Origin: Chthoniobacterales bacterium
GTDB taxonomy: Bacteria > Verrucomicrobiota > Verrucomicrobiia > Chthoniobacterales > JAATET01
DNA length: 64,000 nucleotides
Assembly: GCA_015655545.1 (NCBI GenBank)
Contig: JAATET010000103.1
Location: 1-64,000, forward strand
Direction of reading: 5' to 3'
Positions 1-64,000 of the stretch are shown piece by piece. The notes under the pieces were generated by a model that saw only the letters and a program-made list of their open reading frames with translations, was not told the origin of the DNA and ran no database searches. Both the position numbers and the translations under genes were made by a program. Within the stretch, counting starts at the first letter, position 1. Every line of letters starts with the position of its first letter.

Positions 1-50
1 CGATCGGCAACGACGCTTAAAAAAGGCGGCACCGCCCGAAAGGCGATTTC

Positions 51-401
51 ATGAGTGCGAAATCGCTGCGCAAGTTCGTCGTCGAGGAATGGCGCGGGCT
101 GCCGGAGAAGCGCGAGGAGCGGCCTCTGGTCGCGGTCTCGTCGGCCATTCAGCAGCTCATCACGCGGCTCGGCCTGCGCGAGCGCATCAACGAAGCGGAT
201 ATCCAGGGCGCGTGGCGCGAGATCGTCGGCGATTTCCTCGCGCAGCACTCGCAACCGTCGCGCCTCGTGAGCGGCATCCTCCACATCGAAGTGATGCAAT
301 CGAGCGTCCGTTACGAACTCGACCGCACGTGGCGCGGGGAAATTCTCCGCAAGCTGCAGGGGCGCTTTGGCAGGAACGCGATCAAGGACATCCGCTTGTG
401 A
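51..401 (+). CDS. DciA-like DUF721 protein
   Basis: A 116-residue protein of the DUF721/DciA family, whose studied members help load the replicative helicase DnaB. The conserved core runs from about residue 31 to the end, with the typical AWREIVG block around W55 and a beta-rich half (SGILHIEV) ending in an Ile/Leu-rich helix. The stop codon TGA at 399-401 overlaps the GTG start of the next gene, so the two are translationally coupled. The family match is by pattern recognition; the helicase-loader role is inferred from the family and not shown here. Confidence 0.75.
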   Translation: MSAKSLRKFVVEEWRGLPEKREERPLVAVSSAIQQLITRLGLRERINEADIQGAWREIVGDFLAQHSQPSRLVSGILHIEVMQSSVRYELDRTWRGEILRKLQGRFGRNAIKDIRL

Positions 402-1045
402 TCCGGAATCTGCTGCTCGATTGGTCGGGGACTTTGGCCGACGACTTCGGTCCGGTGCTCAAAGCTTCGAACGCCATCTTCCGCGACTTCGGCCGGCGCG
501 ATCTCTCCACCGAGGAATTTCGCCGCCATTTCCGGCTTCCATTCATGGAATTCTATGCGGAATTCCTGCCCGAGGCCACGCTGGAGGGTCTCGAGCCGCT
601 CTACGAACGCTTCTTTTCCGGGCTGCACGACGAGGTGGAGCTTCTGTCCGGGGCGCGGGAGTTCATCGACTTTTGCCGCCGTTCGGGCCGCCGCATTTTC
701 CTGCTCAGCACGATCAAAGCCTCCCATTTCGACGCCCAGGCGGGGCGGCTCGGCGTGCGGGATGTCTTCGAGCATCCGTATGTCGGCATCATGGACAAAC
801 GGGAAAAGATTCGCGAAATCCTCGCCACGCACGGCCTCGATCCGGCGGATACCGCTTTCGTCGGCGACATGGTGCACGACATCGAGACCGCGCGGCATGG
901 CGGAGTCACGAGCGTGGCCGTGCTCACCGGCTTCGATCCGATCGAAAAACTCGCGCCGGCGCAGCACGACGTCATCGTCGCCAACCTGGCCGTCCTGCAA
1001 AAGCTCCTCGGCGGCATGACCGTGATCGAGAGCCATCCCGCCTGA
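398..1045 (+). CDS. HAD-superfamily hydrolase, phosphoglycolate phosphatase-like
   Basis: A HAD phosphatase of 215 residues starting at GTG 398, which overlaps the previous stop (GTGA). Motif I is LLDWSGTLADD with nucleophile D8, but the usual second Asp (D-x-D) is Ser10. Motif II is the Ser in LLSTIK, motif III a Lys in DKREKI, and motif IV is FVGDMVHDIETA. The cap is helical (residues 15-85), as in phosphoglycolate phosphatase-type enzymes. The substrate is unknown. It sits between the DciA-like gene and FolB, 3 nt upstream of the latter, in one operon. Confidence 0.8.
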   Translation: MIRNLLLDWSGTLADDFGPVLKASNAIFRDFGRRDLSTEEFRRHFRLPFMEFYAEFLPEATLEGLEPLYERFFSGLHDEVELLSGAREFIDFCRRSGRRIFLLSTIKASHFDAQAGRLGVRDVFEHPYVGIMDKREKIREILATHGLDPADTAFVGDMVHDIETARHGGVTSVAVLTGFDPIEKLAPAQHDVIVANLAVLQKLLGGMTVIESHPA

Positions 1046-1048
1046 TTC

Positions 1049-1408
1049 ATGGAAGCGGACTGGATCGAAATCCGCGGCTTGCGCATCGTCACGCACATCG
1101 GCGTGCCGGAAGCCGAGCGCGCCGAGCCGCAGCAGCTCCTCGTCGATCTGCGGCTGCGCCCGCTGCGCAATTTCTCACGCATGCCGGATTCGCTCGACGC
1201 GACGGTCGACTACTTCGCGGTCGCTCAACGAATCGCGGCGCTTGCCGCGGACCAGTCACGCCAGCTGATCGAGCGATTGGCCGACGATATCGCCACGAGC
1301 GTGCTGAAAGAATTCGCGGTGCGGCGCGTGGAAGTCACCGTGCGGAAGTTCATCCTGCCGGAAACGGAGCATGTCGCGGTGCATTGCGTGCGCGAAAGAA
1401 ACCGTTGA
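1049..1408 (+). CDS. folB: Dihydroneopterin aldolase-like protein (FolB family)
   Basis: A 119-residue protein with the FolB/epimerase fold: an N-terminal THIGVPEAERAEPQQL strand-turn, a VDYFAVAQRI block and a C-terminal VEVTVRKFILPETEHVAV block that carries the Lys expected in the active site. FolB converts dihydroneopterin to 6-hydroxymethyl-dihydropterin plus glycolaldehyde in folate synthesis. The KPG signature seen in many FolB proteins is RKFILPE here, so substrate preference may differ. It is the last gene of a three-gene operon ending just before tRNA-Gly. A folate link with PabB (about 28 kb) exists but the genes are not clustered. Confidence 0.8.
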   Translation: MEADWIEIRGLRIVTHIGVPEAERAEPQQLLVDLRLRPLRNFSRMPDSLDATVDYFAVAQRIAALAADQSRQLIERLADDIATSVLKEFAVRRVEVTVRKFILPETEHVAVHCVRERNR

Positions 1409-1447
1409 CCTGAAGCGCGGTTTTAGTAGTGTCCGAGGTCCGCAAAC

Positions 1448-1522
1448 GCGGGTGTAACTCAGTGGTAGAGTGCGACCTTGCCAAGGTCGATGTCGAGGGT
1501 TCGAATCCCTTCACCCGCTCCA
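1448..1522 (+). tRNA. tRNA-Gly (GCC anticodon)
   Basis: Acceptor GCGGGTG (1448-1454) pairs with CACCCGC (1512-1518). The D-arm is TAACTCAGTGGTAGA, the anticodon stem-loop is CGACCTTGCCAAGGTCG with anticodon GCC, and the T-arm is built on GGTTCGAATCC. The discriminator base is T1519, and CCA is encoded at 1520-1522. A hairpin (ACCCTC/GAGGGT, 1523-1541) follows at once, but with only a weak T-run. Part of its 3' end recurs at 3616-3625. Confidence 0.97.
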
Positions 1523-1708
1523 ACCCTCCATTTCAGAGGGTGAAAGCAGTTTTGTATCCGTCAAAACAGCCAACTCCTAAAGAAAAGTCCTAAAAGCGAC
1601 GCTGGTTTTTCGCCAATGTCGCGCATGTCGCCGAGCGCCGAAATGTCAGCGGCGGCAAGGAAATTCCAATGCCTTCTACGCGGTGATGCCTGACACCAAC
1701 GCGTGCCA

Positions 1709-1745
1709 TTGACACCGGCAACCATCTGGCATACGCTTGCCGTAT
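1709..1745 (+). promoter_or_regulatory. Promoter and operator of the toxin-antitoxin operon
   Basis: A perfect -35 box TTGACA (1709-1714) is followed after 17 bp by TACGCT (1732-1737) as a poor -10 box. A perfect inverted repeat ATACG-N5-CGTAT (1731-1745) covers the -10 box and the expected transcription start. This fits autorepression by the antitoxin. The ATG at 1752 lies only a few bases downstream of the predicted start, so the mRNA would be almost leaderless. Confidence 0.55.
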
Positions 1746-1751
1746 CACGCC

Positions 1752-2018
1752 ATGAGCACGGCAACCCAAGACCCGAGAACGGCATCCGTGCGCGATCTTC
1801 GCAACCGCTTCGCGGACGTTTCCAAATGGATCGAGGACGGCGAGGAAGTCACCATTACCCGCAACGGCGCGCCCTTCGCCACACTCGCCCCGGCGCGGCC
1901 CGCGAAGCCACGCAAACCCGATTGGGCAGGGTGGTTCAAGAAGCATCCCCCACTTGGAAGGAAGTTGAGCAAGGAGGAAACACAAGCCTTTTACGATGAC
2001 ATGAGGGGCGAGCTATGA
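1752..2018 (+). CDS. Type II antitoxin, Phd/YefM family
   Basis: An 88-residue protein with the Phd/YefM N-terminal DNA-binding fold: TASVRDLRNRFADVSKWI, then EEVTITRNGAPFATLAP. The C-terminal half (PDWAGWFKKHPPLGRKLS) would be the toxin-binding tail. The ATG at 1752 is chosen over the in-frame TTG at 1737, because the latter lies inside the -10/operator palindrome. The antitoxin should neutralise the PIN-domain protein downstream and, with it, repress the promoter at 1709-1745. The last 4 bp overlap the toxin start (ATGA). Confidence 0.85.
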   Translation: MSTATQDPRTASVRDLRNRFADVSKWIEDGEEVTITRNGAPFATLAPARPAKPRKPDWAGWFKKHPPLGRKLSKEETQAFYDDMRGEL

Positions 2019-2467
2019 CCCCGGAGGAAACCCCGGATACCTACGCGGATTCGTCCTTTCTCATTTCCCTCTACTGCGATGACATAAACGCGGAACAGGC
2101 CCGCCGTTTCATGGCCCGCAACCCGGCGGCGCTGGCGTTCAATCCGTTTCATCGGCTGGAAGTCCGCAACGGCCTGCGCCTGCGCGTATTTCGGGGAAGC
2201 ATGACCCCGGAGGAACGCACGGCGGCGTTGCGGCAGATCGAGGAAAACCTCGCCACCGGCAGACTCGTTCACATCCCTATCCCGTGGACGGACGCGCTCC
2301 GCAAGGCCGAGCAGTTGAGCGAAGACCATGCCGAGAAGATCGGCAGCCGTGCGGCGGATACCCTCCACGTCGCGGCGGCGAAGCTCGCCAAGGCCCGCCG
2401 CTTCCTCTCCTTCGACAAACGCCAGCGCGACCTCGCCACCGCTGCAGGCCTCCACATCAAACCATGA
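2015..2467 (+). CDS. VapC-type PIN-domain toxin
   Basis: A 150-residue PIN-domain protein, expected to be an Mg2+-dependent RNase. The acidic residues of the active site are visible: D12 in YADSSFLI, E49 in HRLEVRN, D115 in ADTLHVAA and D134 in LSFDKRQRDLA. The start overlaps the antitoxin stop by 4 bp, and GAGGGGCGAG just upstream is a good ribosome site. The toxin role is inferred from family and gene pairing. The RNA target cannot be deduced. Confidence 0.88.
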   Translation: MTPEETPDTYADSSFLISLYCDDINAEQARRFMARNPAALAFNPFHRLEVRNGLRLRVFRGSMTPEERTAALRQIEENLATGRLVHIPIPWTDALRKAEQLSEDHAEKIGSRAADTLHVAAAKLAKARRFLSFDKRQRDLATAAGLHIKP

Positions 2468-2651
2468 CTGCGAAGGCGGCCAAGGCCAGTTCCGGCGCGC
2501 CCCCCCGGTCGATGTGATTCAATCCATCAAGCCAAAATTCACGATTTTCTCTCATGATCTCCTTAGGGTTCCGGTTTTTGCTGATAAGAGTAAAACCGAC
2601 TCGACGCGATAAGACGAAGATGAGGATTTCGGTGACCTTTAACCTAAGAGG

Positions 2652-3122
2652 TTATTGCCTGTGAAGGGTGATAGAAGTCGATGCCCCGAAACTCAGCCGG
2701 GATCTTGATTTCAGCGTCCAGTAGTTTGGCATGTAAAGCCGCGCAGTTCCCCTAAACTCCCCGTTCACCCCAGCTTGAACCCCTTTGAATTTACCAATCA
2801 CACCGCGGCTGGTATTGCGCCACCGCCCGTAGCCGGAAGCGATCAATTGCCCGTTGTAAAACGAGCGGGAGCGGTAGATGCCATTCCCGTAGAACTTTCC
2901 CCATGCGGTCACGACCTGATCCCCGACGCGAATGGCGGTGTAGATCACAAAACCTGCGCTTCCAAGATTTCGGAATCGGATTGCCTGCGTTTCTCGCAAT
3001 CTGACGCCGTTGAATGTTTCATACCGAACGCCATACCAATTTCCCACGGCGTCACGAGTGAGAGGGGCAGGGTGAAGCGTAGCGCAGCAGGCCAAGCTCA
3101 AGAGGACGATTAGTCTCTTCAT
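2652..3122 (-). CDS. Secreted protein of unknown function
   Basis: The start is set at ATG 3122, because the residues after it (MKRLIVLLSLACCATLHPAP) form a clean signal peptide; an in-frame start further upstream would bury it. The mature part, about 135 residues, is rich in Gly, Arg, Tyr and Phe with alternating strands (GNWYGVRYETFNG, SAGFVIYTAIRVGDQV). This suggests a small beta-sheet domain. No family is recognised. It is transcribed divergently from the XRE-type regulator at 3226, with two matching operators between them, so the regulator may control it. Confidence 0.6.
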   Translation of the reverse strand: MKRLIVLLSLACCATLHPAPLTRDAVGNWYGVRYETFNGVRLRETQAIRFRNLGSAGFVIYTAIRVGDQVVTAWGKFYGNGIYRSRSFYNGQLIASGYGRWRNTSRGVIGKFKGVQAGVNGEFRGTARLYMPNYWTLKSRSRLSFGASTSITLHRQ

Positions 3123-3158
3123 AGATCGGAAGTCGGAGATAAACTGCCATTTTCTCAC

Positions 3159-3201
3159 ATTACGGATATGTAATATCAATATAAATCTTACACATCTGTA
3201 A
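3159..3201. promoter_or_regulatory. Paired operators between divergent genes
   Basis: Two copies of the dyad TTAC-N6-GTAA lie at 3160-3173 and 3188-3201, 28 bp apart centre to centre. Both are followed by T, and the first is also preceded by A. An AT-rich core with TATAAA (3180-3185) lies between them. They sit between the divergent secreted-protein gene and the helix-turn-helix gene and are the natural binding sites for the latter. The dyads are seen in the sequence; the assignment to the regulator is inferred. Confidence 0.6.
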
Positions 3202-3225
3202 TGGTGTTTGCCGCAGCCTTGAGGC

Positions 3226-3516
3226 GTGGCTCAAAGTCCGCAATCGTTTCTCGACCGGCAGTTCGGAGCTTTTCTCAAATGCTTTATGAAGGAGCACGAT
3301 TTGAGTTTTGCCGAGATGGCGAAGCGCGCGGGCATCAGCGACGCTTCCATTCATCGCTTAATCAATGGCGATCAGGGAACTTCACTTGCAGCGGTGGAAA
3401 CCGTGATTGCCAGACTTGATGTCACCCTTGCTGATATTTTTCCGAATCACGTCAGCGAGTTGTCCCCGGCCGATATTCAAAAAGCCAAAGCCCTCCGCAT
3501 CAGCAAGCGGCGCTAA
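3226..3516 (+). CDS. XRE-family helix-turn-helix regulator
   Basis: A 96-residue protein starting at GTG 3226; a stop codon lies directly upstream in frame. Residues 15-70 carry a Cro/C1-type helix-turn-helix: FLKCFMKEHDLSFAEMAKRA, GISDASIHRLINGDQGTS, then LAAVETVIARLDVTLADIF. A basic tail follows. It probably binds the two TTAC-N6-GTAA dyads just upstream and regulates itself and the divergent secreted protein. No toxin or phage partner is present. Confidence 0.8.
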   Translation: MAQSPQSFLDRQFGAFLKCFMKEHDLSFAEMAKRAGISDASIHRLINGDQGTSLAAVETVIARLDVTLADIFPNHVSELSPADIQKAKALRISKRR

Positions 3517-3600
3517 TTCCTAAAGCGTCGGGCGATGTCAATGTCGCAGAAGTCCATTCTATCAGGGTCCGCGAGCGATAAACTGTCGCGACTCGAATCG

Positions 3601-3625
3601 CGAGTTTGAGTCTCGACCCGCTCCA
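3601..3625 (+). repeat. Degenerate tRNA-Gly 3'-end copy
   Basis: The stretch GAGTTTGAGTCTCG plus ACCCGCTCCA resembles the T-arm, acceptor strand and CCA end of the tRNA-Gly at 1448-1522. The last 10 bases are identical. CGAG/CTCG can form a 4-bp stem with a 7-base loop, like a decayed T-arm. No matching 5' acceptor strand is found upstream, so this is not a second tRNA gene. It may be the distal attachment site of a tRNA-linked insertion. Confidence 0.5.
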
Positions 3626-3658
3626 GCTCCTTTGGAGCCAGCGCTTAAGCGCTTTTTT
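3626..3658 (+). terminator. Double-hairpin terminator behind the tRNA-like repeat
   Basis: Two hairpins in tandem: GCTCC-TTT-GGAGC (3626-3638), then AGCGC-TTAA-GCGCT (3640-3653) running straight into a run of six T (3653-3658). The T-run gives termination in the + direction. The position right behind the tRNA-like 3' end suggests it was once the terminator of tRNA-Gly. Confidence 0.65.
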
Positions 3659-4682
3659 AGCTCCGCGTGGCCGGCACAATCCGGCTCCCGAGAATCTCGA
3701 TGGCCTTAAGAGCCTTCGCGTGCGGAAGCGCGGCGACGCTCATTTGCAGCGTGATTCGGGAAAGTCCGCCCAGGGCTTCGCTCACGGAGTGCATTTTTGC
3801 CGCGACAGTTTCGGCGTCGCCGATGAACAACGCGCCTGTCGGGCCGCGCAGCGCATCGAACTGCAGCCGCGTTGTCGGAGGCCAGCCTCGCTCCTTGCCG
3901 ATCTCGGTGAACGTCCGCGCGTAACCCGGGAAAAAATCATCCGCCGCCTGCGGCGTGGTGTCCGCCATGTAACCAAGGCAATGGATGCCCACCTTGAGGC
4001 GTTCCCGAGGATGGCCGGCGCGCCGGCCGGCTTCGCGGTAGAGATCGATGAGCGGGCGGAAGCGGTGGGGTTCGCCGCCGATGATCGCCACCATGAGCGG
4101 CAGCCCGAGAGTGCCTGCCCGGATGAAGGACTCCGGCGTGCCGCCGACGCCGACCCAGATGGGCAGCGGATTCTGCAGCGGTCGCGGAAACACGCCCTGT
4201 CCGGTGAGCGGGGCGTGGTGTTTGCCGGTCCAGCGGACGTGGGTGCTCTCGCGAATCCTGAGGAGGAGATCGAGCTTCTCCGAAAAGAGCGAGTTGTAGT
4301 CGGCGAGATCGAGGCCGAAGAGCGGATACGCCTCGGTGAAGGAACCGCGGCCGGCCACGATCTCGGCGCGGCCTTTGGAGAGAAGATCGAGGGTGGCGAA
4401 TTCCTGAAACACCCGCACGGGATCCGCGGCGCTAAGCACGGTCACCGCGCTGGTGAGCCGGATGCGGCTGGTGCGCGCCGCCGCGGCGGCGAGAATGACG
4501 GCGGGAGCCGAATCGACGAAATCGTGCCGGTGGTGCTCGCCGATGCCGAAGACCTCGACGCCGACCTGATCGGCAAGCTCGATCTCCTCCAGCAGATTGC
4601 CGAGGCGTTCGGCCGGGCCGAGGATTTCTCCGGTCACCGGGTCCGGAGCCGTGGCGACGAAACTGTCGATGCCGATTTGCAT
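3657..4682 (-). CDS. LLM-class flavin-dependent oxidoreductase
   Basis: A 341-residue bacterial-luciferase-like protein. Start ATG 4682 gives the family-typical N-terminus MQIGIDSF; the open frame upstream has no luciferase-like sequence. Hallmarks are GIGEHHRHDF near the flavin pocket, the long TIM-barrel strands (SRIRLTSAVTVLSAADP) and PLPIWVGVGGTPES. Such enzymes use reduced FMN, or F420 in some branches, to oxidise small substrates. The substrate is unknown. It is convergent with the tRNA-linked patch and divergent from the PEP-CTERM nuclease. Confidence 0.88.
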   Translation of the reverse strand: MQIGIDSFVATAPDPVTGEILGPAERLGNLLEEIELADQVGVEVFGIGEHHRHDFVDSAPAVILAAAAARTSRIRLTSAVTVLSAADPVRVFQEFATLDLLSKGRAEIVAGRGSFTEAYPLFGLDLADYNSLFSEKLDLLLRIRESTHVRWTGKHHAPLTGQGVFPRPLQNPLPIWVGVGGTPESFIRAGTLGLPLMVAIIGGEPHRFRPLIDLYREAGRRAGHPRERLKVGIHCLGYMADTTPQAADDFFPGYARTFTEIGKERGWPPTTRLQFDALRGPTGALFIGDAETVAAKMHSVSEALGGLSRITLQMSVAALPHAKALKAIEILGSRIVPATRS

Positions 4683-4936
4683 GGTATTTGCCGCCAGTTC
4701 GAGGCGGAGCACAACCCTGTCGCCGACCCATGAGCCCGGGCAAGCGATATCCGATCGCACAAACTCGAATTCCGCTTGAAAAGGCCACTCGCTCGACCTC
4801 CGCTCCGGAGAACCGGCGAGGCGGGGAAATCCGGGCATGCGTTTGCGAAAAATGTTGCGGATGGCAACGTCTTCACGGGAAGTCTTCGCTTGGAACAATA
4901 CTTGCGGTGCGAAAGGATTCCGATTTTTCCATCCCG

Positions 4937-6121
4937 ATGAAATTCCCTCTCCCGTCGTTCCGATTTCGGGCTGTGTTTTACGGCCTTATCCTGGCGGCCT
5001 GCCTCACTGCGCTGGCCTCGGCGGAAACGCTGCGCGTGGTCAGCTACAACATCGAGGCCGATATCGACGGCGTAACCACACCCCGGGATGGACTCGACAC
5101 CGTCCTGGAGGCCATCGGGCAGCAGAACGTGAATGGCCTCACCCAGAAGTTCGATATCCTGGCTTTGCAAGAGACCACCAGGAATACCACGACGATCGCG
5201 CCCATCGTCCTCGACCTGAACACGTATTATGGAGCCGGCGTCTACGCGATGAGCTCCTACCAGGCGACGGTCAGCCGCAACAATCCCGGCTTCGGCAACG
5301 GCCCGAACGGCTTGATCTACAATACCACGACGCTGCAATTGATCGCGTCCGTCGGAATCGGCACGCCGCAGGGGGCGACCAATGGCGAATATCGGCAGAT
5401 CGTGCGCTACGAATTCCAGCCCGTCGGCGGCACGGAGGCCAACGACTTCTACGTTTACGTGAGCCACATGAAGTCGAGTGCGAGCGGCACGACCGCCGAA
5501 GTTCAGCTGGCGCGCAACCGGGAGGCCGCCATCATGCGCAGCGACGTAATGACGCTCTCGCCCACAGCCAGCGTGCTCTATCTGGGCGACTTCAACTTCG
5601 CGGCCAGCACGGAGCCCGCCTATCAAACCCTCGTCGCCTCCGGCCAGGGGCAGCTGGTCGATCCTTTGAATGTGTCGAACGACACCCAAAAGTGGACCCT
5701 GACTGCATTCAGGGGCGTCATGACGGACTCCACTTCCGCGCTCCGCGGTCGCACCGATATCCAGTTCATGTCGCAGGATGTCTACGACGGCACCTCATCC
5801 GCGGGGCTGCAATATATCACCGGATCCTACCACGCCTTCGGCAATAACGGGACGACCGGTCTTAGCAAGAGCACCGATCTGCCGACGAATACGTCGCTGA
5901 ACAATCTCGTCGGCCCCATTACCAGCGCCGAAGCCCTGAGGGCATTGACCACGGCCAGCGATCATCTCCCGGTGGTCGCGGATTATCTCATCGTCGTGCC
6001 GGAACCCGGAACCCTTCTTTTGTTTGGAATCGGTTCGGGAGTCGTCCTGCTGGCATGGCGGCGGCGCGAAAGGAATGCAAAGATTCCGGCGCAAAAACTG
6101 GAAACGAATGCTCCTCGATAA
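4937..6121 (+). CDS. Secreted endonuclease/exonuclease/phosphatase-family protein with PEP-CTERM anchor
   Basis: A 394-residue protein with a signal peptide (residues 1-29), an EEP-family domain and a C-terminal PEP-CTERM sorting signal. EEP motifs are VVSYNIEAD, ILALQET, YVSHMKS, LYLGDFNF and ASDHLPVVADY, which together supply the metal and catalytic residues. The sorting tail begins VPEPGT near residue 354, then a hydrophobic span (LLLFGIGSGVVLLAW) and RRRER, followed by an unusually long tail of 15 more residues. Such tails are recognised by exosortase; no exosortase gene is in the window. The likely role is extracellular hydrolysis of nucleic acid or a phosphoester. Start ATG 4937 fits the signal peptide. 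Confidence 0.88.
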   Translation: MKFPLPSFRFRAVFYGLILAACLTALASAETLRVVSYNIEADIDGVTTPRDGLDTVLEAIGQQNVNGLTQKFDILALQETTRNTTTIAPIVLDLNTYYGAGVYAMSSYQATVSRNNPGFGNGPNGLIYNTTTLQLIASVGIGTPQGATNGEYRQIVRYEFQPVGGTEANDFYVYVSHMKSSASGTTAEVQLARNREAAIMRSDVMTLSPTASVLYLGDFNFAASTEPAYQTLVASGQGQLVDPLNVSNDTQKWTLTAFRGVMTDSTSALRGRTDIQFMSQDVYDGTSSAGLQYITGSYHAFGNNGTTGLSKSTDLPTNTSLNNLVGPITSAEALRALTTASDHLPVVADYLIVVPEPGTLLLFGIGSGVVLLAWRRRERNAKIPAQKLETNAPR

Positions 6122-6123
6122 AC

Positions 6124-6309
6124 CTACGCGGCCTTGTGCTTCGCGAGAAATGCGACCAGTCCGCGGACGAGCTCGGCGACCTGGCCGGCCTTGCGCGCAT
6201 CCTTGAGCTGCCCGGATTCGTCGAACGCCTCGTGGGCCGTCGAAATCGCGATCTGGTCGGGCAGGACGATGCGATCGACCGCCGCCTGAAAACAGTTGCC
6301 GCTCGGCAA
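6124..6309 (-). pseudogene. C-terminal remnant of an NAD(P)H-dependent FMN reductase
   Basis: About 50 codons match the end of the flavodoxin-like FMN reductase family: RIVLPDQIAISTAHEAFDES, then GQLKDARKAGQVAELVRGLV. The flavin-binding N-terminal part (GSLR motif and the conserved Ser/Gly loops) is missing, and the sequence upstream shows no continuation. The 61-codon open frame therefore looks like a decayed gene end. It is convergent with the PEP-CTERM nuclease (2 nt between the stops). It could still be expressed as a short peptide, but no function is expected. Confidence 0.55.
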
Positions 6310-6437
6310 ATGCGGTGAGGACTAGACGGCAGGCCGGATTGTGTTTTTAATGGTCAGTGCGTCATAACGCCTTCCTGATTTGCAGGTGGAATGTGACGGC
6401 CATACGTTGCCTTTCGGCGCAATTAGCAGCCGATTTG

Positions 6438-6466
6438 CCCGAATGCCCGCGAAATCCGGCTTCGGG
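6438..6466 (+). promoter_or_regulatory. Hairpin in the leader of the sulfite reductase gene
   Basis: The leader before cysI holds a stem CCCGAA (6438-6443) / TTCGGG (6461-6466), 22 nt ahead of the start codon. No classical SAM-riboswitch core was recognised in the region. It might affect translation or be chance in GC-rich DNA. Confidence 0.25.
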
Positions 6467-6488
6467 ACCACCATATCCTATTTGTTTC

Positions 6489-8204
6489 ATGAGTTCAGAG
6501 ATCGCACCCGAAAAGAAGCTCGCCGCCAACGAGGGCTACAAAGCCGAATCCCACCATCTGCGCGGCGAAATCGCGAAAGACATCGCGGACACTTCGACCG
6601 GCACGATCAGCGAGGTCAGCAACCAGCTCTGCAAATTTCACGGCCTCTACATTCAGGACGACCGCGACCTTCGGAACATCCTCAAAAAAGAGGGCAGGGA
6701 AAAGGCGTTCGGATTCATGCTCCGCGTCCGCCTGCCCGGGGGCAAGGCCACCTCGCAGCAATGGATCGTCCTCGACACTCTCGCCAGTCAGCTAGCCTCG
6801 CCGTCGCTCCGCATCACGACCCGCCAGACCTTCCAATTCCACGGCATCCTCAAGGGCAACGTCAAAAAGGTCGTCAAGGGCATGCACGAGGCCCTGCTCG
6901 ACTCCATCGCGGCCTGCGGCGACGTAAACCGCAACGTGATGGCGCCGCCGAATCCCGAGCGCAGCGACGTCCTCCAGCAGGTCTACGAGCACGCGCGCGC
7001 CTGGAGCGAATACGCGCTGCCGAAGACCCGCGCCTACCACGAGATCTGGCTCGACGAGGAACTTGTCGCTGGCGGCGAGGAAAAGGAGCCGATGTATGGC
7101 GACACCTATTTGCCTCGCAAATTCAAGACCTGCTTTGCCATTCCCCCGTCGAACGACGTGGACCTTTTCTCGCAGGATCTCGGCTTCATCGCCGTGGTTG
7201 AGAACGATACCCTCCTTGGCTACAACGTCACCGCCGGCGGCGGCCTCGGCATGAACCACGGCAACGTCGAGACCTTCCCGCGTCTCGCCGACCTTCTCGG
7301 CTTCATTCCGCCCGACAAGGTCAATGCCATCGGCGAAGCGGTCCTCACCACGCAGCGCGACTACGGCGACCGCACGAACCGCCGCCACGCCCGTCTCAAA
7401 TACACCATTGCCGACCGCGGCGTGGAGTGGTTCAAGGCCGAGGTCGAAAAGCGCTCCGGCATCACATTCGCGCCCGCGCGGCCGTTCCATTTCACCACCA
7501 TCGAGGATCCGCACGGCTGGCACGAATGCGCCGACGGCACATGGTTCTACGGCCTGCACATCCTGAGCGGACGCATCAAGGACATTCCCGGATGGCCGAT
7601 GAAAACCGCGCTGCGCGAGATCGCCGAGATCCACACCGGCGACTTCCGCCTCACGCCTTCGCAAAATCTCAGCATCTCCGGCGTTCCCGCCGAGCAGAAG
7701 CCGGTCATCGACGCCATCCTCGCGAAGCACGGCCTCGACAAGGAAAACGACCGCTCCGGCCTGCGCCGCAACGCCCTCTCCTGCGTCGCCCTGCCGACCT
7801 GCGGCCTCGCCTTGGCCGAAAGCGAAAGGTGGCTGCCCGGTGTCCTTGAAAAATTCGAAGCCGTGCTGGATGAGGCAGGCCTCCGCGACGACGCCATCAG
7901 CCTGCGCATCACAGGCTGCCCGAACGGCTGCGGCCGCCCGTCGCTCGCCGAGATCGGCTTCATCGGCCGAGCGCCCGGCAAATACGCGCTCTATCTCGGC
8001 GCGAGCTACAACGGCACCCGCCTCAACCGCCTCGTCTCGCCCAGCATCACCATCGACGACGCCGTCGTATTGCTCACGCCGATCATCAAGCGCTACGCGC
8101 TCGAGCGAAACGATGGCGAAGGATTCGGCGACTGGTGCGATCGCGTGATCCTGCCCGCGGACGCCACGACGCACAGCGTCGGCACGCCTGCCGAGGTTGC
8201 CTAG
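6489..8204 (+). CDS. cysI: Assimilatory sulfite reductase, hemoprotein subunit
   Basis: A 571-residue protein, the usual length for CysI. Start ATG 6489 gives the family N-terminus. It reduces sulfite to sulfide with six electrons using a 4Fe-4S cluster bridged to siroheme. The four cluster cysteines are present as C432-x5-C438 (CVALPTC) and C477-x3-C481 (CPNGC). The siroheme-binding arginine-rich strands are also seen (LRITTRQTFQFHG; RTNRRHARLKYTI). No flavoprotein CysJ or other sulfate-assimilation gene lies beside it, so the electron donor is unknown. A nitrite reductase role is less likely given the CysI-like start and length. Confidence 0.92.
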   Translation: MSSEIAPEKKLAANEGYKAESHHLRGEIAKDIADTSTGTISEVSNQLCKFHGLYIQDDRDLRNILKKEGREKAFGFMLRVRLPGGKATSQQWIVLDTLASQLASPSLRITTRQTFQFHGILKGNVKKVVKGMHEALLDSIAACGDVNRNVMAPPNPERSDVLQQVYEHARAWSEYALPKTRAYHEIWLDEELVAGGEEKEPMYGDTYLPRKFKTCFAIPPSNDVDLFSQDLGFIAVVENDTLLGYNVTAGGGLGMNHGNVETFPRLADLLGFIPPDKVNAIGEAVLTTQRDYGDRTNRRHARLKYTIADRGVEWFKAEVEKRSGITFAPARPFHFTTIEDPHGWHECADGTWFYGLHILSGRIKDIPGWPMKTALREIAEIHTGDFRLTPSQNLSISGVPAEQKPVIDAILAKHGLDKENDRSGLRRNALSCVALPTCGLALAESERWLPGVLEKFEAVLDEAGLRDDAISLRITGCPNGCGRPSLAEIGFIGRAPGKYALYLGASYNGTRLNRLVSPSITIDDAVVLLTPIIKRYALERNDGEGFGDWCDRVILPADATTHSVGTPAEVA

Positions 8205-8207
8205 GCG

Positions 8208-8280
8208 GGGAGGGATGCGCTTCCGCGCGCCCCACTTGCTGGCTCCGAAAGCTACGGACATGCGGAAGCATGTCCCTCCC
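8208..8280. repeat. REP-like palindromic element
   Basis: A 73-bp intergenic element, 3 bp after cysI. The arms GGGAGGGA-N4-CTTCCGC (8208-8226) and GCGGAAG-N4-TCCCTCCC (8262-8280) are inverted copies that differ only in the 4-bp spacer. Inside the right arm is an 8-bp perfect hairpin, GGACATGC/GCATGTCC with loop GGAA (8256-8275). The form resembles REP/BIME elements spread by RAYT transposases. Only one copy was noticed in this window. Confidence 0.55.
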
Positions 8281-8287
8281 GGTCAAA

Positions 8288-8509
8288 TCATCGAAGCCCC
8301 ACGACGACCGTTCTTCCGTCGAAAGCGACTTGATCGCCGGCCATGATTTTCCGGCGCTTGCGCGTTTCGATCTCCCCGTTCACCGAAACAAGTTCCTGGG
8401 TGATCGCGAGCTTGGCTTCGCCGCCCGTTTCCGTAAGTCCGGCGAACTTCAAAAGCTGGCAAAGTTCGATCGGTTCTTCGCGGATCGTGATCGGCTGAAT
8501 TTCTTCCAT
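8288..8509 (-). CDS. S4-domain RNA-binding protein, YbcJ family
   Basis: A 73-residue S4-domain protein like E. coli YbcJ: IELCQLLKFAGLTETGGEAK, then VSVNGEIETRKRRKI and DQVAFDGRTVVV. The start ATG 8509 gives the same spacing to the S4 core as in YbcJ; a GTG at 8545 would add 12 residues and has a purine-rich site upstream, so it remains possible. S4 domains bind structured RNA, often rRNA or tRNA. It is divergent from the YkgJ-Tgt pair. Its precise target is unknown. Confidence 0.82.
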   Translation of the reverse strand: MEEIQPITIREEPIELCQLLKFAGLTETGGEAKLAITQELVSVNGEIETRKRRKIMAGDQVAFDGRTVVVGLR

Positions 8510-8566
8510 ATCCCGTAAATAATCGACGACTCGACGGGCGTCCACCCATCCCTATCCTCGTCGTTC

Positions 8567-9067
8567 ATGATCGCCGAACCACTCTCCGCCGCGGCCCGCC
8601 TTTGCGGGAAGTGCGGGATGTGTTGCAACGGCGTGTTGTTCCACTCGGTCGTGCTCCAGCCCGGCGATTCCGCGCGCACGCTCTCGGCGCTCGGGCTTCG
8701 CATCAAGCACAAGAAAGGCTCGTCGTTTTTTCTCCAGCCCTGCGCCGCCTATCGCGACTCCCGCTGCGCGATTTACGATCAACGACCGCAGCGCTGCCGG
8801 CTCTTCAATTGCCGCCAGCTGCTTCGCGTCGCGGCCGGAGAGATCACCGAAGCCTCCGCCCTGGAAAAAATCCATGAAGCCCGCGCGCGCGCCGAGCACG
8901 TGAATACGCTCATCGCCCGCGTCGCCGAGACGAATCCCAATCGCGCGCTCGCCCAGCGCTGCGCGAACGCCCTCACCGCCCCGGAGCGAACTCCCGCTCA
9001 CGACGAACTCGACGCCGCCATGCAGGAGCTCGAAACGCTGCTCGAACGAGACTTCCGCGTGTCATGA
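8567..9067 (+). CDS. YkgJ-family cysteine-cluster protein
   Basis: A 166-residue protein with the N-terminal CGKCGMCC cluster (C13, C16, C19, C20) and further cysteines in PCAAYRDSRCAIYDQRPQRC and LFNC. This is the zinc- or iron-sulfur-binding pattern of the YkgJ/UPF0153 family. The C-terminal third is helical and Ala/Arg-rich. The stop overlaps the start of the Tgt fusion by 4 bp (ATGA), so both are made from one message. Biochemical function is not established for the family. Confidence 0.85.
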   Translation: MIAEPLSAAARLCGKCGMCCNGVLFHSVVLQPGDSARTLSALGLRIKHKKGSSFFLQPCAAYRDSRCAIYDQRPQRCRLFNCRQLLRVAAGEITEASALEKIHEARARAEHVNTLIARVAETNPNRALAQRCANALTAPERTPAHDELDAAMQELETLLERDFRVS

Positions 9068-11121
9068 CGCCGTCGCGCCTGAACTTCCGCATCGAAGCCG
9101 AGGCCGCCGGCTCCCGCGCCCGCGCCGCGAGGTTTCGCACCCTGCACAACGAAGTGCTCACGCCCCTCTTCATGCCCGTCGGCACGCAGGCCACGGTGAA
9201 GGCGCAGCTCCCGCAGAGCCTCGAAGACTCCGGCTCGCAAATTCTCCTCGCGAACACCTACCACCTGCTCCTGCGCCCCGGCCCGGAAGTCTTCCGCCGC
9301 ACCGGCGGCATCCACGGCTTCATGAGCTGGCCGAAATCCGTTCTCACCGACTCGGGCGGCTTCCAGATTTTCTCCCTCCCGCACGCGCGCTCGATGACCG
9401 AGGCCGGCGCCGTTTTCCAAAGCTACATCGACGGCCGCACGCTGCTCCTCAGCCCCGAAGTCAGCATCGAGACGCAGATGGCGATCCACAGCGACATCAT
9501 GATGGCGCTCGACCAATGCGTCGCCTCCACCGCCGACGAAGCCACCTCGCGGGCCGCGGTCGAGCTCACCCACCGCTGGGCGGCGCGCAGCCTCGCGGCG
9601 CGCGGAGATTCCCCGCAATCGATGTTCGCCATCATCCAGGGCGCGCTTTATCCGGAGCTCCGAAAGCAAAGCGCGGCCGGTCTCGTGGAAATGCCATTCG
9701 ACGGATTCGCCATCGGCGGGCTCGCGGTCGGCGAGGGCAAAAGCGAGCGCGAGGACATGTGCGCCTTGAGCGCCGATCTGCTGCCGCGCGACAAGCCGCG
9801 CTACCTCATGGGCGTCGGCACGCCGCTCGACATTCTCGAGGCCGTGCATCGCGGCGTGGACATGTTCGACTGCATCATTCCCACTCAGGTCGCCCAGCGC
9901 GGCGGCGCTTTCACGTCGCGCGGATTCCTGCAGCTGCGACGCGGCGTCTATAAATTCTCCGAGGAAAAACTCGATCCCGCCTGCACCTGCCCGACCTGCG
10001 CGCGCTATTCCCGCGCCTATCTTCATCACCTCACGAAGACCAGGGAAACCCTCGGCTGGCAGCTTCTCGGCAAGCACAACATCCACTTCTACCACCAGCT
10101 CATGCGCAAGATTCGGCAGAGCATTTTGGAAGACCGCTTCCTCGCGCTCTACAACGAGAAGCGCATTTTTCTGCACGAGGACGATCTCGACAATCCCGTC
10201 CACGATCCCGGCCCGAAACCACCAAAACGCCACATCCTCGGCGACTACGAGATCCACACCGCGCGCGAAGGCTTCTCCAGCATCCTGCATCGCTCGAGCG
10301 GCGAGATCATGCACTCGCGCACGCCGCCGATGGAGGAGGCCGAGCGGCTCTACGTCGAGCAGTCGCATCTCGCGACGCGGCTCTGGACTTCGGAGACGGA
10401 ACCGCGCCCGCTGATTCTGTGGGACGTCGGTCTCGGCGCGGCGGCGAACGCCATGGCCGCGATCCGCTGCTACGAGGCGCAGGTCGATCATTTCCTCACC
10501 ACGGACGGCTCGATCCGCCTTCGCCCGCTGCACATCGTCAGTTTCGAAAACGATCTCGATTCCCTGCGCCTCGCCTTCGCCAACAACGAAAAATTTCCCT
10601 ATCTGCGCCACAGCGGACCGCACGGAATTTTGAAAAACGGCCATTGGCAATCCCGCTCCCACGCCGGCCTGAGCTGGGATCTCGTGTCGGGCGATTTCGT
10701 GGAGACGATGACCGCCGCGCCCGGCCCGCCCGAAGTCATCTTCTACGACATGTTTTCGAGCAAGACGACCGACGGCCCGTGGACGCTCGACGCCTTCCGC
10801 CGCCTCTTTGCCGCCTGCCAGGGCGGCCCGGCCGAGCTCTTCACCTACACCGTCGCCACCTCCTCGCGCGTCGCGCTGCTCGCGGCCGGCTTCCACATTG
10901 CGCGCGGCCGCAGCACCGGCCCGAAACACGAAACAACGATCGCCCTCACGCCCGCGGCACTCCAGACTCCGACCGGCCGGGATCGCGAGATTTTAAGCGG
11001 CGAATGGCTGCAAAAATGGGAACGCTCCCATGCCAAAATTCCCGTCGAAGTTTCGTCCGAAGAACATCCCGCTTTCGAGCAACTCATCCGCACCCACGCG
11101 CAATTCCAATCCGCGGACTGA
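9064..11121 (+). CDS. tgt: Fusion of tRNA-guanine transglycosylase (Tgt) and an MnmD-like SAM methyltransferase
   Basis: A 685-residue two-domain protein. Residues 1-380 are Tgt, which swaps guanine-34 for a queuine precursor. D96 in LTDSGGFQIF and nucleophile D269 in MFDC are present, as are the zinc ligands C307, C309, C312 and H338 with the spacing of the E. coli enzyme. The loop after the nucleophile is PTQVAQRGG instead of the common PTRNARNG. Residues about 396-640 are a DUF752/MnmD-like methyltransferase: SAM loop ILWDVGLGAAANA (D454), then PEVIFYDMFSSKTT and FTYTVATSSRVALLAAGF. MnmD domains complete mnm5 modification of wobble uridine. One polypeptide may therefore serve two wobble-base pathways. 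No stop or frameshift separates the parts. Confidence 0.88.
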   Translation: MTPSRLNFRIEAEAAGSRARAARFRTLHNEVLTPLFMPVGTQATVKAQLPQSLEDSGSQILLANTYHLLLRPGPEVFRRTGGIHGFMSWPKSVLTDSGGFQIFSLPHARSMTEAGAVFQSYIDGRTLLLSPEVSIETQMAIHSDIMMALDQCVASTADEATSRAAVELTHRWAARSLAARGDSPQSMFAIIQGALYPELRKQSAAGLVEMPFDGFAIGGLAVGEGKSEREDMCALSADLLPRDKPRYLMGVGTPLDILEAVHRGVDMFDCIIPTQVAQRGGAFTSRGFLQLRRGVYKFSEEKLDPACTCPTCARYSRAYLHHLTKTRETLGWQLLGKHNIHFYHQLMRKIRQSILEDRFLALYNEKRIFLHEDDLDNPVHDPGPKPPKRHILGDYEIHTAREGFSSILHRSSGEIMHSRTPPMEEAERLYVEQSHLATRLWTSETEPRPLILWDVGLGAAANAMAAIRCYEAQVDHFLTTDGSIRLRPLHIVSFENDLDSLRLAFANNEKFPYLRHSGPHGILKNGHWQSRSHAGLSWDLVSGDFVETMTAAPGPPEVIFYDMFSSKTTDGPWTLDAFRRLFAACQGGPAELFTYTVATSSRVALLAAGFHIARGRSTGPKHETTIALTPAALQTPTGRDREILSGEWLQKWERSHAKIPVEVSSEEHPAFEQLIRTHAQFQSAD

Positions 11122-11140
11122 ATCCTCACCAAATCACATC

Positions 11141-11437
11141 ATGGAAAAAACCCGAGTCATCGCCCGCGTCATTGCCAAGCCCGGCAAGGAAAACGAACTC
11201 CGCGACTTGCTCCGCGGCATGCTCGCGCCGACCCACGCCGAGGACGGCTGCGAATTCTACGAGCTCTACGAATCACACGAGCCCGGCCGCTTTTATTTCT
11301 ACGAACTGTGGACGACAAAAGCCCATCTCGACGCGCATTGCACGACTCCGCATTTCCAGAATCTCGTCGCTGCCGGTGCGGACCTTTTCGCCGAGCCACC
11401 GGAAATCAATTTGGTGATGGGAATCACCAAGGATTGA
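11141..11437 (+). CDS. Antibiotic biosynthesis monooxygenase (ABM) domain protein
   Basis: A 98-residue single-domain protein of the ABM/YgiN fold: RVIARVIAKPGKENELRDLL, EDGCEFYELYESHEPGRF, then YELWTTKAHLDAH and FQNLV. Start ATG 11141 lies 19 nt after the Tgt fusion. Family members dimerise into a ferredoxin-like barrel and often act as quinol monooxygenases or heme-degrading enzymes. No cofactor-specific residue is decisive, so the reaction is unknown. Confidence 0.82.
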   Translation: MEKTRVIARVIAKPGKENELRDLLRGMLAPTHAEDGCEFYELYESHEPGRFYFYELWTTKAHLDAHCTTPHFQNLVAAGADLFAEPPEINLVMGITKD

Positions 11438-11441
11438 GAAT

Positions 11442-12893
11442 CTAAATTTTCCGGTATTTTTCCAGGTGGCAGTTGAAGCCGCCCAGGTCCACTTTTTGCC
11501 GGAAATCCAGCTGCAACGACCGCCCGGCGGGCCTCACGGAAAGTGGATTTACAAAAATGAGCCGGCCATCCGGTCTCAGCACTTCGGCCGCGGCGGCGAA
11601 CAAATCCTCGATCAACTCGCGCAGATTCGGGATCGGCACGCGCCGCCCGAGAGGCGGATTTGTGATCACCATCGAGACCGCGCCGGCACGCAGCTCGTCG
11701 ATCCCGCCGTAGTCGCGAAAGTCGCGGCGGGCGAACTTCGTCGCGACGGCATTCCCAATCGCCGCGGCAAAATTTGTTTCGGCGATCGCGATCGCTTCCG
11801 CACTGCGATCCGTTCCGACGACCCTCCGCACCTCTCCGCGCAGGGCGGCCTCGATGAGCTCCAGACCCGAACCGCAGAAAGGATCCCAGACGATTTCGCC
11901 GCTCATCCTGCCGGCAAGTCTCGCCATGCACGCGGCCAGCGGCGGATGCGACGCGGCCGGCACGTCCTGCCGGCGATAAGCGAACCGCGGATCGGGCCGC
12001 AGCCGCGGCGTGAGCTCGATGGAAATACCCTTTGGCGCGGGAAGGATCTCGACCTGCCACGGAGCTCCTCGGGAATCGTTGAGGAGCCGCGGGCAAAGCT
12101 CGTAAACCCGGGCCGCCACCTGTCGCACGACGCTGCGCTGGTGGCCTTTCGAGACAAACTCGAGGCGATACCGGATCGGGCCGTTCGTAAATGCCTCGAG
12201 AACTTGCCGCGCAAGCGGAGCGGCGATCGCTTCCGCGATTTTCTCCGCGACCGGCTCTCCCGAAAGATACCCGAGCACGATGCTCGCGGAGCTGAAACAC
12301 CGCAGGGCGTAAATATCGTCGAGAGAGAAAGCATCCCGCGGGGCCATCGTGATCGCGCCGGGCGCGCTCTCGACCAGGCGGAACTTCGCATCGCGCAGGG
12401 AGCGCTCATGCAGCTCGTCCTCGACGATGCGCTCGAGCCCGCTGCGACACCGCAACCGAATCCGCAGCTCGCTGGCATCCGATAGAGTTCGATCGAGCAA
12501 GACCACGCTCGGAATCCGCACGCGGGCCAGATTCGCCTCCACTTTTTGCGCCGTCTCGCCGAGCAGGCCGCCACTCGCCATTTCCAGCGTGGCGGCACCG
12601 CCGATTTTTTCCAACGTGCGGGCCAGCGATTTTTTTTCGCGATCCGAAGAGCTGCGCCGCAGCACGGCGTGCAAAGCGGCCTCCTCCTCAACATCCGCGC
12701 CGAGTTTCGGAAGCGCGGTCATCGCATAGCGGCGGATTTTTTCCTGCGGATCGCCCAGCAATTGCCCGAGCCATTGCCGCGCCCGGGCCTTTTGCTCCCG
12801 CGTTCCCGATTCGGAAAACACCACGCCGACCGCGCGCACGACGGCGACGGTCTTCATCCGCTCCCGCGCGCCTGCCTGGTCGAATGCCGCCAC
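11442..12893 (-). CDS. THUMP/RlmKL-type RNA methyltransferase with N-terminal HEAT-like region
   Basis: A 483-residue protein. Residues 1-110 look like HEAT repeats (LLGDPQEKIRRYAMTALPKL); the middle part has a THUMP-like region; residues about 330-460 form a class I SAM domain with WDPFCGSGLELIEAAL, a VVGTDRS acidic loop and the catalytic NPP in MVITNPPLGRR. These enzymes N2-methylate guanines in rRNA or tRNA. The GTG start at 12893 may be secondary: a 23-codon frame starting at ATG 12969 reads into the same protein after one base shift, so the N-terminus may be frameshifted. It is convergent with the ABM gene. Confidence 0.8.
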   Translation of the reverse strand: MAAFDQAGARERMKTVAVVRAVGVVFSESGTREQKARARQWLGQLLGDPQEKIRRYAMTALPKLGADVEEEAALHAVLRRSSSDREKKSLARTLEKIGGAATLEMASGGLLGETAQKVEANLARVRIPSVVLLDRTLSDASELRIRLRCRSGLERIVEDELHERSLRDAKFRLVESAPGAITMAPRDAFSLDDIYALRCFSSASIVLGYLSGEPVAEKIAEAIAAPLARQVLEAFTNGPIRYRLEFVSKGHQRSVVRQVAARVYELCPRLLNDSRGAPWQVEILPAPKGISIELTPRLRPDPRFAYRRQDVPAASHPPLAACMARLAGRMSGEIVWDPFCGSGLELIEAALRGEVRRVVGTDRSAEAIAIAETNFAAAIGNAVATKFARRDFRDYGGIDELRAGAVSMVITNPPLGRRVPIPNLRELIEDLFAAAAEVLRPDGRLIFVNPLSVRPAGRSLQLDFRQKVDLGGFNCHLEKYRKI

Positions 12894-13066
12894 GTCCTCA
12901 TCCCAAAGCTGCTCGCACGAGCGCGCGCAACTGCTGATAATGCTCCTTGGTGAGGTTGGGCTCCTTCATGCGCGCGCTGTCAAACTGAGGAAATTCCGCG
13001 GTTTGCCCAGTGGAAACTACGCGGCGGGACGTTGACCGAAAGCTGCGTGGTTGTTACATCGGGACC

Positions 13067-13378
13067 GTGCCAAGTCGTTTGCTATTCCTGTCTGCGGCGG
13101 CGGTGGCTTGCTTGCCGGGCTGCGCCACCTTCGACGAGTTCATGTCGGAACCCGATCCGCAGCCGCAGGTCGTCGTCGTGCACGAGCACACGCGCCCGGT
13201 TTATTTCGATCCCTATTACAACCAGCCCAAGATTTACCGGCAGCCGCAATATTTCTACGAATCGACGAACAAGAAAACCAAGGGCAACAAGGTCTACAAA
13301 ACCACGACCGTAAAAAATCAATACGGACAGACGGTCTACAAGGACACGACGAGCCGCAAAAAGAAGAAGAAAAAGTAG
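13067..13378 (+). CDS. Small lipoprotein, basic C-terminus
   Basis: Starting from GTG 13067, the product is 103 residues with a lipoprotein signal (RLLFLSAAAVACLPGC; lipobox LPGC, lipidated Cys at position 19). A further GTG at 13010 would add 19 residues ahead of the signal and is less likely. The mature part is rich in Tyr, Pro and Gln (FDPYYNQPKIYRQPQYFYES) and ends in a Lys-rich tract (RKKKKKK). No family is recognised. It probably lies in the inner or outer membrane. The next secreted gene follows after 9 nt. Confidence 0.65.
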   Translation: MPSRLLFLSAAAVACLPGCATFDEFMSEPDPQPQVVVVHEHTRPVYFDPYYNQPKIYRQPQYFYESTNKKTKGNKVYKTTTVKNQYGQTVYKDTTSRKKKKKK

Positions 13379-13387
13379 TCCCCGCTC

Positions 13388-13735
13388 ATGAAATTTCTCC
13401 TCATCGCTTTCGCACTTCTCGGCCTTGGCACCGCGGTGGCCTCCGATCTGGATTTCACGCTCGTCAATAAAACCAAGCGCAGTTTCGAGGCCGTCTACAT
13501 CACGTCGACGGAGAACAAGGACTGGGACGGAAATCTTCTTCCAAATAGCCAGGTGCTCGCCGCCGGCAAAAAGTTGCAGGTGCATTTCGACACCTCGGCC
13601 AAAATTCCGACATGGGATCTGAATATCGTGGATAACGAAGGCCTCGTGGTGACGTTTCTTGCGTTGAAACTCAGCGGCGTGGACACGGTCACGCTGAAAA
13701 CCGTGAAGGGCAATATCGTCGCCACGGTGGAATAG
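13388..13735 (+). CDS. Small secreted beta-rich protein of unknown function
   Basis: A 115-residue protein with an 18-residue signal peptide (MKFLLIAFALLGLGTAVA). The mature chain begins DLDFTLVNKTKRSFEAVYI, followed by DWDGNLLPNSQVLAAGKKL and VHFDT, WDLNIVDNEG and TFLALKLSGVDTVTL. This pattern resembles small periplasmic beta-sandwich proteins annotated only as hypothetical. It is probably co-transcribed with the lipoprotein 9 nt upstream and convergent with the TrmN6-like gene, 1 nt between stops. Function unknown. Confidence 0.7.
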   Translation: MKFLLIAFALLGLGTAVASDLDFTLVNKTKRSFEAVYITSTENKDWDGNLLPNSQVLAAGKKLQVHFDTSAKIPTWDLNIVDNEGLVVTFLALKLSGVDTVTLKTVKGNIVATVE

Positions 13736-14581
13736 TTACGGTGGAAATCCGAAGGACAGCTTCACCGCCACATATTCTGGATGCACCTCGCCGGTGCTGG
13801 TGCGAATAACCAACGGCGGCTCTGCCCATGGCTGAACGGATGCCGGTAAATCCCCCAACCGCATCATTCCGAAAAGTCCGAGCAGCGGCTTCGCTCCCTC
13901 CCTCAACACCACGGGCCGCCAGCGCACGATGCGCAATCCCGCCGCCGCCGCTCCTTCCCGCACGCGCTGATGCTGCTGGTCCGGATCGATCGGAAAGACA
14001 CACGCGAAAAACCCTCCCCGTTCGAGATGCCGGGCCGCGGTCTCGCAATAATCCGCGACGGTGCCGCGCATTTCGAATCGGCAGGCGATCTTCTGCGGAT
14101 GGTCGCCCTCCGGTCCGCTCCCCTGCGGGAAATACGGCGGACTGCCGAGCACCAGGTCGAATTTTTCCGCAGCGCCCAAAATGCCGGGATCGCGAAAGTC
14201 GCCCACGCGGATTTCGTAGCGATCGGCGAGGCCATTCCAGGCCGCGGACTTCCGTGCGAGCCGCACGCTTTCCTCCTGAGCCTCGACGGTGACGAATCGC
14301 GCGCCCGGCAAACGCCATGCGGCGATCATGCCCACCGTGCCAATGCCGCTGCCGAGATCGAGAACAGCGCGCGCCGTCGGGCAGGCCATCGTGCCATACC
14401 ATGCGGTCAGGACGTCGTCGGTCGAGAAGCGGTGGCCGTTCTTGAGCTGAAAAATCCGAAAATATCCGCTGATCGCGTCGAGCGTCTCACCGGATTCCGG
14501 CTCCTGCCCTGCTCCTAGCGCGCCCGGCGGAATCGGACCGGGCTTGGCCCAGCCTTTGAATGTCGGGTCCGTGTGGGACAT
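13736..14581 (-). CDS. TrmN6-like SAM-dependent methyltransferase
   Basis: A 281-residue protein of the tRNA1(Val) (adenine-37-N6)-methyltransferase type. It has the family lead-in FQLKNGHRFSTDDVLTAWYG, the SAM loop VLDLGSGIGTVGMIAA, the VTVEAQEESVRLA acidic strand and a catalytic SPPYFPQG in place of NPPY. The C-terminal part (MMRLGDLPASVQPWAEPPLV, HPEYVAVKL) is also typical. Start ATG 14581 is chosen from the beginning of homologous sequence. Its gene follows the OYE gene after 11 nt on the same strand. The exact tRNA target is unproven. Confidence 0.82.
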   Translation of the reverse strand: MSHTDPTFKGWAKPGPIPPGALGAGQEPESGETLDAISGYFRIFQLKNGHRFSTDDVLTAWYGTMACPTARAVLDLGSGIGTVGMIAAWRLPGARFVTVEAQEESVRLARKSAAWNGLADRYEIRVGDFRDPGILGAAEKFDLVLGSPPYFPQGSGPEGDHPQKIACRFEMRGTVADYCETAARHLERGGFFACVFPIDPDQQHQRVREGAAAAGLRIVRWRPVVLREGAKPLLGLFGMMRLGDLPASVQPWAEPPLVIRTSTGEVHPEYVAVKLSFGFPP

Positions 14582-14592
14582 GCGACCGTTCC

Positions 14593-15651
14593 TCAAGCAG
14601 GCAGCGCGGAATAGTCGGTGTAGCCGTGCTCGGCGCCGCCGTAAAAGGTGGACGGGTCGGGCGCGTTCAGCGGCGCGCCTTCCGCGAAACGGCGCGGCAG
14701 GTCGGGGTTCGCGATGAAGAGCTGGCCCCACGCCACGGCATCCGCCTTGCCTGCCTCGATCGCGGCCTCCGCGCTGGCCTGCGTGAAAAGCTGATTCGCG
14801 ATGAGCGCTCCGCCGAATTCCTGTTTCAGCGTCGCGGCGATTTCCTGTCCGTCGAACGCCTCCCGCGCGCAAAGGAAGGCGAGGCCGCGGCTGCCGGCTT
14901 CGCGGGCGACATGGCTGAAAGTGGCCACGCGATCCGCATCGCCCATGCCGTGCGAATCTCCGCGCGGCGCAAGATGCAGGCCCACGCGATCCGCTCCCCA
15001 CACGCCGATGGCAGCGTCGACCGCCTCAAGCATCAGGCGCGCGCGATTTTCGACCGGGCCGCCATAGTCGTCCGTGCGGAGATTGCTCGATGTCTGCAGG
15101 AATTGATCGAGCAGGTAGCCATTCGCGCCATGCAGCTCCACGCCGTCGAAGCCGGCCCGCTGCGCGTTCTCCGCACCGCGGCGATACGCCTCGACGATGG
15201 CGGGAATCTCATTCCGATCGAGCGCGCGCGGCGTGACGAACGGCTTGAGCGGGCGCACGAGGCTCACATGGCCGGCGGGCGCGATGGCGCTGGGCGCGAC
15301 CGGCAGTTTGCCGTCGAGGTAGAGCGGATCGGAAATGCGGCCCACATGCCAGAGCTGGAGCAGGATCGTGCCGCCGGCTTCATGGACGGCCTTCGTCACG
15401 AGCTTCCAGCCTTCCACCTGTTCCCCGGACCAGATGCCCGGCGTGTCGGGATAGCCGACGCCCATGGGATCCACGCTGGTGGCCTCGCTGAGAATCAGGC
15501 CCGCCGTCGCGCGCTGGCGGTAATATTCCGCCATCATCGCATTCGGCACGCGGCCTTTGGATGAGCGGCAGCGCGTGAGGGGCGCCATCACGACGCGGTT
15601 GGGAAGCGTGAATGCTCCGGCGCGGAGCGGCGTGAGAAGGATGGAGCTCAT
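14593..15651 (-). CDS. Old Yellow Enzyme-family alkene reductase
   Basis: A 352-residue FMN-binding TIM barrel like NemA/OYE. Diagnostic segments are LPNRVVMAPLTRCRS, GLILSEATSVDPMG, ILLQLWHVGR, the substrate-binding GVELHGANGYLLDQFLQ, and NLRTDDYGGPVENR with the proton-donor Tyr. Such enzymes reduce activated C=C bonds or nitro-esters with NAD(P)H. The length is normal. It lies directly upstream of the TrmN6-like gene and downstream of trpS, all on the minus strand; a functional link is not obvious. Confidence 0.92.
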   Translation of the reverse strand: MSSILLTPLRAGAFTLPNRVVMAPLTRCRSSKGRVPNAMMAEYYRQRATAGLILSEATSVDPMGVGYPDTPGIWSGEQVEGWKLVTKAVHEAGGTILLQLWHVGRISDPLYLDGKLPVAPSAIAPAGHVSLVRPLKPFVTPRALDRNEIPAIVEAYRRGAENAQRAGFDGVELHGANGYLLDQFLQTSSNLRTDDYGGPVENRARLMLEAVDAAIGVWGADRVGLHLAPRGDSHGMGDADRVATFSHVAREAGSRGLAFLCAREAFDGQEIAATLKQEFGGALIANQLFTQASAEAAIEAGKADAVAWGQLFIANPDLPRRFAEGAPLNAPDPSTFYGGAEHGYTDYSALPA

Positions 15652-15681
15652 AGTCGGATGATAGAGGTGAAGAGTTGAAAT

Positions 15682-16644
15682 TCAGGCGAGGCCGACAGCC
15701 TTGCGCACGCGGCTCATCACACCCTCGGCAATCGCATTTGCCTTCGCGGCGCCGTCACGCAACACATCGTCCACGAGTGCGGGATCGGCCACGATCGCGG
15801 CGCGTTTCTCGCGCATCGGCGCAAAATATTCCCACACGGCCGCGAAAAGCGTTTTCTTGAAATCGCCGTAGCCGCAGCCGCCGGCCTGGAAGGCGGCGAC
15901 CATGGCGGCGTAATCGGATTCGGAGGCGAGCAGCCTGTAGAGCCCGAGGATCGCGGAATTCTCCGTCGGCTTCGGCGCTTCGACGGGCGTGGAATCCGTC
16001 TGAATGCTCATGATTTTTTTTCGCAGCACCTTCTCGTCCTCGAAAATCTCGATCGTGTTGCCGTAGCTCTTGCTCATCTTCGCGCCATCGAGGCCGGGCA
16101 CCGCCGCGGTGTCTTCGCGAATGCTAGGCTCGGGCAATTTGAAGACGCTGCCGTAGAGCTCGTTCATCTTGATCGCGATGTCGCGCGTGACCTCGAGATG
16201 CTGTTTTTGATCCCGGCCGACCGGCACGAGATCGCTGTCGTAGATGAGAATATCCGCGGCCATGAGCACGGGATAAGCGAAGAGTCCGTGCGAAGCAGCG
16301 AATCCGCGCGCGGTCTTGTCTTTGTAGGAATGGCAGCGCTCGAGCAGGCCCATCGGCGTGACCGCGCTGAGAATCCACGAGAGCTCGGTGACCGCCGGCA
16401 CATCCGACTGACGGAAAAAACAGGCCCGCGCCGGATCGAGGCCACAGGCAAGAAAGTCGATCGCGAGCTCGCGCGAATGCGCTCTCAGCGCCGCCGGATC
16501 GTGCACGGTGGTGAGGGCGTGCAAGTCCGCGACGAAATAGAATGCCTCTCCTTTTTCCTGGAGCTCGATGGCGGGTCGCATCATCCCGAAATAATTTCCG
16601 AGGTGCAGTTTTCCCGAGGGCTGGATGCCGGATAAAATACGCAT
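15682..16644 (-). CDS. trpS: Tryptophan--tRNA ligase
   Basis: A 320-residue class Ic synthetase that charges tRNA-Trp. The HIGH-type signature is PSGKLHLGNY (residues 9-18), the KMSKS loop lies at 189-193, and the Trp-recognition region is seen in FRQSDVPAVTELSWILSAVT with GRDQKQHLEVTRD. The length and order fit bacterial TrpS. No T-box or trp leader is evident upstream. Confidence 0.96.
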   Translation of the reverse strand: MRILSGIQPSGKLHLGNYFGMMRPAIELQEKGEAFYFVADLHALTTVHDPAALRAHSRELAIDFLACGLDPARACFFRQSDVPAVTELSWILSAVTPMGLLERCHSYKDKTARGFAASHGLFAYPVLMAADILIYDSDLVPVGRDQKQHLEVTRDIAIKMNELYGSVFKLPEPSIREDTAAVPGLDGAKMSKSYGNTIEIFEDEKVLRKKIMSIQTDSTPVEAPKPTENSAILGLYRLLASESDYAAMVAAFQAGGCGYGDFKKTLFAAVWEYFAPMREKRAAIVADPALVDDVLRDGAAKANAIAEGVMSRVRKAVGLA

Positions 16645-16760
16645 GGCGAGAGCGTCGAGCTAAACGCAGATTCGGCGGATTTGCGAGATTACAGAATTCC
16701 GCGCCGTCTATTCCGGCAGCGGGAATTTCCATCCGGCCGCCCGCGATGGAACGCCGAAGC

Positions 16761-18176
16761 TCAAGGCAACTGTTTATCCGTGCGGAAAGGAAGCGCGGGC
16801 AGGCCTTCCTTATTGGTGAGATCGGCGGCCGGAGCGGCGGCCCAGGCATAGCGCACCGTCTTCGGGGCGGCGAGGCCCGGACCTTCCACGGTCACGGTGT
16901 CGCCGGCGATGGCCGCTTTCGCATAAACATAAACGCCATTGCTTCCCGCCACCTCGAACCCCTCGGGCGACGAACCGCCGTGCCGGCTGGCGAGGCCGCT
17001 GCCGCCGGAATCAAAAGTGATCGTCAGGCGAGCGCCGGTGATTTCCACTTTTTTCATGACCGGGCCGCTAGCCTTCACCGCTTCCCGGTACACGTCGCGC
17101 CGCGCGAGCAGGGCCGCGCGCTGGCCGACGATCTCCTTTTCTTTCGGATGAAGATTCTTGCCATCGGTCGTGTCGATCGTGACGACCAGGCCGGTATTCG
17201 GGACGGTCCGCGCGACGGTGGCCTGAGCCTCGCGCACCCACGTGAAGAAGTGATCCTGCGGGTGAATTTTCGCAGCGTAAGGGGGCAGCTGCACGATCAG
17301 GAACGGCAGGTCGGGACGATTCCACTCCGCGCGCCAGCTCCGGATGAGCGCGCCAAGCAGCTGCGCATAGATTTCCGGTTTCGCCGCGTTGGACTCGCCT
17401 TGATACCAGATGACGCCGGTCAACCCGCAAGGCACGAGCGGAGCGATCATTCCATTGTAAAGGGTGGAGGGCATGATCGTCCGGTCCTGGGAGCTGGTGA
17501 TCTGGCTGGGCTTGATTCCGGCGAGCGCTCTCTTAGGAGTCCAGGCCTCCACGGCGGTGCCGCCGTAGGAGCTGTTGATGAGCCCCATCGGCACGTTCTT
17601 GAGCGCCGGATCTTTGAGCAGTGAGAGAGCGAAAAAGTAGCCGACCGCCGTGAATTCCGCGGCGGATTCCGGCGTGGCGTGTTGCCATTTCGCACCGAAC
17701 GAGCGCGAGGGGGTCGGGGCGCCGCCGAGATCAATGGTCAACAAACGCAGGTTGGGATAATCCAGGGATGCGGCTGCCGCAGCCGGGCCGCCGATCGCGT
17801 CCTTGGTGGTGAACTTCATATTCGACTGGCCGGAGCAGAGCCACACGTCGCCGCTGAGGACATCCTGCACCGCGACGCTTTTTCCACGGGAGGTTGCTTT
17901 CAAGGTGTAGGGGCCGCCGACCGGCAAAGCGGCAAGATCGACCCGCCACCGCCCATCGCTTCCGATCCTCCCGGCGACATGCTGTGGGCCCAGCTGCACG
18001 TCGACGCTGGCATTCGGCTGGCCTTCGCCCCAGATGGGGATTTTTTGATTTCGCTGGACGACCATGCCGTCGGAGAAGATCGACGCGAGCTCGAGATCGG
18101 CGGCACGGCTCGGCCACGCAAAGGCGGCGAGAATGACCATGGCCGCGGGGAGTCGCCATTTTTGTCGGGGGTGCAT
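16761..18176 (-). CDS. Secreted sialate O-acetylesterase-like SGNH hydrolase
   Basis: Starting from ATG 18176 the product is 471 residues with a signal peptide (KWRLPAAMVILAAFAWPSRA). A short beta domain (ASIFSDGMVVQRNQKIPIWG) precedes the catalytic domain, whose nucleophile is S118 in WLCSGQSNM; further blocks are GVIWYQGESNA and VIWYQGES-like strand ends, and a late Asp/His region (DTTDGKNLHPKEKE). Sialate 9-O-acetylesterase-family (SASA) proteins remove acetyl groups from sialic acids or plant polysaccharides. In an organism with GH28, GH5 and GH46 enzymes, a role in polysaccharide deacetylation is plausible. Confidence 0.88.
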   Translation of the reverse strand: MHPRQKWRLPAAMVILAAFAWPSRAADLELASIFSDGMVVQRNQKIPIWGEGQPNASVDVQLGPQHVAGRIGSDGRWRVDLAALPVGGPYTLKATSRGKSVAVQDVLSGDVWLCSGQSNMKFTTKDAIGGPAAAAASLDYPNLRLLTIDLGGAPTPSRSFGAKWQHATPESAAEFTAVGYFFALSLLKDPALKNVPMGLINSSYGGTAVEAWTPKRALAGIKPSQITSSQDRTIMPSTLYNGMIAPLVPCGLTGVIWYQGESNAAKPEIYAQLLGALIRSWRAEWNRPDLPFLIVQLPPYAAKIHPQDHFFTWVREAQATVARTVPNTGLVVTIDTTDGKNLHPKEKEIVGQRAALLARRDVYREAVKASGPVMKKVEITGARLTITFDSGGSGLASRHGGSSPEGFEVAGSNGVYVYAKAAIAGDTVTVEGPGLAAPKTVRYAWAAAPAADLTNKEGLPALPFRTDKQLP

Positions 18177-18326
18177 GCCCAATGCATCGCATGCCGAGAA
18201 TGCAGACTTCAAATAAAATTCCCGAAAGTCGCGATATCCGCCGGCGGACGGCCCAGGCCATCCGACGAAGATCGAACGATCCCCGCCGTTCATGCGTCTC
18301 ACCTATAGAATCCCGAGGAGGGAAAT

Positions 18327-19061
18327 ATGAATGCGATTCCGGAATCGGTGCCGGTATTTTCTGCCGCCGCCCGAGAGACATCACCCGCGCCGAAAATGCC
18401 GCGCACGGTGGACCATCTGCAAATCTTCGGACATCATGTGCGCGTCGATGTTCACGAGCCGGACGGCGAGGGGCGACCTCATACGGTTTTGCTGCTGCAC
18501 GGCGCCGGCGGATTGCTCGGCGACGGAGCCCTGCTGCGACGGGCGGGCCGGAACCTCTCGGCACACGGCTTCCGCGCCTGCGTGGTGCACTATTTCAACA
18601 CGACGAGCACGCTTTTCGCCACGCACTCGAATGTCCGCGAGCACGCCGCCCGGTGGCAGGCGGCACTCGTCGAGATCGCGCAAAATTACGCGCGAGCGGC
18701 GCGGGAGCCGGTCGGCTTGCTGGGATATTCGTTCGGCGGTTTCCTCGCGGTCGGCGCGTCCCGCGAAACTTCCCGGATCGGCGCCGTCGCCGTGCTGGGC
18801 GGCGGGCTGCCGGCGGAGCACGAGCCTTTGCTTCCCGCGCCTTTGCCACCCCTGCTCGTGCTGCACGGCGGGCAGGACGATCGAGTCCCCGTGGAATGCG
18901 CCGACGCCCTCGTGCGCATGGGGCGCCGCGCCGGAGCCGTGGTCGAGAGTGTCGTCTATCCGAACGAGGGTCACAGCCTCCGAACGAGGGCCGAACGGGA
19001 TGCTTTTGACCGCGCCGCCGAGTTTTTCGCGGCACGTCTTGAAGCTGGCGCGCACCGATGA
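18327..19061 (+). CDS. Dienelactone hydrolase-family alpha/beta hydrolase
   Basis: A 244-residue cytosolic-looking hydrolase: oxyanion region TVLLLHGAGGLLGDG, nucleophile Ser in LLGYSFGGFLAVG, Asp in HGGQDDRVPVE and His in PNEGHSL. The nucleophile is Ser where classical dienelactone hydrolase has Cys, so esterase activity is more likely. ATG 18327 follows AGGAGGGAAAT at a good distance. It is divergent from the SASA esterase. Confidence 0.85.
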   Translation: MNAIPESVPVFSAAARETSPAPKMPRTVDHLQIFGHHVRVDVHEPDGEGRPHTVLLLHGAGGLLGDGALLRRAGRNLSAHGFRACVVHYFNTTSTLFATHSNVREHAARWQAALVEIAQNYARAAREPVGLLGYSFGGFLAVGASRETSRIGAVAVLGGGLPAEHEPLLPAPLPPLLVLHGGQDDRVPVECADALVRMGRRAGAVVESVVYPNEGHSLRTRAERDAFDRAAEFFAARLEAGAHR

Positions 19062-19087
19062 TTTGCGCTAACTCAGCGGCGACTCCT

Positions 19088-19160
19088 GGGGGCATAGCTC
19101 AATGGTTAGAGCAGCCGGCTCATAACTGGTTGGTTCTCGGTTCAAATCCGAGTGTCCCCA
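19088..19160 (+). tRNA. tRNA with CAT anticodon (Met or lysidine-Ile2)
   Basis: Acceptor GGGGGCA (19088-19094) pairs with TGTCCCC (19153-19159) with one G-T pair; the discriminator is A19160. The D-arm is TAGCTCAATGGTTAGAGCA, the anticodon loop is CTCATAA, and the T-arm holds GGTTCAAATCC. No CCA is encoded, unlike the tRNA-Gly at 1448. Elongator Met and the Ile2 species that carries lysidine both have this loop; the sequence alone does not settle which. Confidence 0.95.
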
Positions 19161-19219
19161 CTTTCCCCGCGTCGCTTGGTGATTGAGCGGCACGGATTCG
19201 CGCGGTAGGTAATCTCGCA

Positions 19220-20290
19220 ATGATGACGCTCCTCCGCTGGCTCGGCCGCGCGCTTTTAGCGCTGCTGGTTCTCGTTTTACTGGGCGGAATTTGGGTGTGC
19301 TGGAGGTTCGAGCAGTGGAAAAAAGAAACGATCGTCGCGCTCGATGGCGGCAGCAAAGTCGTGCAGACCTCCGCCGGCGCCATCGAATATACCGAGATCG
19401 GATCCGGTCCGGCGGTGCTCGTCTGCCACGGCGCACCCGGCGGCTACGACCAGGCGGCCCTCATCGGCGCCGCGCTGGCGAAGGAGGGTTTTCGCATCAT
19501 CGCGCCGTCGCGGCCGGGGTTTCTGCGCACCCCGCTGACGACCGGATTGCTGTTTGACGACCAGGCCGACGCGCTGGCCGCGCTGCTCGATAAACTGGAC
19601 GTGAAAAAAGTTTCCGTCCTCGGGTTTTCCACCGGCGCACCTGTGGCGGTGGACTTTGCAATCCGGCATCCCGATCGCACCGGCGCGCTCGTCCTGCTCG
19701 CTCCCGTCACGGTGCCATATCAGCGCTGGGCTCCGACCGAGCCGCGCCCGCTCCTCTCGGAAGCTGCCCTTTACCAACCCACGGGCGACATGGGGGCATG
19801 GCTTTTCGTCGAACAGGCAAAACGCGATCCGCGCTGGCTGCTCGATGGCAGCCTCGCGATCGATACCGCGCTGAATGAGAGCGCTCGCCGCAGCCTGGTC
19901 GATTTCGTGCTGCACGATCCGGCACAGCTCGCGTTTTTCCAAAGCCTCGTCGGCACGATCGCGCCCCTGAGCCCGCGTGAAACCGGCACCCGCAACGACC
20001 TGCTCCAGATTCGCGTCCCCCCTTCCGTCGCGTATGAAAAAATTCAGGCTCCCGTCCTGCTCGTGCATGGCGCCGCCGATGGCGCCGCCAAATGGGACGA
20101 CCCCAAGCAAATCACCGACAAGCTGCCTTTCGCAAAAGTCGTCGCCGTGCGGGACGCGGGCCAGCTCGTCTGGCTCGGTCCAAACGCGGCCGCCGCACAG
20201 CAGGCCGTGCAGGATTTTCTCGGGAATCCGCCACCCATTTCGACACCAACGCCGACGCCGACGCCATCGCCAACCCCGGCGGCCAGCTAG
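19220..20290 (+). CDS. Membrane-anchored alpha/beta hydrolase, catalytic His replaced
   Basis: A 356-residue protein with an N-terminal membrane anchor (residues 5-28) and an alpha/beta-hydrolase fold. The oxyanion strand is VLVCHGAPGGYD, the nucleophile elbow is VLGFSTGAPVA, and the acid region is VLLVHGAADGAAKWDD. Where the catalytic His is expected (DAG-H-LVWL) the residue is Q315, from codon CAG at 20162-20164. The chain ends in a Thr/Pro repeat (STPTPTPTPSPTPAAS). It may have lost hydrolase activity or use another residue. The M48 gene starts 9 nt later. Confidence 0.8.
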   Translation: MMTLLRWLGRALLALLVLVLLGGIWVCWRFEQWKKETIVALDGGSKVVQTSAGAIEYTEIGSGPAVLVCHGAPGGYDQAALIGAALAKEGFRIIAPSRPGFLRTPLTTGLLFDDQADALAALLDKLDVKKVSVLGFSTGAPVAVDFAIRHPDRTGALVLLAPVTVPYQRWAPTEPRPLLSEAALYQPTGDMGAWLFVEQAKRDPRWLLDGSLAIDTALNESARRSLVDFVLHDPAQLAFFQSLVGTIAPLSPRETGTRNDLLQIRVPPSVAYEKIQAPVLLVHGAADGAAKWDDPKQITDKLPFAKVVAVRDAGQLVWLGPNAAAAQQAVQDFLGNPPPISTPTPTPTPSPTPAAS

Positions 20291-20299
20291 ACTCCGCCC

Positions 20300-22090
20300 G
20301 TGGACTTTTTCGAGAGCCAGGCCCGCGCACACCGCAAGACGAAGTGGCTTATCGTCTATTTCGCCCTCGCGGTGCTCGGCATCATTCTCACGCTCCACGT
20401 GGCGGCGGCGTTCGCGTTCAAGGAATCGCTCACCGATTGGCGCAATCTCGGGATGATCTCCGGCGGCGTGATCGTCGTCGTCGCGCTCGGCTCGCTTTAT
20501 CGCATGGCCGAGCTTTCCCACGGCGGCAGAGTCGTCGCCCAGATGCTCGGCGGCCGCCAGCTCGCCCCGCACACCACCGACCTCCGCGAGCAGCAGCTGC
20601 GCAATGTGGTCGAGGAAATGGCCCTCGCTTCCGGCGTGCCCGTGCCGGACATCTACGTCCTCGACGACGAGCAGGCGATCAATGCCTTCGCCGCAGGCAA
20701 CACACCCGGCGACGCCGTCGTGGCCGTGACGCGCGGCACGCTCGAGCAGCTGAATCGCGACCAGCTCCAGGGCGTGATCGCGCACGAGTTCAGCCATATT
20801 CTCAACGGCGACATGCGGCTGAACCTGCGCCTCATCGGCGTGCTCACCGGTATTCTCCTGCTCGCGATCATCGGCCGCATCGTCTTCGAGCTCGGCGCGC
20901 GCGGCGGCGGCGGCGTGCGCGGCGGCAGCAAGAACAACGCGCAGATTCCGCTCTTCGCCATCGGCGCCGGATTGTGGCTCATCGGATCGATCGGCGTGTT
21001 TTTTGCCAAACTCATCAAGGCGGCGGTCAGCCGGCAGCGGGAATTCCTCGCCGATGCCTCGGCCGTGCAGTTCACGCGCAATCCCGACGGCATCGCCGGC
21101 GCGCTCTACAAGATCGGCCAGGCGGGATCGAAGCTCCAATCGCCGCGCGCGGACGAGGCGAGCCACCTGTTTTTTGGCAATGGATTGGGCGAATCTTTTG
21201 CCGGGATGTTCGCGACCCATCCGCCGATCGAGGAGCGCATCCAGGCCATCGATCCCGGCTTTCAGCCGCGCGAGGAAACGGTGCCCGTCAAAACTCCGCC
21301 CCCGGCCGCCGGCCCGGCGCCGCGCAATGTCGCCCTCGCCGGTGCGATGCTCGCGGCGATGCCTGTCTTCGCCCGCGAAGGCGCGCGATCGACCGCGAGC
21401 GCGGTGCCGTTGATCTACGCCCTTTTGTTGAGCAACGACGCCGCGACTCGCGAGCGCCAGCTTTCCGCCATCCAGCTGAGTCCGGAAGATCGCGCCGAGG
21501 TCGATCGGGACGTCCGGCGCGGCGGGGAAATTTCGGACGCCATCGGCGTGATGGATCTTTGCCTGCCCGCGCTCCGCCAGCTTTCCGACGCGCAATACGC
21601 CAGCTTCCGCGACAACGTCGGCAAGCTGATCCAGTGCGACGGCGAGGTCGATCTCTTCGAGTTCGTCCTGCACAAGGCGCTGCTGCGGCACGTGGACCAC
21701 GCCTTCACGAAGAGCCGCGGCCCGGCGGTGAAATATCGCTCGCCCGTGCCGCTCCTGCCCGACATCGCAACCGCTCTTTCCGCGCTGGCCTGGTATGCCG
21801 GCGAGACCGCGGAAGCCCGCGACGCCGCCTTCCAGGCCGGGGTGGCGGCGCTGATGCTGAAGCCCGACGCTTTTCCCATGCAACGAATCGACGGCTGCGA
21901 TTTCGCCGCGCTGGATGCGGCGCTCGATCGCCTGGCCGAGGCGGATCCGCCGACGCGGCAAAAGATCTTCAACGCCTGCAACCAGGCCGTGCGGCACGAT
22001 GGCGTGATCCAGCCCCGCGAGGCGGCATTGCTGCGGGCGGTCTCCGACGTGCTCGCCTGCCCGATGCTCGATCCGGAGAATGTGGCGTGA
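20300..22090 (+). CDS. M48-family membrane metallopeptidase (HtpX-like) with long C-terminal region
   Basis: A 596-residue protein starting at GTG 20300. Two membrane segments (about 16-38 and 50-68) precede the protease domain, whose zinc site is H162-E163-F-S-H166 followed by ILNGDMRLN; the third ligand Glu lies in SRQREFLADASA. Two more membrane spans follow (about 188-208 and 222-243). After ATHPPIEERIQAIDP the last 250 residues form an extra helical region of unknown role, making it far longer than HtpX. It likely degrades damaged membrane proteins. The final codons overlap the next gene. Confidence 0.88.
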   Translation: MDFFESQARAHRKTKWLIVYFALAVLGIILTLHVAAAFAFKESLTDWRNLGMISGGVIVVVALGSLYRMAELSHGGRVVAQMLGGRQLAPHTTDLREQQLRNVVEEMALASGVPVPDIYVLDDEQAINAFAAGNTPGDAVVAVTRGTLEQLNRDQLQGVIAHEFSHILNGDMRLNLRLIGVLTGILLLAIIGRIVFELGARGGGGVRGGSKNNAQIPLFAIGAGLWLIGSIGVFFAKLIKAAVSRQREFLADASAVQFTRNPDGIAGALYKIGQAGSKLQSPRADEASHLFFGNGLGESFAGMFATHPPIEERIQAIDPGFQPREETVPVKTPPPAAGPAPRNVALAGAMLAAMPVFAREGARSTASAVPLIYALLLSNDAATRERQLSAIQLSPEDRAEVDRDVRRGGEISDAIGVMDLCLPALRQLSDAQYASFRDNVGKLIQCDGEVDLFEFVLHKALLRHVDHAFTKSRGPAVKYRSPVPLLPDIATALSALAWYAGETAEARDAAFQAGVAALMLKPDAFPMQRIDGCDFAALDAALDRLAEADPPTRQKIFNACNQAVRHDGVIQPREAALLRAVSDVLACPMLDPENVA

Positions 22091-22971
22091 ACGGGCGCCT
22101 GATCACCACGGCGGAGCTCGCCGCCCTCGAAACCGAGAAGACCACCGCACATCGGCTCTGGACAGGCGAAGGCGGCTGGGTCGATCGCTTCGGCGACGAT
22201 TTCATCGTCAGCGCCACGGACCACGGGGGACCGATCGCGGCGAGCCTGCCGGAGTGGCTTGCGAGGCTCGGTTTGAATGTCCGGAGAATCTTTGCGCGGC
22301 GGCTGGTGAAGCAGCCCGGCGGAAACGACAAACCCGAGCAGGCCTTCGGAACCAAAGGCCCGCTGGAAACGGTCGCGAGCGAGCGCGGAATGAAGTTCGG
22401 CATCGATTTCGCGGCCGGATATTCCGCCGGACTTTTCTGCGACCAAAGGGCGAACCGCGCGCATCTCGAATCGCTGCGCCCACGGCGCGTGCTGAATTGC
22501 TTCGCCTACACCTGCGCATTTTCCGTGGCGGCGGCGCGCGCGGGCGCGGAGACATTGAGCCTCGATCTTTCACGCAAGTCGCTCGAGCGCGGAAAGGCGA
22601 ATCTCGCGCTGAACGGCCTCGCGTCCGAACGCCATCGCTTCATCGCGGATGATGTGTTTGCCGTGCTGCCGCGACTCGCGCGGCGCGGAGAAAAATTCGA
22701 CGCGATCATTCTCGATCCGCCCACCTTTTCGCGGGGAGCGAAGGGACGGATTTTCCGGGCGGTGGAAAATTTGGGCGGCCTGCTGGGGCGGGCGCTCGAT
22801 GTCGCGGAGAGCGGCGCGCGGATCCTGCTCTCCACGAATGCGCATGACATCGATGTCGCCGCCCTCAAAGGCATTGCACGCGGATTGGAATCGCATGCCG
22901 TTCCTCCCCCCGTGGAATATCCGCCGGGAAGCGCGGCGGCCACGCTCTGGTTGGTTGCACCAGAGTCATAA
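22087..22971 (+). CDS. RlmI/RlmK-like class I SAM rRNA methyltransferase
   Basis: A 294-residue protein starting at GTG 22087, which overlaps the M48 stop by 4 bp. It has the SAM loop VLNCFAYTCAFSVAAARAG, the LSLDLSRKSLERGKANLALN strand-helix and the catalytic-type ILDPPTFSRG, all typical of the RlmI/YccW family that makes 5-methylcytosine or methylguanine in 23S rRNA. The N-terminal PUA domain of full RlmI is shortened. Its target is not deducible. Confidence 0.85.
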   Translation: MNGRLITTAELAALETEKTTAHRLWTGEGGWVDRFGDDFIVSATDHGGPIAASLPEWLARLGLNVRRIFARRLVKQPGGNDKPEQAFGTKGPLETVASERGMKFGIDFAAGYSAGLFCDQRANRAHLESLRPRRVLNCFAYTCAFSVAAARAGAETLSLDLSRKSLERGKANLALNGLASERHRFIADDVFAVLPRLARRGEKFDAIILDPPTFSRGAKGRIFRAVENLGGLLGRALDVAESGARILLSTNAHDIDVAALKGIARGLESHAVPPPVEYPPGSAAATLWLVAPES

Positions 22972-23007
22972 AATCGGGAATATGGACGCCCGCCTCACCC
23001 TTGATCC

Positions 23008-24468
23008 ATGAAAACATTTTCCCTCCTCGCAAGCCTGTTCCTGGCAGCGTACTCCTTTTCATCGGCCGTCGCCGGCGATTACAACATCGTCGGATTTGGC
23101 GCGGTCGCGGACGGCAAAACGAAGAACACCGGAGCCATTCAAAAGGCCATCGACACCTGCCATACCCGCGGAGGCGGACGCGTCGTCGTGCCGGCGGGGA
23201 AATTCCTAACCGGCAGCCTGCGTTTGAAAAGCCACGTCGAACTCTTTCTGGATCGGGATGCCGTTTTGCTGGGCAGCACCCAACGGAACGATTACGCGGA
23301 TCACCCCCGCCGCTCGCCGGCGGGCGGGGAAGTGGCCGGACGTCCGGATTGGCTCTCGCTGATTTTCGCCCAAGGCGAGACCAATCTCGCGATCACCGGT
23401 CCGGGGATCATCGACGGCCAGGGAAAGGATCTGGCCGAAAATACCTGGCAGCTGCTCTACGGCGCCGATCCGGCCCGGGCCGGGGACCGGGGACATCGGG
23501 CGGATGAAAAGTATCGTCCCCAATTGATTTGTTTCGCCGGGTGCCGAAATGTCTCGATTCAGGGCGTCACGCTCAAGCGTTCGGCCTGCTGGGTGCAGAC
23601 TTATGAAAAATGCGACGGCCTTCGGATAAAGGGCGTGCGCGTGGACAGCACGGCGTTTTGGAACAATGACGGCATCGATATCGTCGATTCCAAAAACGTG
23701 CGGATCGAGGACTGCGTGATCAATGCCGCCGATGATGGGATCTGCCTCAAATCCCATGATCCCAAGGGCTCCTGCGAAAATATTTCGATCGTGAATTGCA
23801 CGGTGCGCTCGAGCGCGAGCGGTCTCAAGCTGGGCACGGCCTCGGTGGGGGGATTTCGCAACATCCGCGTCAAGGGTCTCGATGTTTACGATACCTTTCG
23901 CTCGGCCATCGCCCTGGAGGGAGTGGACGGCGGTTTTCTCGAGGACATCCAGATCGATGGCGTCACCGCGCGAAACGTAGGGAACGCATTTTTCATTCGC
24001 CGGGGAGAACGCCACGGACCCGCGGGACCGGTGCGAAATATTTCGATCAAGAACATGGTGGCCTGGATTCCCGACACCAAACCGGATCGCGGCTACGAAA
24101 CAGAGGGGCCAGGAATCCGGGAGCCTCACAACCTGATGCCGTCGTCCATCGCGGGATTGCCGGGACACGCGGTGGAAAACGTGCTCCTGGAAAACATCGA
24201 CCTGCTCTTCGCGGGCGGAGGAAACAAACAAAGAGGCTGGGTGGAGATCGAGAAAGTGCCCGAGAATCCAAAAAGCTATCCGGAATTTTCCATGTTCGGC
24301 GAGTTGCCCGCGTGGGGTTTGTATATTCGCCATGCCAAAGGCGTCCGCCTGAGCAATGTCCGGATGCGAGTGATCCGAAAGGACGAGCGTCCGGCCTTTG
24401 TCTTCGACGACGTCAAGGCTCTGGAACGGGAACGCACGACCACTGGAGAAATCACAAAATCTCCGTGA
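23008..24468 (+). CDS. Secreted glycoside hydrolase family 28 (polygalacturonase-like)
   Basis: A 486-residue beta-helix protein with a 22-residue signal peptide (MKTFSLLASLFLAAYSFSSA). Family marks are YNIVGFGAVADGKTKNTGAI, ITGPGIIDGQG, then the acidic active-site residues in WNNDGIDIVDS and AADDGICLKS. The GHG motif of fungal polygalacturonases is replaced by SSASGLKLGT, as in many bacterial relatives. The likely target is pectin or another uronic-acid polymer. It stands alone between an RNA methylase and the Mla operon. Confidence 0.9.
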   Translation: MKTFSLLASLFLAAYSFSSAVAGDYNIVGFGAVADGKTKNTGAIQKAIDTCHTRGGGRVVVPAGKFLTGSLRLKSHVELFLDRDAVLLGSTQRNDYADHPRRSPAGGEVAGRPDWLSLIFAQGETNLAITGPGIIDGQGKDLAENTWQLLYGADPARAGDRGHRADEKYRPQLICFAGCRNVSIQGVTLKRSACWVQTYEKCDGLRIKGVRVDSTAFWNNDGIDIVDSKNVRIEDCVINAADDGICLKSHDPKGSCENISIVNCTVRSSASGLKLGTASVGGFRNIRVKGLDVYDTFRSAIALEGVDGGFLEDIQIDGVTARNVGNAFFIRRGERHGPAGPVRNISIKNMVAWIPDTKPDRGYETEGPGIREPHNLMPSSIAGLPGHAVENVLLENIDLLFAGGGNKQRGWVEIEKVPENPKSYPEFSMFGELPAWGLYIRHAKGVRLSNVRMRVIRKDERPAFVFDDVKALERERTTTGEITKSP

Positions 24469-24573
24469 TCAATCCGCCAGGAGAAACAAATAATCCGCTC
24501 ACTCTCCCACGGGAGCATCCCCAGACGCCTCGCCGCTAGACGTCCACGCTGCCGATCGGATACGAATGCCGCG

Positions 24574-25668
24574 ATGTCTTCCGACAACGATCCCGCCGAG
24601 CTGACCATCGAAGACGGCCGCATCGTCCTCAAGGGGCGGCTGGACGCGAAGAATGCCGCGGCAATATGGAGTCGCGCGCTGAAAGCCGCGGAAAAAGGTT
24701 CGACGCTCGATGCCTCGGGCGTGACCTATTGCGACTCGTCGGGCGCGGCGCTTTTTTACGAGCTGCAGAAGCAGCGCGGCGCGAAGATCGAAGGCCTGCC
24801 GGAGGATGCGCGGGGCTTGCTGAAGCCCTACGCGGATGCGGATTTTCCGAAGCTCGGCGGCGGGAAGGAAAAGCACGAACCGGCGGCCACCTCGATCGGA
24901 CGGGTGGCGGTCGCGATGGCGGGCGACATGCGCGAGCAGCTGGTTTTCACAGGCCAGGCGACGGTGGCGCTGCTGCACGGCCTGGTGAACCCGCGGATCG
25001 TGCGCTGGGGCGACATGTGGCGGACCTTCGAGACCGCGGGCGTGAACGCGCTGGTGATCGTCGGGATGATCGGATTTCTCACCGGGATGATCATGGCCTT
25101 CCAATCCACGGTGCCGCTGCAGCAGTTCGGCGTGGATATTTTTGTCGTGAATCTCGTCTCGCTCGCGATGCTGCGCGAGCTCGGCGGCATCATGACGGCC
25201 ATCGTGCTCGCGGGCCGCTCGGGCTCGGCCTTCGCCGCGGAGATCGGCACGATGAAAGTGAACGAGGAGGTGAACGCGCTGACGACGATGGGGCTCGATC
25301 CGGTGCGATTTCTGGTGGTGCCGAAATTGATGGCGGCGATCCTGGTGACCCCGCTGCTCACGATCTACGCGAACGTCATCGGCATCATGGGCGGCCTGAT
25401 GGTGGTGATGCTTTTCAACCACCCGTGGGCGGCGATCTACAATCAACTCGTCTCGGCGGTGACGCTGCACGACATTGCCACGGGCCTCATCAAATCGTTT
25501 TTCTTCGGCGCCCTCGTCGGCGGCATCGGCTGCCTGCGCGGCTTGCAGACGAAATCCGGCGCGAGCGCGGTGGGCGACTCGACGACGCGCGCCGTGGTGA
25601 GCGGCATCTTTCTCATCATCGCGGTCGACGCGATTTTCGCGGTGGTTTTCTGGGCGATCGGATTCTAA
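24574..25668 (+). CDS. mlaE: STAS-MlaE fusion: permease of an Mla/MCE lipid transporter
   Basis: A 364-residue protein. Residues 1-90 form a STAS domain (GRIVLKGRLDAKNAAAIW; YCDSSGAALFYEL), the counterpart of the separate MlaB protein in E. coli. Residues about 130-364 are the MlaE permease with five or six membrane spans and the coupling segment MLRELGGIMTAIVLAGRSG followed by TMKVNEEVNALTTMG. It forms the inner-membrane core of a phospholipid transporter. The ATPase gene starts on the next base after the stop. Confidence 0.92.
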   Translation: MSSDNDPAELTIEDGRIVLKGRLDAKNAAAIWSRALKAAEKGSTLDASGVTYCDSSGAALFYELQKQRGAKIEGLPEDARGLLKPYADADFPKLGGGKEKHEPAATSIGRVAVAMAGDMREQLVFTGQATVALLHGLVNPRIVRWGDMWRTFETAGVNALVIVGMIGFLTGMIMAFQSTVPLQQFGVDIFVVNLVSLAMLRELGGIMTAIVLAGRSGSAFAAEIGTMKVNEEVNALTTMGLDPVRFLVVPKLMAAILVTPLLTIYANVIGIMGGLMVVMLFNHPWAAIYNQLVSAVTLHDIATGLIKSFFFGALVGGIGCLRGLQTKSGASAVGDSTTRAVVSGIFLIIAVDAIFAVVFWAIGF

Positions 25669-26442
25669 ATGGCGGAGCAGAAAAACATCATCGAAGCGCG
25701 GAATCTCACGATCGGTTACGACGAAAACGTGGTGCTGAAGGACGTGTCGTTCGAAGTCCGGCAGGGCGAGATTTTTGTGATCCTCGGCGGGTCCGGCTGC
25801 GGGAAGAGCACGCTGCTCAAGCATCTGATCGGGCTGCATGCGCCGATGTCCGGTGAAATCCAAATCGAGGGCCGCGATCTCGTCTCGGCGGAGGGTGACG
25901 AGCGACAGGAAATTCTCACGCGCATCGGCGTGTCGTATCAAAGCGGCGCGCTTTTCGGCTCCATGACGATCAACCAAAACGTGCGCCTGCCGCTCGAGGA
26001 ATATACGGACCTGCCCGAAAACGCGCTCGCGTTGATCGCCTGGATGAAGCTGCGGCTGGTCGGGCTCGAGGAATCGGGCGGCAGTCTCCCGAGCGAGCTC
26101 AGCGGCGGCATGCAGAAGCGGGCGGCGATCGCGCGAGCCATGGCGCTCGATCCGGCGGTGGTCTTTCTCGACGAGCCGTCCGCGGGTCTCGATCCGGTCA
26201 CCTCGGCGGAACTCGACGCGCTGATCCTGCGCTTGAACGAGACGATGGGGACGACATTCGTGATTGTCACCCACGAGCTGCCCAGCATTTATGCGATAGC
26301 GGATCGCGTCATCATGCTCGACAAAAAGAAACAGGGAATCATCGCGGAAGGCTCTCCGGAGGAGCTGCGCGACCATTCGGCGGAGCCGTTCGTGCGCCAG
26401 TTTTTCCATCGCCAATCGTCCGAAGAGGAGGCGCAATCATGA
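25669..26442 (+). CDS. mlaF: Mla-type ABC transporter ATP-binding protein
   Basis: A 257-residue ATPase. Walker A is GGSGCGKST (residues 40-48), the signature LSGGM lies at 144-148 and Walker B is VVFLDEP (164-170), followed by SAGLDPVTSAELD and a switch His in IVTHEL. This is the MlaF/TTG2A type that drives lipid movement between membranes. It is encoded between the permease and the MCE protein, with a 4-bp overlap to the latter. Confidence 0.94.
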   Translation: MAEQKNIIEARNLTIGYDENVVLKDVSFEVRQGEIFVILGGSGCGKSTLLKHLIGLHAPMSGEIQIEGRDLVSAEGDERQEILTRIGVSYQSGALFGSMTINQNVRLPLEEYTDLPENALALIAWMKLRLVGLEESGGSLPSELSGGMQKRAAIARAMALDPAVVFLDEPSAGLDPVTSAELDALILRLNETMGTTFVIVTHELPSIYAIADRVIMLDKKKQGIIAEGSPEELRDHSAEPFVRQFFHRQSSEEEAQS

Positions 26443-27395
26443 AAGAGGCGAGCTATTTCCGGATCGGCCTGTTCATCATCGTCGGCCTGCTGCTGCTGGC
26501 GGGCGGCCTGGTGATTTTCGGCGTCGGGCAGTTTTTCAAACACAAGATTTACATCGAGACCTACGTGGATGCGACGGTGCAGGGCATCGAGGTCGGATCG
26601 CCGCTGAAGTTCCGCGGCGTGACCGTGGGCAAGGCGACGAAGGTCAGCTTTTTGTTCAACGAATATCCGCAGGTCGACCGGACGGCGGTCGCCAATTACG
26701 TCGTGATCCTCATGGAAGTCGACGAGGAGATTTTTCCCGGCATGTTCCGGGCCGACAATCTCCAGCCGCAGATCGACAAGGCCATCGCCAGCGGACTGCG
26801 CGTGCAGATCGAGCCGCAGGGCATCACGGGATTGAACTACCTCGAAATGAACTACGTCCCGCCGGACCGCTTCAAGCCGATCCAGCTCATCTGGAAGCCG
26901 AGATACTATTATCTGCCCTACGCGCCGGGCGAGCTCACGAGCATGCTCGATTCCGTGAACAAGATGATGCACGACGTCGAGAAGCTGAACATCGAAGGCA
27001 TCGGCACCAAGACGATGGCCGTGCTCGATTCCGTGACCCAGGCGATGAACGACGCGCAGTTCGCAAAGCTCAGCAACGATGCGCAGAAAGTGCTTTCCGA
27101 TGTTTCCAAGGCGGTCGAAGACGCGAAGATCGAGGAGCTGAGCGCCGACACGCGGCGGTTGCTCACCGAGGTCCAGAAATCGAACGATCAGGTCAAGGCC
27201 ATCCTCACCAATGTGGAGCCGGCCTCGCGGCTGAACGCGGACGACATCGCCTCGACGCTGGCAAACCTGCGCATCATTTCCGAAAATCTGCGCGCGGCCA
27301 GCGCCGAAGTTTCGCGCGATCCGTCGAAGATCATTTTCAGCAAACCGCCCAAACCCTCCAAGGTCATGGAGCCCACGCTTCCCGCCAAACGATGA
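26439..27395 (+). CDS. mlaD: MCE-domain substrate-binding protein (MlaD family)
   Basis: A 318-residue protein with one N-terminal membrane span (residues 7-29: GLFIIVGLLLLAGGLVIFGV), one MCE domain (about 38-130: YVDATVQGIEVGSPLKFRGV through GLNYLEMNYVPP) and a long helical C-terminus (160-300) with heptad-like repeats. MlaD proteins form a hexameric ring that passes lipids in the periplasm. The long helical tail is more like MlaD/Mce needle extensions than the short E. coli MlaD. The 5' end overlaps the ATPase gene and the 3' end overlaps the lipoprotein gene, each by 4 bp. Confidence 0.92.
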   Translation: MKEASYFRIGLFIIVGLLLLAGGLVIFGVGQFFKHKIYIETYVDATVQGIEVGSPLKFRGVTVGKATKVSFLFNEYPQVDRTAVANYVVILMEVDEEIFPGMFRADNLQPQIDKAIASGLRVQIEPQGITGLNYLEMNYVPPDRFKPIQLIWKPRYYYLPYAPGELTSMLDSVNKMMHDVEKLNIEGIGTKTMAVLDSVTQAMNDAQFAKLSNDAQKVLSDVSKAVEDAKIEELSADTRRLLTEVQKSNDQVKAILTNVEPASRLNADDIASTLANLRIISENLRAASAEVSRDPSKIIFSKPPKPSKVMEPTLPAKR

Positions 27396-28006
27396 GCCGC
27401 ATTTTCCTTCCCGTGCTGGGGTGTCTGGCGATGTTCGCGGCCGGCTGCTCGTTCACGCCGCCGCCGAAGCCGAAATATTTTCTGCTCGATCCGGGCAAGC
27501 CAGTTTCGATGAAAGCGCTTCGTCCGTCGGATTCGGCGGCCAACGCGGCCGTGAGCTTCGTCGATGTGGCGGCGCCGTTTGCCTCGGATGGATTTGTTTA
27601 TCGGGTCACGCCGGGCACTTGGGAAACCGATCCCTATAACCAGTTTCTCGTCTCGCCCGCGGACATGATGACGTCGATCCTTCGCAACTGGACGCGCGAG
27701 TCCGGGCTCTATGGCGACGTCGCGGTGCCCGGAGCGGGCGGCGGGCAGGACTACCTGATCGATTGCGACCTCACGGAAATATATGGCGATTTCAGCAATC
27801 CCGCCGCTCCGCGCGCCGTGCTCACGATCGAAGCGCAGGTCTTCCATCGCACGGATAAAGGACGCGACATGGTGCTGCGCAAGACCTTCACGCAATCCGT
27901 GCGAATCGCCTCGCGCACGCCGGCCGCATTGGTCGACGCCTGGAACGACGCGCTGCGCGTGGAGCTAAGCCTGCTGCTGCGCTCGCTCGGTGAGCTTCGG
28001 CCGTAG
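27392..28006 (+). CDS. ABC-type transport auxiliary lipoprotein (PqiC/ABC_trans_aux-like)
   Basis: A 204-residue lipoprotein (signal LPVLGCLAMFAAGC, lipidated Cys19). The YFLLDPGKPV strand near the N-terminus and the later YLIDCDLTEIYGDFSNP and VLTIEAQVFHR strands match the family of outer-membrane lipoproteins that accompany MCE transporters (PqiC type). It completes the four-gene operon and probably docks the MCE protein to the outer membrane. Confidence 0.85.
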   Translation: MSRIFLPVLGCLAMFAAGCSFTPPPKPKYFLLDPGKPVSMKALRPSDSAANAAVSFVDVAAPFASDGFVYRVTPGTWETDPYNQFLVSPADMMTSILRNWTRESGLYGDVAVPGAGGGQDYLIDCDLTEIYGDFSNPAAPRAVLTIEAQVFHRTDKGRDMVLRKTFTQSVRIASRTPAALVDAWNDALRVELSLLLRSLGELRP

Positions 28007-28022
28007 CCTCTTCCTCATCCTC

Positions 28023-29294
28023 TTAATCTTCCTCTGGCCGCGATGCCACGAGGGGAGGAAGAGGAAGATTATTGGACTCCATTCGCTCGGCCGTGAGCAG
28101 GATGCCCGCGGCTTTGTCGAGCGTCTCCTGCCATTCCTTCGCCGGTTCGGAATCGGCCACGATGCCCGCTCCGACATGGAAGGAAGCCTCGCCGCCCCGC
28201 GCCACGACGGTGCGAATGGCGATGTTCAGGCAGCTCTCGCCATTGAAGCCGAGGAAGCCGATCGCGCCGGTGTAAATGCCCCGCGGCGATGGCTCGAGCT
28301 CGGCAATGATTTCCAAAGCGCGTTTTTTCGGAGCTCCCGAGATCGAGCCGCCCGGGAAGCAGGCGGCGACGGCCTCGACGTGGGAAACCTCCGGACGGAG
28401 CGTGCCTTCCACGGACGAAACGAGATGAAAAACCTGCTCGAAGCGCTCGAGCCGCAAAAGATCCGAAACGTGAACACTGCCGTATTCGCAGACGCGGCCG
28501 AGGTCGTTGCGCTCAAGATCGGTGATCATTACGAGCTCGGAGACCTCCTTGGGCGAGGTGATCAATTCATACGCCGAGCGCTCGTCCGCATCCGATTCCG
28601 AGCGGCGCGGGCGGGTGCCTTTGATCGGGCGCGTTTGCACATTGCGGCCGCTCATGCGCAGGAAGCATTCCGGCGACGCGGACATCACCGTGGTATCGCC
28701 CAGCGAAAAATAACCAGCAAAGGGCGCGGGCGAGTAGTGGCGAAGCGCCTCGTAGAACGGCCACGCGTCGCCGTGCCACGGCGCCCGATAGCGATGCGCG
28801 ATGCAGGCCTGATAGATATCTCCCGCGACGATGTATTCCTGCGTGCGACGCACCATTTCGCAATACGCCTCCGCCGTGATCTCGGGCTGAAAATCCAGGC
28901 GGGCGACCTCTTTCGCCCCCGCCTCCTCCGGCAGCGGCGGATTCCCGACCGCCAGCCAGCGCTCGTTCGCATGCTCGTAAATCAGCAAGTCCGGATAAAT
29001 GCCGAACCGGAAGGCGCCATCAAACGCGAACCAGCCGATCGCGGCGCCCTGCGGCAAATTGCGATCCCCGGTCTCGGCGCGGCGGGCTTCGAGTTCGCGG
29101 GCCAGCCGGGGCCATTCCGTCGCCGATCCCTCGATCACACACTCCGGCTCACAAGCCAGGATCGAGATCGCGGCGGGCGATTCCAGCGCCGAATCGAGGA
29201 AAACCAAGCCCTTGCGGCCCGACAAGCCGGAGGCAGCTTCCGCCGGAGTCAGCGGGAGCTCGATCTCGCGAAATTGGGATGCCTGGCGCGCCAT
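28023..29294 (-). CDS. pabB: Aminodeoxychorismate synthase component I (PabB-like)
   Basis: From ATG 29294 the product is 423 residues. It has the chorismate-binding domain with PIKGTRPR (the Lys that marks aminodeoxychorismate synthase over anthranilate synthase), ELVMITDLERNDLGRV, ACFPGGSISGAPKKRALEII, GIYTGAIGFLG, and the FHVGAGIVADSEPAKEWQET end. It makes 4-amino-4-deoxychorismate for folate, with ammonia from a PabA subunit that is not in the window. An upstream in-frame start (29336) would overlap the divergent gene's leader. Convergent with the Mla operon. Confidence 0.9.
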   Translation of the reverse strand: MARQASQFREIELPLTPAEAASGLSGRKGLVFLDSALESPAAISILACEPECVIEGSATEWPRLARELEARRAETGDRNLPQGAAIGWFAFDGAFRFGIYPDLLIYEHANERWLAVGNPPLPEEAGAKEVARLDFQPEITAEAYCEMVRRTQEYIVAGDIYQACIAHRYRAPWHGDAWPFYEALRHYSPAPFAGYFSLGDTTVMSASPECFLRMSGRNVQTRPIKGTRPRRSESDADERSAYELITSPKEVSELVMITDLERNDLGRVCEYGSVHVSDLLRLERFEQVFHLVSSVEGTLRPEVSHVEAVAACFPGGSISGAPKKRALEIIAELEPSPRGIYTGAIGFLGFNGESCLNIAIRTVVARGGEASFHVGAGIVADSEPAKEWQETLDKAAGILLTAERMESNNLPLPPLVASRPEED

Positions 29295-29364
29295 GGTGAC
29301 GCTTGCCAAGACAGGGCAAACCTGTTTCGTTTGCAAGTTCCACTCGCGGGTGGGGGCCTATAAA

Positions 29365-30363
29365 ATGAAGATCTGTTTTTTCCTGATTCCCACTGTCTTT
29401 TCGCTCGTGCTCGCTGGCACGGCGGTGGCGCAGGAAGCGAAGACGACCCCGAGCCCCTCGCCAACTCCCACCCCGCAAGCCGCGGCCAAGCCTTCCGAGC
29501 AAAAGCCCGCGACGGACACCCCGCCGCCCTCTCCCACAGAGAAGCCAGCCTCCTCCCCGGTCGCGGATCAAAAAGCTCCCGAGAACCCGGACGCCGCCGC
29601 CACACCGACGGCCACCCCCCAAGGAGACGCCTCGACACCGCCTGCTTCTTCCGACGCGGACATTCTGCCCGAGCCCACGGATGCAAGCCTCGGAGCTCCC
29701 CCTCCGCCGCCGGCCGATGCGACACTCCCCTCCGACGAGGCTCCCGCCAGCGACCTGCCGAATCCCGACAGCTTGATTCCTCCCGACAGCGCCGGGGAGG
29801 AAAATGCTCCGCCGCCCGCACCGGAGGTTAAAGAAAACAAGTTCGACCAGGATCGGAAACTCCAGGTTCGCTATCAGGAGGTCAAACTCCAGGCGCTTAA
29901 GGACGCCTCGATCCGCAATCTGCACGAGCAGGCCGAAGCTTCGAAGACCGATGAAGGGAAACGCCAGGCGTTGCGCGAATATTACCGGCTGCTCTTTGCC
30001 AAAATGACGGCGATCGACGCGAACCTGAAGGAAAAATGCGAGACCATGCAAATGGCCTATCTGCGGCGGCTGGGCCAATATCGCGTCGAACCGACGATTC
30101 CCCTGGCTCCGCCGCCGACGCCCGAGCCGCTGGCCGGAATGGAAGCCCCCCCAGCCGCGAAGCCCAAGGTCGCCGCGAAGCCAAAAGCCACTCCCGAGCC
30201 CGAAGAAACCCCCGCTCCAAAGCCCAGAAAGGAATCGGCGCCGAAGCCGAAGCCGACTCCGAAAGCCACCCCCAAGCCAACGCCCGCGGCGAAGGCCACC
30301 CCCAAGCCTAAGCCGACTCCGAAGCTTAAGGCCGCTCCGAAGCCCGCGCAGACGGATGATTAA
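29365..30363 (+). CDS. Secreted proline/alanine/lysine-rich low-complexity protein
   Basis: A 332-residue protein with a signal peptide (MKICFFLIPTVFSLVLAGTA). The mature N-terminal half is almost entirely Pro, Ala, Ser, Thr and Asp with PTPTP repeats. A helical charged core follows (about residues 150-230: KENKFDQDRKLQVRYQEVKL). The C-terminus is a Lys-Pro repeat (TPKATPKPTPAAKATPKPKP) ending in TDD. Such spacers often cross the periplasm or cell wall. No enzymatic domain is recognised. The long in-frame extension upstream is noncoding and lies over pabB. Confidence 0.7.
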   Translation: MKICFFLIPTVFSLVLAGTAVAQEAKTTPSPSPTPTPQAAAKPSEQKPATDTPPPSPTEKPASSPVADQKAPENPDAAATPTATPQGDASTPPASSDADILPEPTDASLGAPPPPPADATLPSDEAPASDLPNPDSLIPPDSAGEENAPPPAPEVKENKFDQDRKLQVRYQEVKLQALKDASIRNLHEQAEASKTDEGKRQALREYYRLLFAKMTAIDANLKEKCETMQMAYLRRLGQYRVEPTIPLAPPPTPEPLAGMEAPPAAKPKVAAKPKATPEPEETPAPKPRKESAPKPKPTPKATPKPTPAAKATPKPKPTPKLKAAPKPAQTDD

Positions 30364-30580
30364 AGTTTGATCGTAAAGCGGGGGCTGAAAGTTATTCCCG
30401 TCCCTGTCGATTTCCCCGTCCCAATGCCCCCTTCCGATTCCACTCCAGCCCAGCATCGCTTTGGCAGGCTAAAGCTCCCGGAGTTTTCCCAAAACCACGC
30501 TCATGTGAACTCCGCTCAAAACGGCAATCCATTCAGTTGACAACCAGTCTTTGTTCATCGACTTTTTTTAGGCTAAAACC

Positions 30581-30595
30581 GGGCGGTCGCCGCCC
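30581..30595 (+). promoter_or_regulatory. 5' leader hairpin of the Verru_Chthon operon
   Basis: GGGCG (30581-30585) and CGCCC (30591-30595) form a short GC-rich stem ending 15 nt ahead of the first start codon. A TTGACA box lies upstream at 30537-30542, but no good -10 box at 16-18 bp follows. The 247-bp gap from 30364 otherwise shows nothing identifiable. Confidence 0.3.
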
Positions 30596-30610
30596 ACTCC
30601 CTTCAGAAAC

Positions 30611-31369
30611 ATGCAAATTGAGTTTTCCGCATTTCGCGACGCGCGACGCATCCATAAGTCGTCTCTCGTAGAGCCATTTCGTCACCATCGGTTTGCCAGC
30701 CGAAATTTGCGCGCCTTTTCCCTGGTCGAGCTTCTCGTCGTGATGGCGATCATCGCGCTCATTGCCTCCTTCTCGACCAGCGCCATGCGGTCCATGTTCA
30801 TGGGTAATGCCCAGCAGCGTGCGTTGACCGGCATTAGTTCCGCGATGGAACTGGCGCGGCAGACCGCGATCGCCGGCAGCACCTACACTTGGGTGGCCCT
30901 GGCCCAAGGCAAGAATAAAATCGGCGGGAATTCCGTGACCGCGGTGATTTTCGCCTCCAAGGATGGGAGTCTGGATGATCGCACCAAGATCCGTTTGGTG
31001 GATCGGGTGCAAGTCTATGACAACGTCATGATCTCAAACACCGATCCAGAGCCCAACGTTGCCAACCAGATTCCTACACCGGGGATAAGTTTTGATTCCG
31101 TGAGCTTTCAGCCCAAGCTCGATGAACTTCCGACTGCGATGCGCGGCCAGTCTTTTGACCACATGATCATGTTCACCCCCACCGGGGAAGCGGTGCTCGA
31201 TAACCTGGAAACCTCATTGGCCGCCATCCCTCTCCGGCAGGCCTTGCAGCTCACGGTCACCCCGGCAAAGGGCGCAACTCCAAACGCTATCGAGCGCAAA
31301 AGCGCATCGGTCGTCTGGATCAATGGCATCACCGGGGCAGTCGAAGTCTTTCAACCCGCGGCCTCTTAA
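30611..31369 (+). CDS. Verru_Chthon cassette protein D, GspH-like minor pseudopilin
   Basis: A 252-residue prepilin-like protein. After a long basic leader, the type III signal is NLRAFSLVELLVVMAIIALI: cleavage would fall before F36, with E40 as the conserved Glu5 of the mature chain. The residue before the cut is Ala, not the usual Gly. The soluble part fits the H-type pseudopilin size class. It heads a five-gene operon and corresponds to family Verru_Chthon_D; the GspH comparison is inferred from order and N-terminus. Confidence 0.88.
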   Translation: MQIEFSAFRDARRIHKSSLVEPFRHHRFASRNLRAFSLVELLVVMAIIALIASFSTSAMRSMFMGNAQQRALTGISSAMELARQTAIAGSTYTWVALAQGKNKIGGNSVTAVIFASKDGSLDDRTKIRLVDRVQVYDNVMISNTDPEPNVANQIPTPGISFDSVSFQPKLDELPTAMRGQSFDHMIMFTPTGEAVLDNLETSLAAIPLRQALQLTVTPAKGATPNAIERKSASVVWINGITGAVEVFQPAAS

Positions 31370-31372
31370 ATC

Positions 31373-31918
31373 TTGATCATGAGACTCTTGGCATCAACGA
31401 ATTTGGGAAGACAGCGGCGGAGGCGTTCGGGCTTTAGTTTGGTGGAAATCGTGCTGGCGCTTGGGCTATTCAGCATTGCGATCCTGGCAATCATTGGCCT
31501 CATGGGATCCGCCATGCAGCAAACCAGGGATAGCGAAGAGAAGATCCAGGCGGCAAATCTCAGCTCCGTCCTTTTGACGATCTTTAAGCAAAATCTCCAA
31601 ACTCAATTCAAAACCGGAACCGCCCCGGCGTGGCCGGATCTTTTTCCATTGCCCACCTCGGTGTCCGCAACTTCGGCCGGATCTTTTAGTGATCCCCCGG
31701 TTGCGATCGATAGCCAGGGTCGCACTTGCGATAATCCAGATGCCGTGTATGCGTTAAGCTATGTTTTATGGGAGGAACCTCAAGTGGGAACTCCGACCGC
31801 CCCCACCAGAGTTGTGCATTGTAGCTTGCAGTTGGAGTGGCCGGGCCCCGCGGCGGTCGCGGGGCATGGAGTGCAAAACTCTTATGTCACGACGACAAGC
31901 TTTCTCTTAACGAAATGA
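31373..31918 (+). CDS. Verru_Chthon cassette protein B, GspI-like minor pseudopilin
   Basis: A 181-residue prepilin-like protein with signal RRRRSGFSLVEIVLALGLFS: peptidase cleavage between G20 and F21, E25 as Glu5. The first 25 mature residues form the N-terminal hydrophobic helix. It matches the Verru_Chthon_B family and, in position and style of helix, GspI/PulI of type II secretion. It starts 3 nt after cassette D and its stop overlaps the next start (ATGA at 31915-31918). Confidence 0.88.
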   Translation: MIMRLLASTNLGRQRRRRSGFSLVEIVLALGLFSIAILAIIGLMGSAMQQTRDSEEKIQAANLSSVLLTIFKQNLQTQFKTGTAPAWPDLFPLPTSVSATSAGSFSDPPVAIDSQGRTCDNPDAVYALSYVLWEEPQVGTPTAPTRVVHCSLQLEWPGPAAVAGHGVQNSYVTTTSFLLTK

Positions 31919-32805
31919 TCACTTTCTCCCCCTTGTCACGCCGCGCCACGCGTGGCTTCACGTTGATCGAACTAATGGTTTCGATGACCATTCTGGTGCT
32001 GATCGTTTCCCTTTTCGCCCAAGTTGCGAACGGAATTTCCACCGCTTGGCGCCGATCGGAGGCGAAAATGGACAATTTCGCGAAGGCGCGATCTCTGTTG
32101 AACCGCTTTCAAACCGATATTGACGGAATTGTGCAGCGAGATGACTTGGCGGCCTTTCCCTCGACGGGAGACACCCCTGATCTTGCTTTCTTTACCCTTC
32201 GTCGGGGCTTTGACGTCGCTGGCGCGGCCGCCAACACCCGTCCCCTCTCCTATATCAAATTTGATTCGTCCGGCTCCGATGCAAAATTGATGCGAAACGA
32301 TGTCTCATTTGATTTTACCACCGCTTCGAATATTTTTGCTGACCCGCCCGCTGTCGTGACGACCGGTTCCCCCGCTCTTCCCGTGTCGGTTCCGCCCGGA
32401 TTGGCCGGAACGGGGTTTGAAATCAGTGACGGAATTCTTGCTTTCAAGTGGGCGTTTCTTACCGACGAAGGAAAGTATTCCTCCACTTATTACTCGGCCG
32501 GCCCTCCGGTTCATCGAGCCATCGGCATCACGATTTCCATGGTGGTTGCCGACGATCGCGCTGTTCGCGGACTCGAGGCAACGAACAAACTAAATGCCGT
32601 AATAAGTGACTTAGCCAATGAGTATGAGGCCCCCGGGGTTGCTCCAGGAACCCAGAATTGGAATCCTCAGAAAAAATGGGAGGATGCCCTTGGTCTCCAT
32701 CCTGGCGCCTCGGGAAGCATTATTGGGAGCATAGGATCGTCGCGATTTGTCCAAAACGTGCGGGTGTTTCAACGCACTTATCTCTTCCCCACCAATCGTC
32801 TCTAA
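31915..32805 (+). CDS. Verru_Chthon cassette protein C, GspJ-like minor pseudopilin
   Basis: A 296-residue prepilin-like protein. Signal RATRGFTLIELMVSMTILVL: cleavage between G14 and F15, E19 as Glu5. A heptad-like stretch (WRRSEAKMDNFAKARSLLNR) follows the hydrophobic helix, then a beta-rich soluble domain with SISTAWR- and RAIGITISMVVADD-like strands that recall GspJ. Start ATG 31915 overlaps cassette B by 4 bp. It matches the Verru_Chthon_C family. Confidence 0.88.
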   Translation: MITFSPLSRRATRGFTLIELMVSMTILVLIVSLFAQVANGISTAWRRSEAKMDNFAKARSLLNRFQTDIDGIVQRDDLAAFPSTGDTPDLAFFTLRRGFDVAGAAANTRPLSYIKFDSSGSDAKLMRNDVSFDFTTASNIFADPPAVVTTGSPALPVSVPPGLAGTGFEISDGILAFKWAFLTDEGKYSSTYYSAGPPVHRAIGITISMVVADDRAVRGLEATNKLNAVISDLANEYEAPGVAPGTQNWNPQKKWEDALGLHPGASGSIIGSIGSSRFVQNVRVFQRTYLFPTNRL

Positions 32806-32819
32806 TCACCACATCTTCC

Positions 32820-35800
32820 ATGAACAAAAACTCTTTTTCTATCATGAAAATATCTCCCGATCGTCATCGGGAGGGGGTGGCGTTGGTGATCACCCTTTCC
32901 CTGCTCTTAGTGGTGACCGTCATCGTTACCGCGTTCTTTTTCCGGTCCCGATTCGACACTCAAGCCAGTTCGTCTTATTCAGGCGATCATGCAGCCCAAG
33001 AAGTTGCTCAAGGGGCTTTGGCAAATGTGGTAAGTGGCCTTTTAACTGAGGCTGCCACAAGTATTAGCACGGGTGACCTGACCGTGCACAATGACGTCAT
33101 TGAGGTTACCGACCCCATCCGGATGCTTCCGAGTCGAGCGGCTACCGGCTCGGCAAATATTTTTCCGACCCTCATTAAACAAAGTATTGCCGGAACCACC
33201 CTTTTTCCCGGCTCCACCGCAATCACCCCAAGTAGTGTCGCGAGCATCGAGGACGCCGCCAATCGTTCGGGTTTGGATGGAAACTTTTGGAATAAACCGA
33301 AATTGACCGTTACCCCCCTCGACGGAACCGCGAATTCTCCAAATTGGATTTATGTCTCCGGTGACGGAGGAAGCGTAACGAGCGCCCCAACCGGGAATTC
33401 GGTCACCTCGGATAAGAAAATCGTGGCCCGATATGCTTTTAACGTCTACGACACCGGCGGATTGCTGGACATCAACGTTGCTGGCGGCGCGGGGATTTCG
33501 GCTTATGCGGCCGGTCGTCGAGGGGGTCTTGCTTCCGTCAATCCTGACGCGTTGCCGGGTGCCTCGGGGTTGCAAGCCGCGCTTGATTCCTTTCGTTCTG
33601 ACGGAAGCTGGACCGACGACCGTCTGAGCGCAATCTTAAAGCTCAATGGGCTTCCAATCAGCACGGGAACATACCGCGAGGGATTGGACGTCGCCTATTT
33701 CAAAAATGCTTTTCTGTCCCGGCAGGATTTGCTTTCTTTCTCCCACGCCAACGGATTTGACGCTGTTCTTCCCTATCTCACGGTGTTTTCGCGGGATGTC
33801 GATGTTCCTTACATGATTTGGAATTCAAAGACCAGTCCCGGTGATCTTCCTCCTAAAAGTTCCGCATTCCCTAACTCGGCGTCCGCCGCAACCAACATCA
33901 ACGTTCCTCCTTGGAAAGGCATCGGGGACACTTCCCCTTTTAAATCTCGTTTTCCGTTGGACCGGCTTGCCCTGTTGGGATCTTCCGACGGAGGCCCCAC
34001 GGGGAGTCCTTCAGACATTCTAACCTATTTTGGTCTGACTTGGGATGGCCCAACCAAGTCTTGGAAATACCCAACCAATACGATCAAGACCCTTGATCAA
34101 ATACCCGCCGGGGTCGAACCGAACTTTTTTGAAACACTTAAGGCCGCAATTTCGGTCGGATCGTTGGGTCGTCAAGCAGCTCCAGGCGCCTCGTCCTCCG
34201 ATTTGGAGGGCCCATTTGGTCTCCTAAACGGACAAAACATTCATTTGTCCGGAAAGCCCGATAGCACACAAATCGATTACTATACGGATTTACAAATATT
34301 TAGAATCGGGGCAAATATTATCGACCAATGGGACTACGATGGTTTCCCGACCCGTATCACAGTCCCAACAATCGGCTTTCTTAGAGAGCTGGTTATTTTT
34401 GGCGTTGAAGATTTGCCTTATTTGCACGCTGCACGGGAGAGCCCTTATGCTCCAACGACGAAGACAAAAACCGCTAACGGTGTTGATGTCGGCGAATCTT
34501 ATTTTCTCCTTCAACCACAACTTTGGAATCCCCATTCCGCTCTAAGTGGCAAGCCGGCCAATTTAAACGGCGCCCCCGCTACAGATCGAGCCCCGACCTC
34601 GCTTCGTTTGACTCCATGGAGCGCAAGTGGAACAAAAATATCGACTGGTTGGCACATGCAAAACAACCAAGCTAACACGTGGTCGAATGCTCCTTATGGG
34701 GAATTCTATTATTTGACCCCTGAAAAATCTTGGATTGGCTTTACAAATTCACCTGCTTTCCGCAACCCCATAATGCTTTTAACGCCTAGTTCATTTCCCG
34801 GGTTCAGCATAACTAATTTTGCCCAACCGCAACCAGACGGCCACTCCCCTGAAAACGAAATTCAAGGAAATTCAAGCCTGATATTTAACTCGACCGATGA
34901 CCAACCTAGCGGCAACCGCACTGGTTTTGTTCTAGCCCATTACGAGGCGCAACCATTTACGACTCCTCCTAAGGCGGGCGTAAAGAATACCCACCACACG
35001 AATGTTTTCTTGAACAGAGGTGTTCCTCTTACCCACGACGCGGTATCGTTTGCCTTGCAGTATGAATCGGGAGGAAATTGGTATACTTACGATATCATGT
35101 CGGATGTCTTGTGTAGTGGCGGCGCTTACTTAGTCAACGATTACGGCGCGGGAGTGGTGAGGCCGGACCCACGAACCGATCGCTTCAGCTCTTGGGGAAG
35201 TGCCATGGGGGCGGAGCAGACGCGTGATATTCTTAGAGCAAATAAAATTATGAACAAAACCGGCTTCGGGCTTGGAGATGGCAATCCATTTTTCAATTCT
35301 CTCGCCTATGGCGCCCCCGGTTGGAGCGCAAGCGCCAAGGCCACCGAACTTGCCACCAACAATGAAATTTCTACGTATAAAGATTCTGATGGCATTACCC
35401 GCCCGGCAAGTGGGTATTTAGGGGGGAATCCACTTTCACCTGACCCCCAAGCTCGCCCCATAGTTCTCAATCGCCCCTTTCAATCGGTTGGAGAATTGGC
35501 TTACGTCTTCCGTGACTCTCCTTGGAGAAATCTCGAACTTTACAATCCGAAAAGTGGCGACGCGGGACTACTGGAATATTTTTGCATTCATGCCACGAAC
35601 GAAAACGACCGCACCAAGTCTCCCCTTCGAGCGGGCGTGGTCAATATCAACTCGGCACTTCCCGAAGTTTTGGCCGCCGTAATTTCCGGAGCTAGCGCCA
35701 ATACTGATTTTTCCTCCAATTCTGGCGGCGGACAAGTCCAACCAACTGAAGCTAAAGCTATTGCCGACAAGATTAATGATTGGGTTACGGCAAAAACTAC

Positions 35801-36128
35801 CGACGGCGCCATGTTCCGTAGTCGGGCGGAGATAGTGGGACGGTTCGATCAGGGCAATTTTGTCGGACCTTCCAGTTCATACGAATCCTCTCTTTCATCA
35901 AAGCAATACGACAACCAGCGAAGCGTTGTTTCTCGAGCATTGAGCGACGTCATTACCACCAGTACTTGGAATCTTATGATCGATGTCGTAGCACAGTCGG
36001 GAATGCTTCCCAAAGGGAATACTCTTGATAAATTTGTGGTGACTGGTCAAAGCCGTTATTGGCTTCACATTGCCATCGACCGGACGACCGGTAAAATAGT
36101 CGATCAACGACTGGAACGGGTATTTTAA
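32820..36128 (+). CDS. Verru_Chthon cassette protein A, giant GspK-like minor pseudopilin
   Basis: A 1102-residue protein. The N-terminus REGVALVITLSLLLVVTVIV is a pilin-type hydrophobic helix in which the Glu5 of ordinary pilins is absent, as in GspK. Conserved GspK-like patches are YDTGGLLDINVAG (about residue 215), FQSVGELAYVF (about 885) and the NxN-type VVNINSALPEVLAAVI (N942, N944), which in GspK line the fold near the metal site. GspK is normally about 320 residues; this one is over three times longer through insertions. The codon use is AT-rich compared with the rest of the window. Its TAA shares one base with the ATG of the next gene. Confidence 0.88.
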   Translation: MNKNSFSIMKISPDRHREGVALVITLSLLLVVTVIVTAFFFRSRFDTQASSSYSGDHAAQEVAQGALANVVSGLLTEAATSISTGDLTVHNDVIEVTDPIRMLPSRAATGSANIFPTLIKQSIAGTTLFPGSTAITPSSVASIEDAANRSGLDGNFWNKPKLTVTPLDGTANSPNWIYVSGDGGSVTSAPTGNSVTSDKKIVARYAFNVYDTGGLLDINVAGGAGISAYAAGRRGGLASVNPDALPGASGLQAALDSFRSDGSWTDDRLSAILKLNGLPISTGTYREGLDVAYFKNAFLSRQDLLSFSHANGFDAVLPYLTVFSRDVDVPYMIWNSKTSPGDLPPKSSAFPNSASAATNINVPPWKGIGDTSPFKSRFPLDRLALLGSSDGGPTGSPSDILTYFGLTWDGPTKSWKYPTNTIKTLDQIPAGVEPNFFETLKAAISVGSLGRQAAPGASSSDLEGPFGLLNGQNIHLSGKPDSTQIDYYTDLQIFRIGANIIDQWDYDGFPTRITVPTIGFLRELVIFGVEDLPYLHAARESPYAPTTKTKTANGVDVGESYFLLQPQLWNPHSALSGKPANLNGAPATDRAPTSLRLTPWSASGTKISTGWHMQNNQANTWSNAPYGEFYYLTPEKSWIGFTNSPAFRNPIMLLTPSSFPGFSITNFAQPQPDGHSPENEIQGNSSLIFNSTDDQPSGNRTGFVLAHYEAQPFTTPPKAGVKNTHHTNVFLNRGVPLTHDAVSFALQYESGGNWYTYDIMSDVLCSGGAYLVNDYGAGVVRPDPRTDRFSSWGSAMGAEQTRDILRANKIMNKTGFGLGDGNPFFNSLAYGAPGWSASAKATELATNNEISTYKDSDGITRPASGYLGGNPLSPDPQARPIVLNRPFQSVGELAYVFRDSPWRNLELYNPKSGDAGLLEYFCIHATNENDRTKSPLRAGVVNINSALPEVLAAVISGASANTDFSSNSGGGQVQPTEAKAIADKINDWVTAKTTDGAMFRSRAEIVGRFDQGNFVGPSSSYESSLSSKQYDNQRSVVSRALSDVITTSTWNLMIDVVAQSGMLPKGNTLDKFVVTGQSRYWLHIAIDRTTGKIVDQRLERVF

Positions 36129-36904
36129 TGAAAGCCTTTGAAATTATTCTTCTTTGCTTAATAAGCGGTTCATCTTTTAGCCAAACTCCGGAGTCTGCTG
36201 ATACTCCCAAGCCTCGCGAGCCGTTAGTCAGCCGAATGCCCGCGCAGTCCGCTTGGACCATTGCCTTTTCCTACAATTCCGCCCCCGTTGGAGGGGATGC
36301 TCCATCGCAAGGAGCGAAGAACAATCCCACTCCCGAAAATCAACGGACGACAAAAACGGAGATTATAAAAAACGGCACGATTTATCGGGAAAAAGCCAGT
36401 TTTAATAGCGGACGAACGGGAGAAACTTGGTCCATCGGCAGTCTGGTCGTTTCAAATTTCTACACCGTCATCCCGGTTCCGGTGGATAGCGGAGCCATGG
36501 GAATTACCAATTTTAAAAAGTCTGATTTCGATGATGTCGCGTGGATCACGATGTCTCAGTTCAAAGGGGTAGTCGATTACAAGGGGCGGAAAGCCTTTTT
36601 ATTCAGCGGCGAAGGGGGCAAACGTAAATATAGCAACCGGGAATCCGGATTGATTCAGATTTGGAGAGATTCCCAAGGAGAGGCCCCCAAACCGGCTTTT
36701 TTAACAGGAGAAAGCCGGGTTTATTTGGATGTAGCTACCCAAGTTCCGATTGCGTTCGATAACGGCGAATTCACCGGCATTTATGCAATTAGCGCCAAGC
36801 CACCTTCGACTTTAGTCATGCCAAAAGATTTTCAAGATGTAATGCGCGAGCGCATTGCGTTCATGAAAGCCTATGGATCGGATCCCACAAAAAGTGATCA
36901 ATAG
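36128..36904 (+). CDS. Secreted protein coupled to the Verru_Chthon cassette
   Basis: A 258-residue protein with a signal peptide (MKAFEIILLCLISGSSFSQT). No family is recognised. The mature part begins with a Pro/Ser-rich linker, then a beta-rich domain (TIAFSYNSAPVGG, WSIGSLVVSNFYTVIPVPVD, GRKAFLFSGEGGKRKYSN, SRVYLDVATQVPIAFDNGE). Its ATG at 36128 overlaps the last base of the cassette A stop, so it should be made together with the pseudopilin tip proteins. It may be a substrate, chaperone or cap. Composition is AT-rich like cassette A. Confidence 0.75.
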   Translation: MKAFEIILLCLISGSSFSQTPESADTPKPREPLVSRMPAQSAWTIAFSYNSAPVGGDAPSQGAKNNPTPENQRTTKTEIIKNGTIYREKASFNSGRTGETWSIGSLVVSNFYTVIPVPVDSGAMGITNFKKSDFDDVAWITMSQFKGVVDYKGRKAFLFSGEGGKRKYSNRESGLIQIWRDSQGEAPKPAFLTGESRVYLDVATQVPIAFDNGEFTGIYAISAKPPSTLVMPKDFQDVMRERIAFMKAYGSDPTKSDQ

Positions 36905-36964
36905 TTCTGGCCACTTGGTCGATCTTGGATCGATCCCACAATAAAGTTGTAGGCGTTATAAAAT

Positions 36965-38107
36965 TTATCTTTCTAAGACCTCACGGATGCCTTTCTGATT
37001 CCGGGCGAGCGGGGAGAAATCCCAGAGAACAAATCCGGCGCCCGCGTGCGGACCGATTGTTCGTTCCAACTGCAACTGGCGGGCGATTTCGCCGATTGGC
37101 CAGTTGAACCCCTCGCCGAGTCGCTCGATGGCGATTCCGGGGTAAACTGGAATCCCCCGGGGGTTGATCGCGGGATTGCGCCACCATTTGAGTAGCGCGC
37201 TGAAGCTCTGCGGGCCGCCGTCCTTCCAGTAAAGCTGCGGGACGATGTAGTCGACCCAGCCTTGCTGCAGCCAGGCGACGGGGTCGGAATAAAGCTCGTT
37301 GAGCTGGTCGAGGCCGGCCTTTACCTCCGGCGGCTGGCCTTTTGTGTAAATGCCGAAGGGGCTGATCCCGAACAGCGCGCCGCCGCGGGCGGCATGAACG
37401 GCGGCCTGGAGGCGGCGGACCATTTGGTTGACGTTGTTGCGGCGCCAGTCGGCCTTGCCGAGGCTCCCGCCCCTGGCCAGGTAGCGGGCGTAGGTGCTCT
37501 CATCGGGGAAGGGGCCGGAAAACGTGTCCGGATACGGGTAAAAATAGTCGTCGAGATGCACGCCGGCGACGGCGTAGCGCTTCACGATGTCGTGCACGAC
37601 ATCGACGACGTAGTCCTGCACTTCGGGCGCGCCGGGATCGAGCCAGAGTTGCTTGCCGACGCGGCGGGTGAACTTCGCGAGGCGCGTGGCGGGGCTTTTC
37701 GGGCTGCGATCGGCGGCGGCGCTGGTGGCGGCGCGGTAGGGGTTGATCCACGCGTGGATGGCGAGGCCGCGTTTCCGGCCTTCGGCGATGAAAAACGCGA
37801 GCGGATCATAGCCGGGCGAACGGCCCTGCGTGCCGGTGAGGACCTTGCTCCATGGCTCGATGCCGGACTCGTAGAGCGCATCGCCCTCGGGGCGGACCTG
37901 GACCATGAGCGCGTTGAGGCGGCAGGCCTTGGCGACATCGAGGATGCGGATGATCTGGGCTTTTTGAGTGTCGGCGGAGAGGCCGGGCTTCGACGGGAAA
38001 TTGAGGTTGTAAACCGTGGCGACCCACGCGGCGCGCATCTCCGCATGGAGGGAGCCCATGAGGACGGAGAGACCGAGCAGCAACGCGGCGTAAAATCGAA
38101 AACGCAT
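36965..38107 (-). CDS. Secreted GHL10/YngK-family glycoside hydrolase-like protein
   Basis: From ATG 38107 the product is 380 residues with a signal peptide (MRFRFYAALLLGLSVLMGSL). It has the DUF187/GHL10 TIM-barrel marks: MRAAWVATVYNLNFPSKPGL, NALMVQVRPEGDALYES, LAIHAWINPYRAATS, VAGVHLDDYFYPYPDT, FGISPFGIYTKG and VDYIVPQLYWKDG. The LDD pair (VHLDDYFYP) is the likely catalytic acidic site. The family includes YngK and enzymes that cleave peptidoglycan-like or other sugar chains. It is divergent from the GH5 gene, 95 bp apart. Confidence 0.88.
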   Translation of the reverse strand: MRFRFYAALLLGLSVLMGSLHAEMRAAWVATVYNLNFPSKPGLSADTQKAQIIRILDVAKACRLNALMVQVRPEGDALYESGIEPWSKVLTGTQGRSPGYDPLAFFIAEGRKRGLAIHAWINPYRAATSAAADRSPKSPATRLAKFTRRVGKQLWLDPGAPEVQDYVVDVVHDIVKRYAVAGVHLDDYFYPYPDTFSGPFPDESTYARYLARGGSLGKADWRRNNVNQMVRRLQAAVHAARGGALFGISPFGIYTKGQPPEVKAGLDQLNELYSDPVAWLQQGWVDYIVPQLYWKDGGPQSFSALLKWWRNPAINPRGIPVYPGIAIERLGEGFNWPIGEIARQLQLERTIGPHAGAGFVLWDFSPLARNQKGIREVLER

Positions 38108-38202
38108 GCGCGCAAAATGAACCGCTTTTTCCCGGATGGCGACTTCGGAATTGGCAGCGCTTCCCCCGGTCGATACCATGCGGGAGCGCGTCTCGCGTGC
38201 TC

Positions 38203-39495
38203 ATGTCCAGAATCGCCGCCCTTCTTTTTTTCGCGCTGCTGAATCTCGCGCCGGCGCGCGCCGACGGGCCATTCGCCGGCGTACGCGGGCCGGAAATCGT
38301 CGCGCCGAATGGCGAGCCGCTCTTGCTCAAAGGCGTGAATCTCGGCAACTGGCTGCTGCCGGAGGGCTACATGTTCAAGACCGGCCAGATGAATTCGCCG
38401 CGTCTGCTCACCGAGCTGCTCAATGAGCTGATCGGCCCCGCCGCCACGAGAGAATTCTGGCAAAAATATCTCGATGCCTACGTCACCGCGGCGGATATCC
38501 ATTTCCTGAAGACAGCGGGCGTGAATTCGTTGCGGGTTCCCTTCAATTACCGGCTTTTTACGAACGAAGATTACTTGGGCGGTAGCGACGCCTCCCGCGG
38601 CTTCGCCTTGCTCGACCGGCTCGTCGCGTGGTGCAAGGCCGAGCAGATCTATCTTATCCTCGACATGCACTCCGCGCCGGGCGGACAGACGGGCGACAAC
38701 ATCGATGACAGCTATGGCTATCCCTATCTTTTCGAGAGCGAGGCCGATCAGCAGCTCACCGTCGATATTTGGAAAGAAATCGCCGGTCATTATGCCGACG
38801 AGCCGGCCGTCATCGGCTACGATCTGCTCAACGAGCCGATCGCGCCCTTTTTCGACAAGGCCTCGTTGAATCCGAAGCTCGAGCCGCTCTACAAGCGGAT
38901 CGCGGCCGCGATTCGCACGGTGGACAAGAACCACCTTCTTTTCCTCGGCGGTGCGCAGTGGGATCAGAATTTCACGATCTTCAAAAAGCCGTTCGACAAA
39001 AAATCGGTTTACACGTTTCACAATTATTGGAGCGAGACGACGGACGACGTGCTCGAACCGTGGCTGGATTTTCGCGACCGGTATGACGTGCCGGTTTATT
39101 GCGGGGAAACCGGCGAGAACAACGATGCGTGGATTCGCGATTTTCGAAAACTGCTCGACCGCAATCACGTCGGCTGGGCCTTCTGGCCGTATAAAAAAAT
39201 GGAGAGTCCGGCGTGCGTGATCCAGTTTGCGCGCCCCGCGGACTATGGCTTGATCATGCAATACGCGGGCGCTCCGCGGGCGGCGTTTGTGGAAATTCGG
39301 AAGGCCCGGCCCGAGAGCCGCGAGGCGGTGAAAAAGGCGCTCGATGAGCTGCTGTTCAACTGCCGATTCGAGAATTGCAAACCGAACGCCGGCTACATCG
39401 AGGCGCTCGGATTCAAAGTCCCGGCTACGGACGCCGCTCCCGAAGACGGCGCCTCTCCCGCGCCAAAAACACCGGCAGCAACCGCGCCTCAATAA
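38203..39495 (+). CDS. Secreted GH5 cellulase-like glycoside hydrolase
   Basis: A 430-residue protein with a signal peptide (residues 1-20) and a GH5 TIM barrel. The acid/base is E211 in YDLLNEPI, the nucleophile is E302 in VYCGETGEN, and the conserved GVNLGNWLLPEGYM and YLILDMHSAPGGQ strands are present. It likely cleaves beta-1,4- or beta-1,3/1,6-glucan; similarity in the GVNLGNWLLPE start recalls exo-beta-glucanases. The last 71 bp overlap the convergent mini-RNase III-like gene. The C-terminal tail is Pro/Ala-rich. Confidence 0.9.
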   Translation: MSRIAALLFFALLNLAPARADGPFAGVRGPEIVAPNGEPLLLKGVNLGNWLLPEGYMFKTGQMNSPRLLTELLNELIGPAATREFWQKYLDAYVTAADIHFLKTAGVNSLRVPFNYRLFTNEDYLGGSDASRGFALLDRLVAWCKAEQIYLILDMHSAPGGQTGDNIDDSYGYPYLFESEADQQLTVDIWKEIAGHYADEPAVIGYDLLNEPIAPFFDKASLNPKLEPLYKRIAAAIRTVDKNHLLFLGGAQWDQNFTIFKKPFDKKSVYTFHNYWSETTDDVLEPWLDFRDRYDVPVYCGETGENNDAWIRDFRKLLDRNHVGWAFWPYKKMESPACVIQFARPADYGLIMQYAGAPRAAFVEIRKARPESREAVKKALDELLFNCRFENCKPNAGYIEALGFKVPATDAAPEDGASPAPKTPAATAPQ

Positions 39496-39772
39496 AGGCG
39501 AAGCCCGCCGCGAGGCCGTCCTTTTCATAGACGATTCCGATTTCCGCCTCGACCTCGGTGGGATTGCCGAACGCGGAGAGAAAATGATTCGACGTGAAGG
39601 CGGTGAGGCGTTCGCCATCCATCGCGCCGCGCTCGCGCAGGATCCATTCGCGCGCGTAGAGGCTCAGCACGGCATCGCCGATCCAGGCGGCGTTTCGCGT
39701 TTCGGCGGAGGGTTTTTTCGGCACGCGACGCAGGCTCACGCAGCGGCGCGGCGGAGGCAATGACGATCGCAA
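39425..39772 (-). CDS. Mini-ribonuclease III-like RNase III-domain protein
   Basis: A 115-residue maximal frame beginning at TTG 39772; GTG 39739 is an alternative start that loses only 11 residues. The core NAAWIGDAVLSLYAREW has the D of the RNase III signature, and GNPTEVEAEIGIVYEKDGL supplies the late Glu. There is no double-stranded RNA-binding domain, as in mini-III that trims 23S rRNA. The gene overlaps the GH5 gene end-to-end by 71 bp on opposite strands. Both frames seem real: this one keeps the RNase III signature, and the overlapped part of GH5 is only its low-complexity tail. Confidence 0.7.
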   Translation of the reverse strand: MRSSLPPPRRCVSLRRVPKKPSAETRNAAWIGDAVLSLYAREWILRERGAMDGERLTAFTSNHFLSAFGNPTEVEAEIGIVYEKDGLAAGFAFIEARLLPVFLARERRRLRERRP

Positions 39773-39828
39773 GGGTGCGATGGAATATTCGGTTTTGCGC
39801 GCGGGGAGTTTTTCGTTAGAGGAGACGC

Positions 39829-40269
39829 ATGCGCGACGAATTCATGCAGGCGGCCATCGACGAAGCGAAGCAGGGACTGGCCGAGGGCGGCATTCCCATC
39901 GGCTCGGTGATCGTCCACCGCGGGAAAATCATCGGCCGCGGCCACAACATGCGCGTGCAAAATGGCGACCCGCTGCTCCACGGCGAGATGAGCGCATTCA
40001 AGGACGCGGGCCGCCAGCCGGCGTCGGTCTATCGCGAGTGCGTGCTCTACACGACGCTCTCGCCCTGCCCGATGTGCAGCGGCACGTCGCTGCTCTACAA
40101 GATTCCGAAAATCATCATCGGTGAGAACGTCACCTTCATGGGCGGCGAGGATTGGCTGCGCGGTCAAGGCGTCGAACTCGTCGTGCTCCAGGACGAGGAG
40201 TGCGTCCGGATGATGCGCGACTTCATCGCGGCCAGGCCGGAGCTTTGGAACGAGGACATCGCGGTCTGA
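39829..40269 (+). CDS. Cytosine-deaminase-like nucleoside deaminase (yeast FCY1 type)
   Basis: A 146-residue zinc deaminase. Zinc and proton-shuttle residues are H51 and E53 in LLHGEMSAF and C80, C83 in SPCPMC. The C-terminal half (IIIGENVTFMGGEDWLRGQG, VVLQDEECVRMMRDFI, ARPELWNEDI) resembles yeast cytosine deaminase Fcy1 more than bacterial CodA, which is an unrelated fold. It probably deaminates cytosine to uracil; guanine deaminase is an alternative. The start ATG 39829 follows GAGGAGACGC. Confidence 0.88.
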   Translation: MRDEFMQAAIDEAKQGLAEGGIPIGSVIVHRGKIIGRGHNMRVQNGDPLLHGEMSAFKDAGRQPASVYRECVLYTTLSPCPMCSGTSLLYKIPKIIIGENVTFMGGEDWLRGQGVELVVLQDEECVRMMRDFIAARPELWNEDIAV

Positions 40270-40324
40270 TCGGCGGGACGGCCGCGAGGAGCGAACCCGA
40301 TCCCGGCGTAAAATCTTCCGGGCA

Positions 40325-41395
40325 TCAAATCTCCACGCGGAACATCTCGCCGCTTTTCACATCGAGAGCGAAGGCCGCGAGCAGCTCCGCGATCGCGTCG
40401 AGATCGGAGAGCTGGATGACCTCGACCGGCGAATGCATGTAACGGTTCGGGAGGCCGATCGAGATGGTCGGAATGCCGCCGCGCTGGAGAAAAATCGCGT
40501 CCGCATCGGTGCCGGTGCGGCGAGGATTGATCTCGGTCTGGAGCGGAATGCCGGCTTTTTGAGCGACGGCGAGCAGGCGCTGATTCACGACCGGATGATT
40601 CGAGCTGCCGACGGACAAAACCGGCCCCTTGCCGAGGCGGATGTCGCCGTGCTTCGGCTTCGATGCCTGCGGGGTGTCGGTGGAATGCGTGACATCGATG
40701 ACGATCGCCACATCGGGCCGCACGCGATAGGCGGCCATCGTCGCGCCGTAGAGTCCGTTTTCTTCCTGAATCGTCGAAGCGGCCACCACGCCCGCCTGTA
40801 AATCTTCGCGTCGGGCGGCGATCCGGCGCAGCGCCTCGGCGGCGGCCCAGGTGCCGATACGATTGTCGCAGCCCCGGGCGGCAATCCGATCGCCAAGCAA
40901 GGGGTGAACGCCCGCCGCGTAGGTGACCGCGTCGCCCACGCCCACGACTTCCTCCGCTTCCTTCCGCGAGCGGGCGCCGATATCGATGACCATGTCTTCG
41001 ATGTCCGGCACTTTTTTCCGGTCGTCCGCCTTCTGCAGATGAATCGCGAGCTGCCCCGTGACGCCTTGCACGGGACCGCCCCGTCCATGGACGATCACGC
41101 GCTGGCCGCGGATCAAGGCGGGGTCCACGCCGCCGATGCCCTTGAAATAGATGAACCCGTCGTCATTGATGTAGCCGACCATGAAGCCGAGCTCGTCGGC
41201 GTGGCCGGCGATCAGAATTTTCGGCGCGCCCGGAGAGTTGAGGGCGGCAAAGGCATTGCCGTAGCTGTCGGACTCGAAGGTGTCGGCGATCGGTCGCACG
41301 TAGTCCGCCCAAACCCGCTGCCCCGGAGCCTCGAATCCCGAGGGCGAGGGAGTTTCCAACAGGCGGGTGAGAAAATCGCGGGCGGTATCATTCAT
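40325..41395 (-). CDS. M42-family aminopeptidase
   Basis: From ATG 41395 the product is 356 residues. M42/FrvX hallmarks are ETPSPSGFEAPGQRVW, the zinc ligand His in IAGHADELGFMV, the bridging Asp in AARGCDNRIG, the catalytic Glu pair in STIQEENGLYG, the ligand Asp in IVIDVTHSTDTP and the final His in NRYMHSPVEV. These enzymes form dodecameric particles that trim peptides from the N-terminus, using Co or Zn. The upstream in-frame ORF extension has no homology. It is divergent from ppk. Confidence 0.9.
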   Translation of the reverse strand: MNDTARDFLTRLLETPSPSGFEAPGQRVWADYVRPIADTFESDSYGNAFAALNSPGAPKILIAGHADELGFMVGYINDDGFIYFKGIGGVDPALIRGQRVIVHGRGGPVQGVTGQLAIHLQKADDRKKVPDIEDMVIDIGARSRKEAEEVVGVGDAVTYAAGVHPLLGDRIAARGCDNRIGTWAAAEALRRIAARREDLQAGVVAASTIQEENGLYGATMAAYRVRPDVAIVIDVTHSTDTPQASKPKHGDIRLGKGPVLSVGSSNHPVVNQRLLAVAQKAGIPLQTEINPRRTGTDADAIFLQRGGIPTISIGLPNRYMHSPVEVIQLSDLDAIAELLAAFALDVKSGEMFRVEI

Positions 41396-41553
41396 CCCGG
41401 CGAACATCCCAGCATCGTGGCGGATGCTGCAATCCGAAATCCGTTTGCAGGCATCGCGGGGCTCGCTTAACCTCTCGCCTTCACCTCGCAACAAGATCGT
41501 AGCCGGGCGCGGCTTAACGCGGCGCCGAGGAAGGAAACAGGACGGCGGTAGCA

Positions 41554-43635
41554 ATGAATTTTCGAGACCCTGAGTATTTTAACAATCGCGAGTTGAGCTG
41601 GCTCGAGTTCAACCAAAGGGTGCTCGACCAGGCGTTCGACGAGACGAATCCCCTGCTCGAACGCCTGAAGTTTCTCTGCATCGTCAGCTCGAATCTGGAC
41701 GAGTTTTTCGAGGTGCGCGTCGCGGGCCTCAAGCAGCAGAAGCAGACCCTCACTCACGAGACCGGTCCGGACGGCATTCCGGCGAGCGAGGCTTTGGCCC
41801 GCATCTCGGAACGCGTGCGCAAGCTCGTGGACGATCAATATGCCTGCTGGCGCGTGCATCTTCGCCCGCAGCTCGAGGCGCAGCGCATCACCTTCCATCC
41901 CTACGAGACATTGCCGGCAGGCCCCCGCGCGCATTTCGACGAGTTTTTCGACAAGCAGGTCTACCCCGTGCTCACGCCGCTCGCGATCGATCCCGTGCAC
42001 CCGTTTCCGCAGCTCCTGAACAAGAGCCTCAACGTCATCGTCGAACTCGAGGGCGAGGATCTCGAGACCGATATCGCGATCGTGCAGGTGCCGCGCATTC
42101 TGCCGCGCGTCGTCCCGTATCCCGAACGCCAGCCCGGAGGTGAGGATTATGTTTTTCTCGGAGGCATCATCCAGGCCCACGTCGAGAGATTGTTCAAGGG
42201 CGTGACCGTCAAAGGCGCCCACCTCTTCCGGGTCACGCGTAACAGCAACCTCTATTTCGACGAGGAGGAGGTGCAAAATCTCCTCCACGCTATCGAGGCG
42301 GAGCTCCGGCGCGTGAACCGCGGCGCCGCCGTGCGGCTCGAGGTCCAGCATCATTGCCCGAAGCACGTCGTGAAGCGGCTCACCGAGCTCTTCAACCTCA
42401 CGGAGGAGGATGTCTTCCGCATCGACGGCCCGCTCAATCTCACGCGTCTCATGCCGCTCGCCTTGCAAATCGACCGGCCCGACCTGCGCTACAAGCGATT
42501 TTCGCCGAATACGGTCGTCTCGCTCGATGAAGGCACGGATTTATTCTACCACATCCGCAAAGGCGACATTCTGCTGCATCATCCCTACGACAATTTCCAG
42601 ACCGTCGTCGATTTTCTCGCCCTTGCCGCGGAGGACCCGCTCGTGCTGGCGATCAAGCAGACGCTCTACCGCACGAGCTCGGATTCCCCGATCGTGCAAT
42701 CGCTCATCGAGGCTGCCCGCAACGGCAAGCAGGTGACCGTCGTCATCGAGCTGAAAGCGCGCTTCGACGAGGCGGCGAACATCAAATGGGCGCGCGCCAT
42801 GCGCGAGGCCGGCGTCGATGTCGTCTATGGCGTGACCGGCCTCAAAACGCATGCGAAGGCCTCGCTCGTCGTCCGCAACGAGGGCGACCGGGGCATCCGC
42901 CGCTACGCGCACCTCGGCACCGGCAACTATCATCCCTCCACCGCGCGCATTTATACCGACCTCGGCCTGTTCACGTGCCGCGAGGAAGTCACCACCGACC
43001 TCGCCGAGCTGTTCAACCTGCTCACCGGCATCTCGAAATTCACGCCGATGAACGAGCTGCTCGTCGCGCCGTTCAACCTGCACGCGAAATTCATCGAGCT
43101 CATCGACCAGGAGGCGCGCAACGCCCTCGCCGGAAAGCCCGCGGCGATCTACGCGAAGATGAACGCGCTCATCGAGGAAGGCGTGATCGAGGCGCTCTAC
43201 CGGGCCTCGGCAGCCGGCGTGAAAGTGCGGCTGATGGTGCGCGGCATGTGCGCGCTGCGGGCGGGCGTGAAAGGCGTGAGCGAGAACATCGAGGTGCGCA
43301 GCATCGTCGGGCGTTTTCTCGAGCACAGCCGGATTTATCGATTCGAGAACGCGGGCAAGCCGAAGATCTATCTCGGCAGCGCGGACTGGATGCAGCGGAA
43401 TCTCTTCCGCCGTGTCGAGACGGTCTTTCCGGTCATCGCGCCGGGAATGTTTGCCCACGTCGAAGAGATCCTGGAGTGGTTCTGGAAGGACAATGTCAAG
43501 GCACGCACGATGCGTCCCGACGGCACCTACGTGCCGCTCCGGACCACGGAATCGCCCTTCGACGCGCAGGCGGAGTTTCTGGAAGACTCCCAGCGCCGCC
43601 GCATGGCGCGCCTCAAGGCTGTTGCGCAGGCCTAG
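41554..43635 (+). CDS. ppk1: Polyphosphate kinase 1
   Basis: A 693-residue PPK1, close to the usual length. All four domains are present: the N-terminal YFNNRELSWLEFNQRVLDQA, the middle head domain, and the two catalytic halves with VTGLKTHAKASLVVRNEG carrying the phosphorylated His (H433) and RRYAHLGTGNYHPSTARIYT. It reversibly moves the terminal phosphate of ATP to polyphosphate. GTP/regulator genes are not adjacent; the chitosanase follows 22 nt after the stop. Confidence 0.97.
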   Translation: MNFRDPEYFNNRELSWLEFNQRVLDQAFDETNPLLERLKFLCIVSSNLDEFFEVRVAGLKQQKQTLTHETGPDGIPASEALARISERVRKLVDDQYACWRVHLRPQLEAQRITFHPYETLPAGPRAHFDEFFDKQVYPVLTPLAIDPVHPFPQLLNKSLNVIVELEGEDLETDIAIVQVPRILPRVVPYPERQPGGEDYVFLGGIIQAHVERLFKGVTVKGAHLFRVTRNSNLYFDEEEVQNLLHAIEAELRRVNRGAAVRLEVQHHCPKHVVKRLTELFNLTEEDVFRIDGPLNLTRLMPLALQIDRPDLRYKRFSPNTVVSLDEGTDLFYHIRKGDILLHHPYDNFQTVVDFLALAAEDPLVLAIKQTLYRTSSDSPIVQSLIEAARNGKQVTVVIELKARFDEAANIKWARAMREAGVDVVYGVTGLKTHAKASLVVRNEGDRGIRRYAHLGTGNYHPSTARIYTDLGLFTCREEVTTDLAELFNLLTGISKFTPMNELLVAPFNLHAKFIELIDQEARNALAGKPAAIYAKMNALIEEGVIEALYRASAAGVKVRLMVRGMCALRAGVKGVSENIEVRSIVGRFLEHSRIYRFENAGKPKIYLGSADWMQRNLFRRVETVFPVIAPGMFAHVEEILEWFWKDNVKARTMRPDGTYVPLRTTESPFDAQAEFLEDSQRRRMARLKAVAQA

Positions 43636-43657
43636 GCTTTATCGAGCAAGCTTTCCG

Positions 43658-44419
43658 ATGCCGAAGACTCTTCTCGCCGCCGTTGCCATGCTCGCTCTCG
43701 CGGCGAATGGCATCGCGGGTGGACCGAAGAGCACGATCCAGAAACTGACGTCGATCTTCGAGAACAGCACGCCGGATTTCCAATACACGTTCGTGTCGAA
43801 TATCGGCGACGGTCGCGGCTACACCTTCGGCTTCGTCGGATTCACCAGCGGCACCTATTCCGGCACGATGTTCCTCAAGGAATATCAACGCCTGCGACCG
43901 AACAATCCGATCGTCGGCTTCCTGCCGGCTTTCAGGCGCATCGACGCGGGGCCGCACGACAGCGCGGGGCGCAATCCCGATACGACCGGGCTCGAAGCTT
44001 TTCCTGCCGCATTCCAATCCTGCGGAGGCGACCCGGCCTTCGCGCGCGCGCAGCATCAGCTGGTGAACAAGCTCTCGTGGAATCCCGCGCAGGCGCTCGC
44101 GAGAAAGATCGGCGCCCGCTACCCAATCACCCGCGGGCAGCTCTACGACGCCTACGTGAACCACGGCGAGGACGGCATCAACAGCCTGCTCCGCAAAACC
44201 AGCCGCCGCTGTGGGGGAACGCCGCGCGACGGCGTCCGCGAGAAACGGTGGCTCAGAACCTTCCTGCGCGTGCGGCTTGCCGTGCTGAGCGCGGACTCGA
44301 CATGGGTGCACGCCATCGACCGCATCGCGGTCTACCAGACGCTGCTGCGATCGCGAAATCTCCGGCTTCGCCTTCCGCTCGAGGTCGATTGCTACGGCAA
44401 TCATTTTCGACTCGAGTAG
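43658..44419 (+). CDS. Secreted GH46 chitosanase
   Basis: A 253-residue protein with a signal peptide (about 20 residues). The GH46 pattern is clear: LTSIFENSTPDFQYTFVSNI then GDGRGYTFGFVGFTSGTYSG, where E35 and D51 match the catalytic pair of Streptomyces N174 chitosanase. A later block QLYDAYVNHGEDGINSLLRK matches the second lobe. It should hydrolyse chitosan (partly deacetylated chitin). It sits just downstream of ppk1 but seems unrelated to polyphosphate metabolism. Confidence 0.88.
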   Translation: MPKTLLAAVAMLALAANGIAGGPKSTIQKLTSIFENSTPDFQYTFVSNIGDGRGYTFGFVGFTSGTYSGTMFLKEYQRLRPNNPIVGFLPAFRRIDAGPHDSAGRNPDTTGLEAFPAAFQSCGGDPAFARAQHQLVNKLSWNPAQALARKIGARYPITRGQLYDAYVNHGEDGINSLLRKTSRRCGGTPRDGVREKRWLRTFLRVRLAVLSADSTWVHAIDRIAVYQTLLRSRNLRLRLPLEVDCYGNHFRLE

Positions 44420-44534
44420 CTGCGGCATTCGCGGCCTCGCAGCTGGCCTTCCGCTCGTGCGGGGATTCGGTCGATACATCGCAGTCTCGTTTCCGAAGCT
44501 TTATGGTCGGCCCCGCGGATGATAAGACTTTTTC

Positions 44535-45110
44535 ATGTCCATGGAACAAGCTCGCCAGCTGATCGATCGCGCCCATTCGGCGGACCCGAATCGCGCCGCC
44601 GACGGCGCATCCGCCGAGCTCGTTTACGCCGATCGCATGGAGCGGTGGGTCGGCAGGCTGATTCCGGACGCCCAGCCACTGCTGCTGCTGGCTGCCCGCT
44701 GCCAGCATCTCGAGCGATGGACCGTGCCGCGGGCGACGTTTCCCGAAGGCAGGCCGGGCTACTTCGCGTGGCGAAAAAGTCTTTACCGCCAACAAGCCGA
44801 CCGCGCCCGCCAGCTGCTGCTGGAAGCCGGAGTTTCGGTCCACGAAGCGGACGAAGTGGCGACATGGGTTTCCAAAACGGGACTCATTACAAATCCCGGC
44901 ACCCAGGCGCTCGAAGACGCCGCGTGTCTCGTTTTTTTGGAAACCGAAATCGGCCACTTCGCCGAGCAGCACGCCGATTACCCGCGTGAAAAATTCATCG
45001 GCATTCTGCAAAAAACCTGGCGCAAGATGAGTCCCGCCGCCCAGCGGGCCGCGCTCGCGCTCGACCTTCCCCCGGCGATCGCCGGGCTCGTGCGCGAGGC
45101 CGTCGGCTAA
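44535..45110 (+). CDS. DUF4202-family protein
   Basis: A 191-residue cytosolic protein that matches DUF4202 by its conserved His/Arg block: LVYADRMERWVGRLIPDAQP, LLLAARCQHLERWTVPRATF, GRPGYFAWRKSLYRQQADRA and EDAACLVFLETEIGHFAEQH. The pattern of His and Asp recalls HD-domain-like metal sites, but the reaction is not known. Its stop overlaps the end of the convergent MFS gene by 4 bp. Confidence 0.8.
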   Translation: MSMEQARQLIDRAHSADPNRAADGASAELVYADRMERWVGRLIPDAQPLLLLAARCQHLERWTVPRATFPEGRPGYFAWRKSLYRQQADRARQLLLEAGVSVHEADEVATWVSKTGLITNPGTQALEDAACLVFLETEIGHFAEQHADYPREKFIGILQKTWRKMSPAAQRAALALDLPPAIAGLVREAVG

Positions 45111-46585
45111 AGCGGAACAGCCGCGTCGAGCTTTTCGAGATTGATTCCCTTGGTCTCGATGCCGAAGCGCCACGTGATCAACGCGCCAACGAGCGATGCC
45201 GTCACCAGCAGATAGAGCAAGGGAGCCGTGCCGATTTCCTTAAGCAATATCGGAAAGAAAAATGCCGTAAACACCGCGCCGATCTTCGCGAACGAGGCGG
45301 CGAAGCCCGCGCCCATGCCGCGGATGTGGGTCGGAAAAACCTCCCCGGCGATAAGGTAAGTCATCGCGTTCGGCCCGAGATTCGTCATGAAATTGAAAAG
45401 CATGAATCCGCAAAAAATGAAGGACAGCCTCGCTGTGCCATCGAAGTAAGAAGACAGCGCGGCGAGCAGAAGTCCCGCCGCGCAGCCAATGAAACCCAGG
45501 ATCTGCAGGCGAATGCGTCCTGCCCGATCGGCCAGCAGCACGGCGCCGACAATGCCGACGATAAGCAGCATGTCGAGGAATGCCGCCCCCTTCGCTGCGA
45601 CCATGTCGCCGTAAATGACCTCCGCGAAATTACGCGGGGCCATTCCGTTGCCGCCGCCGATCGTCGCGGTGAGGATGGTCGGCGTGAAAATTCCGATGCC
45701 GTAGGTGGATAAATCCTGCAGAAACCACGGCACGGACGCGAGGATGGTGGCCCTGAGATGCTTTTTCTGGAAGAGCTTCGCGTAGCTGGGCTGGCGATCG
45801 GCGAAGGATATCCCGCTCGCGGCATCCGGATCGCTGAGCTTGATATGCTTCGGGTGCGCGGGCTTTCGATGAAGAAGCTTCGCGATCTCCGCTTCCGCCT
45901 CCGGAATGCGACCACAGGCCACCAGCCAATGCGCGCTTTGCGGGATAAACAGCCGGCCCAGCACGACGAGGGTGGCGGGGACAATCGCCATCGCATACAT
46001 GAGCCGCCAGTCCATGATCGCCGGTTCCGCCTTGAGGATGATAAAGCCCATCACCGTGCCCACCAGCGCGCCGACGGCCTGAAAACCAAAGGCCGCGAGC
46101 ACCAGGCGCCCGCGGTAGCTGCTCGGAATGTTTTCCGAGATCACCAGGTGCGCGGTCGGATAATCGCAGCCGAGCGCGAGGCCGAGTCCGAACAGCCCGA
46201 TGATCAGCCAGAGGAAGCTGCCGCTGAACGTGACCAGAATCAGAAACGCGACGAAGAGCGCCATCTCGAGCACGAACATCTGCTTGCGGCCGATCCGATC
46301 CGCCAGTCCGCCCAGCGCCGTCGCACCGATCAAAATGCCAAAAAGCGTGGCCGCACCCACCATGCCTTTTTCCGTTTCCGTGAGCTTGAACTCCATCACG
46401 ATAAGCGGCAGCGCGACGCCGGTCATGAAGACGACCAGGCCTTCAAAAAATTTCCCGGCCGTGGCCAGCATCCAGATGCGCCATTGCATACGCGTCATCG
46501 GCGCGTCCGCGACCATGGTGCCGTCCGACCAGTTCGGCGTTTCGTCGATGTATTCCTGAACGGTTTTTGGAAGATATTCGCTCAT
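45107..46585 (-). CDS. MFS transporter (metabolite:H+ symporter type)
   Basis: From ATG 46585 the product is 492 residues with 12 predicted membrane spans. MFS motifs are GGLADRIGRKQMFVLEM between spans 2 and 3, a long cytosolic loop in the centre (about 225-285) and VLLADRAGRIRLQ between spans 8 and 9. The start region (TVQEYIDETPNW) and C-terminal FGIETKGINLEKLD resemble sugar, organic-acid or phosphate symporters. The substrate cannot be told. It is divergent from the sigma factor gene. Confidence 0.85.
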   Translation of the reverse strand: MSEYLPKTVQEYIDETPNWSDGTMVADAPMTRMQWRIWMLATAGKFFEGLVVFMTGVALPLIVMEFKLTETEKGMVGAATLFGILIGATALGGLADRIGRKQMFVLEMALFVAFLILVTFSGSFLWLIIGLFGLGLALGCDYPTAHLVISENIPSSYRGRLVLAAFGFQAVGALVGTVMGFIILKAEPAIMDWRLMYAMAIVPATLVVLGRLFIPQSAHWLVACGRIPEAEAEIAKLLHRKPAHPKHIKLSDPDAASGISFADRQPSYAKLFQKKHLRATILASVPWFLQDLSTYGIGIFTPTILTATIGGGNGMAPRNFAEVIYGDMVAAKGAAFLDMLLIVGIVGAVLLADRAGRIRLQILGFIGCAAGLLLAALSSYFDGTARLSFIFCGFMLFNFMTNLGPNAMTYLIAGEVFPTHIRGMGAGFAASFAKIGAVFTAFFFPILLKEIGTAPLLYLLVTASLVGALITWRFGIETKGINLEKLDAAVPL

Positions 46586-46950
46586 GCGCGACGGACGGGC
46601 CCGAAGGTGGCCGCAGACTTGTCCGCATTGCGCCTGCTGCGTCAACTTCGATTTTGTTTCGAATGCGCCGTTTTATTTCTTCCGAAAAACGTCCCGCGGC
46701 GCCCTCTCGCCGCGGATTTTAGCTCGACGTTGTCCGGGGCCCGCACGGCTGAGCCCGGGATTTTTCCATCCGCGCACCCTCTGTGCCGCGAACCTCTTAT
46801 GGATAAAGGCCCAAAAAACATTTGCGGAACTTTTGAACAAGGGAGGGGTTGCTCTGTCAGATGATTAACAACGTTAAATAGCGCGACGGAACCAAAAAAC
46901 TCCGCCCGCGTCTAAATTCAAGGAGGGGCTCAGCAAGCACCCAAAAACAA
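46586..46950. other. 365-bp intergenic region between divergent genes
   Basis: The region separates the MFS and sigma factor genes. TTGCTC (46849-46854) with TTAAAT (46874-46879), 19 bp apart, is a weak promoter candidate for the sigma gene. A strong AGGAGGGG (46921-46928) lies 22 nt from the ATG, too far for a normal ribosome site. No RNA gene or ORF of substance was seen. Confidence 0.35.
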
Positions 46951-47796
46951 ATGGCAATCGAAGACACCGACACAGGATTCCAACTCTACTTGCGCGAGAT
47001 CGCGCGGTTCCCGCTGCTCACCCCCGCGGAAGAAGTGAAGCTCGCCCGCAAAATAAAACGCGGCGATGCGAATGCTCGCGCCCACATGGTGCGCGCCAAT
47101 CTTCGCCTCGTGGTCAAAATTGCCCGCGACTATCAAGGCCTCGGCCTGCCGCTGCTCGACCTGATTTCCGAAGGCAACATCGGCCTGATGAAGGCCGTGG
47201 AACGCTTCGACCCCAAAAAGGGCGGCAAACTCAGCACCTATGCCGCGTGGTGGATCAAGCAGTCCATCAAACGTTCGCTCGCCAACCAGAGCAAGACGAT
47301 CCGCCTGCCCGTTCATCTCGTGGACAAGATCTCGAAAATCCGCCGCGTCGCCGCGCAAATGAGCGAAGAACTCGGACGCGAACCCACCGATGACGAGCTG
47401 GCCGAGGAAATCGGCATGCTCGCCTCCAAGGTGAGCCAGCTGAAGACAGCCGCCATACGCCCGGCTTCCCTCGATGCGCCGATCGGCGAAGACGATTCCA
47501 CGGAATTCGGCGAAATCGTCGGCGATGCCGAAGCGCAGGATCCGTTCGAGCTGCTGCGCGACAAGGATCTTCGCGACGAAGTTGGCGATTTGCTCGACGT
47601 GCTTGATGATCGCGAACGCAAAATCATCAACTCCCGCTTCGGGCTCGACGGCGCCAAGCCCAAGACACTCGAAGAAGTCGGCGAAAAATTCGGGGTGACG
47701 CGCGAACGCATCCGCCAGCTGCAAAATATCGCGCTGCATAAAATGCGGCGCGCCCTCAGCAAAAAGGAAAAGCCACGGCCCGAAGCCTTGGTCTGA
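46951..47796 (+). CDS. Sigma-70 family RNA polymerase sigma factor (RpoD/SigA-like, short)
   Basis: A 281-residue sigma factor. Region 1.2 is YLREIARFPLLTPAEE; region 2 has LRLVVKIARDYQGLGLPLLD and ERFDPKKGGKLSTYAAWWIK with IKRSLANQSKTIRL; region 4 has LEEVGEKFGVTRERIRQLQ. Region 1.1 and the non-conserved insert of the housekeeping sigma are missing, so this is probably a group 2 (RpoS-like or alternative) sigma, although a compact primary sigma cannot be ruled out. A clear terminator follows at 47847. Confidence 0.9.
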   Translation: MAIEDTDTGFQLYLREIARFPLLTPAEEVKLARKIKRGDANARAHMVRANLRLVVKIARDYQGLGLPLLDLISEGNIGLMKAVERFDPKKGGKLSTYAAWWIKQSIKRSLANQSKTIRLPVHLVDKISKIRRVAAQMSEELGREPTDDELAEEIGMLASKVSQLKTAAIRPASLDAPIGEDDSTEFGEIVGDAEAQDPFELLRDKDLRDEVGDLLDVLDDRERKIINSRFGLDGAKPKTLEEVGEKFGVTRERIRQLQNIALHKMRRALSKKEKPRPEALV

Positions 47797-47846
47797 TCGT
47801 TCCGCACTCGCCGACGCGTCGAGTCGCCGGTGGCAAAATTCGAAAG

Positions 47847-47884
47847 AGCCGGATGTGTCGTGGGGGGACGTCCGGCTTTTTCTT
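47847..47884 (+). terminator. Rho-independent terminator of the sigma factor gene
   Basis: AGCCGGATGT (47847-47856) and ACGTCCGGCT (47868-47877) form a 10-bp stem with one T-G wobble, followed by TTTTTCTT. It lies 51 bp after the sigma stop. Confidence 0.8.
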
Positions 47885-47889
47885 GCCCG

Positions 47890-47964
47890 CTACTGACGGA
47901 TCATCAGCAAAATTCCCGTCGTGACGAGGACGGGGCCGGCCCACTGTCTCGCGTTGAGCGTAGT
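47890..47964 (-). pseudogene. C-terminal remnant of a DMT/EamA-type transporter
   Basis: On the minus strand, directly behind the stop codon of the beta-CASP gene and in the same frame, 24 codons read TTLNARQWAGPVLVTTGILL and then a short polar end before a TAG stop. This is the typical last helix of an EamA/DMT permease (LNxRQWxGxxLIxxGI). Nothing else of the permease is present. It looks like the tail of a deleted gene. Confidence 0.5.
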
Positions 47965-49338
47965 CTAGAGGGTGATTGTGCAACCGGGATCGGGCACCAC
48001 GACTTCCGTGTCCGGAAGCTGCGCCGCCAATTCCTTTCGGAACCAGGCAATCGCCGGCGGGTCGCCATGCACGAGGACGATTTTCTTCGGGCGTAGCGAG
48101 AGGGCGTAGCGAAGCAGCGTCTCGCGCGTGGAGTGCGCGCTGAAATTGAAGGAGTCAACGTGACAGCGGCGCTCGACCGGCGGGAGGTCGGGGTCGAGCA
48201 CGATGCGATCTCCCGGCTTGGCCGCTTTCACTTTGCCCGCGGGCGACTCGGGATCCGCGTATCCCACGAAGAAAAGGCTCTGCTGCGGATCGGGCAAAAT
48301 TTTGCGCACCCAAAAATTCGACAGCGTGTTCTCGGTCATCATGCCGCTCGAGAGCGCGAAGATGCAGTGTTTGCGGGCCGGGAAGGTGTGGACCTCGTTG
48401 CCGGAGAGAACGTAGGGCGCCATTTCATGCAGCAACATCAACTCGGGAAGCGAGCGATCGTTATTCTGCGCCAGCGCGTCGTAGGCGCCGGTGATCTTCG
48501 TGCTCAGTCCGCCGATATACACCGGCGTATGCGCGAGCTCCCCGCTTTTGCGCATCTTCCAGAGCATGGTGAGCACTTCCTGCGTCTTGCCGAGAGCGAA
48601 CACGGGAATGGTCACGCTCCCGCCCCGTGCGAAGGCCGCAAGGATCGCATCCGCAAATCGCCGCTCCTCGCTTTGGCGCGTGATCTCCTCGCTCAGCGGC
48701 GCGTCGCCGCGCGTCGTCTCCATGATGAGCACGTCGACGCCTTCGGTCGGAAAATCCGCCGCACGCATGAGCGTCTGCGACTCGAAATTCACGTCTCCCG
48801 TATAAAAAATCGTGCGCCCTTCGCCGCGGATCAACACGCCCGCCGAGCCGAGAATGTGTCCGGCATTGTAAAACTCCAGCGTGGGCTCGACACCGTCGCC
48901 AGCGCCACGTTCGCCATCGAGCGTGAACGTCACTCCCACGGGCGCGGGCCGCCACATGCTCCGCGAAAACTCGATGCCGCGATGCGTGAACAGAGGGTAT
49001 TCGAGGACGTTATCGTCCTCGCGCTGCCGCATCATCACGTTCACCGAGTTGTGCAGCATGATCTCGCCGATGCGCCGCGTTCCTTCGGTGAGAAAAACCA
49101 GCGCCTGCTGCTCGGAGCGGGTAAGAACGGGCAGCGAGCCGATGTGATCCTGATGCGCGTGGGTGATGACAATGGCATTCACCGTGCCCTGCGGAATGCG
49201 CGCATAGTCCGGTGTCGCCGCGAGGCCGCGCTCCTTCGGATGCATCCCGCAATCGAGGACGATATTTCGGCCGGCAATCTGGAGAAGATAGGAATTCGCG
49301 CCGATCTCGGTGCGGCGGGTGAGGTTGACGAACTCCAT
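47965..49338 (-). CDS. Beta-CASP metallo-beta-lactamase-fold RNA/DNA hydrolase
   Basis: A 457-residue protein. The metal site is THAHQDHIG (H60, H62, D64, H65), then NAGHILGSAG, YTGDVNF (motif IV Asp) and, in the beta-CASP part, MMTENTLSNFW, SFNFSAHSTRETLL and IVLVHGD. This arrangement matches the RNA-specific MBL (CPSF/YSH1-like, RNase J-related) exonucleases of bacteria. A role in RNA processing is expected but the substrate is not known. The gene is followed by an in-frame transporter remnant after its TAG. Confidence 0.9.
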   Translation of the reverse strand: MEFVNLTRRTEIGANSYLLQIAGRNIVLDCGMHPKERGLAATPDYARIPQGTVNAIVITHAHQDHIGSLPVLTRSEQQALVFLTEGTRRIGEIMLHNSVNVMMRQREDDNVLEYPLFTHRGIEFSRSMWRPAPVGVTFTLDGERGAGDGVEPTLEFYNAGHILGSAGVLIRGEGRTIFYTGDVNFESQTLMRAADFPTEGVDVLIMETTRGDAPLSEEITRQSEERRFADAILAAFARGGSVTIPVFALGKTQEVLTMLWKMRKSGELAHTPVYIGGLSTKITGAYDALAQNNDRSLPELMLLHEMAPYVLSGNEVHTFPARKHCIFALSSGMMTENTLSNFWVRKILPDPQQSLFFVGYADPESPAGKVKAAKPGDRIVLDPDLPPVERRCHVDSFNFSAHSTRETLLRYALSLRPKKIVLVHGDPPAIAWFRKELAAQLPDTEVVVPDPGCTITL

Positions 49339-49424
49339 CGCGCGTTCATAGACGCGGCGGCCCGCCCGTCAAATGCAAATCGTGTCCGATGTGGAAACTC
49401 CGCCCCCGGCCCGATGCCGAAGTG

Positions 49425-50495
49425 CTAGGCCGGCGATTCGCGCCGCTCGATTTTATTTGCGCGTTGCCGAGACGGGATCAAGCCCAGCAGCGGCAGCAGC
49501 AGGGCGATCGAGATCGGCAGGACGATTCGAAATTCCTGATAGATCGCGAGCGCCAGCAGCAGCCATGAGCAGCCCACGCCCACCGCAAACAGCGCGCGAT
49601 GGATGCGGCTTCCGGGCCACCACGGCAAGGTGGCCACCAAAAGCAGAGCGATCCATTCCCAGTTGGCGGGAGATGGAATTTCCGCCAGCCGATTGCGCAA
49701 TGCCGCGACGCCCGCCGCCTGGCCATCGCCGGAATATTGAACGGCAATCAACCGCCCGCGAAACAAGTCCTCCAGACCGACGCCGATCGCTCCCTGCTCA
49801 CTGCGCTCCGTTCGCAGCATGAGCTGATCGAGAGAAATGTGCCGCACGAACCGCCGCGCGAGCGGATTTATTCGCGCACAGCCCAGGGAATCCATCGGAG
49901 CAAATAAAGTGGCTCCTTGCAGCGAGCCGGGAATTTTTCCCGTCACGTTTTCCGCCGAGATGCCATCCATCGTCAGGCAAAATTGCCACGCGTTCGATGC
50001 CACCGCACGGTCCGCCTGACGGGCCGCGACCAATACCAGATCGCCGGCGGTCTTCCGGGCGCCGCCAGCCGCATAGCCTTCGGGAAGGGCCGCCAACAAG
50101 GGCGGAAGTGAAGGCAGCGCAGCGGAAACCGCCACTCGCGGCAGCGGAGGGAGACGTTCGTTGGCCGTGAAGACCACGGGGACTTTCGCATCGCCCAATT
50201 TTGAGAGCAAGAGGGCCACACCCTCGCCCGGCTGGATCGGCACAAGGAAAACGATCGCCCGCGGTCCGCACCGAAGGATCGCCCGCAAAATCAGCGCAGC
50301 ATCCAGAGCCCGCATGCCGCCATTGATCGCCGGCAGATCGATGGCGGTGACGATTTCCGGCCGGGCCGGCAGCGTGCTGGCCGCCAGCCACTCGCCGAGG
50401 GCCCTGCGAATCGGCGTCCCTCGGGGCGACTGTTCAAAAAATATTGCCGCCGCCGCGATCGCGACGACGAGAAGGACTGCGACCGCACGGCTCAT
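49425..50495 (-). CDS. Membrane protein with CHASE2-like extracellular domain, coupled to recN
   Basis: From ATG 50495 the product is 356 residues: an N-terminal span (residues 4-20), an extracytoplasmic CHASE2-like region (about 45-270: IVTAIDLPAINGGMRALDAA, ILRCGPRAIVFLVPIQPGEG, VPVVFTANE) and three hydrophobic spans near the C-terminus (WIALLLVATLPWW; ALFAVGVGCSWLLLALAIY; IVLPISIALLLPLLGLI). No output domain such as a kinase or cyclase is attached. Its start overlaps the recN stop by 4 bp (ATGA). The function is unknown; sensing is inferred only from the domain type. Confidence 0.6.
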   Translation of the reverse strand: MSRAVAVLLVVAIAAAAIFFEQSPRGTPIRRALGEWLAASTLPARPEIVTAIDLPAINGGMRALDAALILRAILRCGPRAIVFLVPIQPGEGVALLLSKLGDAKVPVVFTANERLPPLPRVAVSAALPSLPPLLAALPEGYAAGGARKTAGDLVLVAARQADRAVASNAWQFCLTMDGISAENVTGKIPGSLQGATLFAPMDSLGCARINPLARRFVRHISLDQLMLRTERSEQGAIGVGLEDLFRGRLIAVQYSGDGQAAGVAALRNRLAEIPSPANWEWIALLLVATLPWWPGSRIHRALFAVGVGCSWLLLALAIYQEFRIVLPISIALLLPLLGLIPSRQRANKIERRESPA

Positions 50496-52147
50496 GCGCC
50501 GAGGAGCTCTCGCGCATGCGCCAGCGCGGCCCCGCCGCCGCGGCTGCCGAGCATGCGGGCGATTTCCGCTTCGCGCTCCTCGGCCGCGACGGGGGTGAGC
50601 GAGGAGATCGTGCGGCCGCCGACCACCGATTTGCTCACGACGAAATGCGAGAACGCCGCCGCCGCGACCTGCGGCAGATGCGTGATGCACAGCACCTGGC
50701 GGCAAGCGCCGATCTCGCGCATCTTTGCGCCGACGGAGTGGGCGATTTCGCCGCCGACATTCGCATCGATCTCGTCGAAGACGAGCACGGGCACTTCATC
50801 CTGGGCGGCGAGCGTCGTTTTCAACGCGAGCATCACGCGGGAAATTTCGCCGCTCGAGGCGATGGACCTCAGCGGCTGCGCGGGCTCGCCGGGATTCGGC
50901 GCGAAAACAAACTCCACGTTTTCCAGGCCTTCCGGCCCGGGCTCGCCGGCATCGAGGCGTATCTCGAAACCGCCTTTCAAAAATCCAAGGTCCATCAAAT
51001 GCTTTCGCACGGAACCGGCGAGCCTCGGCGCCGCGGCCGCGCGGAGTTTTGAAAGTTTCCCGCCGGCCGCGAGCGCCCGTTTTTTCGCGGCGGCGATCTC
51101 TGCCTCGAGATTCGCACCGCGTGCGGCCCGGCCGCGCAACTCCGCCAGACGCGCCGCGGCCTCTTCGCCGAACGCCATGACTTCGGCGATGGTCGCGCCG
51201 TATTTGCGCTTGAGGCTTTGCAGCACGTCGAGGCGGGTCTCGATTTCCGCGAGTGACCGCGGATCGGCGTCGAGATGATCGCCATAGGAAACGAGAGATC
51301 GACCGAGATCGCTTATTTCCCCGGCCAGAGCGGCATGGCGGGTCGCGAGGTCGTTTTGCGAGGAATCGATTCGCGCCAGTTCACGGATCATGCGCCCGAC
51401 TTCGGCCAGGCGGCCTTCGGCCGAATCCTCCGCTTCGCTGAGCGCCTGCGCGGCGCCGGCGGCCAATTCCTTGAGCCGCTGTCCATTCGCCGCCGCCTGC
51501 TGACGGGCGACCAGCGTCTCCTCCTCATTCGGAATCAACGCGGAGGATTCGATTTCTTCCGTCTGGTGCGCGAGGAGGGCGATTTCGCGTTCGCGCGCCT
51601 GGCCCGTGGCCTCGGAGTCGGCTTGTTCGCGCTCGAGCCCGAGCCACTGGGCGCGGGCGGCGCGATAGTCGGCCAGAGCTTTTTCCGAGCCGCCGAAAGC
51701 GTCGAGCAGCCGCGTCTGCGCCTCGCGGGAAAAGAGCGATTGGTGGTCGTGCGGCCCGTGAAGATCGATGAGGCGGTCGCCGATCTGTCGCAAAAGCGCG
51801 AGGGTGCCGGGCGAGCCGTTGACGAACTGCCGTCCGTTGCCCGTCGCGGAAATGACGCGCTTGAGCAGGAGCTGGCCAGCTTCGCATGGCTCGATGCCGG
51901 CTTCCGCCAGCAGGGGATGAATGGATGATTCCGCGGGCAAGACGGCGACGGCCTCGATGACGCATTCGTTTTCTCCGGAACGGATCGCGGACTTGTCGGC
52001 GCGATCGCCGAGGAGAAGATTCAACCCTCCGATGAGGATCGATTTGCCCGCGCCGGTCTCGCCGGTAATGGCGACGAAACCCGCGGGTATGTCCCAGGCC
52101 AGGGACTCCACGAGTGCGAAATTGCGAATGCGAAGCGAGGCGAGCAT
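50492..52147 (-). CDS. recN: DNA repair protein RecN
   Basis: A 551-residue SMC-like ATPase. Walker A is GETGAGKS (residues 29-36), the family N-terminus MLASLRIRNFALVESLAW is intact, the centre is coiled coil, and the C-terminal half holds SSGEISRVMLALKTTL (signature) and VPVLVFDEIDANVGG (Walker B). RecN aids double-strand break repair and cohesion. Start ATG 52147 is family-typical; the longer open frame upstream is not conserved. It is divergent from the PhnP-like gene. Confidence 0.95.
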   Translation of the reverse strand: MLASLRIRNFALVESLAWDIPAGFVAITGETGAGKSILIGGLNLLLGDRADKSAIRSGENECVIEAVAVLPAESSIHPLLAEAGIEPCEAGQLLLKRVISATGNGRQFVNGSPGTLALLRQIGDRLIDLHGPHDHQSLFSREAQTRLLDAFGGSEKALADYRAARAQWLGLEREQADSEATGQAREREIALLAHQTEEIESSALIPNEEETLVARQQAAANGQRLKELAAGAAQALSEAEDSAEGRLAEVGRMIRELARIDSSQNDLATRHAALAGEISDLGRSLVSYGDHLDADPRSLAEIETRLDVLQSLKRKYGATIAEVMAFGEEAAARLAELRGRAARGANLEAEIAAAKKRALAAGGKLSKLRAAAAPRLAGSVRKHLMDLGFLKGGFEIRLDAGEPGPEGLENVEFVFAPNPGEPAQPLRSIASSGEISRVMLALKTTLAAQDEVPVLVFDEIDANVGGEIAHSVGAKMREIGACRQVLCITHLPQVAAAAFSHFVVSKSVVGGRTISSLTPVAAEEREAEIARMLGSRGGGAALAHARELLGA

Positions 52148-52186
52148 TGCAGCGAAGGCGGCGAATATGACAGCTTCGCCCCCGGA

Positions 52187-52984
52187 ATGAAAGTGGCTGC
52201 GGGGCTTGAAATTACCTTCCTGGGAACCGGCACGTCGCAGGGCGTCCCGATGATCGCGTGCGACTGCGCGGTCTGTCGCTCGGAAGATCCGCGCGATTCG
52301 CGGCTGCGGACCGCGGCGCGCGTGCGCACGCCCGAAGTCGAGTTCGTCATCGATACGCCGCCCGACTTCCGCACGCAGGCATTGCGCGAAAATCTTCGCC
52401 GCATCGACGCCGTGCTTTATACGCACGCGCACACGGACCACGTGATGGGATTCGACGACCTGCGGCGCTACTGCGAAACGCAGGACCAGGAAATGCCGAT
52501 CTATGCCTCGCCGGTGGTGCTCGCCGATTTTCGACGGATTTTCCAATTCGCATTCGATGGAACGTCGGGCGGCATTCGCAACTACATTCGCCCCCAGGTG
52601 CACGAAGTCACCGGCCCCTTCGCGCTCGGGGATCTCACGGTCACGCCCGTGACGCTCCCGCACGGGCGCTTCGACACGACCGGCTATGTCTTTTCGCAGC
52701 ACGGGCGGCCGCTGCTGGCCTATTTTACCGATTGCAACCGCGTGCCCGAAGCCGCTCTGGAAGCGGCGCGAGGCGCGGAAGTGCTCGTAATCGATGCGCT
52801 GCGCCATAAACCCCACCCGACGCACATGAGCGTGCCGGAGGCGATCGCCGCCTCCGAGGCGATGGACGCAAAGCGCACGTTTTTCACGCACCTCTGCCAC
52901 GATCTCGGGCACGCCGCGACGGAGGCCGCCCTTCCTCAAAATATCCGCCTGGCTTTCGACGGATTGCGCGTTCAAGCGCTATGA
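52187..52984 (+). CDS. MBL-fold hydrolase, PhnP-like
   Basis: A 265-residue protein. It opens with LEITFLGTGTSQGVPMIACD and a CDCAVC cysteine cluster, as in PhnP and lipoyl/RNA phosphodiesterase relatives. The metal motif is THAHTDHVMG (H80, H82, D84, H85), later ligands lie in LPHGRFDTTGY, AYFTDCN and KRTFFTHLCHDLGH. It is probably a phosphodiesterase acting on cyclic or nucleotide-like substrates. The stop overlaps the TIGR03790 start by 4 bp. Confidence 0.88.
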   Translation: MKVAAGLEITFLGTGTSQGVPMIACDCAVCRSEDPRDSRLRTAARVRTPEVEFVIDTPPDFRTQALRENLRRIDAVLYTHAHTDHVMGFDDLRRYCETQDQEMPIYASPVVLADFRRIFQFAFDGTSGGIRNYIRPQVHEVTGPFALGDLTVTPVTLPHGRFDTTGYVFSQHGRPLLAYFTDCNRVPEAALEAARGAEVLVIDALRHKPHPTHMSVPEAIAASEAMDAKRTFFTHLCHDLGHAATEAALPQNIRLAFDGLRVQAL

Positions 52985-54597
52985 AGCGCCTGCTTGCCGT
53001 CGCGATTTTTCCCGCGCTGCTCGCGGTGGCGCGAGCCGCCGAACCCTCGCCCACGCCGAGTCCCGAGGCGGCGGCCACCGTCGTCATCTATAATCGCAAC
53101 GACGAAACATCGCTCGCCCTGGCGAAATATTACGCGAGCCGGCGAAATATTCCCGACCGCCAACTGGTGGGGCTCGACTGCTCGCCGGACGAAGAAATTT
53201 CCCGCGACGAATACCTCGTCGATATCGAGGCTCCGCTGCGGGATGCTTTCACGAAACGCGGATGGTGGACGATTTCCCGGAACCCCGAAGGCCGGCGCTA
53301 CGTGGAAACGGCGACGATGCGATTCGCGGCCTTGATCCGTGGCGTGCCGATGAAAATCCGTCCGAAGGCCAGGCCGCCGGCATCGCCCGCCAACAAGGAA
53401 ATCCAGCCCGGCACTCCGATCGAGATCTTCGCCCGGCACGACGAGGCATCGGTGGACTCCGAACTCTCGGCCATGTTCACGCTGCTGGAGGAAGCTCCGT
53501 CCGTGATCGTGAATTCCTATTACCGGCGCTTCGCGCACATTCTGGATATGCCGCCCGCGCAAGGCCCATTCCTCGTCTGCCGGCTCGACGGGCCGAGCGA
53601 CGCCATCGTGCGCCGCATGATCGACGACGCCATTGCCACCGAGAAAACCGGCCTGTGGGGCTGGGCGTATCTCGACGCGCGCAACATCACCACGGGCGGC
53701 TACGCCGAAGGAGACGAGTGGATAACGCGCGCCGGCGACATGATGCGGCGGAAGGGCCTTCCGGTGATCAGCGACTATGCGCCGGAGATTTTTCCGAAAG
53801 GATATCCCGTGACGAATGCCGCGATTTATTACGGCTGGTATACGAGCAATATCGACGGCGCGCTCGCGGAGCGGGACTTTAAATTCCTGCCCGGCGCCAT
53901 CGCCGTGCACATTCACTCCTTCAGCGCGCGCACGATCCGCGCTCCCGACCTCGCCTGGGCCGGGCCTCTCCTGTTTCACGGCGCCGCCGCCACGATGGGA
54001 AATGTCTACGAGCCGTTCCTCTCGCTCACGGTAAATTTCGATCTCCTGCAAGACCGCCTGATGAGCGGCTTCACGCTCGCGGAATCTGCGTATGCCGCCA
54101 CGCGCGGCCTTTCGTGGATGGGCGTGGTGCTCGGCGATCCTCTTTACCGCCCTTACGCAAACTGGAACTCGTTCGATACGAAAAGCGACGGTCCGCCAAA
54201 TCTCTGGCAGCGCTACCGCGAAGCCGTGCTCCAGGCCCAGGGCGATCCTCTCGCCGCCGCGGATGCGCTGCACAAACTGGCCGCCGATGCGCACAGCTCG
54301 ATGCCCCTGGAGGCTCTCGGCCAGGCGCAAGGCGCCGCCGGCGAATTCGGCCACGCCCTCGAGACTCTCGCCGAAGCGGCAAAAATCGAGAAATCCCAAA
54401 CGATTCGCTTTCGCATCGCGCTCGAGCAGATCGAGCTGCTGCGCCGCGCGGGCCGGAAGGACGCCGCCCTGGAAAGGGTGTCCGATGCGCTCGGCACCTT
54501 CGATACCGAGGAACAACAACTCACGCTCGGCAGGCTCGTGCTGGCGATTCAACCTCCGCCCACTCCCACGCCCGTTTCCCGTCCGGCGAAGAAATGA
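52981..54597 (+). CDS. TIGR03790-family secreted protein
   Basis: A 538-residue protein with a signal peptide (MKRLLAVAIFPALLAVARAA). Family signatures are VVIYNRNDETSLALAKYYAS, RRNIPDRQLVGLDCS, AALIRGVPMKI, WGWAYLDARN, and later NAAIYYGWYTSNIDGAL and GLSWMGVVLGDPLYRPYA. The last 120 residues look like helical TPR-type repeats. The family is known only from sequence, mostly in Planctomycetes, Verrucomicrobia and Acidobacteria. The stop overlaps the DUF2851 start. Confidence 0.88.
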   Translation: MKRLLAVAIFPALLAVARAAEPSPTPSPEAAATVVIYNRNDETSLALAKYYASRRNIPDRQLVGLDCSPDEEISRDEYLVDIEAPLRDAFTKRGWWTISRNPEGRRYVETATMRFAALIRGVPMKIRPKARPPASPANKEIQPGTPIEIFARHDEASVDSELSAMFTLLEEAPSVIVNSYYRRFAHILDMPPAQGPFLVCRLDGPSDAIVRRMIDDAIATEKTGLWGWAYLDARNITTGGYAEGDEWITRAGDMMRRKGLPVISDYAPEIFPKGYPVTNAAIYYGWYTSNIDGALAERDFKFLPGAIAVHIHSFSARTIRAPDLAWAGPLLFHGAAATMGNVYEPFLSLTVNFDLLQDRLMSGFTLAESAYAATRGLSWMGVVLGDPLYRPYANWNSFDTKSDGPPNLWQRYREAVLQAQGDPLAAADALHKLAADAHSSMPLEALGQAQGAAGEFGHALETLAEAAKIEKSQTIRFRIALEQIELLRRAGRKDAALERVSDALGTFDTEEQQLTLGRLVLAIQPPPTPTPVSRPAKK

Positions 54598-55943
54598 ATC
54601 CCGCTCCGCTCGAAGCTTATCGACAGGCGCTCGACGCCGGTGGAAACCGCCTGCGCGAGGATGAGATATTTTTTGCGGGCCTGCCGGAACTCGAATGGCA
54701 GGCGCGTTGGTTCGCCGGAGCGTTCGGTCGCGAGTGGCAATCCGGCGAGGGCGAACCGATTCGCATCGAGGATTTCGGGAGATGGAATCGGGAGGCCGGA
54801 CCGGACTTCGTTGACGCACGGATCCGCATCGGGTCGCGAGAAATCCGCGGCGCCGTGGAACTCGATCTCGATGTGCGCGACTGGGAGCGGCACGAGCACG
54901 CGATCAACCCTGCCTTTCGCGGCACCATCCTGCATGTCTTCATGAACGCTCCCGCGCGCCGCTTTTTCACGCGCACGTGCGATCACCACGAAGTTGCGCA
55001 GCTCCATCTCCCTGCGGCCGGCAAAGTCCCGACTCGTCCTCCGCCCTCCAGGCCGGTGATTACCGGCGAGCGCTCCCACATCGCGACCATCCTGCAGGCA
55101 GCCGCGCGTCACCGCCTCGACCTCAAGGCGCGCGCCTTGCGCCGCCATGCCGTGGTGCATGGCGAGGACGAAGCCTGGTTTTCGGCCCTCGCGGTGGCCT
55201 TGGGATACAAAATTAATCAAACTCCGTTTCTGCTGCTCGCGCAGAGGGCAGGCCTGCGCCAAGCCTCGGAAAACCGCGGCGAAGCTCTGCTTTTTGGGAT
55301 CGCGGGCTTTTTGGAATCTCCCGCACCGCCCGCCGCCGACCGTGCGGTGCGCGGATATCTCCGGTCGCTTTGGGAGGATTGGTGGTCCGTGCGTGCGAGT
55401 TGCGAGCGGCTGATTCTTCCCCGCCCGGCCTGGAAAACCGGTGGCGCGCGTCCGGCGAATCATCCCCACCGCCGCGTCGCCGCGCTGGCCCGCATCGCCG
55501 CCAGCTGGCCGCCCATTCGCGCCTCCCTCGCCGCGGCCCGGCGCGAGGCCTTCGCCGCGGCGCTGGAGTCGCTCGAGCATTCTTTTTGGACCACTCGTTT
55601 TAATTTATCCGCCGCACCCCTTCCACGGCCGCAGGCGCTGCTCGGCCCGGATCGCATTCGCGATATCCTGATCAATATTTATCATCCGCTCGCGGTCGAG
55701 CGGGACGATTCCGCATGGGCGGGATTCCTGGGTGAAAAAGGCCCCGCCCCCGCGGCCATCCTGCGCCATGCCGCGCGGCGTTTCTTTGGCGCCGCTGCCG
55801 ACGCGAGAGGATTTTTGTCCGCCGCCGCCGCGCAGCAGGGGTTGCTCCAGCTCGAACGGGACTATCGCGAGGCCGCGGAGCCGGAGGAATTCCTCGCCGC
55901 CCTGCGCCGGATGCCCGCGGGCTCGACGTCCACGGGCTCCTAG
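54594..55943 (+). CDS. DUF2851-family protein
   Basis: A 449-residue protein of DUF2851: LREDEIFFAGLPELEWQARW, IRIEDFGRWNREAGPDFVDA, REIRGAVELDLDVRDWERHE and NPAFRGTILHVFMNA at the start, then ARALRRHAVVHGEDEAWFSA and the C-terminal Cys-free helical part. The E/D-x-E-x-D pattern in the first half (GPDFVDARI...GAVELDLDV) resembles PD-(D/E)xK nuclease cores, which is only a suggestion. It starts inside the TIGR03790 stop (ATGA) and the two are co-expressed. Confidence 0.82.
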   Translation: MNPAPLEAYRQALDAGGNRLREDEIFFAGLPELEWQARWFAGAFGREWQSGEGEPIRIEDFGRWNREAGPDFVDARIRIGSREIRGAVELDLDVRDWERHEHAINPAFRGTILHVFMNAPARRFFTRTCDHHEVAQLHLPAAGKVPTRPPPSRPVITGERSHIATILQAAARHRLDLKARALRRHAVVHGEDEAWFSALAVALGYKINQTPFLLLAQRAGLRQASENRGEALLFGIAGFLESPAPPAADRAVRGYLRSLWEDWWSVRASCERLILPRPAWKTGGARPANHPHRRVAALARIAASWPPIRASLAAARREAFAAALESLEHSFWTTRFNLSAAPLPRPQALLGPDRIRDILINIYHPLAVERDDSAWAGFLGEKGPAPAAILRHAARRFFGAAADARGFLSAAAAQQGLLQLERDYREAAEPEEFLAALRRMPAGSTSTGS

Positions 55944-55967
55944 TGCTACCGTGACGGATTCCCTCCC

Positions 55968-57029
55968 ATGAATCTCGAGCAAATCTGCGAAGCCACCGTG
56001 CAGGCGGGTGCGTCCGATCTTATTTTGCACGAAGGCAGCCCGCTGGCTTTGCGAGTGAATGGCGGCGTCGCCCGCATCGATGCGACACCGATCGAGCCGG
56101 AGGTTTTCGACACGCTGTGGGCCGCCTGCCACGCGCCGCCGGACGCGCACGACTTCAATGCCGCATTCGTCTCCGCGCAGGGCGAACGATTCCGCGTAAA
56201 TCTTTTCCGCACGCTCGGCCGCCGCGGCGCCGTGTTGCGCCATATTCGCAGTGAAATCCCAAGCCTCGACCAGCTCGGCGTGCCTGCTCCGATGCTCCGC
56301 GACTGGCTCTCGCGCCAAAGCGGCATTGTCCTCGTCACCGGACCCGCCGGCTCGGGCAAAAGCACGACGCTCGCCGCCTGCCTCGAGGAGATCAACGAAT
56401 TCTCCGCCCGCCATATCGTCACGATCGAGGATCCCGTGGAATTCATCTTTCGCGAGAATTGCTGCATCTTCACCCAGCGCGATGTCGGCATCGACACCGT
56501 GACCTTTGCCGAAGGGCTCCGCCAGGCCATGCGCCAGGCTCCGGACGTGCTCTTCATCGGCGAGATTCGCGACCCGGACTCCGCCGTCACCGCCATTCAT
56601 GCCGCGGAAACCGGGCACCTCGTGCTCGCGACGATTCACGGCTCGGACACCGCCGACGCACTCGAGCGCATGGCGCAGCTCCTTCCCGATTCCGAACGCC
56701 GCACGCTGGCGCGCATTTTCGCCTCGCAGCTTCTCGGCGTGGTGGCGCAGCGGCTGCTGCCATCGACCGCCGGCGGCAACGTCCTCGCCGTGGAATATTT
56801 CATGAACGTCGGCGCGATGCGCGCTTACATCGAGGATGGGCGCGCGGCCGAGCTGCGCGATTTCATTGAGCGTTCGAGCACCGACACCGCTTTGAGCCTG
56901 ATGCGCAGCGTGGCGACGCTATGCCGTGCCGGCCAGGTGAGCGAATCCGTCGCCCTTGCCGCGGTGGAAAAACCGGGCGAGCTTACACGCATCCTGCGCG
57001 GCATCAGCAGCGCGACCCAACGCCGGTAG
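55968..57029 (+). CDS. PilT/PilU-family type IV pilus ATPase (first copy)
   Basis: A 353-residue hexameric ATPase of the PilT family. The N-terminal PAS-like part starts DLILHEGSPLALRVNGGVA; Walker A is GPAGSGKST (125-133), Walker B lies in DVLFIGEIRD, and the His box in TGHLVLATIH. The C-terminal part (GAMRAYIEDGRAAELRDFIE) is divergent from true PilT (AIRxxIR), so this copy is PilU-like. It should drive or assist pilus retraction and twitching. The second copy follows after 6 nt. Confidence 0.9.
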   Translation: MNLEQICEATVQAGASDLILHEGSPLALRVNGGVARIDATPIEPEVFDTLWAACHAPPDAHDFNAAFVSAQGERFRVNLFRTLGRRGAVLRHIRSEIPSLDQLGVPAPMLRDWLSRQSGIVLVTGPAGSGKSTTLAACLEEINEFSARHIVTIEDPVEFIFRENCCIFTQRDVGIDTVTFAEGLRQAMRQAPDVLFIGEIRDPDSAVTAIHAAETGHLVLATIHGSDTADALERMAQLLPDSERRTLARIFASQLLGVVAQRLLPSTAGGNVLAVEYFMNVGAMRAYIEDGRAAELRDFIERSSTDTALSLMRSVATLCRAGQVSESVALAAVEKPGELTRILRGISSATQRR

Positions 57030-57035
57030 CTTTTT

Positions 57036-58127
57036 ATGCGCGATCTCGTCTCCCTGCTCACCGATGCCGTCAACCTGCGCGCTTCCGATCTGCACACCGT
57101 CGTCGGCATGCCGCCGCTCATCCGATTGAACGGCGACATCGTCGGCATGGAAGGCGAGGTCTTGTCCGCCGACGAAGTGCGCCGCCTCGTGCTCGACATG
57201 CTCACCGAGGCGCAGCGCTCCCGGCTCGAGCAGGACTGGGAGCTCGACTTCGCGCTCCAGGTGGACGGCATCGGGCGCTTTCGGGGCAACGCGCACTACA
57301 GCCGCGGCGCGGTCGAGGCGGCGTTCCGCTACATTCCCGAGGACATCCCGTCCCTCGCGAAGCTTGGCCATCGGCCATCCGTCCAGCGCGCGTGCGAACT
57401 CGAGCGCGGCCTCGTTCTCGTCACCGGCATTACCGGCTCGGGCAAAAGCACCACGCTCGCCGCCATCGTGAAGCAGATCAGCGAGACACGGCAGGCAATG
57501 ATCATCACGGTCGAAGATCCCGTGGAATTCATCTTCGCAAACTCGCGCAGCATCGTGAAGCAGCGCGAGGTCGGCAACGACACGCACTCGTTCTCCGAGG
57601 CCTTGCGCCATGTGCTGCGGCAGGATCCCGACGTCATCCTCGTCGGCGAAATGCGCGACCTCGAAACGATTCGCGCCGCCATCACCGCCGCCGAGACCGG
57701 CCACCTCGTGCTCGGCACGCTGCACACCATCGACGCGCCGAAAGCCATCGACCGCATGGTGGATGCCTTCCCGGGCGACCAGCAGCCGCAAGTCATCGCG
57801 CAGCTGGCGAACGCGCTCGAGATGATCGTCTCCCAGCGCCTGCTTCCTGCCGAATCCGGCGGCCGGCGCGTCCTCGCCAGCGAGACGCTCGTCGCAAACA
57901 ATGCCATCCGCGCCTGCATCCGCGACCGCCGCTACGAACAACTCGTCGGCCTGCTGGAAATCGGCGGTCGCGAGGGCATGAATACGATCGACGAATCCCT
58001 CTCCGAGCTCTACCTCACCCGCCAGATCAGCAAGGAAGAAGCCATCGCCAACGCCCGCGATCCCGCCAGCATCGAGGCTCTCACCCGCCAGCCGGAAAAG
58101 CCGGCGCGGCGCGGCCTTTTCGGCTAA
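57036..58127 (+). CDS. pilT: PilT-type twitching motility ATPase (second copy)
   Basis: A 363-residue retraction ATPase. The N-terminal RASDLHTVVGMPPLIRLNGD, Walker A GITGSGKST (131-139), Asp box VEDPVEFIFAN, Walker B DVILVGEMRD, His box TGHLVLGTLH and the PilT-typical C-terminus NNAIRACIRDRRYEQLVGLL with GMNTIDESL are all present. It depolymerises type IV pili. The pilin-like cassette 25 kb upstream is separate. The tandem with the PilU-like copy is a common pairing. Confidence 0.93.
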   Translation: MRDLVSLLTDAVNLRASDLHTVVGMPPLIRLNGDIVGMEGEVLSADEVRRLVLDMLTEAQRSRLEQDWELDFALQVDGIGRFRGNAHYSRGAVEAAFRYIPEDIPSLAKLGHRPSVQRACELERGLVLVTGITGSGKSTTLAAIVKQISETRQAMIITVEDPVEFIFANSRSIVKQREVGNDTHSFSEALRHVLRQDPDVILVGEMRDLETIRAAITAAETGHLVLGTLHTIDAPKAIDRMVDAFPGDQQPQVIAQLANALEMIVSQRLLPAESGGRRVLASETLVANNAIRACIRDRRYEQLVGLLEIGGREGMNTIDESLSELYLTRQISKEEAIANARDPASIEALTRQPEKPARRGLFG

Positions 58128-58199
58128 GCGAGCCGGTGATGGCGGCTCGTAACTGAGAAAAAACCGGCGCGCCTCATCCCCCGGTCGCCAGCCGCGACC

Positions 58200-58463
58200 T
58201 CACGCTCCGCGCACCTTTTCCTTTTTGCCCTCACGCTCCTCCTCGAGCCGCGCGATTTCACTCGCGAGCTGACGAAGCAGAGCGTCCCTCTCGACCGGAT
58301 CGGCCTTGGAAATTTCCCCCTCCAGGAATACGCGCCGTTCGGCGATGCGAGCTTCGTAAAGATTGTCGATCTCGGCGAGCTCCACCCGTTGCGCCTCGTT
58401 CACTTTCACGGTCGGCGATTTGGCCTCCAGGCGGCTCATGGCGATTTCGTATGCGGACTTCAT
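58200..58463 (-). CDS. Small coiled-coil protein of unknown function
   Basis: From ATG 58463 the product is 87 residues, almost wholly helical and charged: MKSAYEIAMSRLEAKSPTVK, RVELAEIDNLYEARIAERRV and LLRQLASEIARLEEEREGKK, with heptad spacing. The extended frame upstream lacks homology and overlaps the HAD gene. No family is recognised, though such proteins occur widely as conserved hypotheticals. It is divergent from the HAD gene. Confidence 0.65.
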   Translation of the reverse strand: MKSAYEIAMSRLEAKSPTVKVNEAQRVELAEIDNLYEARIAERRVFLEGEISKADPVERDALLRQLASEIARLEEEREGKKEKVRGA

Positions 58464-58524
58464 GGAGAAACATACTGCCGCGTTTCCGCCTTGTCGCAAG
58501 CCGGGGGGCGGGCAAAGTGTCCCG

Positions 58525-59340
58525 ATGGCGGCAGGCATTCGACTTCTGAGCACCGACTTCGACGGCACGCTTATCGGGCATCCCTCCGACGGGCGCTGCA
58601 TCCCCGCGCTCGCCCGCGCGCTGGCCGGCTTTAAAGCTTCCGGAGGTCTTTGGGCCGTAAATACCGGCCGCTCGCTTGCCCACGCGATCGAGGGCCTGGA
58701 AATTTTCCACGCTCCGGTCGAACCCGACTTTTTTCTCACTCACGAGCGGGAACTTTATCATCGCGATCCCGCAACGGGAAAGTGGCAGGACTTTGGCGAC
58801 TGGAATCGCGTGGCGCGCGAGCGTCATGCAGAGCTTTTTCACCGATCCGGCACGATCTTTGCGCAGCTTCAAGCCTTCGTCGCCGGCATGCCCGATGTGA
58901 CCTTGATCGAGGAAGATGGTCACACCGCCGGCTTGATCACCAGCGACGAGACGACCATGGCTCTCGTGGCAAAGGGCCTGGACGCCCTGCGCGCCGACTT
59001 TCCTGACTTTAGCTATCAGCGCAACACGATCTACCTGCGCTTCTGTCACGCGGACTATCACAAAGGGTCCGTGCTTCGCGAGTTGTGCCGGCTTTTGGCC
59101 GTGCCCGCCGCCGAGGTCTTCGCCGCGGGCGACCATTTCAACGACCTCTCCATGCTCGATCCAAAGGTGGCGGGCCATCTGGCCTGCCCGGCGAATGCCA
59201 TCGCGGAAGTCAAATCCGCCGTCACCGCGGCGGGCGGATGGGTCTCCGGACGCCGTTTCGGCGAAGGGATCGCCGCGGCGCTCGCCGCGGTATTGCGCGC
59301 GCCAAAGAAAACCAGAAAAAAGCCGGCGGCTGTTTTCTGA
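58525..59340 (+). CDS. HAD-superfamily hydrolase, Cof type
   Basis: A 271-residue protein starting at ATG 58525. Motif I is LLSTDFDGTLIG with both Asp residues, motif II AVNTGRSLAHA, motif III K in DYHKGSVLRELC, and motif IV AAGDHFNDLSML. The inserted C2-type cap (about residues 85-185) places it with Cof/YbiV sugar phosphatases. The substrate is unknown. The stop codon lies in the loop of a strong hairpin that terminates the convergent gene. Confidence 0.88.
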   Translation: MAAGIRLLSTDFDGTLIGHPSDGRCIPALARALAGFKASGGLWAVNTGRSLAHAIEGLEIFHAPVEPDFFLTHERELYHRDPATGKWQDFGDWNRVARERHAELFHRSGTIFAQLQAFVAGMPDVTLIEEDGHTAGLITSDETTMALVAKGLDALRADFPDFSYQRNTIYLRFCHADYHKGSVLRELCRLLAVPAAEVFAAGDHFNDLSMLDPKVAGHLACPANAIAEVKSAVTAAGGWVSGRRFGEGIAAALAAVLRAPKKTRKKPAAVF

Positions 59341-59351
59341 CAGCCGCCGGC
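59316..59351 (-). terminator. Rho-independent terminator of the H1-like gene
   Basis: A perfect 11-bp stem, GCCGGCGGCTG (59322-59332) and CAGCCGCCGGC (59341-59351), with an 8-nt loop. Read on the minus strand it runs into six T (bases 59316-59321 are A on the plus strand). It lies within the last codons and stop of the HAD gene, so the two genes share it. Confidence 0.8.
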
Positions 59352-59382
59352 GGATAAGGAGATGTTTTTAGCTAAGCTTGGC

Positions 59383-59901
59383 TTATGCCTCGGGCTGCAC
59401 ATTCGGAGTGCCCACGACTTTGAAGGCATAGCGCGCTTCTCCGACCTTTGCGACCTCGGGAAGCTTCTTGCCGGTCGTGCTAAACCACACGTGCACGTTC
59501 TGGTTTTTCACACCCAGCTTGGCGGAGATGTCCTTGACGGACGCGCCTTCCGGTCCGGCGGTCGAAAGAAGCTTGAGGATCTGGCTTTTCAAAGCTCCGC
59601 GGCGTCCCGCGCTTTTGGGCGCTGCCGGAGCCTTGGCCATTTTGACTTTCGGAGCTTTCTTGGGCTTTTTGGGAGCCTCGGCGGCTTTCGGAGCTTTGAT
59701 CTTGGCCGCTTTTTTCGCGGCAGCTTTTCCGGGCGGGCGTCCACGGCGTTTGCCGGCGGCGGTCTTTTTCACGGGCTTGCCGGAAAAGAGCGAGGCGAGC
59801 CGCTCATCCAGTGCGCCCAGTTGCTTTTGCAGCGCGGATTTCAATTCGCTGAGCTTGATCAATTCGCGCAGCACATCGGGATTTAATTTGGAGAAGTCCA
59901 T
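59383..59901 (-). CDS. Histone H1-like AT-hook nucleoid protein
   Basis: A 172-residue protein with three parts. Residues 1-42 are helical (LRELIKLSELKSALQKQLGA). Residues 45-100 hold an AT-hook (RGRPPG at 53-58) inside a Lys/Ala/Pro tract, as in eukaryotic H1 tails. Residues 103-160 resemble a winged helix (LKSQILKLLSTAGPEGASVK, DISAKLGVKNQNVHVWFSTT). It probably binds AT-rich minor grooves and compacts DNA. AT-hook plus winged helix in one small bacterial protein is uncommon. A clear terminator lies behind it. Confidence 0.75.
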   Translation of the reverse strand: MDFSKLNPDVLRELIKLSELKSALQKQLGALDERLASLFSGKPVKKTAAGKRRGRPPGKAAAKKAAKIKAPKAAEAPKKPKKAPKVKMAKAPAAPKSAGRRGALKSQILKLLSTAGPEGASVKDISAKLGVKNQNVHVWFSTTGKKLPEVAKVGEARYAFKVVGTPNVQPEA

Positions 59902-59973
59902 GCCCTTTGTTTAAACGAATGCTTAGATCGAATGCAAATATTATTTTAACATTAGCTATTCTTATAACTTTTG

Positions 59974-60642
59974 ATGTTCGAGCCTCTTTTGAAAGTCGAC
60001 GCCTGGGTATTTCACCTCGATGAATGCGCGATTTCTCCGATTTCCCATCCCGCGGATGCGGCCCGCGCGGCGCAAATCGCCGATCCGGTGCCGCGGAGGC
60101 GCTATGCAAGGGGGCGGGCGGCGCTAAGACGCGTGCTCGCCCTGCGGCTGGGGATAAATCCGGAAGCGGTGGCCTTGGAAATCGCTCCGGGCGGCAAGCC
60201 AGGCGTGGCGGGTTGCGATTTTTCCATCTCGCATTCCGGCCCCTGGCTGGTCGTGGCTGTTGGCGACACGGCGGTCGGCGTGGATATCGAAATGCCCCGT
60301 CCGCGTCGAAACATGATGGACCTCGCGGAGCGATTTTTTTCGGCGCGGGATATTCGTTATTTGCGCGATGCGGCGGAAATGGCGCGCGATCGCGCTTTCT
60401 TTCGTCTCTGGGTCGCCAAGGAAGCCGCGCTTAAATGCGCGGGCGTGGGGCTGGCGCTCCATTTGCATAAGGCGGAGTGCATCGTCGCGGAGCAGGCCCT
60501 GGTCGGGGTGCGATGGGACGGGGAGCGATTTTCCGTTCAGGAATTTCACCTGCCGGATGGCACACCCGGCGCGGTGGCGTGGCGGGGCGAAAACAAGGCG
60601 CAGATCGAGTGGCGCGATCCGGCGGAAATCGCCGCTAGCTAA
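59974..60642 (+). CDS. 4'-phosphopantetheinyl transferase (Sfp type)
   Basis: A 222-residue protein starting at ATG 59974. The metal and CoA motifs are FSISHSG (84-89), VGVDIE (101-106, with D104 and E106) and WVAKEAALK (146-154). The single-chain length of about 220 residues is the Sfp/AcpT kind, not the short AcpS. It activates carrier proteins with phosphopantetheine. No polyketide or peptide synthetase is nearby, so fatty-acid ACP or a distant cluster is the probable partner. Confidence 0.9.
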   Translation: MFEPLLKVDAWVFHLDECAISPISHPADAARAAQIADPVPRRRYARGRAALRRVLALRLGINPEAVALEIAPGGKPGVAGCDFSISHSGPWLVVAVGDTAVGVDIEMPRPRRNMMDLAERFFSARDIRYLRDAAEMARDRAFFRLWVAKEAALKCAGVGLALHLHKAECIVAEQALVGVRWDGERFSVQEFHLPDGTPGAVAWRGENKAQIEWRDPAEIAAS

Positions 60643-60647
60643 TTGAC

Positions 60648-61022
60648 CTATGCGGAAAAACTTTCGCCGCAGGAGCAATGGGCGACGGCATTCGGGTTGG
60701 TGACTTTGAAGCCGCCTTTTTGCAGGTCTTCGCTGAAATCCAATTCCGAACCGCTGACAAAGAGCGCGCTCTTGGGATCGACGACCACGCGCACGTCGCG
60801 GGAATGCACCATGATGTCACGGTTCGCGGGACCATCGACGAGATCCATCTTGTATTGCAGTCCGGAACAGCCTCCGCCGATGACGGCGACGCGCAGGGCG
60901 CCTTCGGGCCGGCCTTGTTTCTCAAGCAGCGCGCGCAGTTTGCGACTCGCCGGATCGGTGATGCAAATCAGCTTTTCGTTGCCGATCCGATATTGGACGG
61001 CGGGCTCCGCGGCGGTGCTCAT
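60648..61022 (-). CDS. A-type iron-sulfur carrier (IscA/ErpA family)
   Basis: A 124-residue HesB-like protein. The three cluster cysteines are C52 in GGGCSGLQY and C116, C118 in HCSCGESF. The N-terminus ICITDPASRKLRALLEKQG is typical. It delivers Fe-S clusters to target proteins; the siroheme/4Fe-4S enzyme CysI is one candidate client in this genome. It is convergent with the PPTase gene (5 bp between stops). No isc or suf genes are beside it. Confidence 0.93.
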   Translation of the reverse strand: MSTAAEPAVQYRIGNEKLICITDPASRKLRALLEKQGRPEGALRVAVIGGGCSGLQYKMDLVDGPANRDIMVHSRDVRVVVDPKSALFVSGSELDFSEDLQKGGFKVTNPNAVAHCSCGESFSA

Positions 61023-61124
61023 GGCGGCAAGGTATCTCCGATGCCGGCGGGGTTCAAGCGGGCGTATGGCGGTTTCGGATTCTTAGGCATGGCGGAAGTT
61101 CGCGGCGGCGCGTAAAATAATACG

Positions 61125-61694
61125 ATGCGCATTGTCCTGGCGGCCACCGGTGCGAGTGGCGCGATTTATCTCCAGCGGCTGCTCGACCACTTGGAGCAGG
61201 CTGGCGGGCATGAGATCCATCTCGTGCTGAGCAGTTATGCAAAGCAGGTCGTCCATGAGGAGATCGACGCGTTGCGGGTGCCGGCGGGCGTGATCGAGCA
61301 CTCGGACAAGTCGATGAACGCGCCGTTCGCCAGCGGCTCGGCGCGGTTCGATGCGATGGTGGTCGTGCCGTGCTCGATGGGCACGCTGGGACGCATCGCG
61401 GCGGGCACGAGCGAGTCGCTGATTTTGCGCGCGGCCGACGTTTTTCTGAAGGAGCGGCGGCGCCTGATCCTCGTGCCGCGCGAGACGCCGTGGAGCTTGA
61501 TCCACGCGCGCAATGCCGTCGCGGCGCTCGAAGCGGGCGCGAGTTTGCTGCCCGCGATGCCTTCATTTTACAGCCGCCCGCGGACGATCGAGTCGGCGGT
61601 GGATACCGTCGTGTGGCGGATTCTCGATCAGCTCGGGATCGAGGCGCGGGACGCCTGCCGCTGGCGCGAATCGACGGATACGCAGGTTTCTTGA
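61125..61694 (+). CDS. ubiX: Flavin prenyltransferase UbiX
   Basis: A 189-residue UbiX/Pad1 family protein: VLAATGASGAIYLQRLLDHL, the HLVLSSYAKQVV strand, SARFDAMVVVPCSMGTLGRI, then LILVPRETPWSLIHARN. It attaches a dimethylallyl group to FMN to make prenylated FMN for UbiD-type decarboxylases. No UbiD gene is in the window; the partner must be elsewhere. Length and motif order are normal. Confidence 0.94.
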   Translation: MRIVLAATGASGAIYLQRLLDHLEQAGGHEIHLVLSSYAKQVVHEEIDALRVPAGVIEHSDKSMNAPFASGSARFDAMVVVPCSMGTLGRIAAGTSESLILRAADVFLKERRRLILVPRETPWSLIHARNAVAALEAGASLLPAMPSFYSRPRTIESAVDTVVWRILDQLGIEARDACRWRESTDTQVS

Positions 61695-61782
61695 CAGGAA
61701 ATTTTTCGATCCGGCATCGACAGAAGTTGCGGAGTCCGCTTAGGGTTTCCGCGCTCGATAAGAGAAGCAATCAGACAACGTT

Positions 61783-63810
61783 TTGCACCGCGAGATTGTG
61801 ATTCCTCCCATCCAAGCCGCCAAGGAACTCGATGTGCATCAGCTTCGGCGGATACTTAACGAGCCTGGTTTTTTTCAGCTTATTTTCGACGCTCTCCCTT
61901 TGATGGTCGTGGTGAAAAGCGCCCGACCGGAGACTTTCGGCCAGTTTTTGCTCTGGAATCGCGTGGCCGAGGAATGGCTGGGCCTGATGGCGAGCGAGGT
62001 GATCGGCCGGACGGATCACGACTTCTTTCCGCCGGAGCAGGCGGAGTTTTTTCGGGAGACGGATCGCGGGGTGGTGCGTGCGCGCCGGACGGTCGATGTC
62101 CCCGACGAGCCCATCTTGAGCCGGACGCTCGGCGAGCGGTTTATTCACACCGTCAAGACGCCGATCTACGACGATGAAGGGGAGCCGCTGGCCTTGTTGA
62201 ACGTCTCGGAGGACATCACGGAGCGGAAGCTCTCCGATGAGGCGATGCGCGAGAGTGAGGAGCGCTGGCTGCTCGCGCTGGCCGGCAGCGAGGGCGGGGT
62301 GTGGGATTGGAACATCCGCTCCGGCGAGCTGTTTTATTCGGAACGCTGGCGGGAGATGTTCGGTTTTGCTGAAGCGGAGCTCCCGCGCAGCACGCAGGAG
62401 CTGCTGGAGTTGATTCATGCCGAGGATCGCGCCGCCGTGCGGCAGCACACACGGGATCTGCTCCGGCGGAAGATCGACCTCTTCCGTTGCGAATACCGGA
62501 TGCGCTGCCGCGGCGGCGGCTACAAATGGATACTGGCCCACGCCAAGGCTCACTCCGATGCGGCCGCCCGCCCCACGCGCATGATCGGCACGCTCATCGA
62601 TATTTCCGATCGCAAGCTCGTCGAAGCCCAGCTCGTCGAGGCCAAGGAGGCCGCCGAGAGCGCCAGCCGCGCGAAGAGCGATTTCCTGGCGATGATGAGT
62701 CACGAGATCCGCACGCCGCTCAATGGCGTGCTCGGTTTCGCGGACTTGCTCGGCGGCACGACCCTCCAGGAAAACCAGCGCGAGTATGTGCACACGATCC
62801 GCGAGAGTGGATCGAACCTCCTGCACGTGCTCAACGACATTCTCGATTACTCGAAAATCGAGGCCGGGAAACTCGCCCTCGACAGCCAGCCGACGGTGCT
62901 GCGGGAGGTCGTGGAATCCGCCGCGGAGACCTTCCGCGCCAAGGCGGACGCCAAGGGCCTCGATCTCCTGATCGACATCTCCCCCGGCACGCCGAGAGTC
63001 GTTTCCGTCGATGCGCTTCGTCTCCAGCAGGTGCTGATGAATCTCGTGAGCAACGCCGTGAAATTCACCTCCATCGGCTCGGTGAAAATCACGGTCGCGC
63101 CACTGGAGGCGGTGAAGGAGCCGGACGGCGCGAGCTTGCGCTTCACGGTCGCGGACACGGGAATCGGGATGAGTGGCGAGGACTTGCCGCGATTGTTCGA
63201 GCCGTTCGAACAGCACGATATTTCCATGGTGCGGCGCTTTGGCGGCACCGGCCTGGGTCTGGCGATCGTGCAGCGGCTGGTCGGCATGATGAATGGGCGC
63301 ATCTCCGCCACCAGCGCTCCGGATGAGGGCACGACGTTCATTGTCGATTTCACGCTGCCCGTGCTCACGCCGGCTCCGGCCCCGCCGCTCACGACTGTGC
63401 GCGCGGCACGAACCAAGCCGTCATCGCCCGCGTCCATCCTTCTCGTGGAGGACAATCCCGTGAACCGCCGTCTCGCCCGTCTCATGCTCGAGCGGATCGG
63501 TTATTCGCCCGACGAGGCGGAGGATGGCCTCGTCGCGGTCGAGCTCGCGCGGCAGCGTCGATACGACGTGATTTTGATGGATATCCAAATGCCCGGCATG
63601 GACGGCTACGAGGCCGCGACGCGCATCCTCGAAATGGCGCCGCGGATATGCATCGTCGCCCTCACCGCGCATGCGATGCCCGCCGACCGCGAGCGCTCCA
63701 CCGCCCACGGCATGTTTCTGCATCTCACGAAGCCCGTGCGCATCGACGAGCTGCGCGACGCGCTGGCCGCCTGCGCGGCACGAGCTTCACAAACCGCCGC
63801 ATCCGACTAA
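61783..63810 (+). CDS. Hybrid sensor histidine kinase with two PAS domains and receiver
   Basis: A 675-residue cytosolic signalling protein with no membrane span. PAS 1 lies at about 30-150 (VVKSARPETFGQFLLWNRVA; TPIYDDEGEPLALLNVSEDI), PAS/PAC 2 at 155-275, HisKA with phospho-acceptor H307 in MMSHEIRTPLNGVLGF, HATPase with VSNAVKFT, VADTGIGMS and RRFGGTGLGLAIVQRL, then a receiver with D600 in VILMDIQMPGMDG. The frame starts at TTG 61783; GTG 61798 is an alternative. There is no adjacent response regulator, so output is through the attached receiver or distant partners. Confidence 0.92.
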   Translation: MHREIVIPPIQAAKELDVHQLRRILNEPGFFQLIFDALPLMVVVKSARPETFGQFLLWNRVAEEWLGLMASEVIGRTDHDFFPPEQAEFFRETDRGVVRARRTVDVPDEPILSRTLGERFIHTVKTPIYDDEGEPLALLNVSEDITERKLSDEAMRESEERWLLALAGSEGGVWDWNIRSGELFYSERWREMFGFAEAELPRSTQELLELIHAEDRAAVRQHTRDLLRRKIDLFRCEYRMRCRGGGYKWILAHAKAHSDAAARPTRMIGTLIDISDRKLVEAQLVEAKEAAESASRAKSDFLAMMSHEIRTPLNGVLGFADLLGGTTLQENQREYVHTIRESGSNLLHVLNDILDYSKIEAGKLALDSQPTVLREVVESAAETFRAKADAKGLDLLIDISPGTPRVVSVDALRLQQVLMNLVSNAVKFTSIGSVKITVAPLEAVKEPDGASLRFTVADTGIGMSGEDLPRLFEPFEQHDISMVRRFGGTGLGLAIVQRLVGMMNGRISATSAPDEGTTFIVDFTLPVLTPAPAPPLTTVRAARTKPSSPASILLVEDNPVNRRLARLMLERIGYSPDEAEDGLVAVELARQRRYDVILMDIQMPGMDGYEAATRILEMAPRICIVALTAHAMPADRERSTAHGMFLHLTKPVRIDELRDALAACAARASQTAASD

Positions 63811-63820
63811 GGTAGGCGCC

Positions 63821-64000
63821 ATGATTCGGCGCGGCATCGGGGCGGGCAGCGGGACGGCGGCGGCGTTGTTTTGTTGTCTCGCGATGCCGGCGCTCGCGGG
63901 ACCGGTAAGCTTTCAATTCAAAAAGCAGAGCGACTGGGGCCAGGGATTCGTCGGCGAGGTCACGCTTACGAATCAATCCGGCGACGACGTGAAGGACTGG
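63821..64000 (+). CDS. Secreted CBM2-like protein, truncated by the window end
   Basis: The first 60 residues are visible, running off the end of the window. A signal peptide (TAAALFCCLAMPALAG) is followed by PVSFQFKKQSDWGQGFVGEV and TLTNQSGDDVKDW, the start of a cellulose-binding CBM2 fold (SDWGxGFxxxVTLTN). The start ATG 63821 is 10 nt after the kinase stop. It is probably a plant-polysaccharide binding or hydrolysing protein; the catalytic part, if any, lies beyond the window. Confidence 0.7.
   Translation, partial: MIRRGIGAGSGTAAALFCCLAMPALAGPVSFQFKKQSDWGQGFVGEVTLTNQSGDDVKDW

Follow-up and report, generated by a model that had tools for sequence, protein, structure and literature searches.

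The minor pseudopilins of the type II secretion system (T2SS), GspH, GspI, GspJ and GspK, are encoded in that order, and GspK lacks the glutamate at position 5 (Glu5). Their tip complex is represented by PDB entries 3CI0 and 5VTM. Type IV pili use an analogous four-gene set of core minor pilins (FimU-PilV-PilW-PilX type), although PilX is not known to have the GspK alpha-domain core. The pseudopilus tip is the substrate-recognising part of the T2SS (PMC6211770), and the core minor pilins of type IV pili resemble GspH, GspI and GspJ in structure (PMC5131608). One verrucomicrobial genome, that of Verruconatronum alginivorum, contains 67 PulG-like pseudopilins, and a pseudopilin is induced on alginate (PMC13274419). 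The Verru_Chthon A–D families are described by name only, and nothing on Verru_Chthon was found in the literature searched. The gene cluster analysed here is a real, widespread and coherent unit that most likely provides alternative tips of the T2SS type, in which GspK is a giant and a new fifth component is added, and it offers a testable function for gene families of the Verru_Chthon type.

The cluster lies in a 64,000-nucleotide stretch (the window) of a contig of a Chthoniobacterales bacterium. Positions 30611–36904 of the forward strand hold one tight unit of five genes, D-B-C-A-E, in which inspection of the sequence finds only gaps of at most 14 nt or short overlaps. D (30611–31369, +) encodes a GspH-like minor pseudopilin of 252 amino acids (aa) with prepilin cleavage before F36 and Glu at +5. 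B (31379–31918, +) encodes a GspI/PilV-like minor pseudopilin of 179 aa, cleaved before F and with Glu at +5, and C (31915–32805, +), the start of which overlaps the end of B by 4 nt, a GspJ-like one of 296 aa that is cleaved after G14 and also has Glu at +5. A (32820–36128, +) begins 14 nt past C and encodes a giant GspK-like pseudopilin of 1102 aa, with an N-terminus (REG/VALVITLSL) that lacks Glu5. The fifth gene, E (36128–36904, +), encodes a protein of 258 aa that starts with a signal peptide and is probably periplasmic or secreted. A first-pass annotation had described this layout, prepilin-like N-termini with Glu5 in D, B and C and none in A, and a fifth gene with a signal peptide that shares one base with the A stop. 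All five genes, with their gaps and overlaps, were found as described, the shared base is at 36128, where the E ATG begins, and prepilin motifs bear out the N-termini. Its cleavage site at G20 of B holds as a prepilin motif with Glu5, whereas the numbering does not, since it counts from a TTG start at 31373 and B is taken here to start at the ATG at 31379. D, B, C and A each have significant prepilin-family matches. Together with the recurrence of the set in 123 loci and the bond between E and A in a whole-genome search, these matches argue that the set is not a chance assembly.

The best NCBIfam matches of the D, B, C and A proteins of the window are Verru_Chthon D, B, C and A (TIGR02596, TIGR02598, TIGR02599 and TIGR02600, respectively). 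However, all four scores are below the curated cut-offs (34 bits versus 70 for D, 32 versus 51 for B, 40 versus 256 for C and 27 versus 332 for A), and the window cassette is therefore a relative of Verru_Chthon and not a formal member. The name Verru_Chthon cassette, which had been given to it, has to be withdrawn because each protein is far from its cut-off. The two classes share the same kinds of genes, the phylum and a giant A. True Verru_Chthon cassettes, two of which were read (L033 and L013), differ from the window in having the order B-C-A-D and no detected E; the A protein of L033, a cassette of genome G041, reaches 978 bits against TIGR02600. In a whole-genome scan, A genes of the true Verru_Chthon type turned up in 15 genomes; G041 and G047 have about nine apiece, and the genome of the window has none. 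By these comparisons the window unit belongs to a sister class of the true Verru_Chthon cassettes.

For comparison with the T2SS, 21 operons were used, 20 from relatives and one from the genome itself, in which the order G-H-I-J-K was recovered, the G gene not being called in some of them. Profile-profile scores against these operons gave a clean diagonal of one-to-one best matches: D with GspH (88, next best 54), B with GspI (67, next 49), C with GspJ (71, next 54) and A with GspK (54, next 30). Once the N-terminal helix was removed, only the A–GspK match was still significant (score 58, E 2e-6), and the globular parts of D, B and C gave nothing significant against the T2SS families of the 21 operons. 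In the reverse direction, models trained on cassettes only labelled the genome's own GspH, GspI and GspJ as D, B and C. NCBIfam searches with homologues agree with this assignment. GspK was the sole family matched by A homologues outside Verru_Chthon (9/12), GspH was the top non-Verru_Chthon family for D homologues (19/21), GspJ was among the matches of C homologues, and both PilV and XpsI/GspI were among those of B homologues. The window proteins fall far below the NCBIfam equivalog cut-offs for GspH, GspI, GspJ and GspK; the GspK of the relatives' own T2SS is also below its cut-off. Cleavage sites and Glu5 are conserved in the homologues of D, B and C, and the operon order D-B-C-A, which parallels H-I-J-K, is the same in the window and in most loci. 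In sequence profile searches of the PDB, A, B, C and E gave nothing useful, and D and C reached pilin N-terminal helices only. The equation of D-B-C-A with GspH-I-J-K proposed in the first-pass annotation is thus supported, well for A and through the N-terminal helix for D, B and C.

The A protein aligns with GspK in separate blocks. Residues 19–80 (32874–33059, +) are predicted to form a long N-terminal pilin helix, the match to the GspK N-terminus (GspK 1–52, probability 92.5) extending over A residues 19–82, and residues 204–222, RYAFNVYDTGGLLDINVAG (33429–33485, +), align weakly with the GspK segment that precedes the alpha domain. Residues 223–878 (33486–35453, +) form an insertion within the GspK alpha-domain region. 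This is followed by the alpha-domain core itself, RPFQSVGEL ... GVVNINSALPEVLAAV, in residues 879–953 (35454–35678, +), which include N942/N944 and match GspK 146–201 (probability 93.9). Three C-terminal strands (residues 1049–1101; 35964–36122, +) are better conserved than any other part of A. The sequence FQSVGELAYVF and the patch N942/N944, both of which had been singled out as GspK-like in this 1102-residue protein, are present and conserved, and the GspK landmarks of A come in order with a large insertion. When 124 A proteins were scanned with segment profiles, the four landmarks occurred in order in 115. In these 115 proteins the stretch from GLLDINVAG to RPFxSVxEL spans 262–1285 residues (median 704), versus ∼56 residues for the equivalent stretch in GspK, and the other stretches vary little, so that the size variation of A is mainly that of one insertion. 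Read from these alignments, A is a GspK whose alpha domain contains ∼650 additional residues. Both the long N-terminal helix and the three C-terminal strands appear in its AlphaFold model (pLDDT 72.8, pTM 0.81), and a Foldseek search of the PDB with this model gave no significant match, GspK included.

Alternatively, the cassette could encode core minor pilins for a type IV pilus, with A as a tip adhesin on a real pilus and not part of a secretion piston. The same four-gene logic is known there, the core minor pilins of such pili resemble GspH, GspI and GspJ in structure (PMC5131608), B is matched by PilV at least as well as by GspI in NCBIfam, and a large, variable insertion in A would suit an adhesin. 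Moreover, the cassettes with the shortest A insertions (L042, L047 and L048) adjoin a gene for a T2SSE ATPase that has an MshEN domain, a type that also occurs in pilus motors. The three genomes in which this arrangement was seen (G011, G021 and G037) belong to family f9; the Pfam identification was made on L047, and few cassettes adjoin an ATPase gene. However, A matches the GspK alpha-domain core and carries a large insertion, its homologues match only GspK besides Verru_Chthon A in NCBIfam, and the Pfam PilX_N family matches A only weakly (E 0.04). We consider a type IV pilus set unlikely and favour a T2SS-type tip.

The fifth gene was found to be a regular companion of A. A blind search of 57 whole genomes with an E profile returned 41 matches in 15 genomes, all 15 of which contain A, and no match in any of the 18 genomes that lack A. 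Thirty-seven of the 41 lie just behind an A gene and two are tandem second copies, the other two being in G053. In 62 of 80 loci an E gene comes next after A, the commonest overlap being 4 or 8 nt. E is a fast-evolving protein with a median identity of 18%, and its distances correlate best with those of A (0.38, versus 0.14–0.17 for D, B and C). The earlier suggestion that the fifth gene is a candidate partner is strengthened by these data, with 39/41 copies behind A or in tandem and distances that track A best, and by gene position and sequence E is a conserved component of the cassette and a partner of A. It is also a component that profile libraries miss: the window protein has no NCBIfam match, and no Pfam family was found in any of 58 E homologues. 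The possibility that E is a lipoprotein was considered and dropped, a lipobox-like motif being present in 1 of 91 sequences. A different fifth gene family takes the place of E on contig C47 and in two relatives.

The structural model of E (pLDDT 80.5) has LprG, LppX, RseB/MucB, LolA and VioE as its top Foldseek matches in the PDB. Similarity to LolA-like folds reaches a probability of 1.0 and an E value of 4.5e-5, but the TM-scores are low (0.3–0.44). The fold is accordingly given as predicted LolA/LppX/LprG-like, and it suggests that the ligand is a lipid or a hydrophobic peptide. Members of the LolA/LolB, LppX/LprG and RseB superfamily resemble E in predicted fold and in periplasmic location. 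They differ in that E has no detectable sequence similarity to them and is linked in a fixed manner to a pseudopilin. Such a fold would also fit a static, membrane-anchored periplasmic complex of D, B, C and A that serves as an assembly site for extracellular matrix or a surface layer, with no moving filament and with E bringing lipid or glycolipid. Beta-repeat PEP-CTERM proteins among the neighbours and the occurrence of some A–E pairs without D, B and C nearby point in the same direction; against this, many of these lone pairs are on short contigs, and the conserved cleavage sites, Glu5 in D, B and C and a GspK-like A favour assembly of a filament. A static complex is judged clearly improbable.

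The genome of the window is a 3.0 Mb draft that is 84% complete. It contains four units, namely those of the window, C47 (L007), C114 (L008) and C73 (L010), the last of which has the order B-C-D-A-E. The search for secretion genes that had been called for found the genome's own T2SS locus on C42, which comprises G-H-I-J-K, a secretin, a T2SSE ATPase and, where GspL/M would lie, two further open frames. A relatives were detected in 39 of 57 genomes with a profile made from three A proteins. The sample of loci comprised 40 regions and 80 further related loci, the latter all from Verrucomicrobiota and including Chthoniobacter flavus Ellin428. Cassettes are thus present in cultured relatives, Ellin428 as well as strain LR76. 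D-B-C-A is the dominant order, and the expectation that order is fixed in other genomes holds in most cases; it does not hold throughout, as permutations such as B-C-D-A and A-E-D-B-C occur, in which A-E and D-B-C are mostly kept together. Co-occurrence with the secretin was uninformative, as all 57 genomes have one.

The sequences also indicate that cassettes are multiplied within genomes. G041 contains ten E-linked cassettes and about nine true Verru_Chthon A genes and has one stand-alone GspK; ∼20 cassettes of both classes but only one ordinary GspK suggest exchangeable tips on a shared machine. The PulG-like expansion of V. alginivorum (PMC13274419) is comparable in its massive pseudopilin paralogy beside a T2SS and in its link to polysaccharide use, but it consists of single genes, whereas the cassettes multiply entire tip sets, GspK included. 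The cassettes likewise differ from an ordinary GspH-GspI-GspJ-GspK set in having many copies per genome, a near-obligate fifth gene and no major pseudopilin or machine genes. A T2SS-type tip, which elsewhere is a single fixed set, is found here in multiple versions with a variable domain on GspK, and this provides a handle on how the type II secretion machine recognises its substrates.

Taken as a whole, D-B-C-A-E is probably an alternative minor-pseudopilin tip complex of the GspH-I-J-K type with a dedicated periplasmic partner. For the use of the T2SS, the cargo and the roles of E and of the A insertion we infer the following scheme, in which the tip roles are proposed by analogy with the T2SS tip (PMC6211770). 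After cleavage by prepilin peptidase, B, C and A would start pseudopilus formation in the inner membrane, the task of GspI, GspJ and GspK in the T2SS, and D would join this tip to the shaft of major pseudopilins in the manner of GspH. Genes for a major pseudopilin, an ATPase, a platform and a secretin are missing from the cassette, so the machine would be borrowed, most likely from the cell's single T2SS or otherwise from another pilin machine. A would sit on top, its large variable domain within the GspK alpha domain acting as the part that recognises cargo or a surface. E may be the periplasmic helper of A, chaperoning or carrying either the cargo or the hydrophobic or lipid-bearing end of the cargo. 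Genomes with many cassettes would thereby have a stock of tips that can be swapped, each serving particular secreted or surface proteins; the best candidates for cargo are PEP-CTERM beta-repeat proteins and proteins related to polysaccharides.

Among the recurrent neighbours of the cassettes, beta-strand-repeat/PEP-CTERM proteins form a cluster of 39 loci; the others are LacI/GntR-type regulators and carbohydrate-related proteins. A PEP-CTERM/beta-repeat gene lies directly upstream, on the same strand and within 700 nt, in 13 loci and directly downstream in 2 (binomial p 0.007, with loci that are not all independent); direct adjacency is seen in only ∼20 of the 123 loci, and not in the window. 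Exosortase shows weak co-occurrence (Fisher p = 0.026, without correction for relatedness). On this neighbourhood the PEP-CTERM beta-repeat proteins are candidate cargo, and export or display of a surface protein, part of an earlier interpretation that is partly supported overall, is putative. PEP-CTERM proteins are abundant in Verrucomicrobium (PMC1569441), and the GlyGly-CTERM/rhombosortase proteins provide a precedent for sorting tails that are tied to type II secretion (PMC3237569). The tail of the cassette neighbours is, in contrast, PEP-CTERM with exosortase, and the link is by neighbourhood. A possible exit route for PEP-CTERM proteins from the cell is suggested. In its most specific form, which we regard as rather improbable, one T2SS would accept any of some ten to twenty exchangeable tips. 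Every tip would have a giant GspK with a recognition domain of its own, and a LolA-like carrier belonging to the tip would pass on the tail of a PEP-CTERM surface protein, a tail that is hydrophobic or bears lipid, so that exosortase sorting would be joined to type II secretion.

The carbohydrate-related neighbours include sialate-esterase-like proteins, recognised by sequence appearance, and the window cassette is flanked by GH5 and GHL10 enzymes. Such neighbours, with the LacI/GntR regulators and weak NCBIfam matches to HpsB/HpsC, would be in keeping with a device for polysaccharide export or binding like the Hps pseudopilins of cyanobacteria. We find this very improbable, as the Hps matches are weaker than those to GspH, GspI, GspJ and GspK and the surroundings of the cassettes showed no recognisable glycosyltransferase cluster. 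The LacI/GntR-type regulators lie within 500 nt of the cassette in 17 loci.

The gene in the window for A, the giant GspK-like pseudopilin, has a GC content of 0.51 compared with 0.62 in its flanks, the largest such drop among 117 loci, and its third-position GC is 0.49 versus 0.81 in L015, a cassette from the same genus. This low GC suggests that acquisition was recent. Immediately downstream of the cassette (30611-36904) are genes for GHL10 and GH5 glycoside hydrolases (36968-39492). Upstream of the cassette (25669-28006), the sequence has the look of a putative operon for ABC lipid transport of the MlaF/MlaD type that includes a small lipoprotein, and the region upstream of D encodes a signal-peptide protein in which Pro/Ala/Thr/Lys repeats are very abundant (28999-30363). 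The latter gave no match in Pfam and is possibly a surface or linker protein.

The position behind A is not always occupied by E, the fifth gene with a predicted LolA/LppX/LprG-like fold. In a different cassette subtype it is filled by a second family unrelated to E, found at 2113-3072 of L007 (contig C47, another cassette in the same genome as the window), 8036-8980 of L011 and 9706-10467 of L049. In a profile search of 57 genomes, only two E matches did not stand behind an A; they are on contigs C131 and C144 of G053, a genome with very large A proteins in which exosortase was not detected by the co-occurrence search. Tandem E pairs follow a single A at L019 (6058-7427) and on contig C590 of G045 (4005-5383).

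A GspE/PilB-type ATPase homologue adjoins cassettes L042 (G037), L047 (G011) and L049 (G021), where the T2SSE and MshEN assignment was made with Pfam for L047. Both L042 and L047 have a short A, and such ATPase-adjacent cassettes with a short A possibly represent an ancestral or self-contained form. At locus L014 of G002 (7171-14219) A is present twice, as nearly tandem genes, and a PEP-CTERM protein with beta-repeats comes after the second copy.
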